Source of the DNA: an uncultured Porphyromonadaceae bacterium | GTDB taxonomy: Bacteria; Bacteroidota; Bacteroidia; Bacteroidales; Muribaculaceae | Direction: 5' to 3' | Assembly (NCBI GenBank): GCA_947573485.1 | Contig: CANPGB010000022.1 | Coordinates: 1 to 53,714 of the forward strand | Length of the DNA: 53,714 bases | Shown: piece by piece, positions 1 through 53,714 of the stretch | Numbering within the stretch: the stretch's first letter is position 1 | How the letters are laid out: every line of letters begins with the position of its first letter | The notes under the pieces: model-generated | What the model was told of the DNA's origin: nothing | Databases searched by the model: none | The model's input: only the letters and a program-made list of their open reading frames with translations | Made by a program: the position numbers and the translations under genes

Positions 1-473
1 TGTTCATTAAGTACGCTATCCATAACAGCCATATCGAAGCCGATGTATTTATCCATGATAGTATGGAATTGTTTGCTCATCGCATCTATCATCTGATTGG
101 AGTAAGGGGTATCTTCCGCTAACATGGCTTTTTCTTCAACGACAGTACCGTCGGCCTCTGTTCTTACGGAGATAAGTTGTCCGTTCGTATCCCTGTAAGT
201 TGATGCCTCTGCTTTTCTCGGAGCCTTGGAATTTACAGAATCTACCTCTTCCTGCATGGTCACATTTGAAGCGAGACCTTGCGCCCGGCCCGCACGAACC
301 ATGAGGTCGTCAATGTCTGCATCTGTCATGGCCGCCATTACTTCCCGTTCAACGTTTTTTCTTATGGATTCATACAGTTGGACAAGGTAAAATACATTGC
401 AGCCAAAAATCACCGCAATGACAGATATGAAGATTATAGAGTTGATTCTAAACTTTTTCATAAGCAACCGCAT
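1..473 (-). CDS. Putative sensor histidine kinase, N-terminal fragment (runs off the window)
   Basis: Open reading frame on the minus strand that continues beyond base 1, so only the first ~157 residues are visible. It begins MRLLMKKFRINSII, with in-frame ATGs at 473 and 461; either could be the start. One hydrophobic segment (about residues 10-32) is followed by a charged, helical, presumably periplasmic stretch (YESIRKNVEREVMAAMTDAD). This architecture matches the start of Bacteroidales sensor histidine kinases that sit beside outer-membrane receptor genes, but no kinase motif lies inside the window, so the function is inferred from layout. It is divergent from the barrel gene at 705. The DNA is visibly more AT-rich than most of the window, which could indicate transfer. 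Confidence 0.55.
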   Translation of the reverse strand, partial: MRLLMKKFRINSIIFISVIAVIFGCNVFYLVQLYESIRKNVEREVMAAMTDADIDDLMVRAGRAQGLASNVTMQEEVDSVNSKAPRKAEASTYRDTNGQLISVRTEADGTVVEEKAMLAEDTPYSNQMIDAMSKQFHTIMDKYIGFDMAVMDSVLNE

Positions 474-513
474 AGTGCTCGCTGAACACCTTTGAAAAAA
501 TATTTTTGTGAAG

Positions 514-521
514 CAAATTTA
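514..521 (-). promoter_or_regulatory. Candidate -7 promoter box of the putative sensor gene
   Basis: TAAATTTG on the minus strand fits the Bacteroidota -7 consensus TAnnTTTG and lies about 40 nt upstream of the ATG. No clear TTTG -33 box is present at the expected spacing, as expected if an activator helps. Confidence 0.4.
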
Positions 522-560
522 CGAATTAACTTCTGTTCTGACTACCGGCGCATTGCAGAT

Positions 561-598
561 TTAAGACTAAATAAGGGAGCACTTAAGACTAAATAAGG
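561..598. repeat. Two 16-bp direct repeats with 22-bp period, candidate response-regulator operator
   Basis: TTAAGACTAAATAAGG occurs identically at 561-576 and 583-598. The 22-bp period is two helical turns, so both copies face the same side of the DNA. The pair lies in the divergent region between the putative sensor gene and the barrel gene. Relative to the start predicted from the TAACTTTG box at 631 it covers roughly -81 to -44, a usual place for an activator. That a response regulator binds here is inference. Confidence 0.6.
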
Positions 599-630
599 TT
601 GGGCATAATGATTGGTGGCAGGTGTGATGG

Positions 631-638
631 TAACTTTG
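631..638 (+). promoter_or_regulatory. Candidate -7 promoter box of the outer-membrane barrel gene
   Basis: TAACTTTG fits the TAnnTTTG consensus and lies 67 nt upstream of the ATG at 705. There is no TTTG at the -33 spacing, consistent with dependence on an activator bound at the 561-598 repeats. Confidence 0.45.
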
Positions 639-704
639 CGGCGATAGTTTAATCTTGGAGCCGCGAGCACTTCGTGCTTGTGTTATATCAATAATATAAC
701 GGTT

Positions 705-2741
705 ATGAAGAAAGTTTTTATCATATTTATTGCTATGATAGCTGTCAATTCCATGATGGCACAGAGTGAGATTCCGGACAGTGTGGAAGTTCTGGAACTT
801 AATGAGGTAGTTGTCAAAGGAGAAAAACCACAAATCAAAGGGAAGGACGGCATTATGGTCGTTGACCTGCCGAACATCGTAAAAGACAAGCCCGTTTCCA
901 ATATTTTGGAAGCCCTCGGGTATCTCCCCGGTGTAGTCAATAACAACGGTATGATTGGTCTTGTCGGGGCTTCTCATGTAACAGTCATCCTCAACGGCGA
1001 ACTGACAAACATGCCTTTGCAGAACCTATATCAACTACTTTATACAACACCCGTTGACCGATTGAAAACAGTGGAGGTAATGTACACTGCCCCCGCAAAA
1101 TATCATGTCAACGGTGCGGTGATAAACGTGGTGCTTAAAACGCCGACGCCACTTGACGGTCTGCAAGGACAAGTCCGCGCCGGCTATAATCAGGGCCATT
1201 ATGGCTCTTACGGCGGAGGCCTTGCAGCCACATACGCTGTCAAGGACTGGACTTTTGACCTTAATTATGGGCTATCACGTTCTAAAAGCTGGAATCACGA
1301 GGAGACCTACTCCAATCATCTGTTTGAGGGTCAGAGGTCAATGATTGAAGATAACATGCGTCGTATCTCTGAGAGTTGGAGCAACACCATCTATGCGGCG
1401 GCTACATATAAGAGATTGCGAATGACTTACAACGGGCAGATTACTTCATCGGCTAAAGGTCGTAGTCTTTCTGACGGCACACTTGGCACTTACACCAACA
1501 ACTACATCTATGACGGCCCTATAAACTACCATAATATAGCAATCCGTTATTCAGCGCCTTTCGGTCTGACCGTAGGTGGTGACTATACATATTATGGTGA
1601 GAAACGTGACCAGTCGCTTTTTCAAGGTCAGGATTATATCCTTGGCGAACTTAACAAGCAGGATATCAACCGTTGGCATGTATATATTGACCAACAGCAT
1701 CAGCTTGGCAAGTGGCAACTCAATTGTGGTGTAGACTATCAGAGAGCCGATGACCGCAGTTCACAAAAGATTGGTGATTCTGAGGGATTCTCAGGCACGA
1801 CCTCAGAAGATGTGGCCGATGCTTATATAGGGGTTCAACGATCTTTCGATTGGGGATTGTCGTTCAACCTGTCGGCAAAGGGCGAGTATTATCACAACAA
1901 TTATCAGCACAACTGGAATTTCATTCCACAACTCGGTGCCACATACTACAAGACTCCGAAAAGTATTTTCCAAATGAATCTGTCAACAATACGTGTCTAT
2001 CCCTTATATTGGGAGCTGCGTAATGGCACATCACATATCAATCCATATTCAAAAGTGTTGGGAAACCCGGCATTGCAGCCTTATCTCAACTATGCAGGGC
2101 AGTTCAACTATATCTTCAAGCAGAAATATGTAGCCACCCTTTATGTGCAGTATGCCGACAAGGCAACGGTGCAACTCCCTTATCAGTCTCCCGACGAATT
2201 GAGCCTTATTTACCAGACCGTCAACATTAACTACAAGCGCTCAGTGGGTCTGAACTCGAATGTGCCGTTCAATGTCGGCTATATATGGAATGCCTCAGCG
2301 ACGGCCAACATATTCAACCAACGAGAGAAAGCCGACCATTTCCACGACATAAGTTTTGACAACAAAAAGTGGATATTCTACGGCGCATTGAACAACTCAT
2401 TCAAGTTCAGCCAGAATAGCCCCTTGTCTCTATCCGTGGATCTTACCTATATCTCGCCGTCGATTCAGGGGCTTGCCGACCTTTCAAGCTTGTGGAGAGT
2501 TGACGCGGGTGTTAAATGGCAATTCGGCAAGAAACGTAGTTGCGAGCTTAACTTGCAAGCCAACGATATATTCAACCGCTGGTCGCCTACAATGACAATC
2601 AGCCGTGCCGGGCAGGATTACCGAATGAAAGTACGCGACATGACCCGCAACCTCAAACTGACATTTATATGGCGCTTCAACGGTTTCAAACCTGATACTG
2701 ACTCAAGCATCGACACCTCGCGTTTCGGGACCGGGAAATAA
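705..2741 (+). CDS. TonB-dependent receptor-like outer-membrane beta-barrel protein
   Basis: 678 residues. The ATG at 705 is chosen over an upstream TTG at 678 because it gives a clean signal peptide (MKKVFIIFIAMIAVNSMMAQ). A TonB-box-like stretch (ELNEVVVKGEKP) and a short plug domain (residues about 45-150, with LGYLPGVV and VILNGEL) come next, then a long aromatic-rich barrel with many alternating strands. There is no N-terminal carboxypeptidase-D-like domain, which separates it from SusC proteins and fits the OMP_b-brl_3 family. The substrate cannot be read from the sequence. The gene is divergent from a putative sensor kinase and probably forms its regulon. The locus is more AT-rich than the genes to its right. 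Confidence 0.8.
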   Translation: MKKVFIIFIAMIAVNSMMAQSEIPDSVEVLELNEVVVKGEKPQIKGKDGIMVVDLPNIVKDKPVSNILEALGYLPGVVNNNGMIGLVGASHVTVILNGELTNMPLQNLYQLLYTTPVDRLKTVEVMYTAPAKYHVNGAVINVVLKTPTPLDGLQGQVRAGYNQGHYGSYGGGLAATYAVKDWTFDLNYGLSRSKSWNHEETYSNHLFEGQRSMIEDNMRRISESWSNTIYAAATYKRLRMTYNGQITSSAKGRSLSDGTLGTYTNNYIYDGPINYHNIAIRYSAPFGLTVGGDYTYYGEKRDQSLFQGQDYILGELNKQDINRWHVYIDQQHQLGKWQLNCGVDYQRADDRSSQKIGDSEGFSGTTSEDVADAYIGVQRSFDWGLSFNLSAKGEYYHNNYQHNWNFIPQLGATYYKTPKSIFQMNLSTIRVYPLYWELRNGTSHINPYSKVLGNPALQPYLNYAGQFNYIFKQKYVATLYVQYADKATVQLPYQSPDELSLIYQTVNINYKRSVGLNSNVPFNVGYIWNASATANIFNQREKADHFHDISFDNKKWIFYGALNNSFKFSQNSPLSLSVDLTYISPSIQGLADLSSLWRVDAGVKWQFGKKRSCELNLQANDIFNRWSPTMTISRAGQDYRMKVRDMTRNLKLTFIWRFNGFKPDTDSSIDTSRFGTGK

Positions 2742-2797
2742 GGCGATATCATCCGCATCTATTACGGTTTCTCGTACCTTATTTGCCTGTTGTGCTG

Positions 2798-3994
2798 CTA
2801 TGATTTCATTTTCCGGCTGCCGAGGAATTTCGCCGAGAGCCACTCGCGCACGGGCATGTCGTAGAGTTTCATCGAGGCGTAGGCAAGGGCGATAGCTATG
2901 GTAAAGTAGCAGGCGCCCATGAAGATGTGGGTCGAGAGCGGGGCGTCGGGGTGGGTGGCAGCCCACGACATCTGCACGTAAATAATAGGGTAGTGGGTAA
3001 CGTAGAGCGGGTACGAAATGTCGCCCAAGAATTTGCACAAGCCTTCGTACTTCTCTCCGGCAACGGTGCTGCCGCGGCCGAGCATGATAATCAGAGGGAA
3101 TATCAGGAGTATGGCCACAATCTCGTAGAGGCCGTTCATCCAGAAATTATCAACATTGTCGCCACCTACACGGGGCATGGCAAGAATCAGTGCAAGTATC
3201 ACCGAGCACAGCACGAAGCCATGACGCGATATATGCACCCGCAGGCCCGCGATGCGGCTTATTACGAGCCCTATCAGGAATGGATAAGCCAGGCGCGAGA
3301 AGCCTATCAGCAGTTGGTCGGGGGTAAGGCTCCAGCCGCCGATAATGGTATATGCGGCATAATCTCTGGCGGCAAGTACACCGAATATATCAATGTCAAG
3401 GCACACGTTGACCACCAGCAGGGCTGCGACCGCTGCAAGCGCTATGAGCGTGCGCAAGCGCAGACGGTGTAAAATGGTGCCATAGAGTAAGTTGGCGATA
3501 TATTCCCACAGAAGCGACCACGTGGCACCGTTCAGCGGGTTGAACTCAGCCCAGCCGCGTATATCCCACGCTTTCGGTATCGGCAACACCGTGCAGCCGA
3601 TGATTGTGAGCAGCACCACAATCCACCAGGGCGTCTGCATGATTGATGCGAAAGCCGGGTGGTCGCCTTGCATATAGAACAGCAGCGCACCAACTATCGT
3701 GCCGAAAATCAGCATGGGTTGGAGGCGGATTATTCGACGCTTGCAGAAACTGCCGAAAGTCATGCCGTTGGCCCAACGGTTGTCGTAGGCATATCCTACA
3801 ACAAAGCCTGAAAGTACGAAGAAGAAATCGACGGCGAGGTAACCGTGATTGAGCAACTGGTATGGCACGCCTTTGGAATATGTTTCCAGCAGGTGGAACA
3901 AAACCACTATCACCGCGGCCACGCCACGGAGGCCGTCCAATATTTCATAGCGGGGTTTCGATGGTACTGATAGCAAATGTGATGATGATGTCAT
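2798..3994 (-). CDS. Acyltransferase 3 family membrane protein
   Basis: 398 residues. The N-terminal signature YEILDGLRGVAAVIVVLFH, then YLAVDFFFVLSGFVVGY, is typical of acyltransferase family 3 (PF01757), integral membrane enzymes that O-acetylate or succinylate sugars in cell-surface polysaccharides or lipids. About ten hydrophobic segments follow. The catalytic His of the family is plausibly the one in VVLFHLL. It is a single-gene unit: the flanking genes are convergent (stop at 2741) and divergent (DJ-1 gene at 4197). The acceptor is unknown and no glycosyltransferase cluster is nearby. Confidence 0.85.
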   Translation of the reverse strand: MTSSSHLLSVPSKPRYEILDGLRGVAAVIVVLFHLLETYSKGVPYQLLNHGYLAVDFFFVLSGFVVGYAYDNRWANGMTFGSFCKRRIIRLQPMLIFGTIVGALLFYMQGDHPAFASIMQTPWWIVVLLTIIGCTVLPIPKAWDIRGWAEFNPLNGATWSLLWEYIANLLYGTILHRLRLRTLIALAAVAALLVVNVCLDIDIFGVLAARDYAAYTIIGGWSLTPDQLLIGFSRLAYPFLIGLVISRIAGLRVHISRHGFVLCSVILALILAMPRVGGDNVDNFWMNGLYEIVAILLIFPLIIMLGRGSTVAGEKYEGLCKFLGDISYPLYVTHYPIIYVQMSWAATHPDAPLSTHIFMGACYFTIAIALAYASMKLYDMPVREWLSAKFLGSRKMKS

Positions 3995-4015
3995 GGCTGT
4001 GATTTTTTATGAGCG

Positions 4016-4023
4016 CAAAGGTA
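4016..4023 (-). promoter_or_regulatory. Candidate -7 box of the acyltransferase gene
   Basis: TACCTTTG on the minus strand fits TAnnTTTG and lies 21 nt upstream of the ATG at 3994. No matching -33 TTTG is seen. Confidence 0.4.
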
Positions 4024-4129
4024 CGATAAATATTTCTCTTGTTTTCCGGCGTTCCATATTTCAACCGTATTTTCCGCCGTTTGCGAGGGTGCGCACCGTT
4101 GCAATATCGCTCATCTTCGCAAAATTAAT

Positions 4130-4137
4130 TATCTTTG
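4130..4137 (+). promoter_or_regulatory. Candidate -7 box of the DJ-1/PfpI gene
   Basis: TATCTTTG fits TAnnTTTG, 59 nt upstream of the ATG at 4197. The -33 box is weak or absent. Confidence 0.45.
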
Positions 4138-4196
4138 TGCTTGGATTGGTTTGAGGATAACCCCGTGTGTGTTTAAGTACCTCCAAAAGCTTTTAT

Positions 4197-4808
4197 ATGA
4201 CTAACGAAATTCTCTATCTTCTCCTGCCTGATTTCGCCGGGCATGAAATGGTTTATCTCTCAGAGGCGATAGCCTCCGATGAGTACTCATTGAAAGAAAA
4301 CCCCAAATATGTCAACAAGATTGTAGCTCCGACAATAGAGCCAATCAAAGCAATCGGAGGCTTCAGCGTGCTGCCCGACTACTCTTTCGACACCATGCCC
4401 GACGATTACGCCGCGCTCGTGCTTATCGGGGGCTTCGGCTGGGCCACACCAGTTGCCGATAAGGTGGTCCCGATTGTTTCTGAAGCCGTAGCCCGGGGCA
4501 AGATTGTCGGCGCCATATGCAATGCCGCATCTTTCATGGCAAAATGCGGCTTGCTCAACCACATAAACCATACCGGCAACGGCCTCGAACAACTGAAACT
4601 CTGGGGCGGTGAAGCTTACACCAATACCGAGGGCTACCGGCAACGGCAGGCTGTGGCAGACCATAACATTGTAACTGCCAACGGCTCGGCCGCCCTTGAG
4701 TTTGCGCGTGAACTTCTCCTGCTGCTTGGCAACGATACCCCGGAGCGTATCGAGATGTTCTACCAATTCAACAAACAGGGCTTCTGCTCATTGTTCGCCG
4801 GAGAATAG
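4197..4808 (+). CDS. DJ-1/PfpI family (type 1 glutamine amidotransferase-like) protein
   Basis: 203 residues, starting MTNEILYLLLPDFAGHEM. The DJ-1/PfpI fold is shown by the nucleophile-elbow motif GAICNAASF (Cys108), preceded by ALVLIGGFGW and followed by a conserved ITANGSAALEF-type segment (here VTANGSAALEFARELL). Relatives act as glyoxalases, chaperones or amidases on small thiols; the exact reaction cannot be told. ATG 4197 is preferred to a GTG at 4167 because it begins at the usual family start. The next gene begins two bases after its stop, so the two are probably cotranscribed. Confidence 0.8.
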   Translation: MTNEILYLLLPDFAGHEMVYLSEAIASDEYSLKENPKYVNKIVAPTIEPIKAIGGFSVLPDYSFDTMPDDYAALVLIGGFGWATPVADKVVPIVSEAVARGKIVGAICNAASFMAKCGLLNHINHTGNGLEQLKLWGGEAYTNTEGYRQRQAVADHNIVTANGSAALEFARELLLLLGNDTPERIEMFYQFNKQGFCSLFAGE

Positions 4809-4810
4809 CT

Positions 4811-5797
4811 TTGCTGTTGAAAAAGATTTTTGAGACATCTGACCTCGACGGCTTGCGGCGCTACCTCGCAGGCTTCCCCGACCGCGAGGAACTGCGGCAG
4901 CGGCTTTATGCCTCTTTCGTAGAGCATGCCACCTATACCGACGTGGCCGGGTGGAACGCCGCCGTGAGGCTTTGCGAGGCGCTCGCCATTGTCGGCTGGG
5001 GAGAGCATGAGCCACAGGAAGCCATAAGAGGCGTTTACTTTAACGGCAATCCCGAAACATATTTTGTCAACCGCCATGGCCGCCCGCGCTTTTTCGATGC
5101 GGTATGGTCGCGCCGTAAAGAGGGGTTTGCCATAGATTACGACCTTTCGTTTGACCACGGCACTGCCGAGGCTCCGTTGTCCGAGCCCCTTCGGCGGGGT
5201 GGGGGAGTGGGCGTGCCGCAGAATATGCCGCTGTGCAGCCAACGCAACTGGATAGCAAAGAACCCTATTCGCATCGTCCGCGGCCTTGCCAACTGCTATG
5301 CGAGCTCGCGCCCTGTGGCCGAAAGCATCGGAGAGGTGCTCATGCCTGCCCTCAATAGCAACATGCACCCCGAGCTCTATGGCTCTGCAATAAATGCCAT
5401 TGTAATAAATGTATCGTTCAGCTTCTACGATAACGACCACTGCAAAACCAACTATATCATTGCCGATGAGTCGCTTAAACTGACGCAGAAAGACTTCTAC
5501 CCCAAGCTCCTCGAACTCTTCCCCGCGGACGTGATTGAGCAGCAGGGCTACTATCTCAGAAACCGCTTCGCCCTCGGCCCTTTCCGCAAAGATACCGGCA
5601 CCGTGCGGGTGAATATCGTTCTTGAAAAGGAGTTCAGCGACCTCTCCGTGGCAGAGCAAAAGCGGCTTCTGAGCACCTACCTTTTGCAGGCTGTGGAGCG
5701 GGTGCAGAAGCGCTTGCAGCCGAAAGTATCCTACGATTTCCCTTTGATGATTTCAGATTTTAAAACCCTGCTTTCGTGGTGGTGCTGCCAAAAATAA
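4811..5797 (+). CDS. Hypothetical protein
   Basis: 328 residues, not recognised. The start is a TTG at 4811 (or TTG 4817), directly after the stop of the DJ-1 gene, which suggests translational coupling. The protein appears soluble: no signal peptide or membrane segment, acidic/basic mixed, with a Trp-Trp-Cys-Cys near the C-terminus (SWWCCQK). Residues about 121-137 (PLSEPLRRGGGVGVPQ) are very GC-rich at DNA level, contain a CCCC/GGGG inverted repeat and look like a small in-frame insertion. No function is proposed. Confidence 0.6.
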   Translation: MLLKKIFETSDLDGLRRYLAGFPDREELRQRLYASFVEHATYTDVAGWNAAVRLCEALAIVGWGEHEPQEAIRGVYFNGNPETYFVNRHGRPRFFDAVWSRRKEGFAIDYDLSFDHGTAEAPLSEPLRRGGGVGVPQNMPLCSQRNWIAKNPIRIVRGLANCYASSRPVAESIGEVLMPALNSNMHPELYGSAINAIVINVSFSFYDNDHCKTNYIIADESLKLTQKDFYPKLLELFPADVIEQQGYYLRNRFALGPFRKDTGTVRVNIVLEKEFSDLSVAEQKRLLSTYLLQAVERVQKRLQPKVSYDFPLMISDFKTLLSWWCCQK

Positions 5798-5822
5798 CAC
5801 TGGCGTTAAAATATTTTCCGGA

Positions 5823-5833
5823 GTGATGTGTCT
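5823..5833 (+). promoter_or_regulatory. Candidate ECF promoter element shared with the second sigma operon
   Basis: GTGATGTGTCT occurs here, 47 nt before the first gene of the ECF operon. The same 11 bases occur at the -10 region of the candidate autoregulatory promoter of the other ECF operon (50125-50152, minus). No convincing TGTAAC -35 at N16 is present here, so a role as promoter is uncertain. Confidence 0.3.
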
Positions 5834-5879
5834 TAAATGGTAGAGCAGCTCTTTATCGTAGAACTAATATCCACACACT

Positions 5880-6239
5880 ATGAAGAAAGCAAGTAAAATT
5901 ATAGCCACTCTACTTCTGTTTTTGGTTGCCATACCATTCTCACTCGGTTATGCAACTACACTCCTCTGGAATCACATCCTTATTCCGGCCTGCGGCTTCT
6001 CGGCAATCACCCTCCTGCAGGGTGTGGGCATATTTGTGCTCGGCCAGCTTCTGTCGGGCGGCTTTGTGCTGGGCTGCTTCTTTGTTGCCGGGAGCATACA
6101 CCATATAATAGGGCATCACGGCGGCAAAATGGGGCGACACTGGCATAATATGACCGATGAGGAGCGGCGCGAGTTTTTCGAGCGTCGTGCAAAGTTCGGA
6201 TTCCGACACAGTCAAGCCCCCGGCAATGGCGCAGAATGA
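5880..6239 (+). CDS. Small two-TM membrane protein, sigma-operon partner
   Basis: 119 residues. Two hydrophobic segments are visible (about residues 6-30 and 40-76), followed by a basic cytoplasmic-looking tail (MGRHWHNMTDEERREFFERR). Its last 14 bases overlap the start of the ECF sigma gene, so translation is likely coupled. No family is recognised. Position and topology allow a role in controlling the sigma factor, as a membrane anchor or anti-sigma, but no FecR or zinc anti-sigma motif is present, so this is only an inference from context. Confidence 0.7.
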   Translation: MKKASKIIATLLLFLVAIPFSLGYATTLLWNHILIPACGFSAITLLQGVGIFVLGQLLSGGFVLGCFFVAGSIHHIIGHHGGKMGRHWHNMTDEERREFFERRAKFGFRHSQAPGNGAE

Positions 6240-6783
6240 GCATCTCGGCGAGATAGTAACGAAGTATTCGCCCCCACTGCTCAGTTTCATACGCACCAGG
6301 GTCAACTCACGCGAGGATGCCGAAGATATTCTGCAGGATGTGTTCTATCAGCTTGCCCGCACAAGCACAGATAGCGGCTGCGAGATTGAATCGGTATCGG
6401 CATGGCTCTACCGCGTGGCCCATAATATGGTCATGAATTTTTGGCGCAAGAAGCGCGAGCTGTCGTTTTCAACTCTTTTCGATGACTCAGATGAGATATG
6501 CGAGGATATTGCCCGGACCCTTGCCTCCCCGGCCGATGATGAGCCTGAAGCGCTATATTTCCGTAAACTCTTATGGGAAGAGCTCGACACAGCCTTGTCA
6601 GAACTGCCGGCTGAGCAGCGCGAGGTTTTCACCCTCACCGTTTTCGACGGGCTCCCGGTAAAAGACATATCCTCAGCCACAGGTGTGCCGGTGGCAACCA
6701 TTCTTTCACGAAAACATTATGCCGTAAAGCATTTGCGCAAGCGCTTCCACGAGCTTTATCATGCGCTGGTAAGCAAAGGCTGA
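6226..6783 (+). CDS. ECF RNA polymerase sigma factor
   Basis: 185 residues from ATG 6226 (MAQNEHLGEIV); an upstream in-frame GTG would add 23 residues lacking family character. Region 2 is visible as SREDAEDILQDVFYQLAR followed by SVSAWLYRVAHNMVMNFWRKK; region 4 as LPAEQREVFTLTVFDGLPVKDISSATGVPVATILSRKHYAVKHLRKRF, with its helix-turn-helix. It therefore directs RNA polymerase to a specific promoter set. It lies between a small membrane protein (14-bp overlap) and an outer-membrane barrel, without a FecR-type anti-sigma gene. Confidence 0.93.
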   Translation: MAQNEHLGEIVTKYSPPLLSFIRTRVNSREDAEDILQDVFYQLARTSTDSGCEIESVSAWLYRVAHNMVMNFWRKKRELSFSTLFDDSDEICEDIARTLASPADDEPEALYFRKLLWEELDTALSELPAEQREVFTLTVFDGLPVKDISSATGVPVATILSRKHYAVKHLRKRFHELYHALVSKG

Positions 6784-6800
6784 AAAAAACTGTAATATAC

Positions 6801-8921
6801 ATGCTTAGACACTTTTTTATGTGGGCATTGATTTGCACCGAAGCACCCTTCGTGTGCGCACAAAATACTACCGGCACCTTGACGGAATCCGATTCTCTCG
6901 GCATTGTTCTCAATGAAGTGACTGTCGTTGCCCGCAATGTGATACCGAAGATCGACGCCAAGGTTATAATTCCACCAAAGAGTAAGATCGCCGCCTCAAC
7001 CTCCGGTCTCGACCTCCTGCAAAAATTGGCGCTCCCCGGAGTTTCTGTCAATCCATTGACCGGGCATATAACACTTCGCTCGGGCGGCCGGCTGTCTCTT
7101 TACATCGATGGCGTGCCGGCCACAGAGAGCATGATTGCCGCCCTTGATCCTCAAAGCATACGCAAGCTTGTGTACCACGACAATCCGGGCATGAAATATG
7201 GCAACGCTGATGCTGTAATAGAATATGTAACGAAAAGCGGCGGCGCCGGTGGCAGGGTGTTTCTTGAAAGCATGGATTGCATCGGTTCCGGAAAATTTGC
7301 CCTTCTTGAAGAGCTTGGCGCATCGCTTGATTATGGCAAGTCGTCGTGGGCCGTAAATGCGGGCTACATGCAGATGAGGCGCGACAACTGGGTGCGCGAC
7401 TATGAAGAAGTATGGCATTATCCGGGCTATGAAGTGACCCGGCAGGAGAGCGGCATGCCCGTTAAAGCAGGCATGTCGAAGCTCAGCAGCGATGTCAGCT
7501 ACACTTACACACATAGTGAATCAGATGTGTTCAATGCCCGCGTCTCGCTGGCATATGACGATACGCCCAACAAGGAAGAGGGCGACCGCCACTCGCTGAT
7601 GACAAGTTCTGATACACATTTTGTAACAGAAATCCTTGAGCATACAGCCGAAGAATCGCTTATGCCGTCGCTTGCATTGAGCTATCGCCACATATTTGGC
7701 AGCGCCGGTTCTCTGAATTTCAATATCGAAGGATCATGGATGAAATCGAATAGCACCCGATCTTATTCAGAGATAAGCGACGGCAAGGAATTGTGCGATA
7801 TTTTCTCAAAGACCTGCGGCAATAAATACGGCTTGTATGCCGAAGCAATACATGAGGTTGAGCTGGGCCTCGGAACCATGACATCAGGACTCCGCTACAC
7901 CGGCACACAAACGTCAAACCACTATGGAAACGGAGCCGGAAATATGGCCGGGAATACCGACATAAACCAATCGGAAGGCTCTGTCTTTGCCGAATATAAA
8001 CTTGGTGTCCGTAATTGGGGCTTCTCAGGCTCCCTTACAGGAAAACTGTTACACTCCCGGCAGCACAGCATAAGGCACACCGGGTATGCCGTCCTCCCCG
8101 GCGTCAGCGTTTCATATAAGCCAAACTCCGACGTTTTCGTACGATACTCTTTCAGGCTCGGACGCAAGTTACCCCCGTTGGCTTCTATGAGCGACATCTC
8201 GCAGGAAATACAGCCCGGCATGATACGGCGTGGCAACCCCTTGGCACGCTCTTTTGCCTACTCTGAGCAGAAATTCTCGTTTTCATATATCAGCAAATAT
8301 ATAAATCTCAATCTTTCGGTAAATTATCTCGATGAATCAAAGCCGGTGATGAACAGCGTGCTTTACGACAACGGCGTGTTTGTGCAGACATTCAGGAACC
8401 AGAAATATTTCCGCAGGCTGCAAAACGAGCTCATGATTGCGTTCACTTCGCCCGGGCAATATCTCACCCTGTGGGCAGCTCCCGATTTCACCGCTTATTT
8501 CAGTCGGGGCGAAAATTACAATCTCGCCAAGAATATTTTCCATATCCATTTTGGTGCCGATGTTACTTACAGGCACTTCATCTTTACGGCGGCGACATTG
8601 TCGGGAGCTGATAATTACATGTATGGCGATGAAATCATCACCGAAAAACCGATGAATATGATTCTTGCCGGTTACAAAACCGAGCGTTGGGCTGTGCAGG
8701 CAGGTGCCTTCAATCTGATGAAAGACTATTGGATGAAAACCGAGAATTTCTCGCCGCTGACACCCTTTAAATCAAAAGCCCATTGTGGTAAAAACACTTA
8801 TTTTACCGTCAAACTCTCCCTCACCCTCAATTATGGCAAACGCAAGAATCCGTCGCAAGAGCTACCTCCCGCAGAGATGCACTTCGATAAGGATTCAGGC
8901 ATCGTCAACGGCCTTAAATAA
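6801..8921 (+). CDS. TonB-dependent receptor-like outer-membrane beta-barrel protein
   Basis: 706 residues. An atypical signal region (MLRHFFMWALICTEAPFVCAQ) is followed by a TonB-box-like segment (LNEVTVVARN), a short plug (ITLRSGGRLSLYIDGVPA, VIEYVTKSGG) and a long barrel ending in alternating strands (TVKLSLTLNYG). Like the protein at 705 it lacks a carboxypeptidase-D-like extension and fits the OMP_b-brl_3 type. The gene starts 17 bases after the ECF sigma gene, so it is probably the surface target of that sigma factor. The ligand is unknown; the neighbouring 4Fe-4S and flavin proteins hint at a redox-linked substrate, which is inference only. Confidence 0.8.
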   Translation: MLRHFFMWALICTEAPFVCAQNTTGTLTESDSLGIVLNEVTVVARNVIPKIDAKVIIPPKSKIAASTSGLDLLQKLALPGVSVNPLTGHITLRSGGRLSLYIDGVPATESMIAALDPQSIRKLVYHDNPGMKYGNADAVIEYVTKSGGAGGRVFLESMDCIGSGKFALLEELGASLDYGKSSWAVNAGYMQMRRDNWVRDYEEVWHYPGYEVTRQESGMPVKAGMSKLSSDVSYTYTHSESDVFNARVSLAYDDTPNKEEGDRHSLMTSSDTHFVTEILEHTAEESLMPSLALSYRHIFGSAGSLNFNIEGSWMKSNSTRSYSEISDGKELCDIFSKTCGNKYGLYAEAIHEVELGLGTMTSGLRYTGTQTSNHYGNGAGNMAGNTDINQSEGSVFAEYKLGVRNWGFSGSLTGKLLHSRQHSIRHTGYAVLPGVSVSYKPNSDVFVRYSFRLGRKLPPLASMSDISQEIQPGMIRRGNPLARSFAYSEQKFSFSYISKYINLNLSVNYLDESKPVMNSVLYDNGVFVQTFRNQKYFRRLQNELMIAFTSPGQYLTLWAAPDFTAYFSRGENYNLAKNIFHIHFGADVTYRHFIFTAATLSGADNYMYGDEIITEKPMNMILAGYKTERWAVQAGAFNLMKDYWMKTENFSPLTPFKSKAHCGKNTYFTVKLSLTLNYGKRKNPSQELPPAEMHFDKDSGIVNGLK

Positions 8922-8946
8922 AACTCAAAAAGCAAATATCATAAAA

Positions 8947-9153
8947 ATGAAAAGAACTCTTACCCCGCCTCTATTCTCGCCCCGCCATTGCGTGGCATGT
9001 TGGAAATGTGTCGAAGCCTGCCCACGTAAAGCCATTCGCAAGGTAAGCTTCCTGTGGCATAAACACGCGGTAATCACTTATGGCCGATGCGTAGGTTGCA
9101 AACTCTGCGTCAAGGCATGCCCGCAGGGGTGTTTCAGCGAGCCGAACCCGTAG
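8947..9153 (+). CDS. Small 2x[4Fe-4S] ferredoxin-type protein
   Basis: 68 residues starting MKRTLTPPLFSP. Two cluster-binding motifs are visible: CVACWKCVEACP and CVGCKLCVKACP, both CxxCxxCxxxCP. It is therefore a low-potential electron carrier with two [4Fe-4S] clusters. It begins 25 bases after the barrel gene and is followed 44 bases later by a flavin oxidoreductase, to which it might pass electrons. The high Arg/Lys content between the motifs is typical of small ferredoxins that dock on a partner. Confidence 0.88.
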   Translation: MKRTLTPPLFSPRHCVACWKCVEACPRKAIRKVSFLWHKHAVITYGRCVGCKLCVKACPQGCFSEPNP

Positions 9154-9197
9154 CGTGCCTCAATTGTTTAATAAGCAGATTTATAACCCGAAAAGAA

Positions 9198-10172
9198 ATG
9201 GAAACACGCAATAACCCGGTGTGCCGCATCCTCGGCACACGATACCCCCTCATACAGGCTCCGATGAACTGGATTAACAATGCCGCCATGGTAGCGGCTG
9301 TGTCGGAAGCCGGTGCCCTCGGCGTGCTCGGCCCCAATGCCGGGCCTAAGATTATCGACGGCCGCAAGGTGCCCACTCAGGAGCGTATAGGCATAGAGCT
9401 GAGCCGTATACGCAACCTTACCTCCAAGCCCGTAGGCATAAATATCTTCTCCGACCACGAAGACGCCACCAGGGCCTATGCCATGAAAACAATCGCAGCC
9501 GCCAAGGCCAACGACGTCAACATCTACTGCCTCGTAGGTACTTACGACGAGCTGATATACAAAGCCATAAAGGAAGCCGGAGGCATAATAGTGCACCGCG
9601 AGCTAACCCCCACACCCCAGTCGGCACGCGAGGCCGAGGAGCACGGAGCCGACATCATAGTGGCCACCGGTATCGACGAGGGAGGCATGATTCCCTCAGG
9701 TTGCATGGGCACTTTTACCGCGGTTCCCGCAATTGTCGACGCCGTGAAATCGGTGCCCGTAATGGCCGCCGGTGGCATCAACGACATCCGTGGCGTGCGA
9801 GCCGCTTTCGCCCTCGGCGCACAGGGCGTGTATGTGGGTACCCGCTTCATAACCTCCGACGAGTGCCCCGCAGCGCAGGTTGTAAAAGATATGATAGTGG
9901 CGGGCAGCGGCGACGAACTCCTTGCCGTAACCACCAACGAGCGCTCGCTGCCTACGCCGGCGGCAATAGACTACCACCGCCGCCTCATGGCAGGCGAACC
10001 GGCCGAGGAAATACACAAGGAGATTATGGCAAAGGGCGGTCTCGGCCCGGCCATGCTCCACGGCGATGTCAACACCGGCATAGTGAGCGTCAACACCGGT
10101 ATCTCATCTATCCGCTCCATTAAGCCCGTGGCCGCAATTGTGGCCGAACTCATGGCCGATTTCAACGGCTGA
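9198..10172 (+). CDS. NAD(P)H-dependent flavin oxidoreductase (nitronate monooxygenase / FabK-like)
   Basis: 324 residues from ATG 9198 (METRNNPVCRILGTRYPLIQAPMNWI). TIM-barrel FMN enzyme of the NMO/FabK family (PF03060): QAPM near the N-terminus, VIVHRE/GADIIVATGIDEGG in the middle, and the FMN phosphate site AAGGINDIRGVRAAFALGAQGVYVGTRF. The His commonly found in the GGH motif of true nitronate monooxygenases is replaced (EGGMIPSG), so the substrate may differ: a nitronate, an enoyl-ACP or an unrelated flavin reaction. The upstream ferredoxin is a possible redox partner. Confidence 0.85.
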   Translation: METRNNPVCRILGTRYPLIQAPMNWINNAAMVAAVSEAGALGVLGPNAGPKIIDGRKVPTQERIGIELSRIRNLTSKPVGINIFSDHEDATRAYAMKTIAAAKANDVNIYCLVGTYDELIYKAIKEAGGIIVHRELTPTPQSAREAEEHGADIIVATGIDEGGMIPSGCMGTFTAVPAIVDAVKSVPVMAAGGINDIRGVRAAFALGAQGVYVGTRFITSDECPAAQVVKDMIVAGSGDELLAVTTNERSLPTPAAIDYHRRLMAGEPAEEIHKEIMAKGGLGPAMLHGDVNTGIVSVNTGISSIRSIKPVAAIVAELMADFNG

Positions 10173-10265
10173 GTGTAGCTACTGTTTGGTTGACTAATGT
10201 TTTGATGAATACGTAGCTGCTTTGCCTGCATAATAATTTCGTGCGCTATGGTGCACAATATTTCG

Positions 10266-10273
10266 TAACTTTG
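10266..10273 (+). promoter_or_regulatory. Candidate -7 box of the GNAT gene
   Basis: TAACTTTG fits TAnnTTTG, 46 nt before the ATG at 10320. The -33 box is not clear. Confidence 0.45.
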
Positions 10274-10319
10274 CCGGAAATCATCAGAAAACCGAAATAA
10301 TACGGTAACGCAAAACAGT

Positions 10320-11168
10320 ATGGAAATAAGAAATTTGGAGTTTATCGGCTTCGACACTCTATTTCAAGGCTTTGAAGATGCTTTCTCTGATTACGCGATA
10401 AGCTTTGATAAAGAAGAAGTACGCTCCATGCTCGTGAGGCGCGGGTATAATCCGAAGCTGTCGTTCGCCGCCTTCGAGGGCGACCAAATGCTGGCCTTCA
10501 CTTTCAACGGCACGGGCATCTTCAACGGGCGCCTCTCTGCCTACGATATAGCCACCGGCGCAATACGCAAAAGTCGCGGGCAAGGCCTCGTCGATAAAAT
10601 TTTTACCCACTCACTGCCCTTTCTCCGCGAGGCCGGGGTTGAGCAGTATGTGCTTGAGGTACTCGAGAATAATAAAAAGGCAATTGCCATTTATAGCAGG
10701 CTCGGCTTTACGGTGTCGCGCCACTTCGATTGTTTCCGTCAGGCTGTGGGCGATGTAGTCACCGCCAAGGCCAATACCGTTTGCGCTGTGCTTGCAGTCG
10801 ATGCCGATGCAATCCGCTCGGTGCAGGAGCAGTGCGACACCCTTCCGTCGTGGCAGAACAGCCCGGAGTCGCTCGAAAGAGGATTCTCCGACCTGCGTGC
10901 AATAGGAGCCTTTGTCGGTGGCAATATGGTGGGGCACTGCGTGTTCGACCCCCGTACGGGCGATGTAAGCCGCCTCGCCGTGAGCAGCGGTTTCAGGCGT
11001 CGCGGCATAGCCTCGCGTCTGCTCAAAGAAGCCCTCGCCCTCATGGAAATTGAAAATATCAAGATACTCAACATCCCTGCCGACAGTAGTGCCGTCAAGG
11101 CTTTTCTGCAGACTTGCAACATACCCCTTGCAAGCAGCCAGTATGAGATGATTATGCCGCTCGGATAG
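10320..11168 (+). CDS. Tandem-GNAT N-acetyltransferase
   Basis: 282 residues. Two acetyl-CoA-binding GNAT-like halves are visible: the N-terminal one has AIRKSRGQGLVDKIFTHSLP and VLENNKKAIAIYSRLGFTVSRHF (residues about 80-140), the C-terminal one LAVSSGFRRRGIASRLLKEALAL (residues about 222-244). RRRGIAS is the pyrophosphate-binding R/QxxGxG/A loop. The protein therefore acetylates an amine on an unknown small molecule or protein. It is likely a single-gene unit with its own promoter; the next gene starts 52 bases later with another promoter box. Confidence 0.85.
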   Translation: MEIRNLEFIGFDTLFQGFEDAFSDYAISFDKEEVRSMLVRRGYNPKLSFAAFEGDQMLAFTFNGTGIFNGRLSAYDIATGAIRKSRGQGLVDKIFTHSLPFLREAGVEQYVLEVLENNKKAIAIYSRLGFTVSRHFDCFRQAVGDVVTAKANTVCAVLAVDADAIRSVQEQCDTLPSWQNSPESLERGFSDLRAIGAFVGGNMVGHCVFDPRTGDVSRLAVSSGFRRRGIASRLLKEALALMEIENIKILNIPADSSAVKAFLQTCNIPLASSQYEMIMPLG

Positions 11169-11189
11169 TTGGCGTAACATTATTTTGTG

Positions 11190-11197
11190 TATTTTTG
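11190..11197 (+). promoter_or_regulatory. Candidate -7 box of the alpha/beta hydrolase gene
   Basis: TATTTTTG fits TAnnTTTG, 23 nt before the ATG at 11221. An upstream TTG at 11169-11171 could be a poorly spaced -33 remnant. Confidence 0.45.
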
Positions 11198-11220
11198 CCG
11201 CATAAAAGCCGTCATCCCCT

Positions 11221-11934
11221 ATGCCGCCAACCCGCACCGGAATATTATTTGTGCACGGAATTGTGGGCAACAACCGCATTTTCGACTTCCTCGCGCCTCT
11301 CGTGCCCGACCACTGCGAGGTGCTTAGGCTCGTTCTGCCCGGGCATGGCGGCGATGCGCTCGCCTTCTCGCGCTCCTCATTGGCACAGTGGCGTCGGAGT
11401 GTAACTCTCGCCGTGGCCGCTTTGCGGAGTCGTTGTTCGCGGGTTTTCGCCGTGGCTCACTCCATGGGCTGCCTCTTTGTGCTCGACGAAGCTCTGCAGG
11501 GCAAGCTCGACGGCCTCCTGCTCCTCAACGCGCCTCTAAGGGTTCACGTCGCCGCGCGCGCCCTCGTAAATGTGCTGAAGGTTGGTGCCGGGCGCGGCCA
11601 CGGCGACCCTGTCACCGAGGCTGCCCGCGAGGCATATGGCATAAGCCTTGACTACAACCCTCTGCATTATTACGGCTGGCCACGCCGCTATGCCGAACTC
11701 TTCGGCGAGATTCGGCGTGTGCGCAGGCTTATCGGCGAGCGGGGTTCCGCCTGCCCGGTAGAGCTCGTTTTCGGTGGTCGTGACGAACTGGTGTCGCCGC
11801 GGGCTGCCTCGCCTTTTGAACCTTACGAAAACTGCCGCGTTACAGTTCTCCCCGATGCAGGGCATTATTATTACCCGGCCGATGACCGCAGCGTTATAGG
11901 CCGCCGCTTTGAAAATCTTATAAACAATGGATAA
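11221..11934 (+). CDS. Alpha/beta hydrolase (serine esterase/lipase-like)
   Basis: 237 residues. The fold is shown by LFVHGIVGNNRIFDFLAPL (oxyanion-hole HG), the nucleophile elbow AHSMG (Ser in place of the usual GxSxG first Gly), the acid in VFGGRDELVSP and the catalytic His in PDAGHYYYP. All three catalytic residues are present, so it should be active as an esterase, thioesterase or acylglycerol lipase; the substrate is not evident. Its last eight bases overlap the next gene, suggesting coupled translation. Confidence 0.85.
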   Translation: MPPTRTGILFVHGIVGNNRIFDFLAPLVPDHCEVLRLVLPGHGGDALAFSRSSLAQWRRSVTLAVAALRSRCSRVFAVAHSMGCLFVLDEALQGKLDGLLLLNAPLRVHVAARALVNVLKVGAGRGHGDPVTEAAREAYGISLDYNPLHYYGWPRRYAELFGEIRRVRRLIGERGSACPVELVFGGRDELVSPRAASPFEPYENCRVTVLPDAGHYYYPADDRSVIGRRFENLINNG

Positions 11935-12481
11935 ACAGCAGATTCAAGAAGAAGTAAAGGCCTTCGAGGCCGATGTCGAAACCGACCTCACCGCATATCT
12001 TCGCCATAAAGGCGTGCTCGACGAGCGCGTGCCCGTGTGCCCCGACGTCGAGGAGCGTTGGAGCATGATAGCGCGCGAATACCTCCCCGACGGAGCGCGT
12101 GAGTTCGCCTCTTACCCCGTGGTATCGCTCGGGTGGATGATGTTCATAGGCATGGCTATGGCATGGTACTGGGACAAGGATTGGCAGACTTATTCTGCAA
12201 AAGAAGATATTTACGCCACCCTGCGCGACGTCCGCGGCTATGACAACCTCGACGAGGTGATTCTTGAGCAAGTACTCGGCTACGGCCCCGAAGAGGCAGA
12301 GCGTGTTTCGGCGCTCGTGGCCGATTGCGCCTCGCGTGTGCTCGGCATACTCAACCGTCGCCGCATAGAGCCCGGCACCGAAGCTGCCCTCGGCTGCTAC
12401 ATAGCCGCTCTCCACCGCCTCTACCTTGCCGGTATGGCCGTGGAACTTAATGCCCTCGGATATCACATGACAGCTGTTTGA
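11927..12481 (+). CDS. Hypothetical protein, coupled to the hydrolase
   Basis: 184 residues, family not recognised. It is acidic and largely helical. A Trp/Met-rich segment around residues 65-85 (VVSLGWMMFIGMAMAWYWDKDW) could be a membrane-associated or buried helix. No signal peptide. The start overlaps the end of the alpha/beta hydrolase gene by eight bases, which is the only clue to a partnership. Confidence 0.75.
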   Translation: MDKQQIQEEVKAFEADVETDLTAYLRHKGVLDERVPVCPDVEERWSMIAREYLPDGAREFASYPVVSLGWMMFIGMAMAWYWDKDWQTYSAKEDIYATLRDVRGYDNLDEVILEQVLGYGPEEAERVSALVADCASRVLGILNRRRIEPGTEAALGCYIAALHRLYLAGMAVELNALGYHMTAV

Positions 12482-12507
12482 TAAAGAGAAATTCGGACCC
12501 TCGTTTT

Positions 12508-12538
12508 TTTGAAGTTTGGAATTTTATTCGTAATTTTG
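12508..12538 (+). promoter_or_regulatory. Canonical promoter of higBA
   Basis: TTTG at 12508-12511, a 19-base gap, and TAATTTTG at 12531-12538 match the Bacteroidota sigma-ABfr consensus. It lies 23 nt before the HigB start. Confidence 0.75.
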
Positions 12539-12561
12539 CAACAAGTTGAAAAGCTCCGTTA

Positions 12562-12855
12562 ATGCGTATAATAACAGAAGAACCTCTTAAAGAGTATATC
12601 GAACGCTTTCCTGATACGCGAGTGGCTCTGCAGGATTGGGTAAAAACGGTGAAGGAGGCAAATTGGACTAACTTCGCCGACATTAAGCGTACGTATAATA
12701 GTGTAGATAGCGTTGGAAATCAGCATTATGTTTTTAATATAAGAGGAAACCACCATCGTTTGGTCGTTGTTATAAAATTTACTATAAAGTGGGTCTATAT
12801 ACGTTTTATAGGGACGCACCAGGAGTATGATAAAATTGATTGTTCCACGATATAA
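12562..12855 (+). CDS. higB: HigB-type mRNA interferase toxin
   Basis: 97 residues. The sequence follows the HigB toxin family (PF09907) closely: EYIERFPDTRVALQDWVKTV, then ANWTNFADIKRTY, GNQHYVFNIRGNHHRLVV and the C-terminal FIGTHQEYDKID. These RelE-like toxins cut mRNA on the ribosome. The toxin gene precedes the antitoxin gene by 11 bases, the reversed order usual for higBA. The pair has more AT-rich DNA than its neighbours, as is common for mobile toxin-antitoxin modules. No truncation is seen, so the toxin is probably active. Confidence 0.92.
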   Translation: MRIITEEPLKEYIERFPDTRVALQDWVKTVKEANWTNFADIKRTYNSVDSVGNQHYVFNIRGNHHRLVVVIKFTIKWVYIRFIGTHQEYDKIDCSTI

Positions 12856-12866
12856 TAATTCTGATT

Positions 12867-13232
12867 ATGACCTGTATTGAAAATGAAGCACAGTATCGTT
12901 GGGCCCTTAAAAGAGTTGATGAGCTTCTCCCTCTGGTTAACGATGAAACCCCGCTAACCGACCCAAATAGCATAGAGCTCGAGTTGCTTTCCGGTTTGGT
13001 TGCTGATTACTCTGATAAGCACTATTCTATAGGAGCTCCGTCTTTATCGGAAGTGATCAAACTCCGTATGTATGAAATGGGGCTGACACAAGCTGCTTTG
13101 GCAAAAAGGTTGGGGGTTAGCCCTTCAAGAATTTGTGAATATCTTTCCGGAAAGAAAGAGCCAACCCTGAAACAGGGACGAGCTATCAGCAAAGAGCTCA
13201 ATATAGAAGCTTCTATAGTCTTGGGAGTGTAG
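12867..13232 (+). CDS. higA: HigA-type antitoxin with XRE helix-turn-helix
   Basis: 121 residues from ATG 12867 (MTCIENEAQYRWAL); a TTG at 12840 lies within higB and is less likely. The N-terminal part (about 1-60) resembles the toxin-binding helices of HigA, and residues about 65-118 form an XRE-type DNA-binding domain (LTQAALAKRLGVSPSRICEYLSGKKEP). It should neutralise HigB and repress the promoter at 12508-12538. Confidence 0.9.
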   Translation: MTCIENEAQYRWALKRVDELLPLVNDETPLTDPNSIELELLSGLVADYSDKHYSIGAPSLSEVIKLRMYEMGLTQAALAKRLGVSPSRICEYLSGKKEPTLKQGRAISKELNIEASIVLGV

Positions 13233-13274
13233 TAATCTTTTGATCTTTGGATAAAATAGCTGGATACTTCTATT

Positions 13275-13625
13275 ATGACATCCTCCCTTCCCGACTGGGC
13301 TTTCGGCATGAACTGCGCCGTGACAGTAGCCGATGCCGATTGCAAGATAATATATATGAACGAGCGCTCGCGCCGCACTTTTGCCGCACGTGGGGGCGCC
13401 GACCTCATCGGCCATAACCTCATGGACTATCACAACGAGCGGTCGCAAGGCATCATCCGCCGCCTGCTCGATGAAGGCGGTACAAACGCATACACCATTG
13501 AGAAAGCCGGAGTGCGCAAGATGATTTACCAGACGGCGTGGCGCGACGATGAAGGCCGAGTGGCCGGACTCGTCGAGATTTCTATGGAGATTCCCGAGGC
13601 TGTGCCTCACTACGTGCGAGAGTGA
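13275..13625 (+). CDS. Stand-alone PAS domain protein
   Basis: 116 residues, almost entirely one PAS domain: VTVADADCKIIYMNERSRRTF near the N-terminus, DLIGHNLMDYHNERS in the middle, and the closing strands MIYQTAWRDDEGRVAGLVEISMEI. There is no output domain, so it may bind a small ligand or act through a partner. Its stop codon shares a base with the start of pgeF (TGATG), so the two are translationally coupled. Confidence 0.8.
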   Translation: MTSSLPDWAFGMNCAVTVADADCKIIYMNERSRRTFAARGGADLIGHNLMDYHNERSQGIIRRLLDEGGTNAYTIEKAGVRKMIYQTAWRDDEGRVAGLVEISMEIPEAVPHYVRE

Positions 13626-14272
13626 TGCGTGGCTATCCTCTTTTCGAGGGCATAAGCACTGTGTCGGCAGGCGTCTGCGCCGATGTGGTCGAGGCGCCTT
13701 TTGTTGTCACAATACCCGTGCAGACCCACAGCTGCAATGTGGCGCTTATAGACCGCGACGCTGTTGTACCCCCGCTCGACGATACCGACGCTCTCATAAG
13801 CCTTGCCCCCGGCGTGCGCATAGGCGTGCGCACAGCCGACTGTGTGCCCCTCCTCCTCTATGCCCCCGACCTCGAGGCAGTAGCTGCCGTGCACGCCGGG
13901 TGGAAAGGTACGCTCGGGGGCATTGTTACGGCTACGGTAGAGCGTCTGGCGGCCCTTGGAGCCTCTCCCTCGATGATGAAAGCGGCCTTTGGCCCGAGCA
14001 TATGCGGCGACTGCTACGAGGTGAGCCAGGAGCTTGCCGACGAGTTCCGGCGCGCCGGTTTCGCCGACTGCCTCGCGGGTGAGCGCAATGTGAGTCTTGA
14101 GGCTGTCAACCGCTGCCGATTAATTGATGCGGGACTCTTGCCTGAAAATATTTCGGTCTCGCGTTTCTGCACCCTCACCACCCCCTGGCTTCCCTCGTGG
14201 CGGCGCGAGGCCACCACCAGCCGCCTGCTCACATGGATTGAACTGAACACCTTAGCCTCCTGCAGTGTTTAA
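13625..14272 (+). CDS. pgeF: Purine nucleoside phosphorylase/laccase-domain protein PgeF (YfiH)
   Basis: 215 residues from ATG 13625 (MRGYPLFEGIST). Zinc-site residues of the YfiH/PgeF family are visible: QTHS (His35), TADC (Cys73) and VHAGWKGT (His90), followed by FGPSICGDCYEV. Members remove wrongly inserted serine from peptidoglycan precursors (PgeF) and also phosphorolyse purine nucleosides. The C-terminal RFCTLTTPWLPSWRRE is the usual family ending. The start is coupled to the PAS gene by a TGATG overlap, an uncommon pairing. Confidence 0.9.
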   Translation: MRGYPLFEGISTVSAGVCADVVEAPFVVTIPVQTHSCNVALIDRDAVVPPLDDTDALISLAPGVRIGVRTADCVPLLLYAPDLEAVAAVHAGWKGTLGGIVTATVERLAALGASPSMMKAAFGPSICGDCYEVSQELADEFRRAGFADCLAGERNVSLEAVNRCRLIDAGLLPENISVSRFCTLTTPWLPSWRREATTSRLLTWIELNTLASCSV

Positions 14273-14285
14273 ATGAGTAAACACT
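14264..14285. repeat. Perfect 8-bp inverted repeat spanning the pgeF stop codon
   Basis: AGTGTTTA and TAAACACT with a six-base loop form a hairpin that includes the pgeF stop. It could protect or partly end the pgeF transcript before the DUF4332 gene at 14302. No clear T-run follows. Confidence 0.5.
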
Positions 14286-14301
14286 CTTTAAACACAAGAC
14301 T

Positions 14302-14709
14302 ATGGCTTACAAAATCGAAGAAATAGAGGGTATAGGCGCTGCTTTCGCCGACCGTCTAATTGTTGCCGGTGTAAAAACTACCGACGACCTCCTGCGCGAG
14401 GCCGCTACCAAAAAAGGACGCGAGGCTCTCGCTGCCGAAACCGGAATCTCCGAGAAACTCATACTGCGCTGGGCCAACCATGCCGACCTCTTCCGCATCA
14501 AGGGTGTGGCAGGGCAGTTTGCCGAGCTGCTCGAAGCCGCCGGTGTCGACACCGTAAAGGAACTTCGCCACCGCGTGCCTGCAAACCTCCATGCCAAGCT
14601 CGTTGAAATAAACGAGGCACGCAATCTTTGCAATCGCGTGCCTTCGGAGGCTGAAATCAGCCGTATGATAGAGCAAGCCAAAGAGCTCGCCCCCGTTCTT
14701 ACTTATTGA
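14302..14709 (+). CDS. DUF4332 helix-hairpin-helix domain protein
   Basis: 135 residues. Repeated helix-hairpin-helix-like units begin IEEIEGIGAAFADRLIVAGVKTTDDLL and recur at FRIKGVAGQFAELLEAAGVDTVKELRHR, the pattern of DUF4332 (PF14229). Such domains resemble the nonspecific DNA-binding HhH pairs of RadA and DNA polymerases, but the cellular role is unknown. The last 11 bases overlap the 3' end of the convergent CotH gene. Confidence 0.85.
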   Translation: MAYKIEEIEGIGAAFADRLIVAGVKTTDDLLREAATKKGREALAAETGISEKLILRWANHADLFRIKGVAGQFAELLEAAGVDTVKELRHRVPANLHAKLVEINEARNLCNRVPSEAEISRMIEQAKELAPVLTY

Positions 14710-16558
14710 TTACCACTTTGCGGGTCTGCGAGCCTCGGCGCTCAATGTAGATTCCCGCTCCCGGATTTGCCACGGGCATGCCCTGAAGATTATAGTAGGT
14801 GGCGTGCCCGTCGACGTCTGCACCTATCTCTTCCACTCCCGTCGAGAGGTAGTCGGGTAGGGCAGCGGCAGGAGTGGTGTCGCGCTCAGGTTCGGTGTAA
14901 GTGCCTGCGCTGTAGTCGCCGAACTGCCCTTTGAGCCACGCAGTCTTGGCATTGAGGTGGGCGAGTACCTCGTCGCGGCGGCGGTCAATGTCGGTGTTGT
15001 CGCTCACACTCTGGCCTCCCGATGGCACAGGGGCGTCGGCCCAGCGGCGTCGGTCGGCAGCAGCGGCGGCTTTGAGGCGCGAAGTATAGAGGGCGATGTC
15101 GTCGGCTATGCCCTCGTATTCATTGGCCATGAACCACAGCCAAGTGGCCTTTACCTTGGCGTTGAAAGTATCGTTGCAGCGCATCGACGGTATCCATGTG
15201 TTGCCGTAAGGGCCGTGGCGGTAGAAGAAATCGTCAGTCGGGCCGTTGAACGCATTGCCGCAGTCCCACAGGGGCGAGAAGTGCCACTTGCGGTCGGCGC
15301 CGCGGTCGCGGTAGAGATATGTCGAGCCATGGTAAGCCTCGATATGCGAGATAATTTCCTCTACTATATAATAGCGCGCGGCGTCGTCGAGGTCGAGGTA
15401 GCTCCAGAGAACATCCGAGTTGTCGCCGACAGCATTGTTCATGGCCGTGAACTGGTCGGTTACGAAGCGGCGCTGAAGTTCTGAGTACTCCTCCGGAGTG
15501 TCAAAGGTTATGCGCAGCTTGTCGAGGTAGGGCACATCGGTGCATGTGCGCTCGTCGAGGCGTATCTGATTGTCTTCATCATAGTTGTCGAGTTCCACCA
15601 GATAGCCACCCGAGGCGAGGGCGGGGTCGGAGCAGTTGTCGTCGAGCTCCTCGATGTCAACGCGGTCGCTGTCGATGCGTATCGATTCGGTGAGGAAGTA
15701 GAGGCCGCGGTAATCGCCGTTGATAACCACCTCTACAGGCTGCTGGCTCGGAGTCCAAGGCAGACCTATGCGCTTGCCAAGCTCGAAGCCTGTGAAGTTG
15801 CGCAGGTAGCCGCGGTTGTCGTCGGCATGCGCCAGCAGGGCATAGTGCTTGCTCTTGCTCATGCCGAGCATCGAGGCCTTTTTGTCGAGTTTGAGCTTGA
15901 AGGGCTTCTTCGAGAACCCTATGCGTGTCCAGTTGCCGCGAGCCTTGATTTGCAGCGCCAGAGGCTCGTCTTTCGAGCCCAGGTCGGTGGCGCCGAGCTC
16001 CTTGAGCCACTCACAGCCGTTGGTGTCAAGGTAGTAGCGGGCGTTGGTGAAATAATTCTTGTGGTCGAGATTCATGTCGATAACCTCATTGTCGAGTGCC
16101 GAGAGAGTCTCGTCGGTATATACATTTATATAAAGTACGGGCAGAGTCCCCGAAAGACCCTGCACGGGGCGTTCGTTGTCGGGCTCGCCGTCGGTAACGA
16201 GTGTTATCGAGGCATCGCCGGGTTCGTAGATAAATTTCAGGGTGATGTCGGTGAGGTTATCCGCTTTCAGGTTGGAGCCCTTGCCGGCAAGCTCAAAGCT
16301 CGAGTTGTGGGCGATAGTCATCACGCCTGAGGGCGAACCAAAGTCGGCAACGTCCCAATCGGCGTCGGCGATTTTGAACTCGCCGTCGAGGCGGTCGAGG
16401 TGAAGAGAGTAGAGGTTACCCTCGCGGGCGAAACGGTACTCGTCGAGTGCCGACCAGTTGTCGGTCATTGCTCCGCGCAGGTAGATGTCAGGATAGTTCT
16501 GACCATAAGCCACTACTGCGCAGAGGCACAGCATGAGCGCTGATAAAATTTTTTTCAT
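14699..16558 (-). CDS. Secreted CotH-family kinase-like protein
   Basis: 619 residues. Signal peptide MKKILSALMLCLCAVVAYGQ; then an all-beta domain like the starch-binding domains of SusE/SusF (about 22-125: YLRGAMTDNWSALDEYRF, FKIADADWDVADFG); then the CotH domain (about 140-490) with RGNWTRIGFSKKPFKLKLDKK, HADDNRGYLRNF, GDYRGLYFLTESI and the metal-site segment FSPLWDCGNAF. CotH proteins are protein kinases of spore coats in Bacillus; the Bacteroidota secreted homologues are uncharacterised. The C-terminal GIYIERRG...RKVVINK resembles a short T9SS-style end. It has a strong own promoter and ends convergently with DUF4332. Confidence 0.85.
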   Translation of the reverse strand: MKKILSALMLCLCAVVAYGQNYPDIYLRGAMTDNWSALDEYRFAREGNLYSLHLDRLDGEFKIADADWDVADFGSPSGVMTIAHNSSFELAGKGSNLKADNLTDITLKFIYEPGDASITLVTDGEPDNERPVQGLSGTLPVLYINVYTDETLSALDNEVIDMNLDHKNYFTNARYYLDTNGCEWLKELGATDLGSKDEPLALQIKARGNWTRIGFSKKPFKLKLDKKASMLGMSKSKHYALLAHADDNRGYLRNFTGFELGKRIGLPWTPSQQPVEVVINGDYRGLYFLTESIRIDSDRVDIEELDDNCSDPALASGGYLVELDNYDEDNQIRLDERTCTDVPYLDKLRITFDTPEEYSELQRRFVTDQFTAMNNAVGDNSDVLWSYLDLDDAARYYIVEEIISHIEAYHGSTYLYRDRGADRKWHFSPLWDCGNAFNGPTDDFFYRHGPYGNTWIPSMRCNDTFNAKVKATWLWFMANEYEGIADDIALYTSRLKAAAAADRRRWADAPVPSGGQSVSDNTDIDRRRDEVLAHLNAKTAWLKGQFGDYSAGTYTEPERDTTPAAALPDYLSTGVEEIGADVDGHATYYNLQGMPVANPGAGIYIERRGSQTRKVVINK

Positions 16559-16589
16559 GGTGTAAGTATATATGATAATAATTCCTATG

Positions 16590-16621
16590 CAAATTTAAGC
16601 AAAATATCACAGCCCTGCAAA
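16590..16621 (-). promoter_or_regulatory. Canonical promoter of the CotH gene
   Basis: On the minus strand: TTTG (16621-16618), a 20-base gap, TAAATTTG (16597-16590). It is back to back with the promoter of the polyprenyl synthase gene. Confidence 0.75.
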
Positions 16622-16644
16622 TGTTGCTATTGCCGATTTTTTTG

Positions 16645-16652
16645 TAATTTTG
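16645..16652 (+). promoter_or_regulatory. -7 box of the polyprenyl synthase operon
   Basis: TAATTTTG, 17 nt before the ATG at 16670; a TTG at 16624-16626 is a partial -33 at 18 bases. The transcript leader would be only about a dozen bases. Confidence 0.55.
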
Positions 16653-16669
16653 CAAATCATTGCGCATAC

Positions 16670-17644
16670 ATGACCACACTCCAAAATATAAATATATCGC
16701 ACAGTGCCGACCTCGATAGACTCAACGAGCGTATTCACAGCCAGTTGTCTACCGGCAGCACGCTCATGAGCCGCATAGTGCTGCAGATGCTCCAGGGCAA
16801 AGGCAAGCAGCTGCGCCCGCTTCTGCTTATGATGTGCGCCCAGATGTTCGGCCCTGTCGACGACCGCGTGCTCGACTCCGCTGTTGCCGTGGAGCTCCTC
16901 CATAACGCCTCGCTTGTGCACGACGACGTCGTTGACGACTCCATGACTCGCCGTGGACGCCCTACTGTAAATGCCGTGTGGAACAACCACATTGCCGTTC
17001 TCGTGGGCGACTATTTCACCTCCTCGGCTATGCAGGCGGCCATTGCCACTGCCGACATCCGCATCGTCGATGCCCTCACAAAACTCGGCCGCAGCCTTTC
17101 TTTGGGCGAAATTGACCAGATTTACAATGCCCGCGAGCACTCTCTCGACAAGGAAAGCTACTTCCGCGTAATCGACTATAAGACAGCCTCGCTCTTCGTG
17201 GCAAGCGCCGAAATGGGATGCTTCGCAGCCAACGCCCCCGATGACTGCCGTGAGATTCTCTCCGGCTTTGCTCTCGCTTTCGGTCGCTGCTTCCAGATTC
17301 GCGACGACGTTTTCGACTACTTCGATTCCGAGACCGTAGGTAAGCCTACAGGCAACGACCTCCGTGAGGGAAAGGTGACCTTGCCCCTGCTCCATGCCCT
17401 TGAGATTGCGCCCGCCGATGAGCGTGAGGCCGCTCTCGAGCTCCTTGCCAAAGACGGGCTCGATGCCGTGCAAATCGCTTTCCTCCAGGATTTCGCCCGC
17501 CGAAACGGTGGCATTGAATACGCCTTTGCGGAGATGCGTCGCCTGCGCGACAGTGGCTGCGAGGCGCTGCGCAGGCTGCCTGTCCACCCCGTGGTCGACG
17601 AGCTTACGGCTCTCTTCGATTTCATAATTGACCGTAATTTCTGA
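16670..17644 (+). CDS. ispB: Long-chain trans-polyprenyl diphosphate synthase (octaprenyl-type)
   Basis: 324 residues. The first Asp-rich motif is DDVVD (85-89) and the second DDVFD (212-216), both metal-binding sites for diphosphate substrates; GKQLRP at 45-50 binds IPP. A small Ala five residues before the first motif allows long products. The enzyme should make the side chain of menaquinone or a related lipid. It overlaps the next gene by one base (TGATG), starting a three-gene operon. Confidence 0.93.
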   Translation: MTTLQNINISHSADLDRLNERIHSQLSTGSTLMSRIVLQMLQGKGKQLRPLLLMMCAQMFGPVDDRVLDSAVAVELLHNASLVHDDVVDDSMTRRGRPTVNAVWNNHIAVLVGDYFTSSAMQAAIATADIRIVDALTKLGRSLSLGEIDQIYNAREHSLDKESYFRVIDYKTASLFVASAEMGCFAANAPDDCREILSGFALAFGRCFQIRDDVFDYFDSETVGKPTGNDLREGKVTLPLLHALEIAPADEREAALELLAKDGLDAVQIAFLQDFARRNGGIEYAFAEMRRLRDSGCEALRRLPVHPVVDELTALFDFIIDRNF

Positions 17645-19713
17645 TGTCGGGCCGTCGTGACACCGTGCGGGGGCTGCGCGTCCTCCTTTGCCTCGCTATT
17701 GCGGTGCTTGCCGCCGCATGCGCCAACATGGGCCGCCCCGAAGGTGGCGCCCGCGATGAGACTCCACCCGTTTTCGTCCGCTCCGACCCCAAACCGGGGG
17801 CTACCGGCGTCGACAAGCAGCGCATAACAGTTATTTTCGACGAGAACATACAGCTCGAAGACGCTTTCACCAAGGTAGTGGTATCGCCCCCGCAGAAGCA
17901 GCCGCCCTCGGTGAGCGCTAACGGCAAGAGACTTACCGCCGAGTTCCGCGACACACTCCTCCCGGGCACAACCTATACCATCGACTTCGCCGACGCCATC
18001 AAAGACCTCAACGAAGGCAATATACTCGACGGCTTCGCGCTCGATTTCTCTACCGGCGACTCTATCGACTCGCTCCGAATCTCAGGCATGGTGCTTCAGG
18101 CCGAGAACCTCGAACCCGCCCAGGGCATGCTCGTGGGCGTATATTCAGCCTACACCGACACCTCGCTCACAACATTGCCTTTCGAGCGCATTGCCCGCAC
18201 TAACCAGCTCGGGCAGTTCACTATCCGTGGCCTGCGCCCCGGCGCCTACCGCGTATTCGCCGTTAACGACCTCAATCGCGATTACCATTGGGACCGCTCG
18301 GAGGATGTCGCTTTCTACGACAGCCTTGTGGTGCCCTACGTTGAGCATATCGAAGTCAACGACACACTCTTTGCCTCAAACGGCGAAGACAGCATCGTTA
18401 CCCGTCCGGGTGTGCGCTACATGCCCAACGACATCCTCCTCTCATGGTTCAACGTCGGGTATAAATCGTCGTACCTCAGCGACTACAAGCGCCCCGACCG
18501 CAGGCGTATAACCCTAACTTTCGGCGCTCCGCAGGATACCCTGCCGCGCGTTACCATTGCCGACGGTGCCCCGGGCATTGGCCGCGCGAGCGAAGAGTGG
18601 GCTCTGCTCAAGGCAAACGCCACCGCCGACACCCTCGAGTACTGGATTTCCGACCCCGAGGTGGTGGCAGCCGACTCGCTGCGCCTCGCCGTGAACTACC
18701 TCAAGACCGACACCGCCGACCGCCTTGTGTGGACGGCCGACACTCTCCGCTTCTTCTTCCGCGACCCCGACCGGAAGAAAAAGGAGAAGGAGAAAAAGAA
18801 ACAGGAAGAAGAGGGTCCGCGTTTCACAGTCGACAGTATTACGGGCGACACCACATTCCTCCCCCCACCCGACATGGAGTACCTCACAATCCGTGCCGTG
18901 GGCTCATCGACTCAGGAACTCAACAAGCCTCTGATAATAGAGATGGCAACACCCCTGGCCGAAGTCGACAGCACCGGCGTGCATCTTGAGATGCTTGTCG
19001 ACACCCTCTGGAAAGCCTTACCTTTCAAACTCGTTCCCGACTCGACCGACCTCTTGCTCAGGCGCCGGATCGACATGCAGTGGAGCGGAGGAGAGAAGTA
19101 TCGCCTCACCGTCGATACCCTTGCCATGACCGGCATCTACGGCACATGGAACCGCCCATTCAAGCACGAGTTCACCGTCAAGCAGCCCGAAGATTACTCG
19201 AGCATGCGCTTTACACTGCCCGGCCTCGACTCCATTGCCTGCGTCGTTGAGCTGCTTACAAGTTCCGACACCCCGGCTTACCGGGCCTCGAAGCCCGCGG
19301 GAGCATCGTCGGTGCTCATACCCTTTGTGGCTCCTGGCACCTACTACGCCCGCCTTGTTATCGACACCAACGCCAACGGTAAGTGGGATACCGGTAACCC
19401 CGTAGAAGGCAGTCAGCGCCAGCCCGAAGAGGTGTACTACTTCGCCAAGAAACTCGAACTCAAAAAGAACTGGGACGTAGAGCAGACATGGCTCGTCGAC
19501 GAACTCCCCGTCGACCTTCAGAAGCCATACGCCATAAAGAAAAACAAACCCAAGCTGAAACGCGGCGAGCAGCCCCCCGTCGACCCCGATGAGGATACCG
19601 ACGGCTACGACAGCGAGTACAACCCCTTCGACCGCACAGGCCGCAGCAACCGCAGCAACAGCTCTAACCGCAACAGCGGCAACTCCGGCGCTTTCCGCCG
19701 CAACACCTTATGA
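17644..19713 (+). CDS. Big_5 (SbsA Ig-like) domain lipoprotein
   Basis: 689 residues. A Sec signal with lipobox LAAAC (Cys26) marks it as a lipoprotein. Residues about 38-135 form the Big_5 domain (ETPPVFVRSDPKPGATGVDK, ITVIFDENIQL, TYTIDFADAIKDLNEGN) and are followed by a carboxypeptidase-like segment (GQFTIRGLRPGAYRVFAVNDLNRDYHWD). A Lys/Glu-rich linker lies near residue 380, and a second beta-domain includes DTNANGKWDTGN. The end is rich in Asn, Ser and Arg. The function is unknown; the family is widespread in Bacteroidota next to lipid or housekeeping genes. Translation is coupled to genes on both sides. Confidence 0.85.
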   Translation: MSGRRDTVRGLRVLLCLAIAVLAAACANMGRPEGGARDETPPVFVRSDPKPGATGVDKQRITVIFDENIQLEDAFTKVVVSPPQKQPPSVSANGKRLTAEFRDTLLPGTTYTIDFADAIKDLNEGNILDGFALDFSTGDSIDSLRISGMVLQAENLEPAQGMLVGVYSAYTDTSLTTLPFERIARTNQLGQFTIRGLRPGAYRVFAVNDLNRDYHWDRSEDVAFYDSLVVPYVEHIEVNDTLFASNGEDSIVTRPGVRYMPNDILLSWFNVGYKSSYLSDYKRPDRRRITLTFGAPQDTLPRVTIADGAPGIGRASEEWALLKANATADTLEYWISDPEVVAADSLRLAVNYLKTDTADRLVWTADTLRFFFRDPDRKKKEKEKKKQEEEGPRFTVDSITGDTTFLPPPDMEYLTIRAVGSSTQELNKPLIIEMATPLAEVDSTGVHLEMLVDTLWKALPFKLVPDSTDLLLRRRIDMQWSGGEKYRLTVDTLAMTGIYGTWNRPFKHEFTVKQPEDYSSMRFTLPGLDSIACVVELLTSSDTPAYRASKPAGASSVLIPFVAPGTYYARLVIDTNANGKWDTGNPVEGSQRQPEEVYYFAKKLELKKNWDVEQTWLVDELPVDLQKPYAIKKNKPKLKRGEQPPVDPDEDTDGYDSEYNPFDRTGRSNRSNSSNRNSGNSGAFRRNTL

Positions 19714-20282
19714 AACACACCGTAACAATATACTGTGCCTCGGCGGCAAACCTCCCCGAGGTCTACATCAAGGCTGCCGCCGACCTCGGCACCGAACTCG
19801 CCCGTCAAGGCGCGGGCATAGTCACAGGCGCAGGCCGCACAGGCCTTATGGGAGCTGTGGCCGATGCCGCTCTCGCTGCCGGTGGCACTGTCACCGGCGT
19901 TATACCTTCTTTTATGGTAGAGCGCGGTTGGCAGCACACAGGCCTCTCGGAGCTCATCGTCACCGACGGCATGCACCGCCGCAAAGAAACCATGGCCGCC
20001 CTCGCTACGGCTGCCGTGGCGCTCCCCGGTGGCATAGGCACTTTCGAGGAGCTTATGGAGATTATCACCTGGCGGCAACTCGGCCTTTTTCACGGCAACA
20101 TTGTTATATATAACGTCGACGGCTACTACGACCCGCTCCTGGCCATGCTCGACAGCGCCGTGGCCAAAGGCTTCATGCGCCCCGACCACAAACAGCTCTA
20201 TACAGTGGCCAATACCCAAGCTGAAGTAATAGCCGCTGCCTTCGCCGCTCCCGCCGACATAAAATTCTCACCCAAGTTCTAA
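19710..20282 (+). CDS. LOG family (TIGR00730) Rossmann-fold nucleotide phosphoribohydrolase-like protein
   Basis: 190 residues. Family hallmarks: an N-terminal YCASA, GAGRTGLMGAVADAAL, MHRRKETM and the signature LPGGIGTFEE (PGGxGTxxE). Members cleave the N-glycosidic bond of nucleoside monophosphates, including cytokinin precursors (LOG), and many bacterial forms act on AMP. The start overlaps the preceding gene by ATGA. Confidence 0.92.
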   Translation: MKHTVTIYCASAANLPEVYIKAAADLGTELARQGAGIVTGAGRTGLMGAVADAALAAGGTVTGVIPSFMVERGWQHTGLSELIVTDGMHRRKETMAALATAAVALPGGIGTFEELMEIITWRQLGLFHGNIVIYNVDGYYDPLLAMLDSAVAKGFMRPDHKQLYTVANTQAEVIAAAFAAPADIKFSPKF

Positions 20283-20338
20283 GTCGAAGTATACCTTTCA
20301 CTTCATCTTTTTGCCTTTATCCTTATTTATATAAATAA

Positions 20339-21271
20339 ATGGCCGCCGATTCGCTCAAGCACTACGATGCTCCCTCGCCGTGGAGCTACGACGCACCCGC
20401 CACTGTCGCCGTCAATCCCGACAGCGTGGCATTCGTGCCCTCTACGGTGCTTGTCGACTCTATCGCCGCCGACACGGTGCACGGCAGAATCCCCCATTTC
20501 ATTACCGCCGAAGAAGCCGACAGCCTGCAGGTAGAGGCGCTCCTCGACAGCATAAGTGCTGCCGACCCGGGCATAGAGCTGCCCTCTGGAGCATCAGAGG
20601 GCATAGTGTCGGAAGCCGTAAGCCCCCACTACAGCCACAGCACACCCCTCACGGCTTTGCTCATGGGCTCCCTGCTCGTGTGCGGATTCAACGCCGCTGG
20701 CCTCCGCCGGGCCCTTAAATCGTATCGCCATGAAATCTGGAGCGTGCGCCGCCGCCCCAACGTTTTCGACGACGAGCGCGCCACAGGCCTCCCCGCCGCA
20801 GTGCTCCTCGCCCTCGTCTTTGTGGTATTCGCAGGCGTCGTGGCATACAACCTCCCCGGGCTTCCGCCCGCACCCTCCTTTGCCGGAGCATGCGCGGCCA
20901 TGGCACTTACCGGTGGCTTCTACCTCTTCCACTTCCTTGCCTACAATGCCGTGGGCTATGCCTTCGGAACACGTGTCGAACGCCGCCGCTGGGTCGACGG
21001 TTTTCTTGCCACAACAGCCTATGCAGGCCTTCTGTTGGCTCTCCCGGCATTTTTGCTCATCTACAGGCCCGAGTGGCATGGTATTCTCCTAATTGTTTCT
21101 GTATCAATTTATTTGCTTGCAAAATTACTTTTTATAATCAAAGGCGTGCGAATTTTTTTTAAAGGATTCCGCTCTTTGCTTTATTTTATTTTGTATCTTT
21201 GCACCCTGGAAATTATTCCTGCTATACTGTTCTATCGAATCTGTTTTTATCTTCAGGGGCTTGATTACTGA
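20339..21271 (+). CDS. DUF4271 membrane protein
   Basis: 310 residues. A long polar N-terminus (about 1-98) is followed by six to seven hydrophobic segments (LTALLMGSLLVCGFNAAGL, LLALVFVVFAGVVAYN, and a very hydrophobic C-terminal third). The arrangement and the placement directly before hemD match the Bacteroidota DUF4271 family. It is probably an inner-membrane protein; the role is not known. Confidence 0.8.
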   Translation: MAADSLKHYDAPSPWSYDAPATVAVNPDSVAFVPSTVLVDSIAADTVHGRIPHFITAEEADSLQVEALLDSISAADPGIELPSGASEGIVSEAVSPHYSHSTPLTALLMGSLLVCGFNAAGLRRALKSYRHEIWSVRRRPNVFDDERATGLPAAVLLALVFVVFAGVVAYNLPGLPPAPSFAGACAAMALTGGFYLFHFLAYNAVGYAFGTRVERRRWVDGFLATTAYAGLLLALPAFLLIYRPEWHGILLIVSVSIYLLAKLLFIIKGVRIFFKGFRSLLYFILYLCTLEIIPAILFYRICFYLQGLDY

Positions 21272-21304
21272 CCGCAGGCCGTCCTGAGCAAATATTTAAG
21301 AAGA

Positions 21305-22060
21305 GTGAAGATAAATAAAATACTCGTTTCCCAGCCGCAGCCGACCTCCGACAAGTCGCCTTACTTCGACTTGGCTCAGAAATACGGTGTGGAGGTTGTC
21401 TTCCGACCCTTTATCAAGGTCGAGGGGCTCCCTGCGAAGGATTTCAGGCAGCAGAAGGTAAACATCGCCGACTTTACCGCTATAGTATTCACTGCAAAAA
21501 CTGCCGTTGACCACTTTTTCCGCCTCTGCGAAGAGACAAGGGTCACTATCCCCGTTACCCTAAAATACTTCTGCACAAGCGAGATGATTGCAAACTATCT
21601 CCAGAAGTACATCGTCTACCGCAAACGCAAGATTTTCGCTTCCAAGTCGGGCCGACTCATCGACCTCATCCCCACTATGCAGAAGCATAAGACCGAGAAA
21701 TTCCTCATGGTGGTGAGCGACGTGAACAATGGTGCTGACACTCAGCTTCTTGCCGATAATAAGCTCAACGTTACCTCGGCAGCTATGTATCGCACCGTGA
21801 GCAACGACTTTGGGCCCGACGAGCCTTTCGACTACGACATGCTCGTTTTCTTCAGCCCCCAGGGTATCGACTCGCTGCTCAAGAACTTCCCCGACTTCAA
21901 GCAGGGCGACATGGCTATCGCTGCCCTCGGCGCCGCTGCTGCAAAATCGGTGAAAGACGCCGGCCTCCGGCTCGACATCGAGGCACCCTCGCCCGAGGCA
22001 CCCTCAATGCCCGCAGCTCTCGACCTCTATCTTGCCAAGACTAACGGCATCCCCGAGTGA
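21305..22060 (+). CDS. hemD: Uroporphyrinogen-III synthase
   Basis: 251 residues with a GTG start (MKINKILVSQPQPTSDKSPYFDLAQKYG). Two Rossmann-like halves are visible, with the family segment IVFTAKTAVDHFFR and the C-terminal FFSPQGIDSLLKNFP ... IAALGAAAAKSVKDAG. HemD sequences are poorly conserved, but the SPQG/IAALG pattern and the DUF4271 neighbour support the call. The reaction is closure of hydroxymethylbilane to uroporphyrinogen III. The stop overlaps the GTG of rnpA. Confidence 0.87.
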   Translation: MKINKILVSQPQPTSDKSPYFDLAQKYGVEVVFRPFIKVEGLPAKDFRQQKVNIADFTAIVFTAKTAVDHFFRLCEETRVTIPVTLKYFCTSEMIANYLQKYIVYRKRKIFASKSGRLIDLIPTMQKHKTEKFLMVVSDVNNGADTQLLADNKLNVTSAAMYRTVSNDFGPDEPFDYDMLVFFSPQGIDSLLKNFPDFKQGDMAIAALGAAAAKSVKDAGLRLDIEAPSPEAPSMPAALDLYLAKTNGIPE

Positions 22061-22452
22061 AAAAGCTCGGTCTTTATAAGAAAGAGAAACTTTGCTCCAC
22101 CTGCGCCATCGACAAGCTCTTTGGCCCGGGCGGAGCTGATTTTTCGCGCCTCGCCTATCCACTGAGGGCTGTCGCGAGGCCTGATGAGGCGCGCAAGTCC
22201 GATGCCCCCGTGGCTTTCCTCATATCCGTGCCAAAGAAGCGCCTGCGTCATGCCGTCGACCGCGTGCAGATGCGCCGCCGCATACGTGAGGCCTACCGTC
22301 TCAACCACCGCGATTTTGCCACCGACCCCGCTCTGAGGCTCGACCTCGGATTCGTGTATGTGGCAAACGCAGTACTCCCTTACGCCACTGTCGAGAAAGC
22401 CATAAGGCGAATCCTCGAAGCCTTGGCCGAGAAATATCCGGCGCAGCAATGA
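22057..22452 (+). CDS. rnpA: Ribonuclease P protein component
   Basis: 131 residues, GTG start. The RNR motif region reads [21 protein letters not shown], the typical RnpA basic helix that binds P RNA, preceded by [10 protein letters not shown] and followed by a strand-helix ending ([13 protein letters not shown]-like, here [10 protein letters not shown]). It is the protein subunit for 5' processing of tRNA. It overlaps hemD and yidD by four bases each; the rnpA-yidD pairing is widely conserved. Confidence 0.93.
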
Positions 22453-22691
22453 GGCACATCTTAGCCTGCCTGAGAGCCGCCGCCGTGTGGCTCCTGTGCC
22501 TCCCCATACTTTTCTACCGCGCCTGCATATCGCCGCTCACACCCCCTTCGTGCCGCTTCACGCCCACATGCAGCCAATATGCCCTCCAGGCTATAAGGCG
22601 CCACGGCCCTTTCAAGGGCACATGGCTCGCCGTAAAGCGCATTTGCCGCTGTAATCCCTGGGGCGGCAGCGGCTACGACCCCGTGCCATGA
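22449..22691 (+). CDS. yidD: Membrane protein insertion efficiency factor YidD
   Basis: 80 residues. The conserved YidD core is visible: [20 protein letters not shown] and [19 protein letters not shown], then [17 protein letters not shown]. It assists insertion of inner-membrane proteins with YidC. ATGA overlaps link it to rnpA and to the TatD gene. Confidence 0.93.
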
Positions 22692-23221
22692 CTCCCGACC
22701 TGCATAACTTCGCCGATATACACACCCACAGAGGCACCGCCCCCGATGCCATAATGTCGGTGGAGCCTTCCGCTACCCTTACGGGCGACTATGGTTCGGC
22801 CTGGTACAGCGTGGGCATACACCCCTGGAGCACCTCCGACAAGGTGCCCGAAGAGTGGTGGGAGCACCTCGCGGCAATGCTCGCCGACCCGCGAGTGGTG
22901 GCAGTCGGTGAGGCCGGGCTCGATAAAAAGCGCGGAGGCTCGCCTGAGTATCAGGAAGAAGTATTCCGCCGTCAGGCCGCTCTCGCCGAGGCCGTGGGCA
23001 AACCGCTGATTATTCACTGCGTAGGCCGCTATGGCCGACTGATTGAACTGCATGCCGAGCTGCGCCCCTCGGTGCTGTGGGTTGTGCACGGCTTCACAGG
23101 CAAACCCGAGCTCGCGCGCCAACTCTCCGCCCGCGGTATAGGCATATCGCTCGGGCGCCGCGCTCCCGAGGGCGTGGGGGCAGTAGTGCCTGAGCAGCTT
23201 CTCTTCCGAGAAACTGACTAA
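22688..23221 (+). CDS. TatD family metal-dependent hydrolase, short form
   Basis: 177 residues, well below the usual ~215-260. Metal ligands are present: FADIHTH (HxH), VGEAGLDK (Glu), PLIIHCVG (His) and WVVHGFTGK (His). The protein stops at LLFRETD, immediately after the catalytic Asp that in full-length TatD is followed by about 30 more residues. Its last four bases overlap the stop of the convergent gene at 23218. It should be a TIM-barrel nuclease or D-aminoacyl-tRNA deacylase-like enzyme; whether the short form is stable is open. Confidence 0.85.
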
Positions 23222-24396
23222 AATCTGTAGCCCAAGCCTAACATCAGGTTCTGCGGGTCTTTGAAATTGCCCAAGCGGTACCCCGTGTTTATAAAAATGT
23301 GGCGGGTGACGAAAGTTTTCAGCGTAAGTGACTGGTAGAAACGCTTTTCTCCTGCGGGGCTCAGAGCATCGATTCCAAGCCCTACGTTAAGCGCGAAAAT
23401 CGGCATGGTGAGTTCGGCGTGCGCCGAGAAGCCCGCGCGCAGTTGTTTGCCGAAAGGAGGACGGTAGAACTTTATATTCTCGTCGTAAGTATAGTCAACG
23501 ATATAATCGTCGAGGGCAGCGTTCTCGTCGTACTGCAGGTCTATGGCCACGCCCGCGGCGAAATAGCGGTTGAGGCGCCGCATGGCAGCCCCCTGCACAC
23601 CCGCCACCCCGAAGGTGCCGGGCACGAGCGTGTGCGGGTCCGTGGTGGTGATTATGCGTTTGCGCCCTGCGCCGTAGGCAGTCACGTCGAAAAACCATTT
23701 GCCGCGGTCAGCCTCCTCGGCAAGAGCCGGGTCGGGAGTCGCCGTCTGCTGCGGCTCTCCTAAGGCATACGCCACGCCTACCACCGCGCTCAGCGTGTTA
23801 ACGCCCGTATTCGGTATCGACGTATTGCCGTTTGAGAAATGTCGGCCTGCCACACCGGCAGTGAGCGTCCAGCGGGGCGATAGCTGCCAGCCCAGGCGCA
23901 GACTTATGCCCATATGCGCCGTAACCGCCGTACTCACCGGCCGCCCTTCCTGAACGGCGTTGGCGTGCTTCCAGCCCATAGCCGCACCGAACTCCCACTC
24001 ATAGCCCAAGCTGAGGCCGTGCCCGAAGCGGGCGAAAGGTGCGCCCTGATATACGTACACCGACACCGGCGTCCCTAAGAGATTGCCTGGAGTATATGCT
24101 GATGCACTCACCCCTATGCCTTGATATACACCGGGGTAGAGCTGCCCTTGCCGTGAGGTGGCGTCGAACGAGAAATCGGCGCGCAGGCCTCCGCCGAAAG
24201 CGCCGTCGACGGCTTGCGACTCCCTGTTGTGCCCACTCACATATGAGTTGGTGTGCACCACACCTCCGGCCATGGCCTCGGCACCGACGCGCCGGTGAAG
24301 AGGTCGCTGCCACCACTCGGGGATGCTGTCGGCATGGGCGCCAAACGCCGCCATAAGGCCGAGAGCGAGACTAAATTTCCGTAACGACAAGTTCAT
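23218..24396 (-). CDS. Acyloxyacyl hydrolase / lipid A 3-O-deacylase (PagL-like) outer-membrane protein
   Basis: 392 residues. Signal peptide MNLSLRKFSLALGLMAAFGAHA. The PagL-type catalytic motif RHFSNGNTSIPNTG (His186, Ser188, Asn189) lies in the first barrel half (about 40-210; GIGVSASAY, YEWEFGAAMGW). The second half (about 230-392) is a further set of beta strands ending in LGLGYRF, an outer-membrane C-terminal signature. It is about twice the length of classic PagL. It should remove an acyl chain from lipid A at the outer membrane. It overlaps the preceding lipoprotein gene by 26 bases. Confidence 0.8.
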   Translation of the reverse strand: MNLSLRKFSLALGLMAAFGAHADSIPEWWQRPLHRRVGAEAMAGGVVHTNSYVSGHNRESQAVDGAFGGGLRADFSFDATSRQGQLYPGVYQGIGVSASAYTPGNLLGTPVSVYVYQGAPFARFGHGLSLGYEWEFGAAMGWKHANAVQEGRPVSTAVTAHMGISLRLGWQLSPRWTLTAGVAGRHFSNGNTSIPNTGVNTLSAVVGVAYALGEPQQTATPDPALAEEADRGKWFFDVTAYGAGRKRIITTTDPHTLVPGTFGVAGVQGAAMRRLNRYFAAGVAIDLQYDENAALDDYIVDYTYDENIKFYRPPFGKQLRAGFSAHAELTMPIFALNVGLGIDALSPAGEKRFYQSLTLKTFVTRHIFINTGYRLGNFKDPQNLMLGLGYRF

Positions 24397-25297
24397 ATTC
24401 AGTAGGTTCTGTGGCGGTGCACGTTGCTTCCAATAGCGTTAAGTCGCCCGTGACCGGTGCGCGCAGCAGTAGTGCAAGACGCACTCCAATGCAGCTGTGG
24501 TAAACTAAGCACTCGGCTTTGACCTTTGTCTGCGGCGGTACGGGTACAGGCAGTATAGCCAGGCGGTCGAAGTTACCTGAGGTATAAGAGGTCTCGTGGC
24601 CGAGAACGATTTCCTTTTCAGGCCCGAGTTCCCACTCGCCTCCATTGCACACAGGCAAGGGGAGGGTGAGTCTCAGGGCCTTGGCCCATGAGGCCGCGGG
24701 CTTCACCTCAATCTTCCCGACTTCATTGAGAAAAGGCCTCAGTTCAAGGATTTGAGATAGCGGTGAGCCGTTCACGAAGCTTTCAGTGGTGGTCGATACC
24801 TTGTAGCGGGGTTTGACTGCCGCCTCATCCCAGAAATAGTCGCACGAAACCACCTCGAAAGGCTTTCCGGGCTCTATCGTAATATCAATGAACTCAACCT
24901 TGTAGGAGTAGGTGAGCCGCAGCCGCGCGTGCGCTTGTAAATCAAGTGTCGATTGTGTGGATTCGATGCGTATCTCCCGCCCCTCGATATATACGTTGTA
25001 GGTCAGAAAAGGGCTGTCGTACGAAATCCTGGCAACTTCCGAAGCCGGGCTGTCGCGGTAGATAACCTTGCCCGCGGCATTGTAGTAGGTGTGCGGGTCG
25101 CCGCTCGAGTAGGTCTCGAAGTTTATCTGCTCGAGCATACGCGGCTGGAAGCGGATGCTTGCCGCGCCTCCGTCGCCGGCGATAGTAACCTCGCTCGACG
25201 AGAGGAGGTCGTCGTTCACAAAAACGTCGGAGTTGCACCCCGCCATAAAAAAGGCGGCGATTATCAGCAATATGGAGGAGAGTGGACGTGAAATCAT
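24371..25297 (-). CDS. Hypothetical lipoprotein, coupled to the PagL-like gene
   Basis: 308 residues from ATG 25297 (MISRPLSSILLIIAAFFMAGC), with lipobox cysteine 21. An in-frame ATG at 25321 would start inside the -7 box of the promoter at 25319-25350, so 25297 is correct. The mature part is beta-rich (VTIAGDGGAASIRFQPRML, LRLTYSYKVEFIDITIEPG). No family is recognised. It overlaps the lipid A deacylase gene by 26 bases, so it probably works with it at the cell envelope. Confidence 0.75.
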   Translation of the reverse strand: MISRPLSSILLIIAAFFMAGCNSDVFVNDDLLSSSEVTIAGDGGAASIRFQPRMLEQINFETYSSGDPHTYYNAAGKVIYRDSPASEVARISYDSPFLTYNVYIEGREIRIESTQSTLDLQAHARLRLTYSYKVEFIDITIEPGKPFEVVSCDYFWDEAAVKPRYKVSTTTESFVNGSPLSQILELRPFLNEVGKIEVKPAASWAKALRLTLPLPVCNGGEWELGPEKEIVLGHETSYTSGNFDRLAILPVPVPPQTKVKAECLVYHSCIGVRLALLLRAPVTGDLTLLEATCTATEPTEYELVVTEI

Positions 25298-25318
25298 GGA
25301 GTGGTTTATTTGCGACTC

Positions 25319-25350
25319 CAAAGTTATGAATTATTTACTTGAAAAGCAAA
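25319..25350 (-). promoter_or_regulatory. Canonical promoter of the lipoprotein-deacylase operon
   Basis: Minus strand TTTG (25350-25347), 20-base gap, TAACTTTG (25326-25319). The -33 box touches the end of the upstream DAHP synthase gene. The promoter fixes the lipoprotein start at 25297. Confidence 0.78.
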
Positions 25351-26433
25351 TCAGCGCAGCCCGAGCTGCTGGCGCACCGACTCCTCGTGTATCGCCGCAA
25401 GCACCGTGCGGATAAACTCAGGCGCGAGCCCAAGGGCTGCTGCCGCCTCCACACGGCTCTCCATAAGCGCACGGTAGCGCCCCGGCTGCACCACAGGCAT
25501 GCGGTGCGTGTGCTTGTAGCGCCCTATCTCACGCGACACGCGCATGCGGCGCTCCAGAAGTTCGATGAGCTCATCGTCGATAGAGTCGATTTCGCGCCTG
25601 AGCTGCTCGAGGTTCTCTCCGCCCTCGGCCGGTGTCGACGGCTTCTGCAAGCCCTCAAGAATCTCGGCGAGCTCGGCAGGAGTCACCTGCTGTGCCGCAT
25701 CGCTGAGCGCGCACTCGGGCGAGCAGTGCGATTCTATTATAAGCCCGTCGAAACCCATGTCGAGAGCCTGCTGGCTAAGCGGTGCTATGAGCTCGCGGCT
25801 GCCCCCGATGTGACTCGGGTCGCAGATTAGAGGCAGCGAAGGCAAACGCCGGTGAAGCTCTATGGGTATGCGCCACAGAGGCGGGTTGCGGTAAATTGAC
25901 TTTCCGTAGGAACTGAACCCGCGGTGAACGGCGCCGAGCCTGCGTATGCCCGCGCCCGCGATGCGTTCGAGGGCCCCTATCCACAGCTCTATGTCGGGGT
26001 TCACAGGGTTCTTGACGAGCACCGTGAGGCGCCCGCGCACATCTTCGGGCAAGGCGGCAATGGCATCGGCAATCTCCTGAACGGCAAAGGGGTTGGCCGA
26101 CGTGCGGGCACCTATCCATATACCGTCTACCCCCGAAGCAACCGCCTCGGCGAGGTGTCGCCCGTTGGCAACCTCCGTAACCGTAGCCATGCCCGTCGCC
26201 TCCTTCACCTTGGCGAGCCACGCCAGTGCCGGGCTTCCTATGCCCTCGAAACCGCCCGGCTTGGTGCGCGGCTTCCACACTCCGGCGCGGAAAATAGTTA
26301 TGCCCGCACGTGCAAGGCCGCGCGCAGTGGCAAGTGTCTGTTCAAGGCTTTCGGCAGAGCAGGGGCCGGCAAGCACAAGCGGTGTGTCGGAAGCCTCCAA
26401 ACCGAAGAGGGGAGCGATGTTTTCGATATTCAT
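25351..26433 (-). CDS. Bifunctional 3-deoxy-7-phosphoheptulonate synthase / chorismate mutase (type II)
   Basis: 360 residues. The DAHP synthase (KDOPS-like type) part covers about 1-255: LVLAGPCSAES, IFRAGVWKPRTKPGGFEGIG, VLVKNPVNPD, HRGFSSYGKSIYRNPPLW, LICDPSHIGG and DGLIIESHCSPE. The chorismate mutase part follows (about 270-355: LRREIDSIDDELIELLERRMRVSREIGRYK). It makes the first step of the shikimate pathway and the branch to prephenate. Fusion of the two is the usual Bacteroidota form. It ends 53 bases before the lipoprotein start, with its own promoter box at the ATG. Confidence 0.95.
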   Translation of the reverse strand: MNIENIAPLFGLEASDTPLVLAGPCSAESLEQTLATARGLARAGITIFRAGVWKPRTKPGGFEGIGSPALAWLAKVKEATGMATVTEVANGRHLAEAVASGVDGIWIGARTSANPFAVQEIADAIAALPEDVRGRLTVLVKNPVNPDIELWIGALERIAGAGIRRLGAVHRGFSSYGKSIYRNPPLWRIPIELHRRLPSLPLICDPSHIGGSRELIAPLSQQALDMGFDGLIIESHCSPECALSDAAQQVTPAELAEILEGLQKPSTPAEGGENLEQLRREIDSIDDELIELLERRMRVSREIGRYKHTHRMPVVQPGRYRALMESRVEAAAALGLAPEFIRTVLAAIHEESVRQQLGLR

Positions 26434-26437
26434 GTCG

Positions 26438-26445
26438 CAAAATTA
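26438..26445 (-). promoter_or_regulatory. -7 box of the DAHP synthase gene, very close to the ATG
   Basis: TAATTTTG lies only four bases before the ATG at 26433, so transcription would begin about at the start codon. No -33 TTTG is seen at 19-21 bases. Confidence 0.45.
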
Positions 26446-26561
26446 CTCAAAATATCCGTGCGGCGGAACTTCGCGCGGCCATTCATTGTTATTGATTGTG
26501 TGACGTTGATGCTTATGGGCTTCTTAAAGTTTTTTAACACCGAATTTTCGGTTTAATTTGC

Positions 26562-26569
26562 TAAATTTG
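26562..26569 (+). promoter_or_regulatory. Candidate -7 box of the rluB gene
   Basis: TAAATTTG fits TAnnTTTG. The ATG is 205 bases further, leaving a long leader. The -33 box is poor. Confidence 0.45.
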
Positions 26570-26668
26570 CACCGTATAAATCATCCTACAGTCACACTAA
26601 ATACAATATTTACAAAAACATAATCACATCGGCTCAGCCACAATAATACACATAACTTTCAATTTATT

Positions 26669-26720
26669 CCGCCGAGAGGCGGCCGGGTCGCGGAGCTCCT
26701 CCGTCCCCGATTTTTTCTTC
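26669..26720 (+). promoter_or_regulatory. Structured rluB leader: GNRA hairpin and attenuator-like stem with T-run
   Basis: The 341-base gap 26434-26774 holds the -7 box at 26562 and this structure. CCGCC-GAGA-GGCGG (26669-26682) is a five-pair stem with a GNRA tetraloop. CGGAG-CTC-CTCCG (26691-26703), extended by GGG and CCC, is followed by TTTTTTCTTCT, as in an intrinsic terminator. It precedes the gene by 55 bases, so it could attenuate rluB; this is an inference from shape alone. Confidence 0.45.
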
Positions 26721-26774
26721 TCCTCGGCACGTCCAACTTTTCCAATAAGAAAAAACCTTCAATAAATTTATATT

Positions 26775-28199
26775 ATGGATTCCAATTCCAACGAAAAGAA
26801 ACCTAAACGCCCGCGCATCGGGCAGCCTTTCCGCACACCCGAAGAGGGCAGCGACGGAACAACACCCCGCTTCCAGCGCAGCAACGACGACCGCAGCGAC
26901 GACGCCGCAGGCGAGCACCGCTACCAGCCACGTCCCTATCAGCCCCGTCCCTACCAGCAGCGCCCCAACAACAACTACAACAACCGACAGGGAGGCTACA
27001 ACAACAATTACCAGCGCCCCTATCAGCCGCGTCCCTACAACGCCCCCAACCCCGCCGACGGTGCCGAGAAGCCCGAAGGCCAGCAGGAGGGTAACAACGG
27101 CTACCAGCGCCCCTATCAGCCTCGTCAGCAGCGACCCTATAACAACAATGGCGGCGGTTACAACAACGGCCCCCGTCAGCAGCGACCCTATAACAACAAC
27201 GGCGGCGGTTACAACAATAACCGTCAGGGCGGTTACAACAACAACCGCCAGGGTGGCTACAACAACGGCCCCCGCCAGCAGCGACCCTATAACAACAACG
27301 GCGGCGGTTACAACAACAACCGTCAGGGCGGTTACAACAATAACCGTCAGGGTTACAACAACAACCGCCAGGGTGGCTACAACAAGAACCGCCAGCAGAA
27401 CGACGCCTTCCCCGCTCGCGGAAAGAGCTTCGTGCCCCGTCCCAAGCGTGTTGAATACGAAATGCCCGAAATCAACCCCGACGAGCAGATTCGCCTCAAC
27501 AAATATATGAGCAACGCAGGCCTCTGCTCGCGCCGCGAAGCCGACGAATTTATCCAGCAGGGCCTCGTAAAGGTTAACGGACAGGTGGTCACCGAACTCG
27601 GTACAAAAATAACCCACAACGACGTTGTTGAGTACGACGACAAGGTGGTTACCCTCCAGAGCAAGTGCTACATCCTGCTTAACAAACCCAAGGATTGCGT
27701 CACCACAAGCGACGACCCCAACGGACGACTCACCGTTATGGACCTCGTGAAAGGCGCTTGCCCCGAGCGTATCTACCCCGTAGGACGCCTCGACCGTAAC
27801 ACCACCGGCGTGCTCCTCCTCACCAACGACGGCGACCTCGCCTCCAAGCTCACACACCCCAAGTTCGTAAAGAAAAAAATATACCACGTATGGTGCGACC
27901 GCGACATCTCGGAAGACGATATGCAGCGCATAGCCGACGGTATCGAGCTTGAAGACGGCCCCATCCATGCCGACGCGATAAGCTACGCTACAGAGACCGA
28001 CCGCAACCAGGCCGGCATCGAGATTCACTCAGGCCGCAACCGCATTGTGCGCCGAATCTTCGAGTCGCTCGGATACCACGTTGTGAAGCTCGACCGCGTG
28101 TACTTCGCAGGCCTTACTAAGAAAAACCTGCCCCGCGGCCGCTGGCGCTACCTCACCCAGGAAGAGGTCAACTACCTCAAAATGGGCTCCTTCGAGTAA
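26775..28199 (+). CDS. rluB: 23S rRNA pseudouridine synthase (RluB-type) with a long prion-like N-terminus
   Basis: 474 residues. The enzyme part starts with an S4 RNA-binding domain (about 239-300; IRLNKYMSNAGLCSRREADE) and a pseudouridine synthase domain with the catalytic Asp340 in PVGRLDRNTTG, then GRNRIVRRIFESLGY. It should modify 23S rRNA. The first ~230 residues are a low-complexity tail of Asn, Gly, Gln, Tyr, Arg and Pro (QPRPYQPRPY, then repeats of RPYNNNGGGYNN and NNRQGGY), unlike E. coli RluB, which has no such N-terminal extension. This composition is that of prion-like, condensate-forming tails. The gene has a long structured leader; DUF486 follows after 21 bases. Confidence 0.92.
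   Translation: MDSNSNEKKPKRPRIGQPFRTPEEGSDGTTPRFQRSNDDRSDDAAGEHRYQPRPYQPRPYQQRPNNNYNNRQGGYNNNYQRPYQPRPYNAPNPADGAEKPEGQQEGNNGYQRPYQPRQQRPYNNNGGGYNNGPRQQRPYNNNGGGYNNNRQGGYNNNRQGGYNNGPRQQRPYNNNGGGYNNNRQGGYNNNRQGYNNNRQGGYNKNRQQNDAFPARGKSFVPRPKRVEYEMPEINPDEQIRLNKYMSNAGLCSRREADEFIQQGLVKVNGQVVTELGTKITHNDVVEYDDKVVTLQSKCYILLNKPKDCVTTSDDPNGRLTVMDLVKGACPERIYPVGRLDRNTTGVLLLTNDGDLASKLTHPKFVKKKIYHVWCDRDISEDDMQRIADGIELEDGPIHADAISYATETDRNQAGIEIHSGRNRIVRRIFESLGYHVVKLDRVYFAGLTKKNLPRGRWRYLTQEEVNYLKMGSFE
26925..27399 (+). repeat. Imperfect in-frame tandem repeats coding the low-complexity tail of RluB
   Basis: Two kinds of unit recur: CAGCC(A/C)CGTCCCTA-type units (QPRPY) at the beginning, and AACAACAACGGCGGCGGTTAC-like units followed by CGTCAGGGCGGTTACAAC. 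Synonymous changes between copies show they are kept at protein level while length may vary by slippage. Confidence 0.75.
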
Positions 28200-28220
28200 A
28201 CCTACCCTCTGAAGCCCGGT

Positions 28221-28595
28221 ATGAAGACTGCGCTTTACACCATAGCATTGCTCGTGGTGTCGAACATCTTCATGACCTTCGCCTGGTACGGGCACCTCAA
28301 GCTTCAGCAGCTAAAATTTATCGGCAATGACACGCCGTTAATCATAGTGATACTCCTGTCATGGGCGATAGCCCTGGCGGAGTATTGCTTTATGATACCG
28401 GCTAACCGCATTGGCTTTGCCGATAACGGAGGCCCCTTCACTCTAATGCAGCTCAAGGTCATTCAAGAAGCCATAACGCTCACCATATTCACCGTTTTCA
28501 CAGTACTCTTCTTCAAGGGCGAGGTTCTGCAGTGGAACCACTTCGCAGCTTTCGGCTGCCTAATAGCCGCTGTCTACCTCGTGTTCATGAAGTAA
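28221..28595 (+). CDS. DMT family protein (DUF486)
   Basis: 124 residues with four hydrophobic segments (about 5-25, 38-58, 78-98, 104-122). The sequence NIFMTFAWYGHL, the central WAIALAEYCFMIPANRIG and the ending AFGCLIAAVYLVF match PF04342. Members resemble half-size drug/metabolite transporters; the substrate is unknown. It follows rluB by 21 bases and is probably cotranscribed. Confidence 0.9.
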   Translation: MKTALYTIALLVVSNIFMTFAWYGHLKLQQLKFIGNDTPLIIVILLSWAIALAEYCFMIPANRIGFADNGGPFTLMQLKVIQEAITLTIFTVFTVLFFKGEVLQWNHFAAFGCLIAAVYLVFMK

Positions 28596-28636
28596 TAAAA
28601 AAATGCCCTCCCGTGATTCGTGCGCAGGAGGGCATT
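28596..28636 (-). terminator. Intrinsic terminator of the BtuG-like gene
   Basis: AATGCCCTCC and GGAGGGCATT form a 10-bp stem (28602-28611 with 28627-28636). On the minus strand it is followed by a run of T, just after the stop at 28661. It may also stop the plus transcript of DUF486 weakly. Confidence 0.85.
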
Positions 28637-28660
28637 GCTATATTCTGTAGGCTGCGGGGC

Positions 28661-29794
28661 TTATCGCATCAGGAAAGCGATGTGGCCGGGGATATCGCCC
28701 GTGGTGGCAGTCCATTTGAGCTTGCCGCCCTTGGTGTAGCAGCGGATTTCGCCCGACGACACATAGTTGCGAGCGTCGGTGATGAAGATGTCGCCCGTGG
28801 CAGGCTGCACCGCAAGTGCATACGGAGCCATGATAGTGCTCTCGGTGCCGTCGGTTATGAAGTCGGCGCCGCGTGTGCAGGTCTTGGTGTCGATAGTGCC
28901 GTAGAGATTCACGGCGTTCCACGATGCGTCGTAAACCGTAGCGTAGTAGTAGATAGTATTGCCCGCAATGGTGAGGTTGGTGCAGGGCAGATCGAGAGCT
29001 TTGGGCTCGCCGTACTTGCCTGCGCCCTCGCGGGTGAGCTTGTAGAGATTCGAGGGAATCTCGGAGTAGTTGCCGCGCGAGCTTACCCACATGTTGCCCT
29101 CATCGTCGAGGCGCAGGTGGTGCATGTTCACGTCCACGGCGATGCTGCCCGTCATGGTGAAGTCCGACAGACGCACTACCGAGATAGTGTTGTCGTAGTC
29201 AGGAGCCTGGAACTGGCCCGAGTTGGCAACGTAGAGATAGCCGTCGGCAATAACCATTTCCTCGGGCTGGAGACCGACAGAAACCTTGCCGGTGATTTCG
29301 AGAGTGCGGGTATTGAAGCGAACGATAGAACCGCAGTCGCCCTCACCGCCCACAAACGAGCTCACATAGGCGTTGTCACCGTCGAAAGCTATGTAGCGGC
29401 ACGAGGCGATGTCAACCTGACCGATGCGGATTGCGGTAGCGGCGTCCATAACCTCTACCTTGTTCGAGCCGTTGACCACGGCATAGAGGCGACCGTCGTG
29501 AACGGCGATATCGTTGCCAGTGTCACCTAACTCGAGAACGGCTGTAGGGTTACGCTCGGCATAGAGGTTGCGCACATACCATGCCTTCGAGTAATCATAA
29601 AAATCGATAGTACATTTGTTAGAACCCATGTTGCCCTCGTTGAGCACATAGATGCCGGCCACCGGGCCTTTGCTGTCGGGTTGCTCTTCGGCTATGGGTT
29701 GGTAATCAGCCGGAATAATCTCCGGATCATCGTTGTTGCAAGAGGCTGCTCCTGTTGCAAGAACTGCAAAAATGAGAAGGTGCTTAAGTTTCAT
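28661..29794 (-). CDS. BtuG-like YncE/DUF5074 beta-propeller lipoprotein
   Basis: 377 residues. Lipobox TGAASC (Cys19), then a seven-bladed YncE-type propeller: GIYVLNEGNMGSNKCTIDFY, GNDIAVHDGRLYAVVNGSNK, VEVMDAATAIRIGQVDIASC, VGLQPEEMVIADGYLYVANSG, and closing GKLKWTATTGDIPGHIAFL. From memory this is very close to the Bacteroides surface lipoprotein BtuG, which binds cobalamin outside the cell and hands it to BtuB. No BtuB gene and no riboswitch adjoin it here. It stands alone with its own -7 box and terminator. The cobalamin role is inferred by family; other DUF5074 proteins are uncharacterised. Confidence 0.8.
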   Translation of the reverse strand: MKLKHLLIFAVLATGAASCNNDDPEIIPADYQPIAEEQPDSKGPVAGIYVLNEGNMGSNKCTIDFYDYSKAWYVRNLYAERNPTAVLELGDTGNDIAVHDGRLYAVVNGSNKVEVMDAATAIRIGQVDIASCRYIAFDGDNAYVSSFVGGEGDCGSIVRFNTRTLEITGKVSVGLQPEEMVIADGYLYVANSGQFQAPDYDNTISVVRLSDFTMTGSIAVDVNMHHLRLDDEGNMWVSSRGNYSEIPSNLYKLTREGAGKYGEPKALDLPCTNLTIAGNTIYYYATVYDASWNAVNLYGTIDTKTCTRGADFITDGTESTIMAPYALAVQPATGDIFITDARNYVSSGEIRCYTKGGKLKWTATTGDIPGHIAFLMR

Positions 29795-29821
29795 AAATGT
29801 GCTATTGTTGAAAACGACCGC

Positions 29822-29829
29822 AAAATTAA
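29822..29829 (-). promoter_or_regulatory. -7 box of the BtuG-like gene
   Basis: TAATTTTG on the minus strand, 27 bases before the ATG at 29794. No proper -33 TTTG. No cobalamin riboswitch elements are found between here and 30004. Confidence 0.5.
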
Positions 29830-29896
29830 CTAAAATTTCCGAGATATCTAAGCCATGAGCCCCACAAGTCAGACTCGTCAGACCTGGTTCTGCTGA

Positions 29897-30007
29897 TTAT
29901 ACCGCACTTTCTATAGCAACTTTGAGCTTCTCAACATCAAGCCCTCTTTTGTAGCACTTTTTAAGTGATTTCTTGAACCTATTTGAATAGGATAGACTGT
30001 AGCTCAT
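29897..30007 (-). pseudogene. Truncated YafQ/RelE-type toxin remnant
   Basis: A 36-codon frame starts at ATG 30007 and reads MSYSLSYSNRFKKSLKKCYK then RGLDVEKLKVAI, after which it meets a stop at 29897. The N-terminus matches the start of YafQ-type mRNA interferases, which are about 90 residues long. The catalytic C-terminal half is absent: the following bases do not resemble the family in any frame. Its ATG overlaps the antitoxin stop (ATGA), as in intact modules. It is therefore a decayed toxin. Confidence 0.7.
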
Positions 30008-30213
30008 ATGCCGAGAATTTGCTGGAACATCTCATCGACATCTTTGCACGAAGTCACCCGGCCACCCTTTACATCTTCATAAGCCTCTTCAATGCCGCTC
30101 TTTTTGGGTGTCTTCGCGGCTTTGGCGATAGAAACCCCATCGATGGCATTAAGAATCTTCTTGAGATGCGGTAGTATTGAAATATCTTCAACGTTGATTG
30201 TCAGCTGAGTCAT
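30004..30213 (-). CDS. Orphan antitoxin-like protein (partner of the truncated toxin)
   Basis: 69 residues from ATG 30213 (MTQLTINVEDISILPHLKKI); an upstream start at 30252 would add 13 residues and is less likely. The size, the short N-terminal strand plus helices, and the ATGA overlap with the YafQ-like remnant fit a RelB/DinJ-type antitoxin of Bacteroidota. With the toxin broken it may be non-functional or act on other toxins. Confidence 0.65.
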   Translation of the reverse strand: MTQLTINVEDISILPHLKKILNAIDGVSIAKAAKTPKKSGIEEAYEDVKGGRVTSCKDVDEMFQQILGI

Positions 30214-30255
30214 GGCCAAGTGGTTTTTGATTTTTATTAAACTGCCTTTCAATTA

Positions 30256-30263
30256 CAAATTTA
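30256..30263 (-). promoter_or_regulatory. -7 box of the antitoxin-toxin remnant
   Basis: TAAATTTG on the minus strand, 42 bases before the ATG at 30213. No proper -33 box is seen. Confidence 0.4.
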
Positions 30264-30321
30264 CAACAAATATTTGATATTTGAAGTTCTAAGGTAAAAA
30301 AAGAGTTGGCGCCCCGGGTAG

Positions 30322-30353
30322 TTTGCATCACTTGGCTTAATTCGCTAACTTTG
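30322..30353 (+). promoter_or_regulatory. Canonical promoter of the GlmU-like gene
   Basis: TTTG (30322-30325), 20-base gap, TAACTTTG (30346-30353), then 22 bases to the ATG at 30376. Confidence 0.78.
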
Positions 30354-30375
30354 CACTACCAAAAGAACTCTGACT

Positions 30376-31524
30376 ATGAAAATTGTAGTTTACGATAAAG
30401 CTCAGGTACACGCCGAGTTGCTACCCTTGAGCTACACACGCCCCGTGGGCGCTATCCGCATTGGCATCGATACAATTGCCGAGAAGTGGCAGGCATATAT
30501 CCCCGGCACATATTCCTGGCGTCCGGCCGCTGCCTATCTTGCCGAGATTTTCCCCGAAGAACCTGAGGCCGACCTCTTTATAGCAGGCGACCTTATCCCC
30601 GACGCCGCCCTCGCGGAGGCAGTCACCGCCCTCGGCGCCGACGAGCGCCTCATGGCAGGCGAACTCGAAATAGCTTACCGTGGCACGGGATCAAATATAG
30701 TGCAATACTCCGGCCCGGTAAACTCTGTGGCGCATCTCTACGACATTTTCCTCATGAACGGCCAATGCCTCCAAGCCGATTTCGAGCGCATTACCCGCAA
30801 CCGCACGTCGGCAGAGCTTAGCTCTACAAACGTCGTTATCGGCGACCCCTCGAAAATTTTCCTCGAAGAGGGCGCCCGCGTCGAAGGAGCTTTTATCAAC
30901 ACCACCGGCGGCCCCGTCTATATCGGCGCCAACGCCGAGATTATGGAAGGCTCAATGCTCCGCGGCCCCATAGCTCTCTGCGAGCACGCCGTTGTAAACA
31001 TGGGCACCAAAGTGTACGGCGGCACCACCCTCGGCCCATGGTGCAAAGTAGGCGGCGAGCTCAACAATGTGGTCATGCAGGCATATTCCAATAAAGCCCA
31101 CGACGGCTTTCTGGGCAACGCCGTTATAGGGCAGTGGTGCAACATCGGTGCCGGTGCAGTAGCCTCGAACCTCAAGAACGACTACACGCCCATTAAACTC
31201 TGGAACTACCCCGCAGGCCGCTTCCTTCGCACAGGCCTCCAGTTCTGCGGCCTTATCATGGGCGACCACTCCAAGGCAGGCATCAACACCATGTTCAACA
31301 CCGCCACCGTGCTCGGTGTAGGAGTGAACATCCACGGCTCAGGCTTCCCCCGCAATTTCGTGGCATCGTTCAGCGAGGGCTCAACGGCAGGCTACTCCGA
31401 CGTGTCGATGACAAAGTTCTTCGACATCGCCGCACGCATGATGTCGCGCCGCGGCGTCGAGCTCACCGAGGCCGACAAACGCATGTTCTACGCCATACGC
31501 GAGGCGGCGGAGGCTTACAAGTAA
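30376..31524 (+). CDS. GlmU-like sugar nucleotidyltransferase with left-handed beta-helix
   Basis: 382 residues. The N-terminal half (about 1-150) resembles the Bacteroidota alternative GlmU (TIGR03991; LPLSYTRPVGAIRIGIDTIAEKW). The C-terminal half is a left-handed beta-helix of hexapeptide repeats (VVIGDPSKIFLEEGARVEGA, IGANAEIMEGSMLRGP, VVNMGTKVYGGTTLG, NAVIGQWCNIGAGAVASNLK). It is expected to make UDP-N-acetylglucosamine or a related activated sugar for the envelope. Single-gene unit with a strong promoter. Confidence 0.87.
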   Translation: MKIVVYDKAQVHAELLPLSYTRPVGAIRIGIDTIAEKWQAYIPGTYSWRPAAAYLAEIFPEEPEADLFIAGDLIPDAALAEAVTALGADERLMAGELEIAYRGTGSNIVQYSGPVNSVAHLYDIFLMNGQCLQADFERITRNRTSAELSSTNVVIGDPSKIFLEEGARVEGAFINTTGGPVYIGANAEIMEGSMLRGPIALCEHAVVNMGTKVYGGTTLGPWCKVGGELNNVVMQAYSNKAHDGFLGNAVIGQWCNIGAGAVASNLKNDYTPIKLWNYPAGRFLRTGLQFCGLIMGDHSKAGINTMFNTATVLGVGVNIHGSGFPRNFVASFSEGSTAGYSDVSMTKFFDIAARMMSRRGVELTEADKRMFYAIREAAEAYK

Positions 31525-31532
31525 ACGAATCC

Positions 31533-31566
31533 GTTCTGTCGGCAGAACGATATTCGCTGTTTTTTT
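31533..31566 (+). terminator. Possible terminator after the GlmU-like gene
   Basis: GTTCTG-TCGG-CAGAAC (31533-31548) is followed after 11 bases by seven T (31560-31566). The spacing is longer than usual for an intrinsic terminator. Confidence 0.4.
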
Positions 31567-31588
31567 GTTCTGCGCACAAAACAATATT

Positions 31589-31629
31589 GAAAAAATACCG
31601 GCGGCATCTCATCGCGAGGTGCCGCCGGT
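31589..31629 (-). terminator. Intrinsic terminator of the LRR/T9SS gene
   Basis: ACCGGCGGCA and TGCCGCCGGT (31597-31606 with 31620-31629) form a stem that on the minus strand is followed by TTTTTT. It lies 29 bases after the stop at 31658, so the LRR gene is transcribed alone. Confidence 0.87.
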
Positions 31630-31657
31630 GCTACGTATGGAAAGATATTATATGGCC

Positions 31658-34600
31658 TTATTTCACTATCAGGCGCTCGCTTATGCTGCGGCCCTCGTGC
31701 TCATAGCGCACAAGGTAAAGGCCGGCTGAGAGCAACTCCACATTTACTGTTGTCACATCGCCATCGGCTTCGGCAGTAAGGGCGAGAGCTCCGGCTGCCG
31801 AGTAAATCTCTATGCGCCCTTCGGCGGCAACCTTGAAGTAGCTGCTTGCCGGGTTGGGGTAGAGCTTCACCTCGCGCACGGCAACGTTTTCCACGCCTGT
31901 GGGGTAGTAGGTGGTGAAGGTGTGCACCGCATCGGTATAGGCATTGTCACCTGTCGTGTGGCCAAGGCGGTACTCGTAGGTCGTGTGGTAGTCGAGGCCC
32001 GTAAGATTGGCCTCGTAGGTGGTGGCTGCAGCGCGGGGAGCGCGGGCACGCACGGCTGCTGCTGCGGCGGTATTCTCGTTTTCGAAATAGTCTTCCACGG
32101 GCAGAATCTCACCTTCGTAGTCAATCCACTCTTCGTCGCCCTGCTTGCGGTACTGCAAGGTGTGGCCGCCGAAGTGCTCGTCGAGGAAGAGCTCTATGTC
32201 GGCCTTGCGGAAGACTTCCGGAACAGCCTCCTCGGCAAAGTCATAGGCGCTAACGTCGAGCCCGATTTCGGGAGTGAAGCGTATGGTGGCCGATTCATGG
32301 GTAGGCGCTACCTCATGCTCTTCGGGATAGGTGACAGCCACAGGGATTTCTTTAACGGCGTAGGGGAACTTGCTGCCAAGACCCATAAGAACATAGTGCT
32401 GCTTGATGGGGGTGAATACCTCATGAGGCGTTACGTTCCAGTCATATTTGAAATTCTGAATACCGTTGGCAACAGCCGTTGTCGGCTCCTTGATGGCGTC
32501 CCACACAATGTGCTTGTCGGCATCGAGTGCTTCTGCCAACGAATAACCGTTGCCGGCTGCCGCCATGCTGTTGATGCTCGGTCCGAGTACGAGTTCCTCA
32601 AATGCCGCAGGAGTATAATTGCCTATTATGCGGCGCTCCAGGGTCTCAACACCGTCTTCAAGTGTCAGTCTCTTGAGATTGGAGCAGGAAGAGAAGCAGA
32701 ATGCAGGGATTGTTTTTACACTGCCGGGTACCGTGACTTCCACAAGGCCGGAGCCTGAGAAAGCGCTCTCTCCCATGCTTTCAAGACCCTCGGGGAGCTC
32801 TATCGCTTTAAGAGCCGTCGTGCCGTTGAAGCTCTGAGTGCCTATGGTCTTCAATGTCGAGGGCACGCGCACTTCCTCTATGCGGGAGTTGTACCAGAAC
32901 ATATAGTCGGGTACAGCCTCGATGCCGTCCTCTATATAAACCTTTGTGAAGCCCTTGGCATAACCGAAAGTATATGTTCCGTAGGTAACGCCGCTTCGGA
33001 GAGTGAGGGTATTGTCGGGCACATCGAGCGTTGTGGCTCCGAAACCGTTCTTGCCAAGATAGCTGAGCTTATCGCTGAGCTTTATAACGCCACCGAGGTC
33101 GCCGTAGGTTGCAAAGCACTCGTCGCCGAGGTATTCGAGATTGGCGGCGGTGAAATCAGGCAGCTTAATTCTGTAGCTGTTGTCGAAGGCTCGTTTGCCG
33201 AGCCGGGTTACTTTGTCGGTGACAAGCGGGCAGCTCGTCATCCAGCCGTTGAAGGCGGAGTCGGGGATTTCGGTAATCTTACACTCTCCTTCGCCGGTAA
33301 GTTGAAGCTGGGTGATATTTGAGTTATAGAACACACCGGCGCCGAGGCTCTCTACCGATGTGGGCACATTTACCACCGACACAAAATTCTTGGTCGAGGC
33401 AAAAGCATAGCGGCCAAGGTGCTTGATGTGCATGGCCGGGGCATCGTTGGGCGCTACGAGCGTCACAATGTACTTCAGGTTGGTGGCATTATTGCCGGCG
33501 CCAATGTTGATAAAGGCGAAGTCGCCAATGCCCGTCACCTTGTACTCGATGTCATCGTAAGTTACGGTTACAGGTATGCGTAGCATTATGGCGATACTCG
33601 AAGTCGCGTCGGGGAGCACATACGGGGTCTGCAGGTTGAAAGCAAAGGCCGCGGGAGTGTCGCCGGGGTATGCCACCTCTACCTCGCTGTTCTTAGTCGA
33701 GGTCACACAGTACCAATAGTCGCCCACCTGGAATTTTGTGCCCACGCTGGCAGGCTCTTTAATCTCTTCGATGTTGGCGAAGTCGCTCCACCCGGTGGCG
33801 TTGCGGTAGGCGTCGGCGCTTCCGGCAGGAACGTGCAGTGTGGCGTCGGCCTTGATGCCTGCAAAGACTCCGGCGGGAATAGCGGGCGGTGTCAGACGCT
33901 CAACGGTGAAATCGCTCATCAGGTAGCAGCCGCTGAAGGCATACTCGCCTATCTTGTTCACTGTGGCCGGAATGGTGTAAGAGCTGATGCCGGTGCCTGC
34001 GTAGTAGGCATCGGGAATATACCCGAAACCCTCGGGGAATGGCACCGCCGAAAGACCTGCACAGCTGTCGAATATCGACACGCCGGTGAGGTCGGTGGGC
34101 TTCCAGTCTGCCGGGAAGATTGCCTGCGAGAGGTAGTCGCAACCGGCAAAAGCGCGGTCGCCGACATAGGCCAGGGCGCCACCGTTGACAATCACTGTGG
34201 CAAGGTTGGTGGCGTTCTCAAAGGCCTTGTCGCCTATATACGAGAGCGAGGCTGCCGAGAAAAAGCGCACGTTGGAGCCCTTGAAAGCTCCGTCGGCAAC
34301 GCCAAGCACGCTGTAGTTGGCACCTCCGTTGCTCACGGTGGCAGGAACATCAACAAAATCGCTTGTGGCGCCGATTACTTCCACGGCATTTTTGCTTGAG
34401 TTGAGCACGCGATAGGTGACGCCGTTGGCGGTAAAGGTCTCGCCCGATGCCGCGGCGGGTTCGGCATAGAGCTCTTTCCAGCTGTTGTCGCCACCGCTGA
34501 AACTTGTGAACATCCACCCGTCCACACTCCCTTCGCTGAGCTCACGTGATGAGGCGCCTAATGGCGAGTAGCCGAATTCCTCGTCGAACGAATCCTTGCA

Positions 34601-35173
34601 CCAGTAGCTCCAATAGCCGCTGTACCAGCCCGATTGCCAGATGTCATCGGCATCGTAGGCCGTCCATGAGTCATAGTTGTAAGCTGTTGTGGTCACCGCC
34701 GAGGTAGAGTGATCAGGTGTGTGGATCTCGCCGTCTTTCACGAGGGCTATGTTGCGGTCGCAGTCGGCATCCCAGCCGAACCCGGCAACGGTGTAACCCA
34801 AGTCGGTGAGGTGGGTGAGGAAGTAGAGCTGTGGGTTCGAGGCCACTACGGCGTTTATCATGTCGATACCGTATTTGGTGCCGTCGTAGCGGTAGCCGAA
34901 GACGCGCGCATAGTTTTCGCCTGCGCTGTTCCACTGTATTACAAGATAGGAAGCCTGCGAGCCGCTCCCGCTCCAGTTTTCTACCAGTGAGGCATCGAAG
35001 CCCTGATCCTCGCCGTCGGGAGGCGTGGGGTTCATAAGGTCGTCGTCGCTCGTCAACGCGGCTGCTTTCATCGGGGCGACCGGCCCGGGCCACGGCTGGC
35101 CCTGCACGGTGCGGGCGTTGGCCGTCGGCATAAGGGCGGCCAATGCAAGAATTGTGGTAAAAAGTTTATTCAT
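31658..35173 (-). CDS. Large BspA-type leucine-rich-repeat surface protein with T9SS sorting domain, under a cobalamin riboswitch
   Basis: 1171 residues from ATG 35173 (MNKLFTTILALAALMPTANA, signal peptide); an in-frame ATG at 35218 lacks a signal. Residues about 72-236 form a separate domain rich in aromatic residues (YLVIQWNSAGENYARVFGYR, DDIWQSGWYSGYWSYWCKD, ELSEGSVDGWMF). About 250-890 are LRR_5 repeats of BspA type (TIPATVNKIGEYAFSGC). A fibronectin-III-like part (about 940-1080) and a T9SS type A sorting domain (KLYPNPASSYFKV to the end ERLIVK) follow. It should be exported by T9SS and attached to the surface. The upstream cobalamin riboswitch suggests a part in corrinoid uptake; no such LRR protein is known to me. 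Confidence 0.88.
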   Translation of the reverse strand: MNKLFTTILALAALMPTANARTVQGQPWPGPVAPMKAAALTSDDDLMNPTPPDGEDQGFDASLVENWSGSGSQASYLVIQWNSAGENYARVFGYRYDGTKYGIDMINAVVASNPQLYFLTHLTDLGYTVAGFGWDADCDRNIALVKDGEIHTPDHSTSAVTTTAYNYDSWTAYDADDIWQSGWYSGYWSYWCKDSFDEEFGYSPLGASSRELSEGSVDGWMFTSFSGGDNSWKELYAEPAAASGETFTANGVTYRVLNSSKNAVEVIGATSDFVDVPATVSNGGANYSVLGVADGAFKGSNVRFFSAASLSYIGDKAFENATNLATVIVNGGALAYVGDRAFAGCDYLSQAIFPADWKPTDLTGVSIFDSCAGLSAVPFPEGFGYIPDAYYAGTGISSYTIPATVNKIGEYAFSGCYLMSDFTVERLTPPAIPAGVFAGIKADATLHVPAGSADAYRNATGWSDFANIEEIKEPASVGTKFQVGDYWYCVTSTKNSEVEVAYPGDTPAAFAFNLQTPYVLPDATSSIAIMLRIPVTVTYDDIEYKVTGIGDFAFINIGAGNNATNLKYIVTLVAPNDAPAMHIKHLGRYAFASTKNFVSVVNVPTSVESLGAGVFYNSNITQLQLTGEGECKITEIPDSAFNGWMTSCPLVTDKVTRLGKRAFDNSYRIKLPDFTAANLEYLGDECFATYGDLGGVIKLSDKLSYLGKNGFGATTLDVPDNTLTLRSGVTYGTYTFGYAKGFTKVYIEDGIEAVPDYMFWYNSRIEEVRVPSTLKTIGTQSFNGTTALKAIELPEGLESMGESAFSGSGLVEVTVPGSVKTIPAFCFSSCSNLKRLTLEDGVETLERRIIGNYTPAAFEELVLGPSINSMAAAGNGYSLAEALDADKHIVWDAIKEPTTAVANGIQNFKYDWNVTPHEVFTPIKQHYVLMGLGSKFPYAVKEIPVAVTYPEEHEVAPTHESATIRFTPEIGLDVSAYDFAEEAVPEVFRKADIELFLDEHFGGHTLQYRKQGDEEWIDYEGEILPVEDYFENENTAAAAAVRARAPRAAATTYEANLTGLDYHTTYEYRLGHTTGDNAYTDAVHTFTTYYPTGVENVAVREVKLYPNPASSYFKVAAEGRIEIYSAAGALALTAEADGDVTTVNVELLSAGLYLVRYEHEGRSISERLIVK

Positions 35174-35188
35174 ATGCTTGTATAGCTG

Positions 35189-35212
35189 GTTGATAAAGAA
35201 TCCGTTATCAAC
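35189..35212 (-). promoter_or_regulatory. Hairpin just before the LRR gene start, possible expression platform
   Basis: GTTGATAA and TTATCAAC (8-bp perfect stem, 8-base loop) end 15 bases before the ATG at 35173. It may sequester the ribosome-binding region when the riboswitch is bound. The whole gap 35219-35665 holds this leader, the riboswitch and its promoter. Confidence 0.45.
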
Positions 35213-35411
35213 AACCATGCAGCCTGCTTCAATAGTCAGGCACCTCTTTGTGGGGATGTGGGATAGGCCGGAGCAACCACTCCTGCCATACAGCTATACC
35301 GGTCTGCCGCCAGTGGTATACTGTGGCTCGACCATAATAATGTACCCTTAGCTTAAATCCTCGTAAGCAATGCCCGGCAGATATTCACCGGCAACAGGTT
35401 GTAGCCATTGG

Positions 35412-35612
35412 CTTACAGGATAGGTCTTCCGGCTTATCTCCTCGGAGGCTTCGCCTTCCCACGGCGCGGGAGTTGGTTCTCTCGTGGGCCGCAGTGGCAT
35501 TGTGAAGCTCCTCAGGCGGAGAAATACGGCAGCGGGACTGCCGGGGATTCTGACCCCGTTCCCTGCCGACGACTCGCTCGTCGGCCGACCCTTGCGGGTC
35601 GCTTCCTGTAAG
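35412..35612 (-). promoter_or_regulatory. Cobalamin riboswitch (B12-box RNA)
   Basis: On the minus strand the conserved cobalamin aptamer blocks appear in order. The P1 stem CCTGTAAG/CTTACAGG (eight perfect pairs, 35412-35419 with 35605-35612) closes it. Inside are GGGAA, then GGGTCAGAATCCCC, CAGTCCCGC with TGCCGT, the B12 box TGCCACTG, GGGAAGG and GCCGGAAGACC. It is transcribed from its own promoter (35631-35662) and leads into the LRR/T9SS gene 238 bases further, which ends at its own terminator. When cobalamin is bound, expression should fall, as for known riboswitches of this class. Confidence 0.93.
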
Positions 35613-35630
35613 TGTGTCGCAATGACAGCG

Positions 35631-35662
35631 CAAAGTTATGAATAATTTATCTCTCTACCAAA
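35631..35662 (-). promoter_or_regulatory. Canonical promoter of the riboswitch-LRR transcript
   Basis: Minus strand TTTG (35662-35659), 20-base gap, TAACTTTG (35638-35631). The -33 box lies just after the stop codon of the HTCS gene, so the LRR gene is independent of the HTCS. Confidence 0.82.
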
Positions 35663-35665
35663 AAA

Positions 35666-38600
35666 TTATGACTCCGGCGGATATTGCCCGGGGGTGCAGC
35701 CGAACATCGCCGCGAAGCATTTCGAGAAGTACGACGACGAGCTGAACCCTACCATATACATCACCTCGCTCACCGAGAATTTCTTCTGTTCGAGCAGCAC
35801 GGCAGCCTTGCGCAGGCGCGTCTGGCGTATGTAGTCGACCGGCGGCACACCCATGTATTTCTTTATGAGGCGGTAGAGCGACTTTGCGGGGAGGTCGACC
35901 GCGCGGCAAAGGAAGTCAACATTAAGGTCGGGGTTCGAGATATTGTTCTCTATCACCTCCGTAACCTTGGCGAGCTGCTTCTCGGCGGCACTCTCGGCAG
36001 CGCTTTCGGCAGCAGCGGTGGTGCCGCTGTCGTCAGAGGGTATCTTGCTGCGGTTGCGCCGCGAGCGCTCGAGAAGCTGCCGCACCTTGGCTGTGAGCAC
36101 TGGTGTCTCGAAGGGTTTGGGCATGAATGCGTCGGCACCGGCGCTTATGCTCTCGCTGTGCACCTCGGGGCTGTCGTTGGCCGTGAGCAGAAGTATGGGC
36201 ACCCCGGCCATGGCGGTGTTGGCGCGAAGGCGGCGGCACATCTCAAGACCCGACATCACCGGCATCATCTCATCGGCTATGATGAGGTCGGGGCGGAAAC
36301 TTGCAGCCACGGCGAGGGCGGCCTTGCCGTTAGATGCCACAGCGCAGTTGCACTCGCCCGAGAGTACCGACGATATAAACGCGGCTATCGAGCGGTTGTC
36401 GTCCACAATAAGCACGCGCGGGCGGCGGTCGCTCTTGCCGGCACCTTCTTCGGCATTGGCGGCTGTCTCTTCCGAGGCCTCGTCGCCCATGGGCAGACGC
36501 AGGCGGAAGGTCGAACCCTCGTCAACGCGGCTCTCCACGCTCACCGTGCCGCCGAGCAGGGTGGCATACTGCCGCACAAGGTAGAGGCCTATGCCCGTGC
36601 CCTCGCGGCTGCCTGCCGTGCGCGGCGAGCGGTACATGCGCTGGAACACGAGCGACAGCTCTTCGGCGGGTATGCCCACGCCGTCGTCGCTGACGTCAAC
36701 GGTGAAATAATCGCCGTCGCGGGCTACCGAGAGTGCCACGGTAGCGCCCTCACGGGTATATTTTATGGCGTTGGAAATGAGGTTGCTGACAAGCGACTCG
36801 AGTTTCACGGCATCGATGCGCACATAGATGTGTGGCTCGGGTGCGGTGAACACAAAGTTGCGAGCCTCGACGGTCGAGCGGCGGTAGCTGTCGAATATGT
36901 CGCGGCAAAATTCCACGGCATCGATGCGCGAGTAGATGAGCATATTCTCGTTGTGCAGCTCCATGCGGTTTATCTCCACCGTCTGGTGTATGAGCGAGTT
37001 AAGTTTTATGGCGTTCTGGTAGGCCGTGTCTATGTCGGCCTTGGCCTCATCGGCGCCCTCGCCGGTGCGTATCTTGCTCAGAGGCCCTATGATCATTGAG
37101 AGAGGTGTCTTGAGCTCGTGCGAGATATTGGCAAGGAAGAACATGCGGTTTTCAACCGTGGCGAGCACGCTGGCGCGCTCGAGCTCCTCGATGCGGCGCT
37201 GCTGGCGCCGCCGTTGCCACATTACCAGGGCCGTGACAAGTGCCATGGCGGCTATGAGATATAAGGCGATGGCAGTCTTGGTGAGATACCATGGGCGGGC
37301 AACGTTGATGTTCACGCTGCGGCGGCTCGACGGCACTCCGGCCACGGCAAGTTCGAGCGTGTGTTTCCCCGAAGTGAGGGTGGTGAAGCCTATGCTGTTG
37401 CACCCCTGGGCGAGAAGTTGCCAGGTGCTGTCGTTGTCGAGGCGGTAGCAGAAACGAAGGTAGCGGCCCGGCGAAAATTCGTCGGTAGAGAGGTCTATGC
37501 TCACGTTGCGGTTGTGCGCGGGCAGCTCGGGGAGGCTCTCCTGGCCGGGGATTACAGTGGCGCGGGTGTCGCCTTCGGTCATGGTCACGCTGCCTAACTC
37601 GCTTTGGTAGTGCTCGGCAAGAAGTCGCCCCGGCTCTACGAGCACTATCTCGTCGTCGGCGCCGAGTATTGCCATTTGCGACTGCGGGTCAAAGTAGATT
37701 GCCGTGTAGTTCTTGGCGGGCAGGGCAAGCAGACGAGCCTCCATATCGGCAGGGTCTATGCTGAACACGGCCGCCGAAGTCGCAACCCACAGTTGCCCTT
37801 TTATTATTCCCATGGCCTTTACCGATTCATCGCCGGTGCCGAAGGGGAAGCGTGCAGGCCGCGATTCTATGGTGCCGTCGGGTTCCATATATACAACTCC
37901 GCCGTAGAATCCGCACCAGAGCCCTCCCCCGGGTGCCGGGCAGAGCATTACGGGCTCTTCACCGGTAATCTCGCGCACCGGCACACGTGTGAGCGCCTGC
38001 GTACGGCTGTCGATGCGTGTGAGCGCCGAGTCGCGGAAGTGCAGAACCCACTTGTTGCCGTCGCTGTCCTGCACCATTTGCCCTATGAGGTCGTTGGCAA
38101 TTGCACCCCCGAGGGTCGAGAATACGGTGTCGGCGGTGTGTGTGGTGCCCTCACGGTGGAAACGGTCGAGCCGTTCGCGGAAAATGCCACCGAGATAGCC
38201 TGCCACCCAGAGACTGCTGTCGGCCGCATCCTCGAGTATGCCGTAAGCCCAGTTGGCGTTCAGGCGGTGACGGCGGTCGGCCATGCGGTGATTCACAAAG
38301 CGGGCCTTGCCGCGCTCGTAGATGTTGATGCCGCCGTCGGTGGCGACGCGCAGCTCGCCGTCAGATGATTCCATGATGTCGCGTATGCGGTTGTGCGATA
38401 TTCCTCCGTCGGCGGGCATGAACCACTTGGCTTTCTCGCCGCCGCCAAGACGGATGAGGCCGTTGGTGCCACCGAGCCACAGGTAGCCCCGGCTGTCGCG
38501 AAGTATATTGTAAACCTGCTGCCCGGCGCCACTGCCCGTGAGGTCGGCGATAGGGAACACGCGCACCGGCGACCACGGGTCAACGATACTCAGCCCTACC

Positions 38601-39529
38601 TCGGTACCGCACCACACATTGCCTTCGCTGTCGACCTGCAGCGACCACACCACATTCGACGCTATCGACGAGGGCATGCGCGAGTCGTGGCGGAAGACTG
38701 CAACCTTCCCGCCCGGCCCGAACTCAAGCAGCCCGTGGTCGGTGCCCGCTATAATGGCGCTGTCGGTCAGTGCGAGCGATTTCACTATATATCCTTCCGA
38801 CCCCGCCACAACGCTCGTCGCCCCGGTGCGGGGGCTGTGGCGTAGCAGTGCCCCCTCTGTGCCGAGGTAGATTTCCCCGGAGGGAGCCTGCGCGAGAGCG
38901 TTCACAAAAAGGTTGCCGGCGGCCGGTGCATAACCGCTGCAGTTCAAAATCCGTGCGTCGGAGAGGCGCCGGTCAAGAGCCACAGCGCCGTTGTATGTTC
39001 CCACATACACCGTACCCTCGGCGCTGCGCAGAAGGCTGTACACGGCGCGGTGGGGCAGTAGAGGAGTGAGGTCGGCAATGGCTCCGCTAACTATGTTATA
39101 GGAGCGCAAGCCCGAGAGAGAACCTATGAGAAGTGTATCGCCGTCGAGCAGCAGTGAGCGTATCTCGCGCGGGAAATCGCCCTCAACCCACGTCACTTCG
39201 CCCTTGTCAGGGTCGAGCATGAAAAGCCCGTCGTTGCAGCCTGCATATATGCGGCCGTCGGGAGCCTCGGTCATGGCATATACCTGCGCCTGGAAAGTCC
39301 ACCCCTCGCACCGCGCGGCGTAAGCCTGATAGCCGTTGAACTCGTAGAGCCCCGAGGTTGTGCCTATCCAGTTGCGCCCCGAGCTGTCGCGGAAGATGTC
39401 GAAAACCGCGTTGGGCTTGCTGCCTATATCGTAGTTGAACCAGCACAGACCCTTGCCCGGCGACATGCCCGCCGCGCCGGGGAGCAGCCCCGCAACAAGG
39501 AGCGCGAGTATGATGAGCCTCCGTATCAT
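35666..39529 (-). CDS. Hybrid two-component system regulator (HTCS)
   Basis: 1287 residues in one polypeptide. Signal peptide; periplasmic two-component propeller (about 25-690; repeated W-G/T-T-x-x-G-L motifs such as WIGTTSGLYEFNGY) and a Y_Y_Y domain; a membrane helix near 745-765 (IALYLIAAMALVTALVMW); HisKA with His804 in ANISHELKTPLSMI; HATPase with NAIKYT and DDGVGIPAEEL; a receiver domain (VLIVDDNRSIAAF, Asp1086 in IIADEMMPVMSG); and an AraC HTH (about 1185-1285, GFSSSSYFSKCFAAMFGCTPGQY). All key phosphotransfer residues are present. It should sense a glycan breakdown product and activate the susCDEF-like operon upstream. Its start overlaps the MscS gene by ATGA. Confidence 0.95.
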   Translation of the reverse strand: MIRRLIILALLVAGLLPGAAGMSPGKGLCWFNYDIGSKPNAVFDIFRDSSGRNWIGTTSGLYEFNGYQAYAARCEGWTFQAQVYAMTEAPDGRIYAGCNDGLFMLDPDKGEVTWVEGDFPREIRSLLLDGDTLLIGSLSGLRSYNIVSGAIADLTPLLPHRAVYSLLRSAEGTVYVGTYNGAVALDRRLSDARILNCSGYAPAAGNLFVNALAQAPSGEIYLGTEGALLRHSPRTGATSVVAGSEGYIVKSLALTDSAIIAGTDHGLLEFGPGGKVAVFRHDSRMPSSIASNVVWSLQVDSEGNVWCGTEVGLSIVDPWSPVRVFPIADLTGSGAGQQVYNILRDSRGYLWLGGTNGLIRLGGGEKAKWFMPADGGISHNRIRDIMESSDGELRVATDGGINIYERGKARFVNHRMADRRHRLNANWAYGILEDAADSSLWVAGYLGGIFRERLDRFHREGTTHTADTVFSTLGGAIANDLIGQMVQDSDGNKWVLHFRDSALTRIDSRTQALTRVPVREITGEEPVMLCPAPGGGLWCGFYGGVVYMEPDGTIESRPARFPFGTGDESVKAMGIIKGQLWVATSAAVFSIDPADMEARLLALPAKNYTAIYFDPQSQMAILGADDEIVLVEPGRLLAEHYQSELGSVTMTEGDTRATVIPGQESLPELPAHNRNVSIDLSTDEFSPGRYLRFCYRLDNDSTWQLLAQGCNSIGFTTLTSGKHTLELAVAGVPSSRRSVNINVARPWYLTKTAIALYLIAAMALVTALVMWQRRRQQRRIEELERASVLATVENRMFFLANISHELKTPLSMIIGPLSKIRTGEGADEAKADIDTAYQNAIKLNSLIHQTVEINRMELHNENMLIYSRIDAVEFCRDIFDSYRRSTVEARNFVFTAPEPHIYVRIDAVKLESLVSNLISNAIKYTREGATVALSVARDGDYFTVDVSDDGVGIPAEELSLVFQRMYRSPRTAGSREGTGIGLYLVRQYATLLGGTVSVESRVDEGSTFRLRLPMGDEASEETAANAEEGAGKSDRRPRVLIVDDNRSIAAFISSVLSGECNCAVASNGKAALAVAASFRPDLIIADEMMPVMSGLEMCRRLRANTAMAGVPILLLTANDSPEVHSESISAGADAFMPKPFETPVLTAKVRQLLERSRRNRSKIPSDDSGTTAAAESAAESAAEKQLAKVTEVIENNISNPDLNVDFLCRAVDLPAKSLYRLIKKYMGVPPVDYIRQTRLRKAAVLLEQKKFSVSEVMYMVGFSSSSYFSKCFAAMFGCTPGQYPPES

Positions 39530-40701
39530 TTGACGCGTGAGAGATCGGTGCCGGCAGGCGTCTGGAACATCGAGAGGCCAAATTCACCCACTACGGCGTA
39601 AACATGGTCGAAAATATCGGAAGCTATGCCCTCGAACGGCGTCCAGTCTACATTGGTGATAAAGAAGTAGAGCTCTATGGGCAGCCCCGACGGCGTGGGC
39701 TCGAGTTGGCGCACTATCGTCGTCATCTTATGGTTCACGTCGGGGTGAGAGGCAAGGTAGGCCGCCAAATAGCGGCGCAGAAGTTGCAGATTCACCACGC
39801 GCGCAGCCTGCTCGGGCTCTATGCCCTCAAGCCAGCCTTTGGCGCGGAGCGACTCGAGCTCTTCGGGCGTGCAGAAGCGTATGGTGTTGATGTCGATGTA
39901 GATAGGCCTCGTCACGCGGCGTCCGCCCGAATCGCGCATCGGCTGGTAGTTGCGGAACGACGATTTTATGAGCGTGTAGGGCGGCACGGTCGACACCGAG
40001 TTATCCCAGTTCTTGACCTTTACGGCAGTGAGAGTCACCTCGAGCACCTCGCCGTTAACATCGTTGGCCTTGGTCTCTATCCAATCGCCTCGGCGCAGCA
40101 TATTGTTGGCCGTGAGCTGGATAGAGGCCACGAGCCCCAGTATAGTATCCTGGAACACCAGCATGAGCACCGCTGCCGAGGCACCCAAGGCTGCGATTAT
40201 CACCGTAGGGCTCTTGCCTATGAGTATGCTCAGCCCTATGATTGTCCCGATGCAGATAAAGATGAGCTTGAACATCTGGAAAACACCCTTCACGGCATAC
40301 ATGCGAAGCTGTGGCCGCTTGAGGAAAGCCGTGTAGAGGTTGCCCGTGACTATCACAAGTATACGTACAAAAGCCCACAGTATGTAGAGAGAAGTCAGCG
40401 CCGATAGCCACCGCAGCGACGAGGGCGTCTCGCCGAAGAGACCCGGCAGAAGCCAGTTCACAGCCATGGCAGGCGCCAGTTGCGACACTGCCCGAAGCAT
40501 CCGCGGGTCAAGAAGGTCATCGTCCCACTCCGTAGGGCTGCGCAGAATAACCCGCTCGACTATTCTCAGCAAAGTCTTGCATATATAATAAACCGCCACC
40601 GAGCCCGCGGCTATAGCCACCAAGAGCAAAGTGTTGATTATCGCGCCGCTGAAGCTGCCCGTGATATGTTCGTGCAGGAAAGGTCGTATCGTTTCAAGCA
40701 T
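39526..40701 (-). CDS. Mechanosensitive ion channel (MscS/YbdG type)
   Basis: 391 residues. Several hydrophobic helices up to about residue 165, then the pore and beta-domain signature: IIAALGASAAVLMLVFQDTILGLVASIQLTANNMLRRGDWIE and GEVLEVTLTAVKVKNWDNSVSTVPPYTLI. It resembles the larger YbdG-type MscS channels that open under osmotic stress. The gene lies between the SusF-like gene and the HTCS and is translationally coupled to the latter by ATGA. A canonical promoter precedes it. Confidence 0.92.
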   Translation of the reverse strand: MLETIRPFLHEHITGSFSGAIINTLLLVAIAAGSVAVYYICKTLLRIVERVILRSPTEWDDDLLDPRMLRAVSQLAPAMAVNWLLPGLFGETPSSLRWLSALTSLYILWAFVRILVIVTGNLYTAFLKRPQLRMYAVKGVFQMFKLIFICIGTIIGLSILIGKSPTVIIAALGASAAVLMLVFQDTILGLVASIQLTANNMLRRGDWIETKANDVNGEVLEVTLTAVKVKNWDNSVSTVPPYTLIKSSFRNYQPMRDSGGRRVTRPIYIDINTIRFCTPEELESLRAKGWLEGIEPEQAARVVNLQLLRRYLAAYLASHPDVNHKMTTIVRQLEPTPSGLPIELYFFITNVDWTPFEGIASDIFDHVYAVVGEFGLSMFQTPAGTDLSRVK

Positions 40702-40726
40702 AGGATGTGCAAAAAGGATTTATTTG

Positions 40727-40758
40727 CAAAACTACGAAAAAAATGTCTATCAGGCAAA
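40727..40758 (-). promoter_or_regulatory. Canonical promoter of the mscS-HTCS operon
   Basis: Minus strand TTTG (40758-40755), 20-base gap, TAGTTTTG (40734-40727). The -33 box overlaps the T-run of the susF terminator. Confidence 0.75.
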
Positions 40759-40790
40759 AAAAGCACCGGCGTCCTTGCGGGCGCCGGTGC
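40755..40790 (-). terminator. Intrinsic terminator of the susCDEF-like operon
   Basis: GCACCGGCG and CGCCGGTGC (40763-40771 with 40782-40790), a nine-pair stem followed on the minus strand by a T-run. It ends 32 bases after the stop of the SusF-like gene. Confidence 0.85.
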
Positions 40791-40821
40791 CGTTGCTATG
40801 TCGTGTCAGTGACGCGGAAGT

Positions 40822-42306
40822 TTACTTCTTGGTCACTACGAGGTGTGCGGGATAAGTATCGAAGTGGAGCTCGAAGCTGTACTTGCCGGCCTCCTCGATA
40901 TTCAGGTTGCCGCCGTTTTGAACGATGTCGTCCTCAGCGCCGCCGTAGCTGTAAGTCCAGGCGTGGTCAACGCAGAACTTGTATTCGCCTGCGGGCATGT
41001 CGAGATTGTCGATAGTCCACACGTTGCACTTGGCGTTGGTGGCTGTCAGCTCGAGAGCGGTTGCGGCATCCCAGTTGTTATACTGGCCGATGATCTGAAT
41101 CGAACCGATATATGTGCCGGTGTAGGTGAGCGATGCGATGTCGGCGGTCACATAGTAGAGGCCGCGGTTGGCAACGCGCATCATCGATGAGCCTGCGTTG
41201 TCGATCTGCATCTTGCCGTTGAAGTTCTTGGTGGCCTCGTCGGTTTCGATTGCACCGTCGGGACGGTAAACGATACCGCGGAGGTTGGCCTGACCGGTGA
41301 ACCAGAAGTTGGTCTGCAGATAGAGTGTACCGCTATAGTGGATATAGTCGGTGGTTGCAAGGCGGAGCATCTGGTTGAAGTTGGTGGTCGAGTAGCCTGT
41401 GGCAGGAATCCAGAGGTTGTCGAAGGCGAGCATTACCTCGAACTTGCGGGTCTCCATGTTCACCTTGATCATAAACGAGCTCTCGGTGTCGATGGTGTAA
41501 GCGCGGGTCTCTGCCTCGGGAGCCTCAAGGAGGTTACCGGTGGTGCTCGATACGGTCGACGAGAGGTCGGCAACACCGAAGGCGCCTTCCCAGCTGTTGG
41601 CCTTGTACGACGATTCGGGGATGAGTTTCCATGAGTAGCCGCCGGCTGCAACGTCGGCCTCGGTCACGTCAACCTTGAGATAGAAATCAGGATTGTCGTA
41701 AACGTTGCCCTCGTTGAGGTGGTGCATCTTCACGGCTTTCTTGATATCCCAGTCGCAGAAGTTGCCTACAATGTAGTAGTCTTCCTCGATGAGGTTGGCC
41801 TGCGGGTTGGGGAGAACGGTGTACTCACCCTCGTAGAAATATACGTCGGGGCCACCGATGCGGGCGGTGCTGGTGCCCGATACGGCATAAGCCGCAACTC
41901 GGGTGTAGAGAGGCTTGGCAACGAGGTCCTTGCTCACAAGGCCGTTGAAAATCTGCTGGAGCTCGCCTGCGCGGAGGCTTGCTGTGCCCTCGTCAAGGGT
42001 GAGGGTGGCAGTTTCAGTCTTGGCAAAGGTGTCGTCGGCCGAGAACTCGCTCACAAGCTGAAGTTCGTAGCTGGCGGGGAAGTCTTCCAGAAGGTAGGAG
42101 AAGAGGTTTACGGGCTGACCGGCTGCGGTGAGCGCAGGAAGGTCGATAGTGCCGTCAACGAGGTTGGTCAGCTGAAGACCGTCGGTCTGGAAAACGGCTT
42201 CGGGTTCGTTGCTCTGACCCGGAGGGTTAGGCAGGGTGTATTCGTCGCAGGAGACAATCCCCATGCAGGCGAGCGCCGTAAGAGCTATAAAAGAAAATTT
42301 CTTCAT
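40822..42306 (-). CDS. SusF-like outer-membrane glycan-binding lipoprotein
   Basis: 494 residues. Lipobox GIVSC (Cys20). The N-terminal part is a SusE/SusF Ig-like domain; then come repeated starch-binding-like beta domains that begin YYIVGNFCDWD (about 180) and SIQIIGQYNNWDAATALELT (about 400), with a final YKFCVDHAWTYSYGG and HLVVTKK. SusF-type proteins hold glycan at the cell surface without cutting it. Last gene of the susCDEF-like operon, followed by a terminator. Confidence 0.85.
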   Translation of the reverse strand: MKKFSFIALTALACMGIVSCDEYTLPNPPGQSNEPEAVFQTDGLQLTNLVDGTIDLPALTAAGQPVNLFSYLLEDFPASYELQLVSEFSADDTFAKTETATLTLDEGTASLRAGELQQIFNGLVSKDLVAKPLYTRVAAYAVSGTSTARIGGPDVYFYEGEYTVLPNPQANLIEEDYYIVGNFCDWDIKKAVKMHHLNEGNVYDNPDFYLKVDVTEADVAAGGYSWKLIPESSYKANSWEGAFGVADLSSTVSSTTGNLLEAPEAETRAYTIDTESSFMIKVNMETRKFEVMLAFDNLWIPATGYSTTNFNQMLRLATTDYIHYSGTLYLQTNFWFTGQANLRGIVYRPDGAIETDEATKNFNGKMQIDNAGSSMMRVANRGLYYVTADIASLTYTGTYIGSIQIIGQYNNWDAATALELTATNAKCNVWTIDNLDMPAGEYKFCVDHAWTYSYGGAEDDIVQNGGNLNIEEAGKYSFELHFDTYPAHLVVTKK

Positions 42307-42336
42307 GTCTGTTTTATTCGCTTATCTGTGAGAGGA

Positions 42337-43239
42337 TTATTCTGCAGTGAATGTCGCTTCGTTGGTGTTGAGGTCTACCTTGAACTGGAGCGGACCGCAA
42401 TAGTTGGGGAAGCTGAACGAGTCCTTGGTCTTGGCCAAACCGTGGGTGAGGGTGTTGCCTGCAACAAAGTCGGGGAACTCTACAGGGGTATCGCTGTCGC
42501 TACCGCCCGAGCAGCCTACTGAGCTGTTGTCCCAGCCGTCGAGGGCTGTGTAGAAGCGGAAGATACAGCCGGCATCCTCAACGGTGAAGGTGATGTTGCC
42601 GTAGTAGATCTTGCTGCGTACCTCATCGTCTTTCTCTGAGAGTGCATAAGGCTCAAGGGCTGCTTCCTGGGCAGCTTCGGGGCTGATCCAGTCGCCTGCA
42701 TAGTTGCCGATTACCCAGATCTGACCGGGCTTGGGCACTGAGAAGAACGACTGAACGCGGTTGAGAGAAGTGCTGTTGGAAGTAGCTACCCAGCTCTCCT
42801 CGATACCTTCGATATAAGCTACACCGCGGAAGTATACCTTCTCTTCGCCCTGGTCAACGTAGTCCTCTTTCTCTTCCCAGCCGTGAAGCTTGGTGATAGC
42901 CTCGGCGAGGTCGAGCTGGCTGAGGGTCATGCGCGACAGTGTGCCGGTGCCGGTAGGAGTAAGTTCGGGCGAATTCTCGTCGAAGTTACCGTCAAGCGAC
43001 ACCTGTGCGCGGTACTGTGTCACTGCCGAGAAACCGTACGAAGGCTGACCGTTGAGAACGAGCTCGAAGGTGCCGTCTTCGGTAAGCTGGATATACTGGT
43101 CCTGCATCGCAGGGGCGTAGATCTGGAAAGTGGCAGGGTCGGGCTTCTGCAGTACAGGCTCGGTTACCTGGTCGCACGAAGCTGCGCCGCAAAGCACGGC
43201 GGCACATGCCATTACCGTATATATCTTGTTGAATTTCAT
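42337..43239 (-). CDS. SusE-like outer-membrane lipoprotein
   Basis: 300 residues. Lipobox GAASC (Cys22). The N-terminal SusE domain (about 35-165: FQIYAPAMQDQYIQLTEDGT, YRAQVSLDGNFDENSPEL) is followed by a short glycan-binding-like domain (IWVIGNYAGDWISPEAA). The protein should help to bind the polysaccharide that SusC/SusD import. The starts and stops in this operon are 22-30 bases apart, typical of a single transcript. Confidence 0.87.
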   Translation of the reverse strand: MKFNKIYTVMACAAVLCGAASCDQVTEPVLQKPDPATFQIYAPAMQDQYIQLTEDGTFELVLNGQPSYGFSAVTQYRAQVSLDGNFDENSPELTPTGTGTLSRMTLSQLDLAEAITKLHGWEEKEDYVDQGEEKVYFRGVAYIEGIEESWVATSNSTSLNRVQSFFSVPKPGQIWVIGNYAGDWISPEAAQEAALEPYALSEKDDEVRSKIYYGNITFTVEDAGCIFRFYTALDGWDNSSVGCSGGSDSDTPVEFPDFVAGNTLTHGLAKTKDSFSFPNYCGPLQFKVDLNTNEATFTAE

Positions 43240-43269
43240 ATTCAGATGAATGATTCTCTATTGATAAAA

Positions 43270-44814
43270 TTAATATCCGGGATTCTGTCCCACGGTTTCA
43301 ACATACTGGTAAGGTATGGGGTAGAGGGCGCGGTACTCAGGCAGCGAGGCTCCTTCGTAAACACCGTTTTTCCACGACCACAGATAGCTGCCGCCGGTAA
43401 AGCGGCCGAAGCGGATGAGGTCCTGGCGGCGCTGGCCTTCCATGTAGAGCTCGCACTGGCGCTCCTTGAGGAGGTCGTCGGTGGTAAGGCTCTTCAGGGG
43501 CTCCATCTTGGCACGCTCACGCACGAGGTTGAAGTACTTCAGACCATCGCAGTTAACACCGTTGAGCTGGCACTCGGCGAGCATAAGGTAGGTGTCGGCA
43601 AGGCGGAAAATGGGGTAGTCGGTGTTCGATACCTGGGTGCCGTTGTTCTCGAGACCTTCGGTGTTGGTGTAGTCGTCCTCGGTGGTGTTGGTGTATTTGA
43701 TGAGCATGTAGCCGCAAGAGTTCTTGTCGTAGGAGGCAAGGTCAGGAATATCTTCCTGGAAAGTGCCCTCGTAGATAAGACGGCGGTTGTCGCCCTTGAG
43801 AGCACGCGAAAGCTCGGGACGAAGACGGATACCCGACCATACTGTACCCTGGCTGTTGAGGCTCGTGAGAACATCGGCAGGAACGGTCTCGATCCAGGCT
43901 CCTACAGTGAGGTAGGTGGTGCCGCCCCATGTCTCCATGCGGCCCTGCTGCTGGGGCACTGCCCACAGAATCTCGCCGTTGCCTACATACTTGTCGTTGG
44001 AGGCGCAGAAGAGATATTTATATTCGGGAGCAAGCTGGATGCCGCTCTTGATAACTTCCTGGCAAGCTGCGGCGCACTCTGTCCACATGGCGGTGCCGGT
44101 GTAGACCTCGGCGTTGAGGTAGAGCTTGGCAAGAAGCATATAGCCTGCCTCGCGGCTTACGCGGCCATAATCCTGCTGTGCGGCAGGCTTGAGGTCGTCG
44201 ACGCAACCTTTGAGCTCGGCTACGGTAGCCTCGAAGAGCTGGGTGCGGTCGTAGGTGGGAGGTATGGCGCCGGTCACCGAGGTCTCGTCGATCCAGGGGC
44301 CGCGGCCATAGAGGTCAATCATGTAGTAGTAAGCGAGGCAACGGAGTGCACGGGCCTCGGCGATGCGGGCCTTTACCTCGTCGGCGTCATAGAACTGTGC
44401 GCCTGCGCCCTGCATGCCGCTGATATACTCGGCACCCATCTTGGCGTTGAAGAACTCGCGGGCGAAAGCGGCGTAGATCCATTCGTTCTCGTTTGTCCAC
44501 TGCGCGAAGTTAAGCACCACGTAGCCCGGGTCGTTCCATTTGTCGGAGATGAAGCACTCGTCGGTCATCAGCTCCTGCAGGTTGAAGTGCGTACGGGTAA
44601 ACGTACCGGCACCGCCGTCAGAAGTCGAGATTACGTCGTCGCGGTAGAGATTGCCGTAGAGGCGGGCAAGGAAGCCATCCCACTCTGCCTTGGTGTCAAG
44701 CTCAAGCTTGTTGTTGGGGTCGTTGGGCTGAAGGTCAAGGTCGCCTACGCACGAGGTAGCGCCTACTACCAGTAAAGCCAATGCACCAACTATGATATTT
44801 TTGTTGAATTTCAT
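43270..44814 (-). CDS. RagB/SusD family nutrient-binding lipoprotein
   Basis: 514 residues. Lipobox GATSC (Cys22). SusD TPR helices and signatures are visible: AEARALRCLAYYYMIDLYGRGPW, REAGYMLLAKLYLNAEVYTG, YPIFRLADTYLMLAECQLNG, FNLVRERAKM, LLKERQCELYMEGQRRQDLIRFGRF. It forms the lid of the SusC transporter encoded directly upstream. The ending (YRALYPIPYQYVETVGQNPGY) is the usual SusD C-terminus. Confidence 0.95.
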   Translation of the reverse strand: MKFNKNIIVGALALLVVGATSCVGDLDLQPNDPNNKLELDTKAEWDGFLARLYGNLYRDDVISTSDGGAGTFTRTHFNLQELMTDECFISDKWNDPGYVVLNFAQWTNENEWIYAAFAREFFNAKMGAEYISGMQGAGAQFYDADEVKARIAEARALRCLAYYYMIDLYGRGPWIDETSVTGAIPPTYDRTQLFEATVAELKGCVDDLKPAAQQDYGRVSREAGYMLLAKLYLNAEVYTGTAMWTECAAACQEVIKSGIQLAPEYKYLFCASNDKYVGNGEILWAVPQQQGRMETWGGTTYLTVGAWIETVPADVLTSLNSQGTVWSGIRLRPELSRALKGDNRRLIYEGTFQEDIPDLASYDKNSCGYMLIKYTNTTEDDYTNTEGLENNGTQVSNTDYPIFRLADTYLMLAECQLNGVNCDGLKYFNLVRERAKMEPLKSLTTDDLLKERQCELYMEGQRRQDLIRFGRFTGGSYLWSWKNGVYEGASLPEYRALYPIPYQYVETVGQNPGY

Positions 44815-44836
44815 ATTGAGAATTGTTGCTGTCTGT

Positions 44837-47800
44837 TTAGAAATTAGCCACTACACCGAGTGTAACGGAGATAGGACGGGGATAAACATTGTTATCGATA
44901 CCTTTCTGGAAAGTTACTTCGGGGTCAAGACCCTTGTAGCCGGTGATCACGAAGGGATTCTGAACGGCACCGAAAAGACGCAGACGGAGCTGGTTCTTCA
45001 GCAGGTTCTCCCAGGTGTAGCCAAGGGTGATGTTGTCGCAGCGTACAAACGATGCGTTCTGTACCCAGTGGCTCGAAAGCATAAGGTCGGTGGTGCGGGT
45101 CTGCTCGAAAATGTAGGTGTTGTCGAGGATATTGCTCAGAGGTGCGGTTGCGGTTACCGAAACAAACGAGTTGCTCATCATGTTCTGGTTGTAGTTCCAG
45201 GCACCCCATGCGCCGCGGAGAACGAAACCGAAGTCCCAGTTCTTGTAGGTGAAGGTGTTGTTCCAGGTGGCGGTGATGTCGGGGAGGGCGTTGTGGTAGT
45301 AGATGCGGTCCGACTGGTCGATTACACCGTCGGCGTTCTGGTCTACATACACACCTTCGAGAGGATTGCCTGCGGCATCGTAAACCTGCTCATATACATA
45401 GTAGGTGTATGCGGCCTGGCCTACAACGTGCTTCTGCGACATTACACCGTTCGAGATAAAGCCGGTGGCGGTGTCGGCACCCTCGGCAAGGCGGGTTACC
45501 TTGTTCTTGTTCCAGGCAATGTTCACATTGGAGTTCCATACGAAATCCTTGGTGACAACGGGGCGGGTGTTGAGGTTGAACTCGATACCCACGTTCTCGA
45601 GGTCGCCTAAGTTGATGTAACCGGTGTTCGAGAGGTTGGAGCCTGCGGGGTAGTTGGCATATACAAGGAGATCGGTCGATGTACGCTTGTACCAGTCGAG
45701 GCTACCGTTGATGCGGTTGTTGAGGAAGCCGAAGTCAACACCCACGTTCCATGTGTGGGTCTCCTCCCACTTCAGGTCGCCGTTATATTTGTTGGGGTAG
45801 GCAATCTGAACGTAGTTGGGAGTGCCGTCGGGGTTGTAGCCGATAGGATAGGTGTTGCTTTCGTTGGTGAGGATAGAGTAGATAGGCAGGTAGGGATAGT
45901 AGTCAGAGCCGATGTTCTGCTGGCCGGTAACACCATATTCGCCGCGGAGCTTCAGTTCGCTCAGCACGCCGCGGGCGCCTTCCATGAAGTCTTCTTCAAG
46001 AATCTTCCAGCCGAGAGCCACTGCGGGGAATGTACCCCAGCGGTTGTCCTTGCCGAAGCGCGAGGTACCGTCGTAGCGGAGGGTGGCGGTAAGCAGGTAG
46101 CGGTCCATGAAAGTGTAGTTCACACGACCGAAGAACGACAGAAGCTGATAGTGGCTCTTGCTGTAGTACTTGGGCGAGTAGTTGTAGCGGGCAAAACCGC
46201 GGAAGGTGTCAAGAAGTTCCTGAGCGTTGGCAGCGGTGGGGTCGATGCCAAGCTGTGCGTAGGTGGCGTTGGCAATGGCGGGGTCAACCTCGTTGAAGTT
46301 GTTGCTCGAGAAGTTGAAACGCTGCCACGAGTAACCGGCGGTTACATCGAGAGCCGACTTGATAGCCTGGAACTCCTTGTTGTAGTTCAAGTAGAAGTCA
46401 AGAAGAAGGGTGTAGTTCTGGGCTGCTTCCTTGGTGCGCGATGCGTAGCCTTTCTTGAAGTTTACGCTCTCGGCGTCGGTCGGGTTGAGCTCGGCCGGGA
46501 GGTTGGGGAAGTCGGCAGCCTTGATGCTGAAGCCGTTGAGCCAAGCCTGCGGACCGAAAGCGGTGTTGAGGTTGGCGCACTCACCGTGCGAGTAGTCGTA
46601 GCCGAGGTTGAGGTTGGCGCGAAGTTCCTTGAGGAAGGGCATCTTCAGGTCAACCTGGAGGTTACCTACGCTCTGGTATACTTTCGACTTGCTGTAGTAC
46701 TCATAGATGAGCGAAACGGGGTTCACTGCTGCAAGAATGTTGATGCTTGTGCCTGCGTCACCGGGTACGGCGATAGCACCGCCCGAGGTGTAGGTTGTCC
46801 AGTTGTTGAAGATGTTGGGGCTGTGTACGGGGAGGGTGGGGTTGAAGCCTACGGCACCGCCGAGCGAGCCCTGGTCGTAGTTATTGGTGATGTAAGAACC
46901 CTTGAGGTTGACGTTAACGCTCAGAAGGTCGTCGAAGAACTTCGGGGTGAGGTTGATCGACGCGCCTACACGCTGGTTGTCGGTCTCGCGGATTACACCT
47001 GCCTGGTTGCTGTAGTCAACGGCAACGCGGTAGGGGAGGAAGCCGGCAGTACCGCCCACAGAGAGGCTGTAGTCGTGGCTGAACGAAGTGCGCAGCACTT
47101 CTTTCTGCCAGTTGGTGTTGGCATTGCCGAGAGCGGCAGCCTGGGCGCTTTCTGCTCCGTAGCGGCTGGTGATGAACTCGCGGAAACGGTTGGCGGTCAT
47201 CATGTCCATGTAGTTGCGCGGGGTGGCAACATTGAAGTTGGCGGCGAAGCTCACCTGGGGCTTGCCGCTCTTGCCGGTCTTGGTGGTGATGATAATCACA
47301 CCGTTCGATGCACGGCTACCGTAGATAGCGGTTGCAGAGGCCGACTTGAGGATGGTCATGTTCTCGATGTTCTCGGGGTTGATCAGAGACAGGGGGTTCG
47401 ACGAACCGGTCACTGTGTTGCCTTCCATAGGCACACCGTCAACCACGATAAGAGGGTCGTTGGAGGCCGAAAGAGAGGCGCCACCGCGAATCTGGATGCT
47501 GGCGCCGCCGGCAGGGTCACCACCGTTGGTAGATACTACCACACCGGGGCTTGCGCCTACAAGGAGGTCCTGGGCTGTAGAGGCCAGACCGGCTTCGATT
47601 TCTGAAGGCTTCACAACGCCCACCGAACCGGTGGCGTCGGCTTTCTTTACTGTACCGTAACCTACGACTACGAGTTCGTTCATCGCTACGGTGTTGGTCT
47701 GCAGGTGCACTTCGATTTTGGTGCGGCCTTCAACAGGCACTTCCTGTGTGTCGCAGCCTACATACGAAATAACGAGTGTAGCGTCGGGGGCAACTTTAAT

Positions 47801-48007
47801 GGTGAAGTTACCGTCGAAGTCGGTGACGACGCCGTGGCCGGCTACGCCTCGTACCTCGATGCTGGCGCCGATGGCGGGCTCGCCCTCGGGTTCATACACA
47901 GTACCTGTGACTGTGATGTTTTGCGCTAAAGCCGGGAAGACACACGCAAGCAGCAGGCTTACTGCAAGCAGAGCTTTCCGCGTCATTTGATGACAAATGT
48001 TCTTCAT
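44837..48007 (-). CDS. SusC/RagA family TonB-linked outer-membrane transporter
   Basis: 1056 residues. Signal peptide to about residue 29, a CarboxypepD_reg-like domain (about 30-105; VTGTVYEPEGEPAIGASIEV), TonB box MNELVVVGYGTVKK, plug domain (about 115-230; IQIRGGASLSASNDPLIVVDGVP, SASATAIYGSRASNGVIIITTK), and the barrel to the terminal VTLGVVANF. It imports an oligosaccharide captured with SusD, SusE and SusF. No polysaccharide-degrading enzyme adjoins the operon, so the substrate cannot be named. Probable activator: the HTCS at 35666-39529. Confidence 0.96.
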   Translation of the reverse strand: MKNICHQMTRKALLAVSLLLACVFPALAQNITVTGTVYEPEGEPAIGASIEVRGVAGHGVVTDFDGNFTIKVAPDATLVISYVGCDTQEVPVEGRTKIEVHLQTNTVAMNELVVVGYGTVKKADATGSVGVVKPSEIEAGLASTAQDLLVGASPGVVVSTNGGDPAGGASIQIRGGASLSASNDPLIVVDGVPMEGNTVTGSSNPLSLINPENIENMTILKSASATAIYGSRASNGVIIITTKTGKSGKPQVSFAANFNVATPRNYMDMMTANRFREFITSRYGAESAQAAALGNANTNWQKEVLRTSFSHDYSLSVGGTAGFLPYRVAVDYSNQAGVIRETDNQRVGASINLTPKFFDDLLSVNVNLKGSYITNNYDQGSLGGAVGFNPTLPVHSPNIFNNWTTYTSGGAIAVPGDAGTSINILAAVNPVSLIYEYYSKSKVYQSVGNLQVDLKMPFLKELRANLNLGYDYSHGECANLNTAFGPQAWLNGFSIKAADFPNLPAELNPTDAESVNFKKGYASRTKEAAQNYTLLLDFYLNYNKEFQAIKSALDVTAGYSWQRFNFSSNNFNEVDPAIANATYAQLGIDPTAANAQELLDTFRGFARYNYSPKYYSKSHYQLLSFFGRVNYTFMDRYLLTATLRYDGTSRFGKDNRWGTFPAVALGWKILEEDFMEGARGVLSELKLRGEYGVTGQQNIGSDYYPYLPIYSILTNESNTYPIGYNPDGTPNYVQIAYPNKYNGDLKWEETHTWNVGVDFGFLNNRINGSLDWYKRTSTDLLVYANYPAGSNLSNTGYINLGDLENVGIEFNLNTRPVVTKDFVWNSNVNIAWNKNKVTRLAEGADTATGFISNGVMSQKHVVGQAAYTYYVYEQVYDAAGNPLEGVYVDQNADGVIDQSDRIYYHNALPDITATWNNTFTYKNWDFGFVLRGAWGAWNYNQNMMSNSFVSVTATAPLSNILDNTYIFEQTRTTDLMLSSHWVQNASFVRCDNITLGYTWENLLKNQLRLRLFGAVQNPFVITGYKGLDPEVTFQKGIDNNVYPRPISVTLGVVANF

Positions 48008-48335
48008 GCAAGGGTGTTTTAGTTAACTTATTAAATGTATTGAGTATTTTTGCTGTCGTCGAGAATCATAACTTGCACAATACGGCAACAGGCTCCTTTC
48101 GCGAAAGAGCCGCAGTGAAGTGAGTGCAGATAGTGGCGCATAACATGGTATCAGCGCTGCCTGTCGGTGTTGGCATGAGGTGCGTTTATAAGTATTGTTA
48201 TAATCCTACATGGGCCGCTCGCGGCCCCCGAATACGGTTTGCAGGCACAAAGAAAGTTAATTTCTCCCAAACTCCGCATATCTTCGCACTGATTTTTAAC
48301 CACAACCCCAAACTTTAACACATTTAACTAAAACC
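48008..48335 (-). other. Leader region of the susCDEF-like operon
   Basis: The 378-base gap 48008-48385 contains no gene. Minus strand TTTCTTTG (48255-48248) is a one-mismatch -7 candidate with no -33 at the right spacing, which fits an activator-dependent promoter. Two inverted repeats lie in the leader: GGGCCGC/GCGGCCC (48212-48227) and GGCTC...GAGCC around TTTCGCGAAA (48091-48111). The rest shows nothing recognisable. Confidence 0.45.
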
Positions 48336-48363
48336 GCCCGCGTATTTTAACATATACGCGGGC
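48336..48363 (-). terminator. Terminator of the second ECF operon
   Basis: GCCCGCGTAT and ATACGCGGGC form a 10-bp stem, followed on the minus strand by GGTTTTAG. It lies just after the DUF5024-like gene. Confidence 0.7.
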
Positions 48364-48385
48364 GCTCTTATCGCTTGTAATATCC

Positions 48386-49078
48386 TTATATATCCCTCTT
48401 TTGGGCCTTGCCTCTCTCCTTGGCAGCCTGCTCACGGAGCTTGGCAGCCTCCTTGCGGGCTTTGGCAGCCTGCTCACGTGCTTTGGCAGCTTGCTCGCGT
48501 GCCTTGGCAGCCTGTTCGCGTGCCCAGGCCGCCTGCTCGCGCGACCGTTCGGCCCACTCCCGTTGCTCGCAAGCCCACTGCGAGAGCTCGTCGGCCCACC
48601 CTTGGCTCCCCTGATTGTCGTAAGCCACAATTATAGTGCCGTCCGATGTCGCCGGGTCGCATATAAAAATATTGTTATCAGAGTTGTAGTCCTTCTCGTT
48701 TATCGAGGTATCGTACCAGCTCATGCTCACGGTGTAATTGCCGTTGCTGCCCGTGAGCGAGTAGGTGCTCGCCGTCTTCTTGTCCTCGAAGCGGTAGGTC
48801 CGGGTGCCGTTGTTCTTAACTGCCGAAACCGCGTTGGTTCGCTCCTCCTCGAAAGCCTTCTCAAGCCGTTTGTAGTACTCCTGGTTCGAGAAAGTGAGCA
48901 CGCGCGTAGTGCGGTAGAGCTTGCGTTTGCTCTTGGTGCGACGCTCGCTGTAGGTTGTGGTCACATCACGCTTCTTCTCAAGGTCGTTGAGCACTTTGTC
49001 TATCTTATCCTGCGCCGAGGCTCCGAAAGTAACCGAAGTGGCTATCACACAGAGAAGTAAATATATAATTCGTTTCAT
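48386..49078 (-). CDS. Secreted DUF5024-like protein with coiled-coil repeats
   Basis: 230 residues. Signal peptide MKRIIYLLLCVIATSVTFGASAQ. The middle part (about 24-150: IDKVLNDLEKKRDVTTTYSE, LYRTTRVLTFSNQEYYKRLE, YTVSMSWYD) resembles the Bacteroidota DUF5024 proteins that accompany ECF sigma genes. The C-terminal 60 residues are nearly perfect heptads of type REQAAKA (ten or so), a likely long coiled coil. It is the third gene of the sigma/anti-sigma operon and probably its effector or a sensor of envelope state. Confidence 0.75.
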   Translation of the reverse strand: MKRIIYLLLCVIATSVTFGASAQDKIDKVLNDLEKKRDVTTTYSERRTKSKRKLYRTTRVLTFSNQEYYKRLEKAFEEERTNAVSAVKNNGTRTYRFEDKKTASTYSLTGSNGNYTVSMSWYDTSINEKDYNSDNNIFICDPATSDGTIIVAYDNQGSQGWADELSQWACEQREWAERSREQAAWAREQAAKAREQAAKAREQAAKARKEAAKLREQAAKERGKAQKRDI

Positions 49079-49099
49079 AACGGGTGTATGTTTTGAAAA

Positions 49100-49609
49100 T
49101 TAATTCATGAAATCGTTGCGCAACTCTACGGCGAGAACAGGGTCTTTGATGCCACTCAGAGCCGCATCAACCATATCTTCCTCATAGTCAGGAATCGACG
49201 GGCCCGGGATAGCCGCAAGGCTGTCGGCCGTAGCCTCGGCAAGCGCCACCTGACGGTAAATCTCGCTCAGGTCGGTGTTCTTCTTGCCGTTGCATATCAC
49301 ATAACTGCCGCGGTAGCAGGCATAGAGCTCGCTGTCGGCAGCAGGCTCAATCTTGACAAGCGCTATACCCACCGCGGCAAGAACGGCGATAGCGGCAGCC
49401 GCGCTCCACCACAGGCGGCGCCCGGCGCTTGCAGAGGCTTTCTTCCGGGGCAGCGATGAATACCAGCCGAACATCGCCCGGTAGCGCTCAAGCTCGGCCG
49501 GGAGCTTGCTGTGCGTGGCAAAGTAAGCGTAGAGCTTCTCCTCCTGCGCCGGCGTCGTGGTGCCGTCCAGGAAATCGCCTATCAGCTTTTTTATTTGGGA
49601 TTCGGTCAT
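49100..49609 (-). CDS. Anti-sigma-factor-like single-pass membrane protein
   Basis: 169 residues from ATG 49609 (MTESQIKKLIGDFLDGTTTP); a TTG at 49630 would overlap the sigma gene and is less likely. The N-terminal ~60 residues form a cytoplasmic helical domain of the anti-sigma kind (no zinc motif), residues about 71-91 one membrane helix (WWSAAAAIAVLAAVGIALV), and the rest lies in the periplasm. Its place directly after the ECF sigma gene makes an anti-sigma role likely. Confidence 0.7.
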   Translation of the reverse strand: MTESQIKKLIGDFLDGTTTPAQEEKLYAYFATHSKLPAELERYRAMFGWYSSLPRKKASASAGRRLWWSAAAAIAVLAAVGIALVKIEPAADSELYACYRGSYVICNGKKNTDLSEIYRQVALAEATADSLAAIPGPSIPDYEEDMVDAALSGIKDPVLAVELRNDFMN

Positions 49610-49626
49610 ATATTTAATAAGGTATA

Positions 49627-50115
49627 TCAAAGTTGGGTGATATCAAAAACTTTTGCCACGGCGCGGCGTGCCCGTGAGAGTGCCGTGCGCACCGCCCCCT
49701 CGCTTGTGCCCAAGAGCTGCGCTATCGAGGCATTGTCGTAGCCCTCGATGTGCCGAAGCCGCAAAAGCGTCTGCTGGGTGTCGGGCAGAGAGGCAAGAAC
49801 ACTGTCGACATACTCGCTCCGCTGGCGGCTGATTACCGCCTCCTCGGCCGATTCTACCGTAGCCTGAGCCTCCTCAAGCCCCGTAAGCCGCCCGGGGTGA
49901 CGGTCGCGCACGGCATTGATTGCCATCCGCCGCGACATCAGCACCGCAAGGGCCTCAACCGACCGGTACTCGTCGAGACTGTCGCGAAGGCTCCAAAGCT
50001 TCAGCATCGTTTCCTGGGCTACATCCTCGGCTTCGTCGCCAACTATGGCGCGGGCCGTCCGCACAAGGCGCGGCTGAAGATTTCGGGCAAGTATTTCGAA
50101 CTCTGTCGTGGTCAT
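49627..50115 (-). CDS. ECF RNA polymerase sigma factor
   Basis: 162 residues from ATG 50115 (MTTTEFEILARNLQPRLV). Region 2: DEAEDVAQETMLKLWSLRDSL, then AVLMSRRMAINAVRDR; region 4: LPDTQQTLLRLRHIEGYDNASIAQLLGTSEGAVRTALSRARRAV. First gene of an operon with the anti-sigma-like and DUF5024-like genes. A candidate autoregulated ECF promoter lies directly upstream (50125-50152). Confidence 0.93.
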   Translation of the reverse strand: MTTTEFEILARNLQPRLVRTARAIVGDEAEDVAQETMLKLWSLRDSLDEYRSVEALAVLMSRRMAINAVRDRHPGRLTGLEEAQATVESAEEAVISRQRSEYVDSVLASLPDTQQTLLRLRHIEGYDNASIAQLLGTSEGAVRTALSRARRAVAKVFDITQL

Positions 50116-50124
50116 TCTGTTTAT

Positions 50125-50152
50125 TAGACACATCACCCGCTTATTTGTTACA
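50125..50152 (-). promoter_or_regulatory. Candidate autoregulatory ECF promoter
   Basis: Minus strand TGTAAC (50152-50147), 16-base gap, TGTCTA (50130-50125). This is one mismatch per box from the classic ECF pattern TGAAAC-N16-CGTCTA. No TAnnTTTG box is present. The start of transcription would be only a few bases before the ATG at 50115. Confidence 0.55.
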
Positions 50153-50191
50153 TCTTTTCCGGCATTGTTAGGTATTATGGAAATTTTTCTA

Positions 50192-50199
50192 TAAATTTG
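50192..50199 (+). promoter_or_regulatory. -7 box of the ilvE operon
   Basis: TAAATTTG, 24 bases before the ATG at 50224; the -33 box is not clear. Confidence 0.55.
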
Positions 50200-50223
50200 C
50201 GCCGCATACTAAAACTGAAATAC

Positions 50224-51246
50224 ATGGATTCAGACATTGACTGGGGCACTCTGCCCTTTGGATACTATCCAACAGACTACAACGTGCGTTGCACATTCCG
50301 CGACGGCAAGTGGGGTCCTATCGAAGAGACCAAGTCGGAGACCGTAGAGCTCCACATGGCAGCTACCTGCCTCCACTACAGTCAGGAAATTTTCGAGGGC
50401 CTCAAGGCTTTCCGCGGTAAAGACGGCAAGATCCGCATCTTCCGACTCCGCGACAACGCCCGCCGAATGCAGGAGTCCGCCAAAGGAATCCTCATGGAGC
50501 CTATACCCATTGAAATATTCGAAGAAATGTGCATCCGCGCCGTCAAGCTAAACGAGCGCTTCATCCCGCCTTACGGCAGCGGTGCCTCGCTATATATCCG
50601 CCCCGTCGAAATCGGCATCTCTCCCCGTATCGGCGTAAAGGAAGCCGACGAATACCTCTTTATAGTAATGGTAACCCCCGTTGGTCCATACTTCAAAGGC
50701 GGCTTCAAGAACACCAACATCTGCATAATGCGCGACTACGACCGCGTCGCTCCCCGTGGCACCGGTCGCTGGAAAGTGGGTGGCAACTACGCAGCCTCTA
50801 TGGGCGCAGGCAAAAAGGCACACGACCTTGGCTACTCGGCAGTGCTTTACCTCGACCCCAAAGAGAAAAAATACCTCGACGAGTGCGGCCCCGCCAACTT
50901 CTATGCTGTGAAAGACGGCAAATATATCACCCCCAAGTCCGACTCTATTCTCCCCTCGATCACAAACATGAGCCTCATGACTCTCGCTCGTGAAATGGGC
51001 ATGGAAGTAGAGGAGCGCCACATCACCGTCGACGAGCTCAACGACATCTCCGAAGCCGGAGCCTGCGGTACAGCCGCCGTATGCTCGCCCATCGGCGAAA
51101 TCCACGACCTCGACAAAGGCATTAAATACATAATTTCGAAAGACGGCAAGCCCGGCCCCGTGACAACTGAGTTCGTACGCCGCCTCGACGCTATCCGCGC
51201 AGGCGAAGAACCCGACGTGCACGGTTGGATTACAATTGTGGAATGA
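50224..51246 (+). CDS. ilvE: Branched-chain amino acid aminotransferase
   Basis: 340 residues from ATG 50224 (MDSDIDWGTLPFGYYPTDYN). Class IV aminotransferase with the PLP lysine (Lys184) in RWKVGGNYAASMGAGKKAHDLGYS, the substrate loop YGSGASLYIRPVEIGISP and the C-terminal SEAGACGTAAVCSPIGEI. It interconverts branched-chain amino acids and their 2-oxo acids. The stop overlaps the following HD gene by ATGA. Confidence 0.95.
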   Translation: MDSDIDWGTLPFGYYPTDYNVRCTFRDGKWGPIEETKSETVELHMAATCLHYSQEIFEGLKAFRGKDGKIRIFRLRDNARRMQESAKGILMEPIPIEIFEEMCIRAVKLNERFIPPYGSGASLYIRPVEIGISPRIGVKEADEYLFIVMVTPVGPYFKGGFKNTNICIMRDYDRVAPRGTGRWKVGGNYAASMGAGKKAHDLGYSAVLYLDPKEKKYLDECGPANFYAVKDGKYITPKSDSILPSITNMSLMTLAREMGMEVEERHITVDELNDISEAGACGTAAVCSPIGEIHDLDKGIKYIISKDGKPGPVTTEFVRRLDAIRAGEEPDVHGWITIVE

Positions 51247-51806
51247 TCTGGCCCGACATTGTTGCCAAAATATATCCCGCAGGCCGAAAGGTCAGCGGGA
51301 TTTTGCTTACCCATAGCAGTGCCGTCGCCGCCGAAGCACTCGATATAGCACACCGCCTCAGCCTTCCACTCTCCGACGACGACATCACCGACGCCGCCAT
51401 GCTCCACGACATTGGCATAATCCGCACAAACGCCCCCGGCATAGGCTGCTACGGCACCAAGCCATACCTCTGCCACGGAGTAATAGGCGCCGACATCCTA
51501 CGCAGCCTCCGTGCCCCCGAAGCATACGCGCGCGTCGCCGAGCGACACACCGGAGCCGGACTCCTGCACTCCGAAATCGAAGCCGCAGGCCTGCCACTCC
51601 CGCCCGACCGCTCATACATGCCCGAGACAACCCTCGAGCGCCTCATATGCTACGCCGACTGCTTCTACAGCAAAGGCGCCGACATGACTCGCAAACCCCT
51701 CGAACGCGTCCGTGCATCAATGGCCCGCTTCGGCGCAGGCGTTGCCGCCCGTTTCGAAGACCTCCACGCCGAGTTCGGCACCGTTTTGCCGTTAGAGAAA
51801 AAATAA
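51243..51806 (+). CDS. HD domain phosphohydrolase
   Basis: 187 residues from ATG 51243, overlapping ilvE by ATGA. HD-superfamily metal residues: ILLTHSSAVAAEALDIA (first His), AAMLHDIGII (HD pair) and the later ERHTGAGL and YADCFYSKG. The family hydrolyses phosphate esters of nucleotides or similar. A promoter for pyrH begins within its last codons. Confidence 0.88.
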   Translation: MIWPDIVAKIYPAGRKVSGILLTHSSAVAAEALDIAHRLSLPLSDDDITDAAMLHDIGIIRTNAPGIGCYGTKPYLCHGVIGADILRSLRAPEAYARVAERHTGAGLLHSEIEAAGLPLPPDRSYMPETTLERLICYADCFYSKGADMTRKPLERVRASMARFGAGVAARFEDLHAEFGTVLPLEKK

Positions 51807-51815
51807 GTAACTTTG
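51785..51815 (+). promoter_or_regulatory. Canonical promoter of pyrH
   Basis: TTTG (51785-51788), 19-base gap, TAACTTTG (51808-51815). The -33 box is inside the end of the HD gene and the -7 box just after its stop. The transcript leader would therefore be the repeat tract at 51816-51952. Confidence 0.8.
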
Positions 51816-51952
51816 CCTCACCCCCAACCCCTCACCCAAAAACTCCTCACCCAAAAACTCCTCACCCATAACTCCTAACTCCTCACTCCTCACCAAAAAA
51901 ACTCCTAACTCCTAACTCCTAACCCCTAACCCCTAACTCCTAACTCCTAACT
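51816..51952 (+). repeat. G-free simple-repeat leader of pyrH
   Basis: 137 bases without a single G on the plus strand. The last part (51902-51950) is seven in-phase heptamers C(T/C)CCTAA; earlier are units of type CCCAAAAACTCCTCA and ACTCCTCA. The template strand is therefore TTAGGAG/TTAGGGG with many G-runs, like telomeric or G-quadruplex-forming DNA. It fills the whole 5' leader of pyrH. Confidence 0.9.
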
Positions 51953-52663
51953 ATGGATCCCCAATATAAAAGAATCCTCCTCAAACTCAGCGGCGAGTCG
52001 CTCATGGGCCACCAGGGCTACGGTATCGACCCCGACCGCCTCAACTCATACGCCCGCCAGATCGACGAACTCGCTGCCGCAGGTGTCGACATCGCTATCG
52101 TTATAGGTGGCGGCAACATCTTCCGTGGACTCTCAGGCGCAGCAAAAGGCTTCGACCGTGTCAAAGGCGACCAGATGGGCATGCTCGCCACAGTTATCAA
52201 CTCCCTCGCCCTCAGCTCAGCACTCGAGAGCCTCGGCCGTCCCGCCCGTGTGCTCACCTCAATAGGCATGTTCCCTATCGGCGAACCCTATAGCCCCGCA
52301 CGCGCTATCGAAAGCCTCGCCGACGGCAAAGTCACAATCATCGCAGGCGGCACAGGCAACCCCTTCTTCACCACCGACACCGCATCTGCCCTCCGAGCCG
52401 TAGAAGTACACGCCGATGTAATGCTCAAAGGCACACGCGTCGACGGTATCTATACCGCCGACCCCGAGAAAGACCCCACAGCCACCAAATTCGACAAAAT
52501 TACATACGACGAAATCTACAACCGTGGCCTCAAAATCATGGACCTCACCGCCACGACCCTCTGCCGCGAAAACGGCATGAAAATCGTAGTTTTCGACATG
52601 GATACCCCCGGTAACCTCCGCAAAGTTATCGAAGGTCAGCCCATAGGCACCCTCGTATATTGA
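51953..52663 (+). CDS. pyrH: UMP kinase
   Basis: 236 residues. Amino acid kinase fold with ILLKLSGESLMG, VIGGGNIFRG, DQMGMLATVINSLAL, GGTGNPFFTTDTASALRA and KGTRVDGIYTADP, all PyrH signatures. It phosphorylates UMP to UDP. The usual downstream partner frr follows, but 323 bases of repeats separate them. Confidence 0.96.
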   Translation: MDPQYKRILLKLSGESLMGHQGYGIDPDRLNSYARQIDELAAAGVDIAIVIGGGNIFRGLSGAAKGFDRVKGDQMGMLATVINSLALSSALESLGRPARVLTSIGMFPIGEPYSPARAIESLADGKVTIIAGGTGNPFFTTDTASALRAVEVHADVMLKGTRVDGIYTADPEKDPTATKFDKITYDEIYNRGLKIMDLTATTLCRENGMKIVVFDMDTPGNLRKVIEGQPIGTLVY

Positions 52664-52680
52664 CACCCTCTTCGGCGCAC

Positions 52681-52887
52681 CAGGCCCGGAGGGCCGACTA
52701 TATGGTTAACCCCGGGCGCATGTCGCCAGAGGCTTGCGAAGGCAGCGCATTACGGGCAAACAGGCCCGGAGGGCCGACCATATGGTTAACCCCGGGCGCA
52801 TGTCGCCAGAGGCTTGCGAAGGCAGCGCATTACGGGCAAACAGGCCCGGAGGGCCGACTATATGGTTAACCCCGGGCGCATGTCGCC
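52681..52887 (+). repeat. 80-bp tandem repeat, 2.6 copies, between pyrH and frr
   Basis: Units start at 52681, 52761 and 52841 with an exact 80-base period; copies 1 and 2 differ by about one base (GACTATATGG/GACCATATGG), copy 3 ends at 52887. Each unit contains GGCCC-GGA-GGGCC (hairpin), the palindrome GGTTAACC and CCCCGGGCG. No spacer-repeat alternation, so not CRISPR. 80 is not a multiple of three, so it is not coding. The rest of the gap, 52893-52986, holds an AT-rich, G-poor stretch before frr with no clear promoter. Confidence 0.9.
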
Positions 52888-52892
52888 CGGGG
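52870..52892 (+). repeat. Perfect 9-bp hairpin completing the last 80-bp repeat
   Basis: CCCCGGGCG-CATGT-CGCCCGGGG. In copies 1 and 2 the right arm is replaced by GTCGCCAGAGG, so the third copy seems to carry the intact end of the element. Confidence 0.75.
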
Positions 52893-52986
52893 CTGCGAGC
52901 CGAGCAGAAGAAAGCCGTGCCGGAGGTACGGTACCCCGCAATAAACACTTTAACCTCTTGACTTTTAACTTTAACCTTATTATAAA

Positions 52987-53547
52987 ATGACAGACCCCAA
53001 GACCTACATCGCACCCGCCGAAGAAAAAATGGAGCTCGCCGTGGCATACCTCGACGAGACCCTCGCGCGTATCCGTGCCGGTAAAGCAAATGCCAAGATT
53101 CTCGACGCCGTACGCGTTGAGTACTATGGCTCAATGGTGCCCGTGTCAAACGTCGCCAACATCTCCGTTCCCGACGCGCGCACAATTGCCATTACACCCT
53201 GGGAAAAGGCCATGTTCAAGCCCATTGAAAAAGCTATTATCAACTCAGAGGTAGGCATCACTCCCGAGAACAACGGCGAAGTTATCCGCCTCTCCATACC
53301 ACCCCTCACCGAAGACCGCCGTAAAGCCCTCGTGAAGCAGTGCAAAGCAGAGGCCGAGAACGCCAAAGTATCGGTCCGCAACGCACGCCGCGACGCTATC
53401 GACGGCCTCAAGAAAGCCGTTAAGCAGGGCATGCCCGAAGACGTCGAGAAAGACGCCGAAGCTACCACACAGAAGCTCCACGACAAATACCTCAAGAAAA
53501 TCGACGACCTCTTCGCTGTAAAAGAGAAAGAGATTCTCACCGTCTGA
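52987..53547 (+). CDS. frr: Ribosome recycling factor
   Basis: 186 residues. Typical RRF sequence: [58 protein letters not shown], then the C-terminal helices with [16 protein letters not shown] and [21 protein letters not shown]. It splits post-termination ribosomes with EF-G. Normally it follows pyrH closely; here the 80-bp repeats intervene. Confidence 0.96.
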
Positions 53548-53574
53548 ATTTTTACCTCAGCAAGATTCTTCTCC

Positions 53575-53714
53575 TCGTCCGTTAGGACGACGATTAATCC
53601 AATAACCCCGCACGCCGGAGCTTTAGCGAAGGCGCGCGGGGTTATCGTACATACGCGAGGGGCGTCCGGCAGGGTGTAGGGCGTCCGCCAGGACGCTGAT
53701 TAATCCAGTAACCC
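53575..53714. repeat. Two copies of a hairpin element with covarying stem, second one cut by the window end
   Basis: Copy A: TCGTCC-GTTA-GGACGA (53575-53590) then CGATTAATCCAATAACCCC. Copy B: GCGTCC-GCCA-GGACGC then TGATTAATCCAGTAACCC at the end. The terminal base pair of the stem covaries (T-A versus G-C). Between them lies a long inverted repeat: ATAACCCCGC pairs with GCGGGGTTAT-type sequence (53602-53645), with an inner CGCC/GGCG stem. An intergenic repeat family is likely. Confidence 0.7.

Follow-up and report, generated by a model that had tools for sequence, protein, structure and literature searches.

Cobamide competition shapes gut communities, and BspA-type leucine-rich repeat (LRR) proteins are usually regarded as adhesins. 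In the stretch of DNA analysed here (53,714 nucleotides from an uncultured Porphyromonadaceae bacterium, contig CANPGB010000022.1; hereafter the window), a cobalamin riboswitch stands before a gene encoding such a protein, which also carries a sorting domain of the type IX secretion system (T9SS). Why should vitamin B12 be linked to a large repeat protein, and which part of that protein does the link concern?

A full-length cobalamin riboswitch precedes the LRR gene

The original prediction had described a complete cobalamin aptamer with its own promoter, leading into a 1171-residue BspA-type LRR protein with a T9SS sorting domain and followed by a terminator. Each of these elements was recovered:

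35631..35662, minus strand: promoter of Bacteroidota type, TTTG-N20-TAACTTTG (pattern match)
35402..35609, minus strand: cobalamin riboswitch aptamer, RF00174 (full-length covariance-model match)
35604..35612, minus strand: 5' strand of P1, CUUACAGGA, pairing with 35420-35412 in nine perfect pairs
35357..35421, minus strand: alternative hairpin, candidate switch helix (-21.3 kcal/mol), taking up the 3' strand of P1
31658..35173, minus strand: gene of the 1171-aa NTD-LRR-T9SS protein (translation, Pfam and NCBIfam profiles)
34454..35008, minus strand: N-terminal domain (NTD), residues 56-240, with the predicted fold of the intrinsic factor/transcobalamin beta-domain; candidate cobamide-binding module
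32600..34300 (approximate limits), minus strand: BspA-type LRR region (LRR_5)
31661..31864, minus strand: T9SS type A C-terminal sorting domain, residues 1104-1171 (two profiles above curated cut-off)
31597..31629, minus strand: intrinsic terminator, a hairpin with a U run behind it (-25.2 kcal/mol, z -4.8), ending the unit

The RF00174 covariance model matched over positions 1-189 of 189 (65 bits against a gathering threshold of 31.5, E 7.4e-14), with all three of the conserved blocks originally named, and this was the only Rfam match at gathering thresholds within the window. Genome-wide, RF00174 occurs twice, in the leader of the LRR gene and upstream of btuB; the window aptamer scores lower than the btuB copy (78.5 bits) and than most matches in relatives, many of which reach 90-119 bits. 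The promoter was identified with what we take to be the Bacteroidota consensus; TTTG-N19-21-TANNTTTG has seven matches in the window where 0.20 would be expected, a number that none of 100 shuffles reached. The terminator behind the gene was missing from the list of a simple terminator scan, probably on account of an internal mismatch in its stem.

The promoter starts ∼4 nt past the stop (35666) of an upstream hybrid two-component gene, and no terminator was seen between that stop and the promoter. Read-through from this hybrid two-component/SusCD locus could drive the LRR gene past a decayed or irrelevant riboswitch, with no role for B12, a reading that would also suit the modest score of the aptamer and a leader in which folding found no U-run terminator. 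We nevertheless regard it as very unlikely, since the aptamer is full length, with a perfect P1, conserved blocks and its own promoter, the same arrangement recurs in other genera, and a locus of the same genus (L102) retains, 3' of its aptamer, a hairpin that ends in a U8 run. A hairpin and then a long U run are likewise present in the leaders of the genome's own btuB and of L122. In the window leader, P1 and the alternative hairpin are mutually exclusive, and 18 of 300 shuffled leaders pair equally well, so that its role as a switch helix is suggestive only. When 300 mononucleotide shuffles were made for each of 13 leaders, only the window and L079 (16/300) stood out slightly; therefore, we do not claim a general switch mechanism.

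The 1171-residue protein carries a T9SS sorting domain

The gene start was placed at 35173, as originally proposed, where the signal peptide begins as judged by eye, rather than at the mechanical open reading frame start of 35218. Pfam recognized LRR_5 (E 1.2e-57, five stretches), the sorting domain, a weak purple-acid-phosphatase N-terminal match and nothing more in the 1171 residues. The sorting domain matched both Por_Secre_tail (PF18962; 34.9 bits, cut-off 27) and TIGR04183 (36.8 bits, cut-off 23), and the genome encodes the T9SS pore SprA, the sole component searched (SprA_N, 626 bits). As judged from its sequence, this large repeat protein is probably secreted. Elsewhere in the genome, no LRR_5 match shares a contig with a riboswitch.

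The N-terminal domain is the constant element behind the riboswitches

The pairing of riboswitch and LRR gene was then sought in related genomes, and it proved to be conserved: a cobalamin riboswitch lies directly 5' of an NTD-LRR gene at seven loci, namely L065, L067 (Bacteroides salyersiae), L070, L072, L079 (Barnesiella), L102 and L118. Among the best 80 of 260 relatives' loci, 17 NTD proteins are directly led by a riboswitch. The Pfam scan covered 15 of these 17 (all except L131 and L142), some through duplicates among L044-L049, and found LRRs in 7; the remainder have DUF5074 propellers, Big_2 domains, further NTDs or nothing. Only Pfam-confirmed LRRs were counted, because a regular expression that found at least four LRR motifs in 36 of 107 NTD proteins scored only 2 in the window protein, whose LRRs are genuine.

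Candidate riboswitch matches were obtained at 74 of the same 80 loci, with contig identity taken from the coordinates; among them, L111 and L126 have matches past the end of their contigs, and the match assigned to L131 lies on a different contig, the AdoCbl-II element of L131 itself being real. At the six loci lacking a match (L068, L082, L092, L094, L115 and L139), the contig extends no more than 3.4 kb upstream. A motif check confirmed 50 of the 80 and is too strict, since it failed on L102 and L118, both of which are confirmed by Rfam. A regular-expression search for the riboswitch over the 80 loci missed that of the genome's own btuB; it was thus too insensitive, and Rfam coordinates were used instead. 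The two surveys of relatives overlap (L063=G135, L070=G042, L095=G025, L132=G066, L134=G049 and L138=G003). The NTD is also found in the canonical btu operon. Of 60 genomes sampled from the genus of B. salyersiae, only 3 have the NTD, a count that bears indirectly on an identity with BtuK (BT_1486/BT_1487).

The predicted fold of the N-terminal domain points to B12 carriers

In a fold search with the NTD, the B12 carriers intrinsic factor and transcobalamin ranked first through their cobalamin-binding beta-domain, the first 14 rows showing 8-14% identity. The NTD is accordingly predicted to adopt this beta-domain fold. DUF4430, the Pfam model of the carrier beta-domain, matched none of 56 NTD members at E values up to 10, in a search whose filters discard most matches above E ∼0.1. 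Pfam found no alpha-domain, the corrin clamp of the animal carriers, in the 1171-residue protein. A weak link was obtained to the NCBIfam family SCO2322_fam, which presumably has a B12 context: 48 of the 56 members matched, the best of them at E 1e-5, and the NTD of the window protein at E 0.019 and 15.4 bits, far under the cut-off of 85. SCO2322 is not named in the open-licence PubMed Central literature searched.

The known surface binders were also considered as identities for the NTD and were rejected on sequence grounds. The DUF5074/BtuG propeller is absent from the window protein, the NTD has no match to DUF4465 (BtuJ), and 7biz, the B12-binding C-terminal domain of BtuH, was unmatched in PDB sequence searches; the same library yields 7biz for a B. 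pyogenes protein with PKD domains. With NTD profiles as queries, no relevant PDB entry was found by sequence, and BtuH and BtuJ structures are absent among the fold matches listed for the NTD.

Because the NTD and not the LRR is constant behind the riboswitches, and because its fold search ranks B12 carriers first, the NTD is the likely corrinoid module. The same two observations weigh against the protein being a B12-regulated adhesin, whose LRR would bind host or bacterial partners with B12 scarcity as a niche cue, while the NTD would dock to BtuB/BtuG or the surface and bind no vitamin. That reading has in its favour the usual role of BspA-type LRR proteins. Adhesion by LRR proteins is stated in the available part of PMC9723704, and the excerpt of PMC12751083 reports no cobalamin binding for BtuL, which belongs to a cobalamin-riboswitch operon of B. 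thetaiotaomicron. Riboswitch control alone is therefore no proof of binding, and we consider the adhesin unlikely rather than far-fetched. With still less probability than any reading weighed so far, the ligand of the NTD would be heme, another tetrapyrrole or a glycan, the beta-domain fold serving as a general beta-grasp scaffold.

A putative cobamide catcher beside the btu operon

We consider it likely that this riboswitch-led T9SS protein, with its beta-domain-fold NTD, is an extra cobamide catcher beside the btu operon; it probably helps to catch B12 outside the cell. The original idea of T9SS-delivered corrinoid capture is supported by the riboswitch pairing, the NTD of the btu operon and the predicted fold, with the NTD taking the place of the LRR as the likely module. 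For the window system, binding of B12, repression by it and display at the surface are inferences. At low intracellular cobamide, a riboswitch of this class would permit expression of the gene, and the type IX system would export the protein across the outer membrane, as its sorting domain and SprA suggest. The NTD may then bind cobamides extracellularly, a reading based on its predicted fold, on conserved aromatic residues and on the gene context. The LRR could act as a spacer or docking arm presenting the NTD at the surface, perhaps adhering to host, food or neighbouring cells, and the cobamide would be passed to BtuG/BtuB. The NTD-LRR protein would thus be a separately controlled catcher with a job comparable to that of BtuG, BtuH and BtuJ. 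A possible functional partner is encoded nearby:

28661..29794, minus strand: BtuG homologue (DUF5074 propeller; PDB 8blw, E 3e-37; 47.9% identical to the BtuG of the btu operon)

This homologue lacks its own riboswitch, and a convergent gene lies between it and the LRR gene.

A bolder version, which we hold to be doubtful, is that Bacteroidota and some Fibrobacterota and Verrucomicrobiota possess a modular, T9SS-exported counterpart of intrinsic factor, in which a homologous beta-domain is joined to an exchangeable partner (LRR, BtuG-like propeller or second NTD) that closes over the corrin as a stand-in for the alpha-domain. If so, the beta-domain of animal carriers would have bacterial relatives, and gut bacteria would compete with the host by means of the very type of binding module that the host uses.

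These results give a testable ligand to a widespread, unnamed domain of Bacteroidota B12 loci, whose accessory genes are mostly of unknown function according to the available part of PMC6143338, and suggest that cobamide capture reaches T9SS-exported LRR proteins. The predicted fold ties the NTD to the B12 carriers of humans; B. thetaiotaomicron takes the vitamin from these carriers, as the same excerpt states. In the open-licence PubMed Central literature, mostly titles and the beginnings of abstracts, we found neither an LRR gene led by a cobalamin riboswitch nor an intrinsic-factor-like domain in Bacteroidota. Among these papers, only PMC9723704 contains both riboswitch and LRR terms, and the riboswitch in its available text precedes a TonB-dependent transporter; that of PMC11575231 mentions four X. 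ruminicola riboswitches, the targets of two being unnamed.

Comparison with known systems

In B. thetaiotaomicron, BtuG, BtuH and BtuJ are surface cobamide-binding lipoproteins (available parts of PMC6143338, PMC10404256, PMC8941943 and PMC12751083). The NTD proteins resemble them in cobalamin-riboswitch control, in a predicted outer-surface destination, in genes beside btuB/btuG and in an accessory, patchy distribution; BtuH too is described in these excerpts as fused to other domains. By sequence, however, the NTD is neither DUF5074 nor DUF4465 and does not match the structure of BtuH; the window protein is predicted to be exported by the T9SS instead of as a lipoprotein, and its gene stands alone, outside the btuB operon. 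With intrinsic factor, haptocorrin and transcobalamin the NTD shares its predicted beta-domain fold, whereas it differs from them in its low identity (8-14% in the first 14 rows), in escaping the Pfam model, in the alpha-domain not found and in its partners, which are LRR, propellers or Ig-like domains. In PDB searches the NTD showed no sequence match to R. gnavus RUMGNA_00854 (PDB 3u7z), entitled a putative metal binding protein. Finally, the window protein has the type A sorting domain of BspA-type LRR T9SS surface proteins as well as their LRR_5 repeats but, unlike them, combines these with the NTD and a cobalamin riboswitch.

Structure and control of the riboswitch-LRR unit

The original prediction described a giant LRR/T9SS gene on the minus strand that is preceded by a cobalamin aptamer with its own promoter. 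At that site Rfam returned a full-length RF00174 match, one of only two copies found in the genome of 2.88 Mb. The promoter was recovered, as was the predicted product, in which LRR_5 repeats are joined by a sorting domain of T9SS type A that scores above both curated cut-offs; the gene ends at the expected terminator, a hairpin of -25.2 kcal/mol with a U run. SprA is encoded in the genome. Because the gene beyond the LRR gene is convergent, the riboswitch seems to control a single gene, as had been suggested.

Elements of the unit in the window
35662-35631, minus strand: promoter TTTG-N20-TAACTTTG (motif)
35609-35402, minus strand: cobalamin aptamer RF00174 (Rfam, 65 bits)
35173-31658, minus strand: NTD-LRR-T9SS gene, 1171 residues (LRR_5 and sorting domain)

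Cobamide repression is known for cobalamin riboswitches of B. thetaiotaomicron (PMC12751083). In the window leader, the 3' strand of P1 can pair either within P1 or with a downstream strand. Since this alternative helix is matched in pairing strength by 18 of 300 shuffled leaders and the window leader contains no U-run terminator, the usual transcriptional termination is not supported here; translational control or Rho-dependent termination is possible.

The region directly upstream (35666-48007, minus strand) is a SusC/SusD-type locus that includes a gene for a hybrid two-component regulator. The stop of this gene precedes the riboswitch promoter by ∼4 nt, with no terminator seen in the gap, so transcription may read through into the riboswitch. 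On the other side, 1.9 kb past the LRR gene and beyond a convergent sugar nucleotidyltransferase gene, is an extra BtuG homologue without a riboswitch (28661-29794, minus strand; 47.9% identity to the btu-operon copy). By eye, ∼29900-30210 (minus strand) holds a short antitoxin-like ORF followed by a candidate, apparently truncated RelE-type toxin ORF.

The NTD is shared with the canonical btu operon

The genome's other RF00174 copy scores 78.5 bits and stands before the canonical btu locus (L003, G000:C8:84000-98540). Encoded there, in order, are BtuB, a DUF5074 protein resembling BtuG, a 424-aa protein without Pfam match, a 1256-aa DUF5074-propeller protein and another DUF5074 protein; beside the 424-aa protein the operon holds two further DUF5074 proteins. 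BLASTP aligned the window protein with the 1256-aa protein across the N-terminal parts of both (E 5e-22). Because these parts match and no other copies of the N-terminal domain (NTD, residues 56-240), which has no Pfam model, were found in the genome, a module other than the LRR is common to the window protein and the btu operon.

Linkage of the NTD to B12 riboswitches

The NTD occurs in 53 of 198 genomes of the family, the window genome included. An RF00174 search in these 53 found a riboswitch upstream of the NTD gene, on the same contig and strand and within 11 kb, in 46. At 31 of the 48 places with an upstream riboswitch the distance is 4.5-4.9 kb, the position of the fourth gene in the window genome's btuB operon, and in 8/53 it is within 410 nt. 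Chance would give roughly 0.24 of 53. At least four of the seven remaining genomes have <3 kb of contig upstream. As RF00174 is present in 191/198 family genomes, its position, not its presence, is informative. Within the window's genus 21 of 49 genomes carry the NTD, which is thus an accessory trait.

A scan of named genomes yielded 260 relatives, and the best 80 were analysed. Among these 80, RF00174 lay within 15 kb upstream at 74 by coordinates (at least three of them spurious), and conserved boxes in the fetched DNA confirmed a riboswitch at 50; BtuB or BtuG homologues occurred inside the fetched flanks at 59 loci and homologues of the 424-aa protein at 61. Twelve of the 17 direct-riboswitch loci were scanned with Rfam and all were positive, eleven for RF00174 (one in a Verrucomicrobiota genome) and one, from a Candidatus Fibrimonadaceae genome, for AdoCbl-II, a distinct cobalamin riboswitch class. 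In Bacteroides pyogenes the NTD makes up a short protein within the gene series BtuB-BtuG-BtuH-NTD-DUF5074.

AdoCbl-II riboswitches in the Fibrobacterota genome, a second class tied to the NTD
L131:702-783, before the NTD gene
L131:3965-4044

The riboswitch-LRR pairing is kept in relatives: a riboswitch directly precedes an NTD-LRR gene (LRR_5, Pfam) in the window genome and at seven loci in other genomes, namely L065, L067 (Bacteroides salyersiae, LRR_5 668 bits), L070 (truncated at the contig end), L072, L079 (Barnesiella sp. An22), L102 (G364, of the window's own genus; 31% identity over a 946-column alignment, E 3e-97) and L118. At L063 one gene intervenes, and L064 has identical spacing. 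Elsewhere among the directly controlled genes, a DUF5074 propeller (L045, L046, L047, L120) or Big_2 domains (L086, L141) take the place of the LRR, or no domain does (L043, L044, L122). The riboswitch-led 832-aa protein of L049 (2659-5157, the same gene as L134:2659-5157), without Pfam match, has two additional NTDs instead, giving three in tandem plus a tail. What stays constant across these genes is therefore the NTD. L086 has two divergent back-to-back cobalamin riboswitches, 5128-5330 (minus strand) and 5367-5566 (plus strand), one facing a btuB homologue and the other preceding the NTD-Big_2 protein.

Proposed function and comparison with known systems

Alongside the observed unit anatomy, domain make-up and tie to B12 riboswitches, we propose that cobamide would repress the window gene, whose product would be exported through the T9SS; the NTD would bind cobamide, to be passed to BtuG/BtuB, with the LRR as a putative arm or adhesin. 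Sequence rules out the NTD as BtuG, BtuH or BtuJ, the surface cobamide-binding lipoproteins of B. thetaiotaomicron. Over the C-terminal ∼40 residues, 48 of 56 NTD members show weak similarity (best E 1e-5) to NCBIfam SCO2322, a family that may be a relative in other phyla. The NTD has a predicted intrinsic-factor-like beta-domain fold, shared with the transcobalamin family, and may work like a beta-domain; however, it lacks Pfam recognition and the alpha-domain, and is therefore not filed as a family member. Riboswitch-controlled B12 surface catchers are already known in Bacteroides; new, within the literature searched, are an unnamed domain, widespread in B12 loci, with this predicted fold and its occurrence on T9SS LRR proteins whose genes have a dedicated riboswitch.
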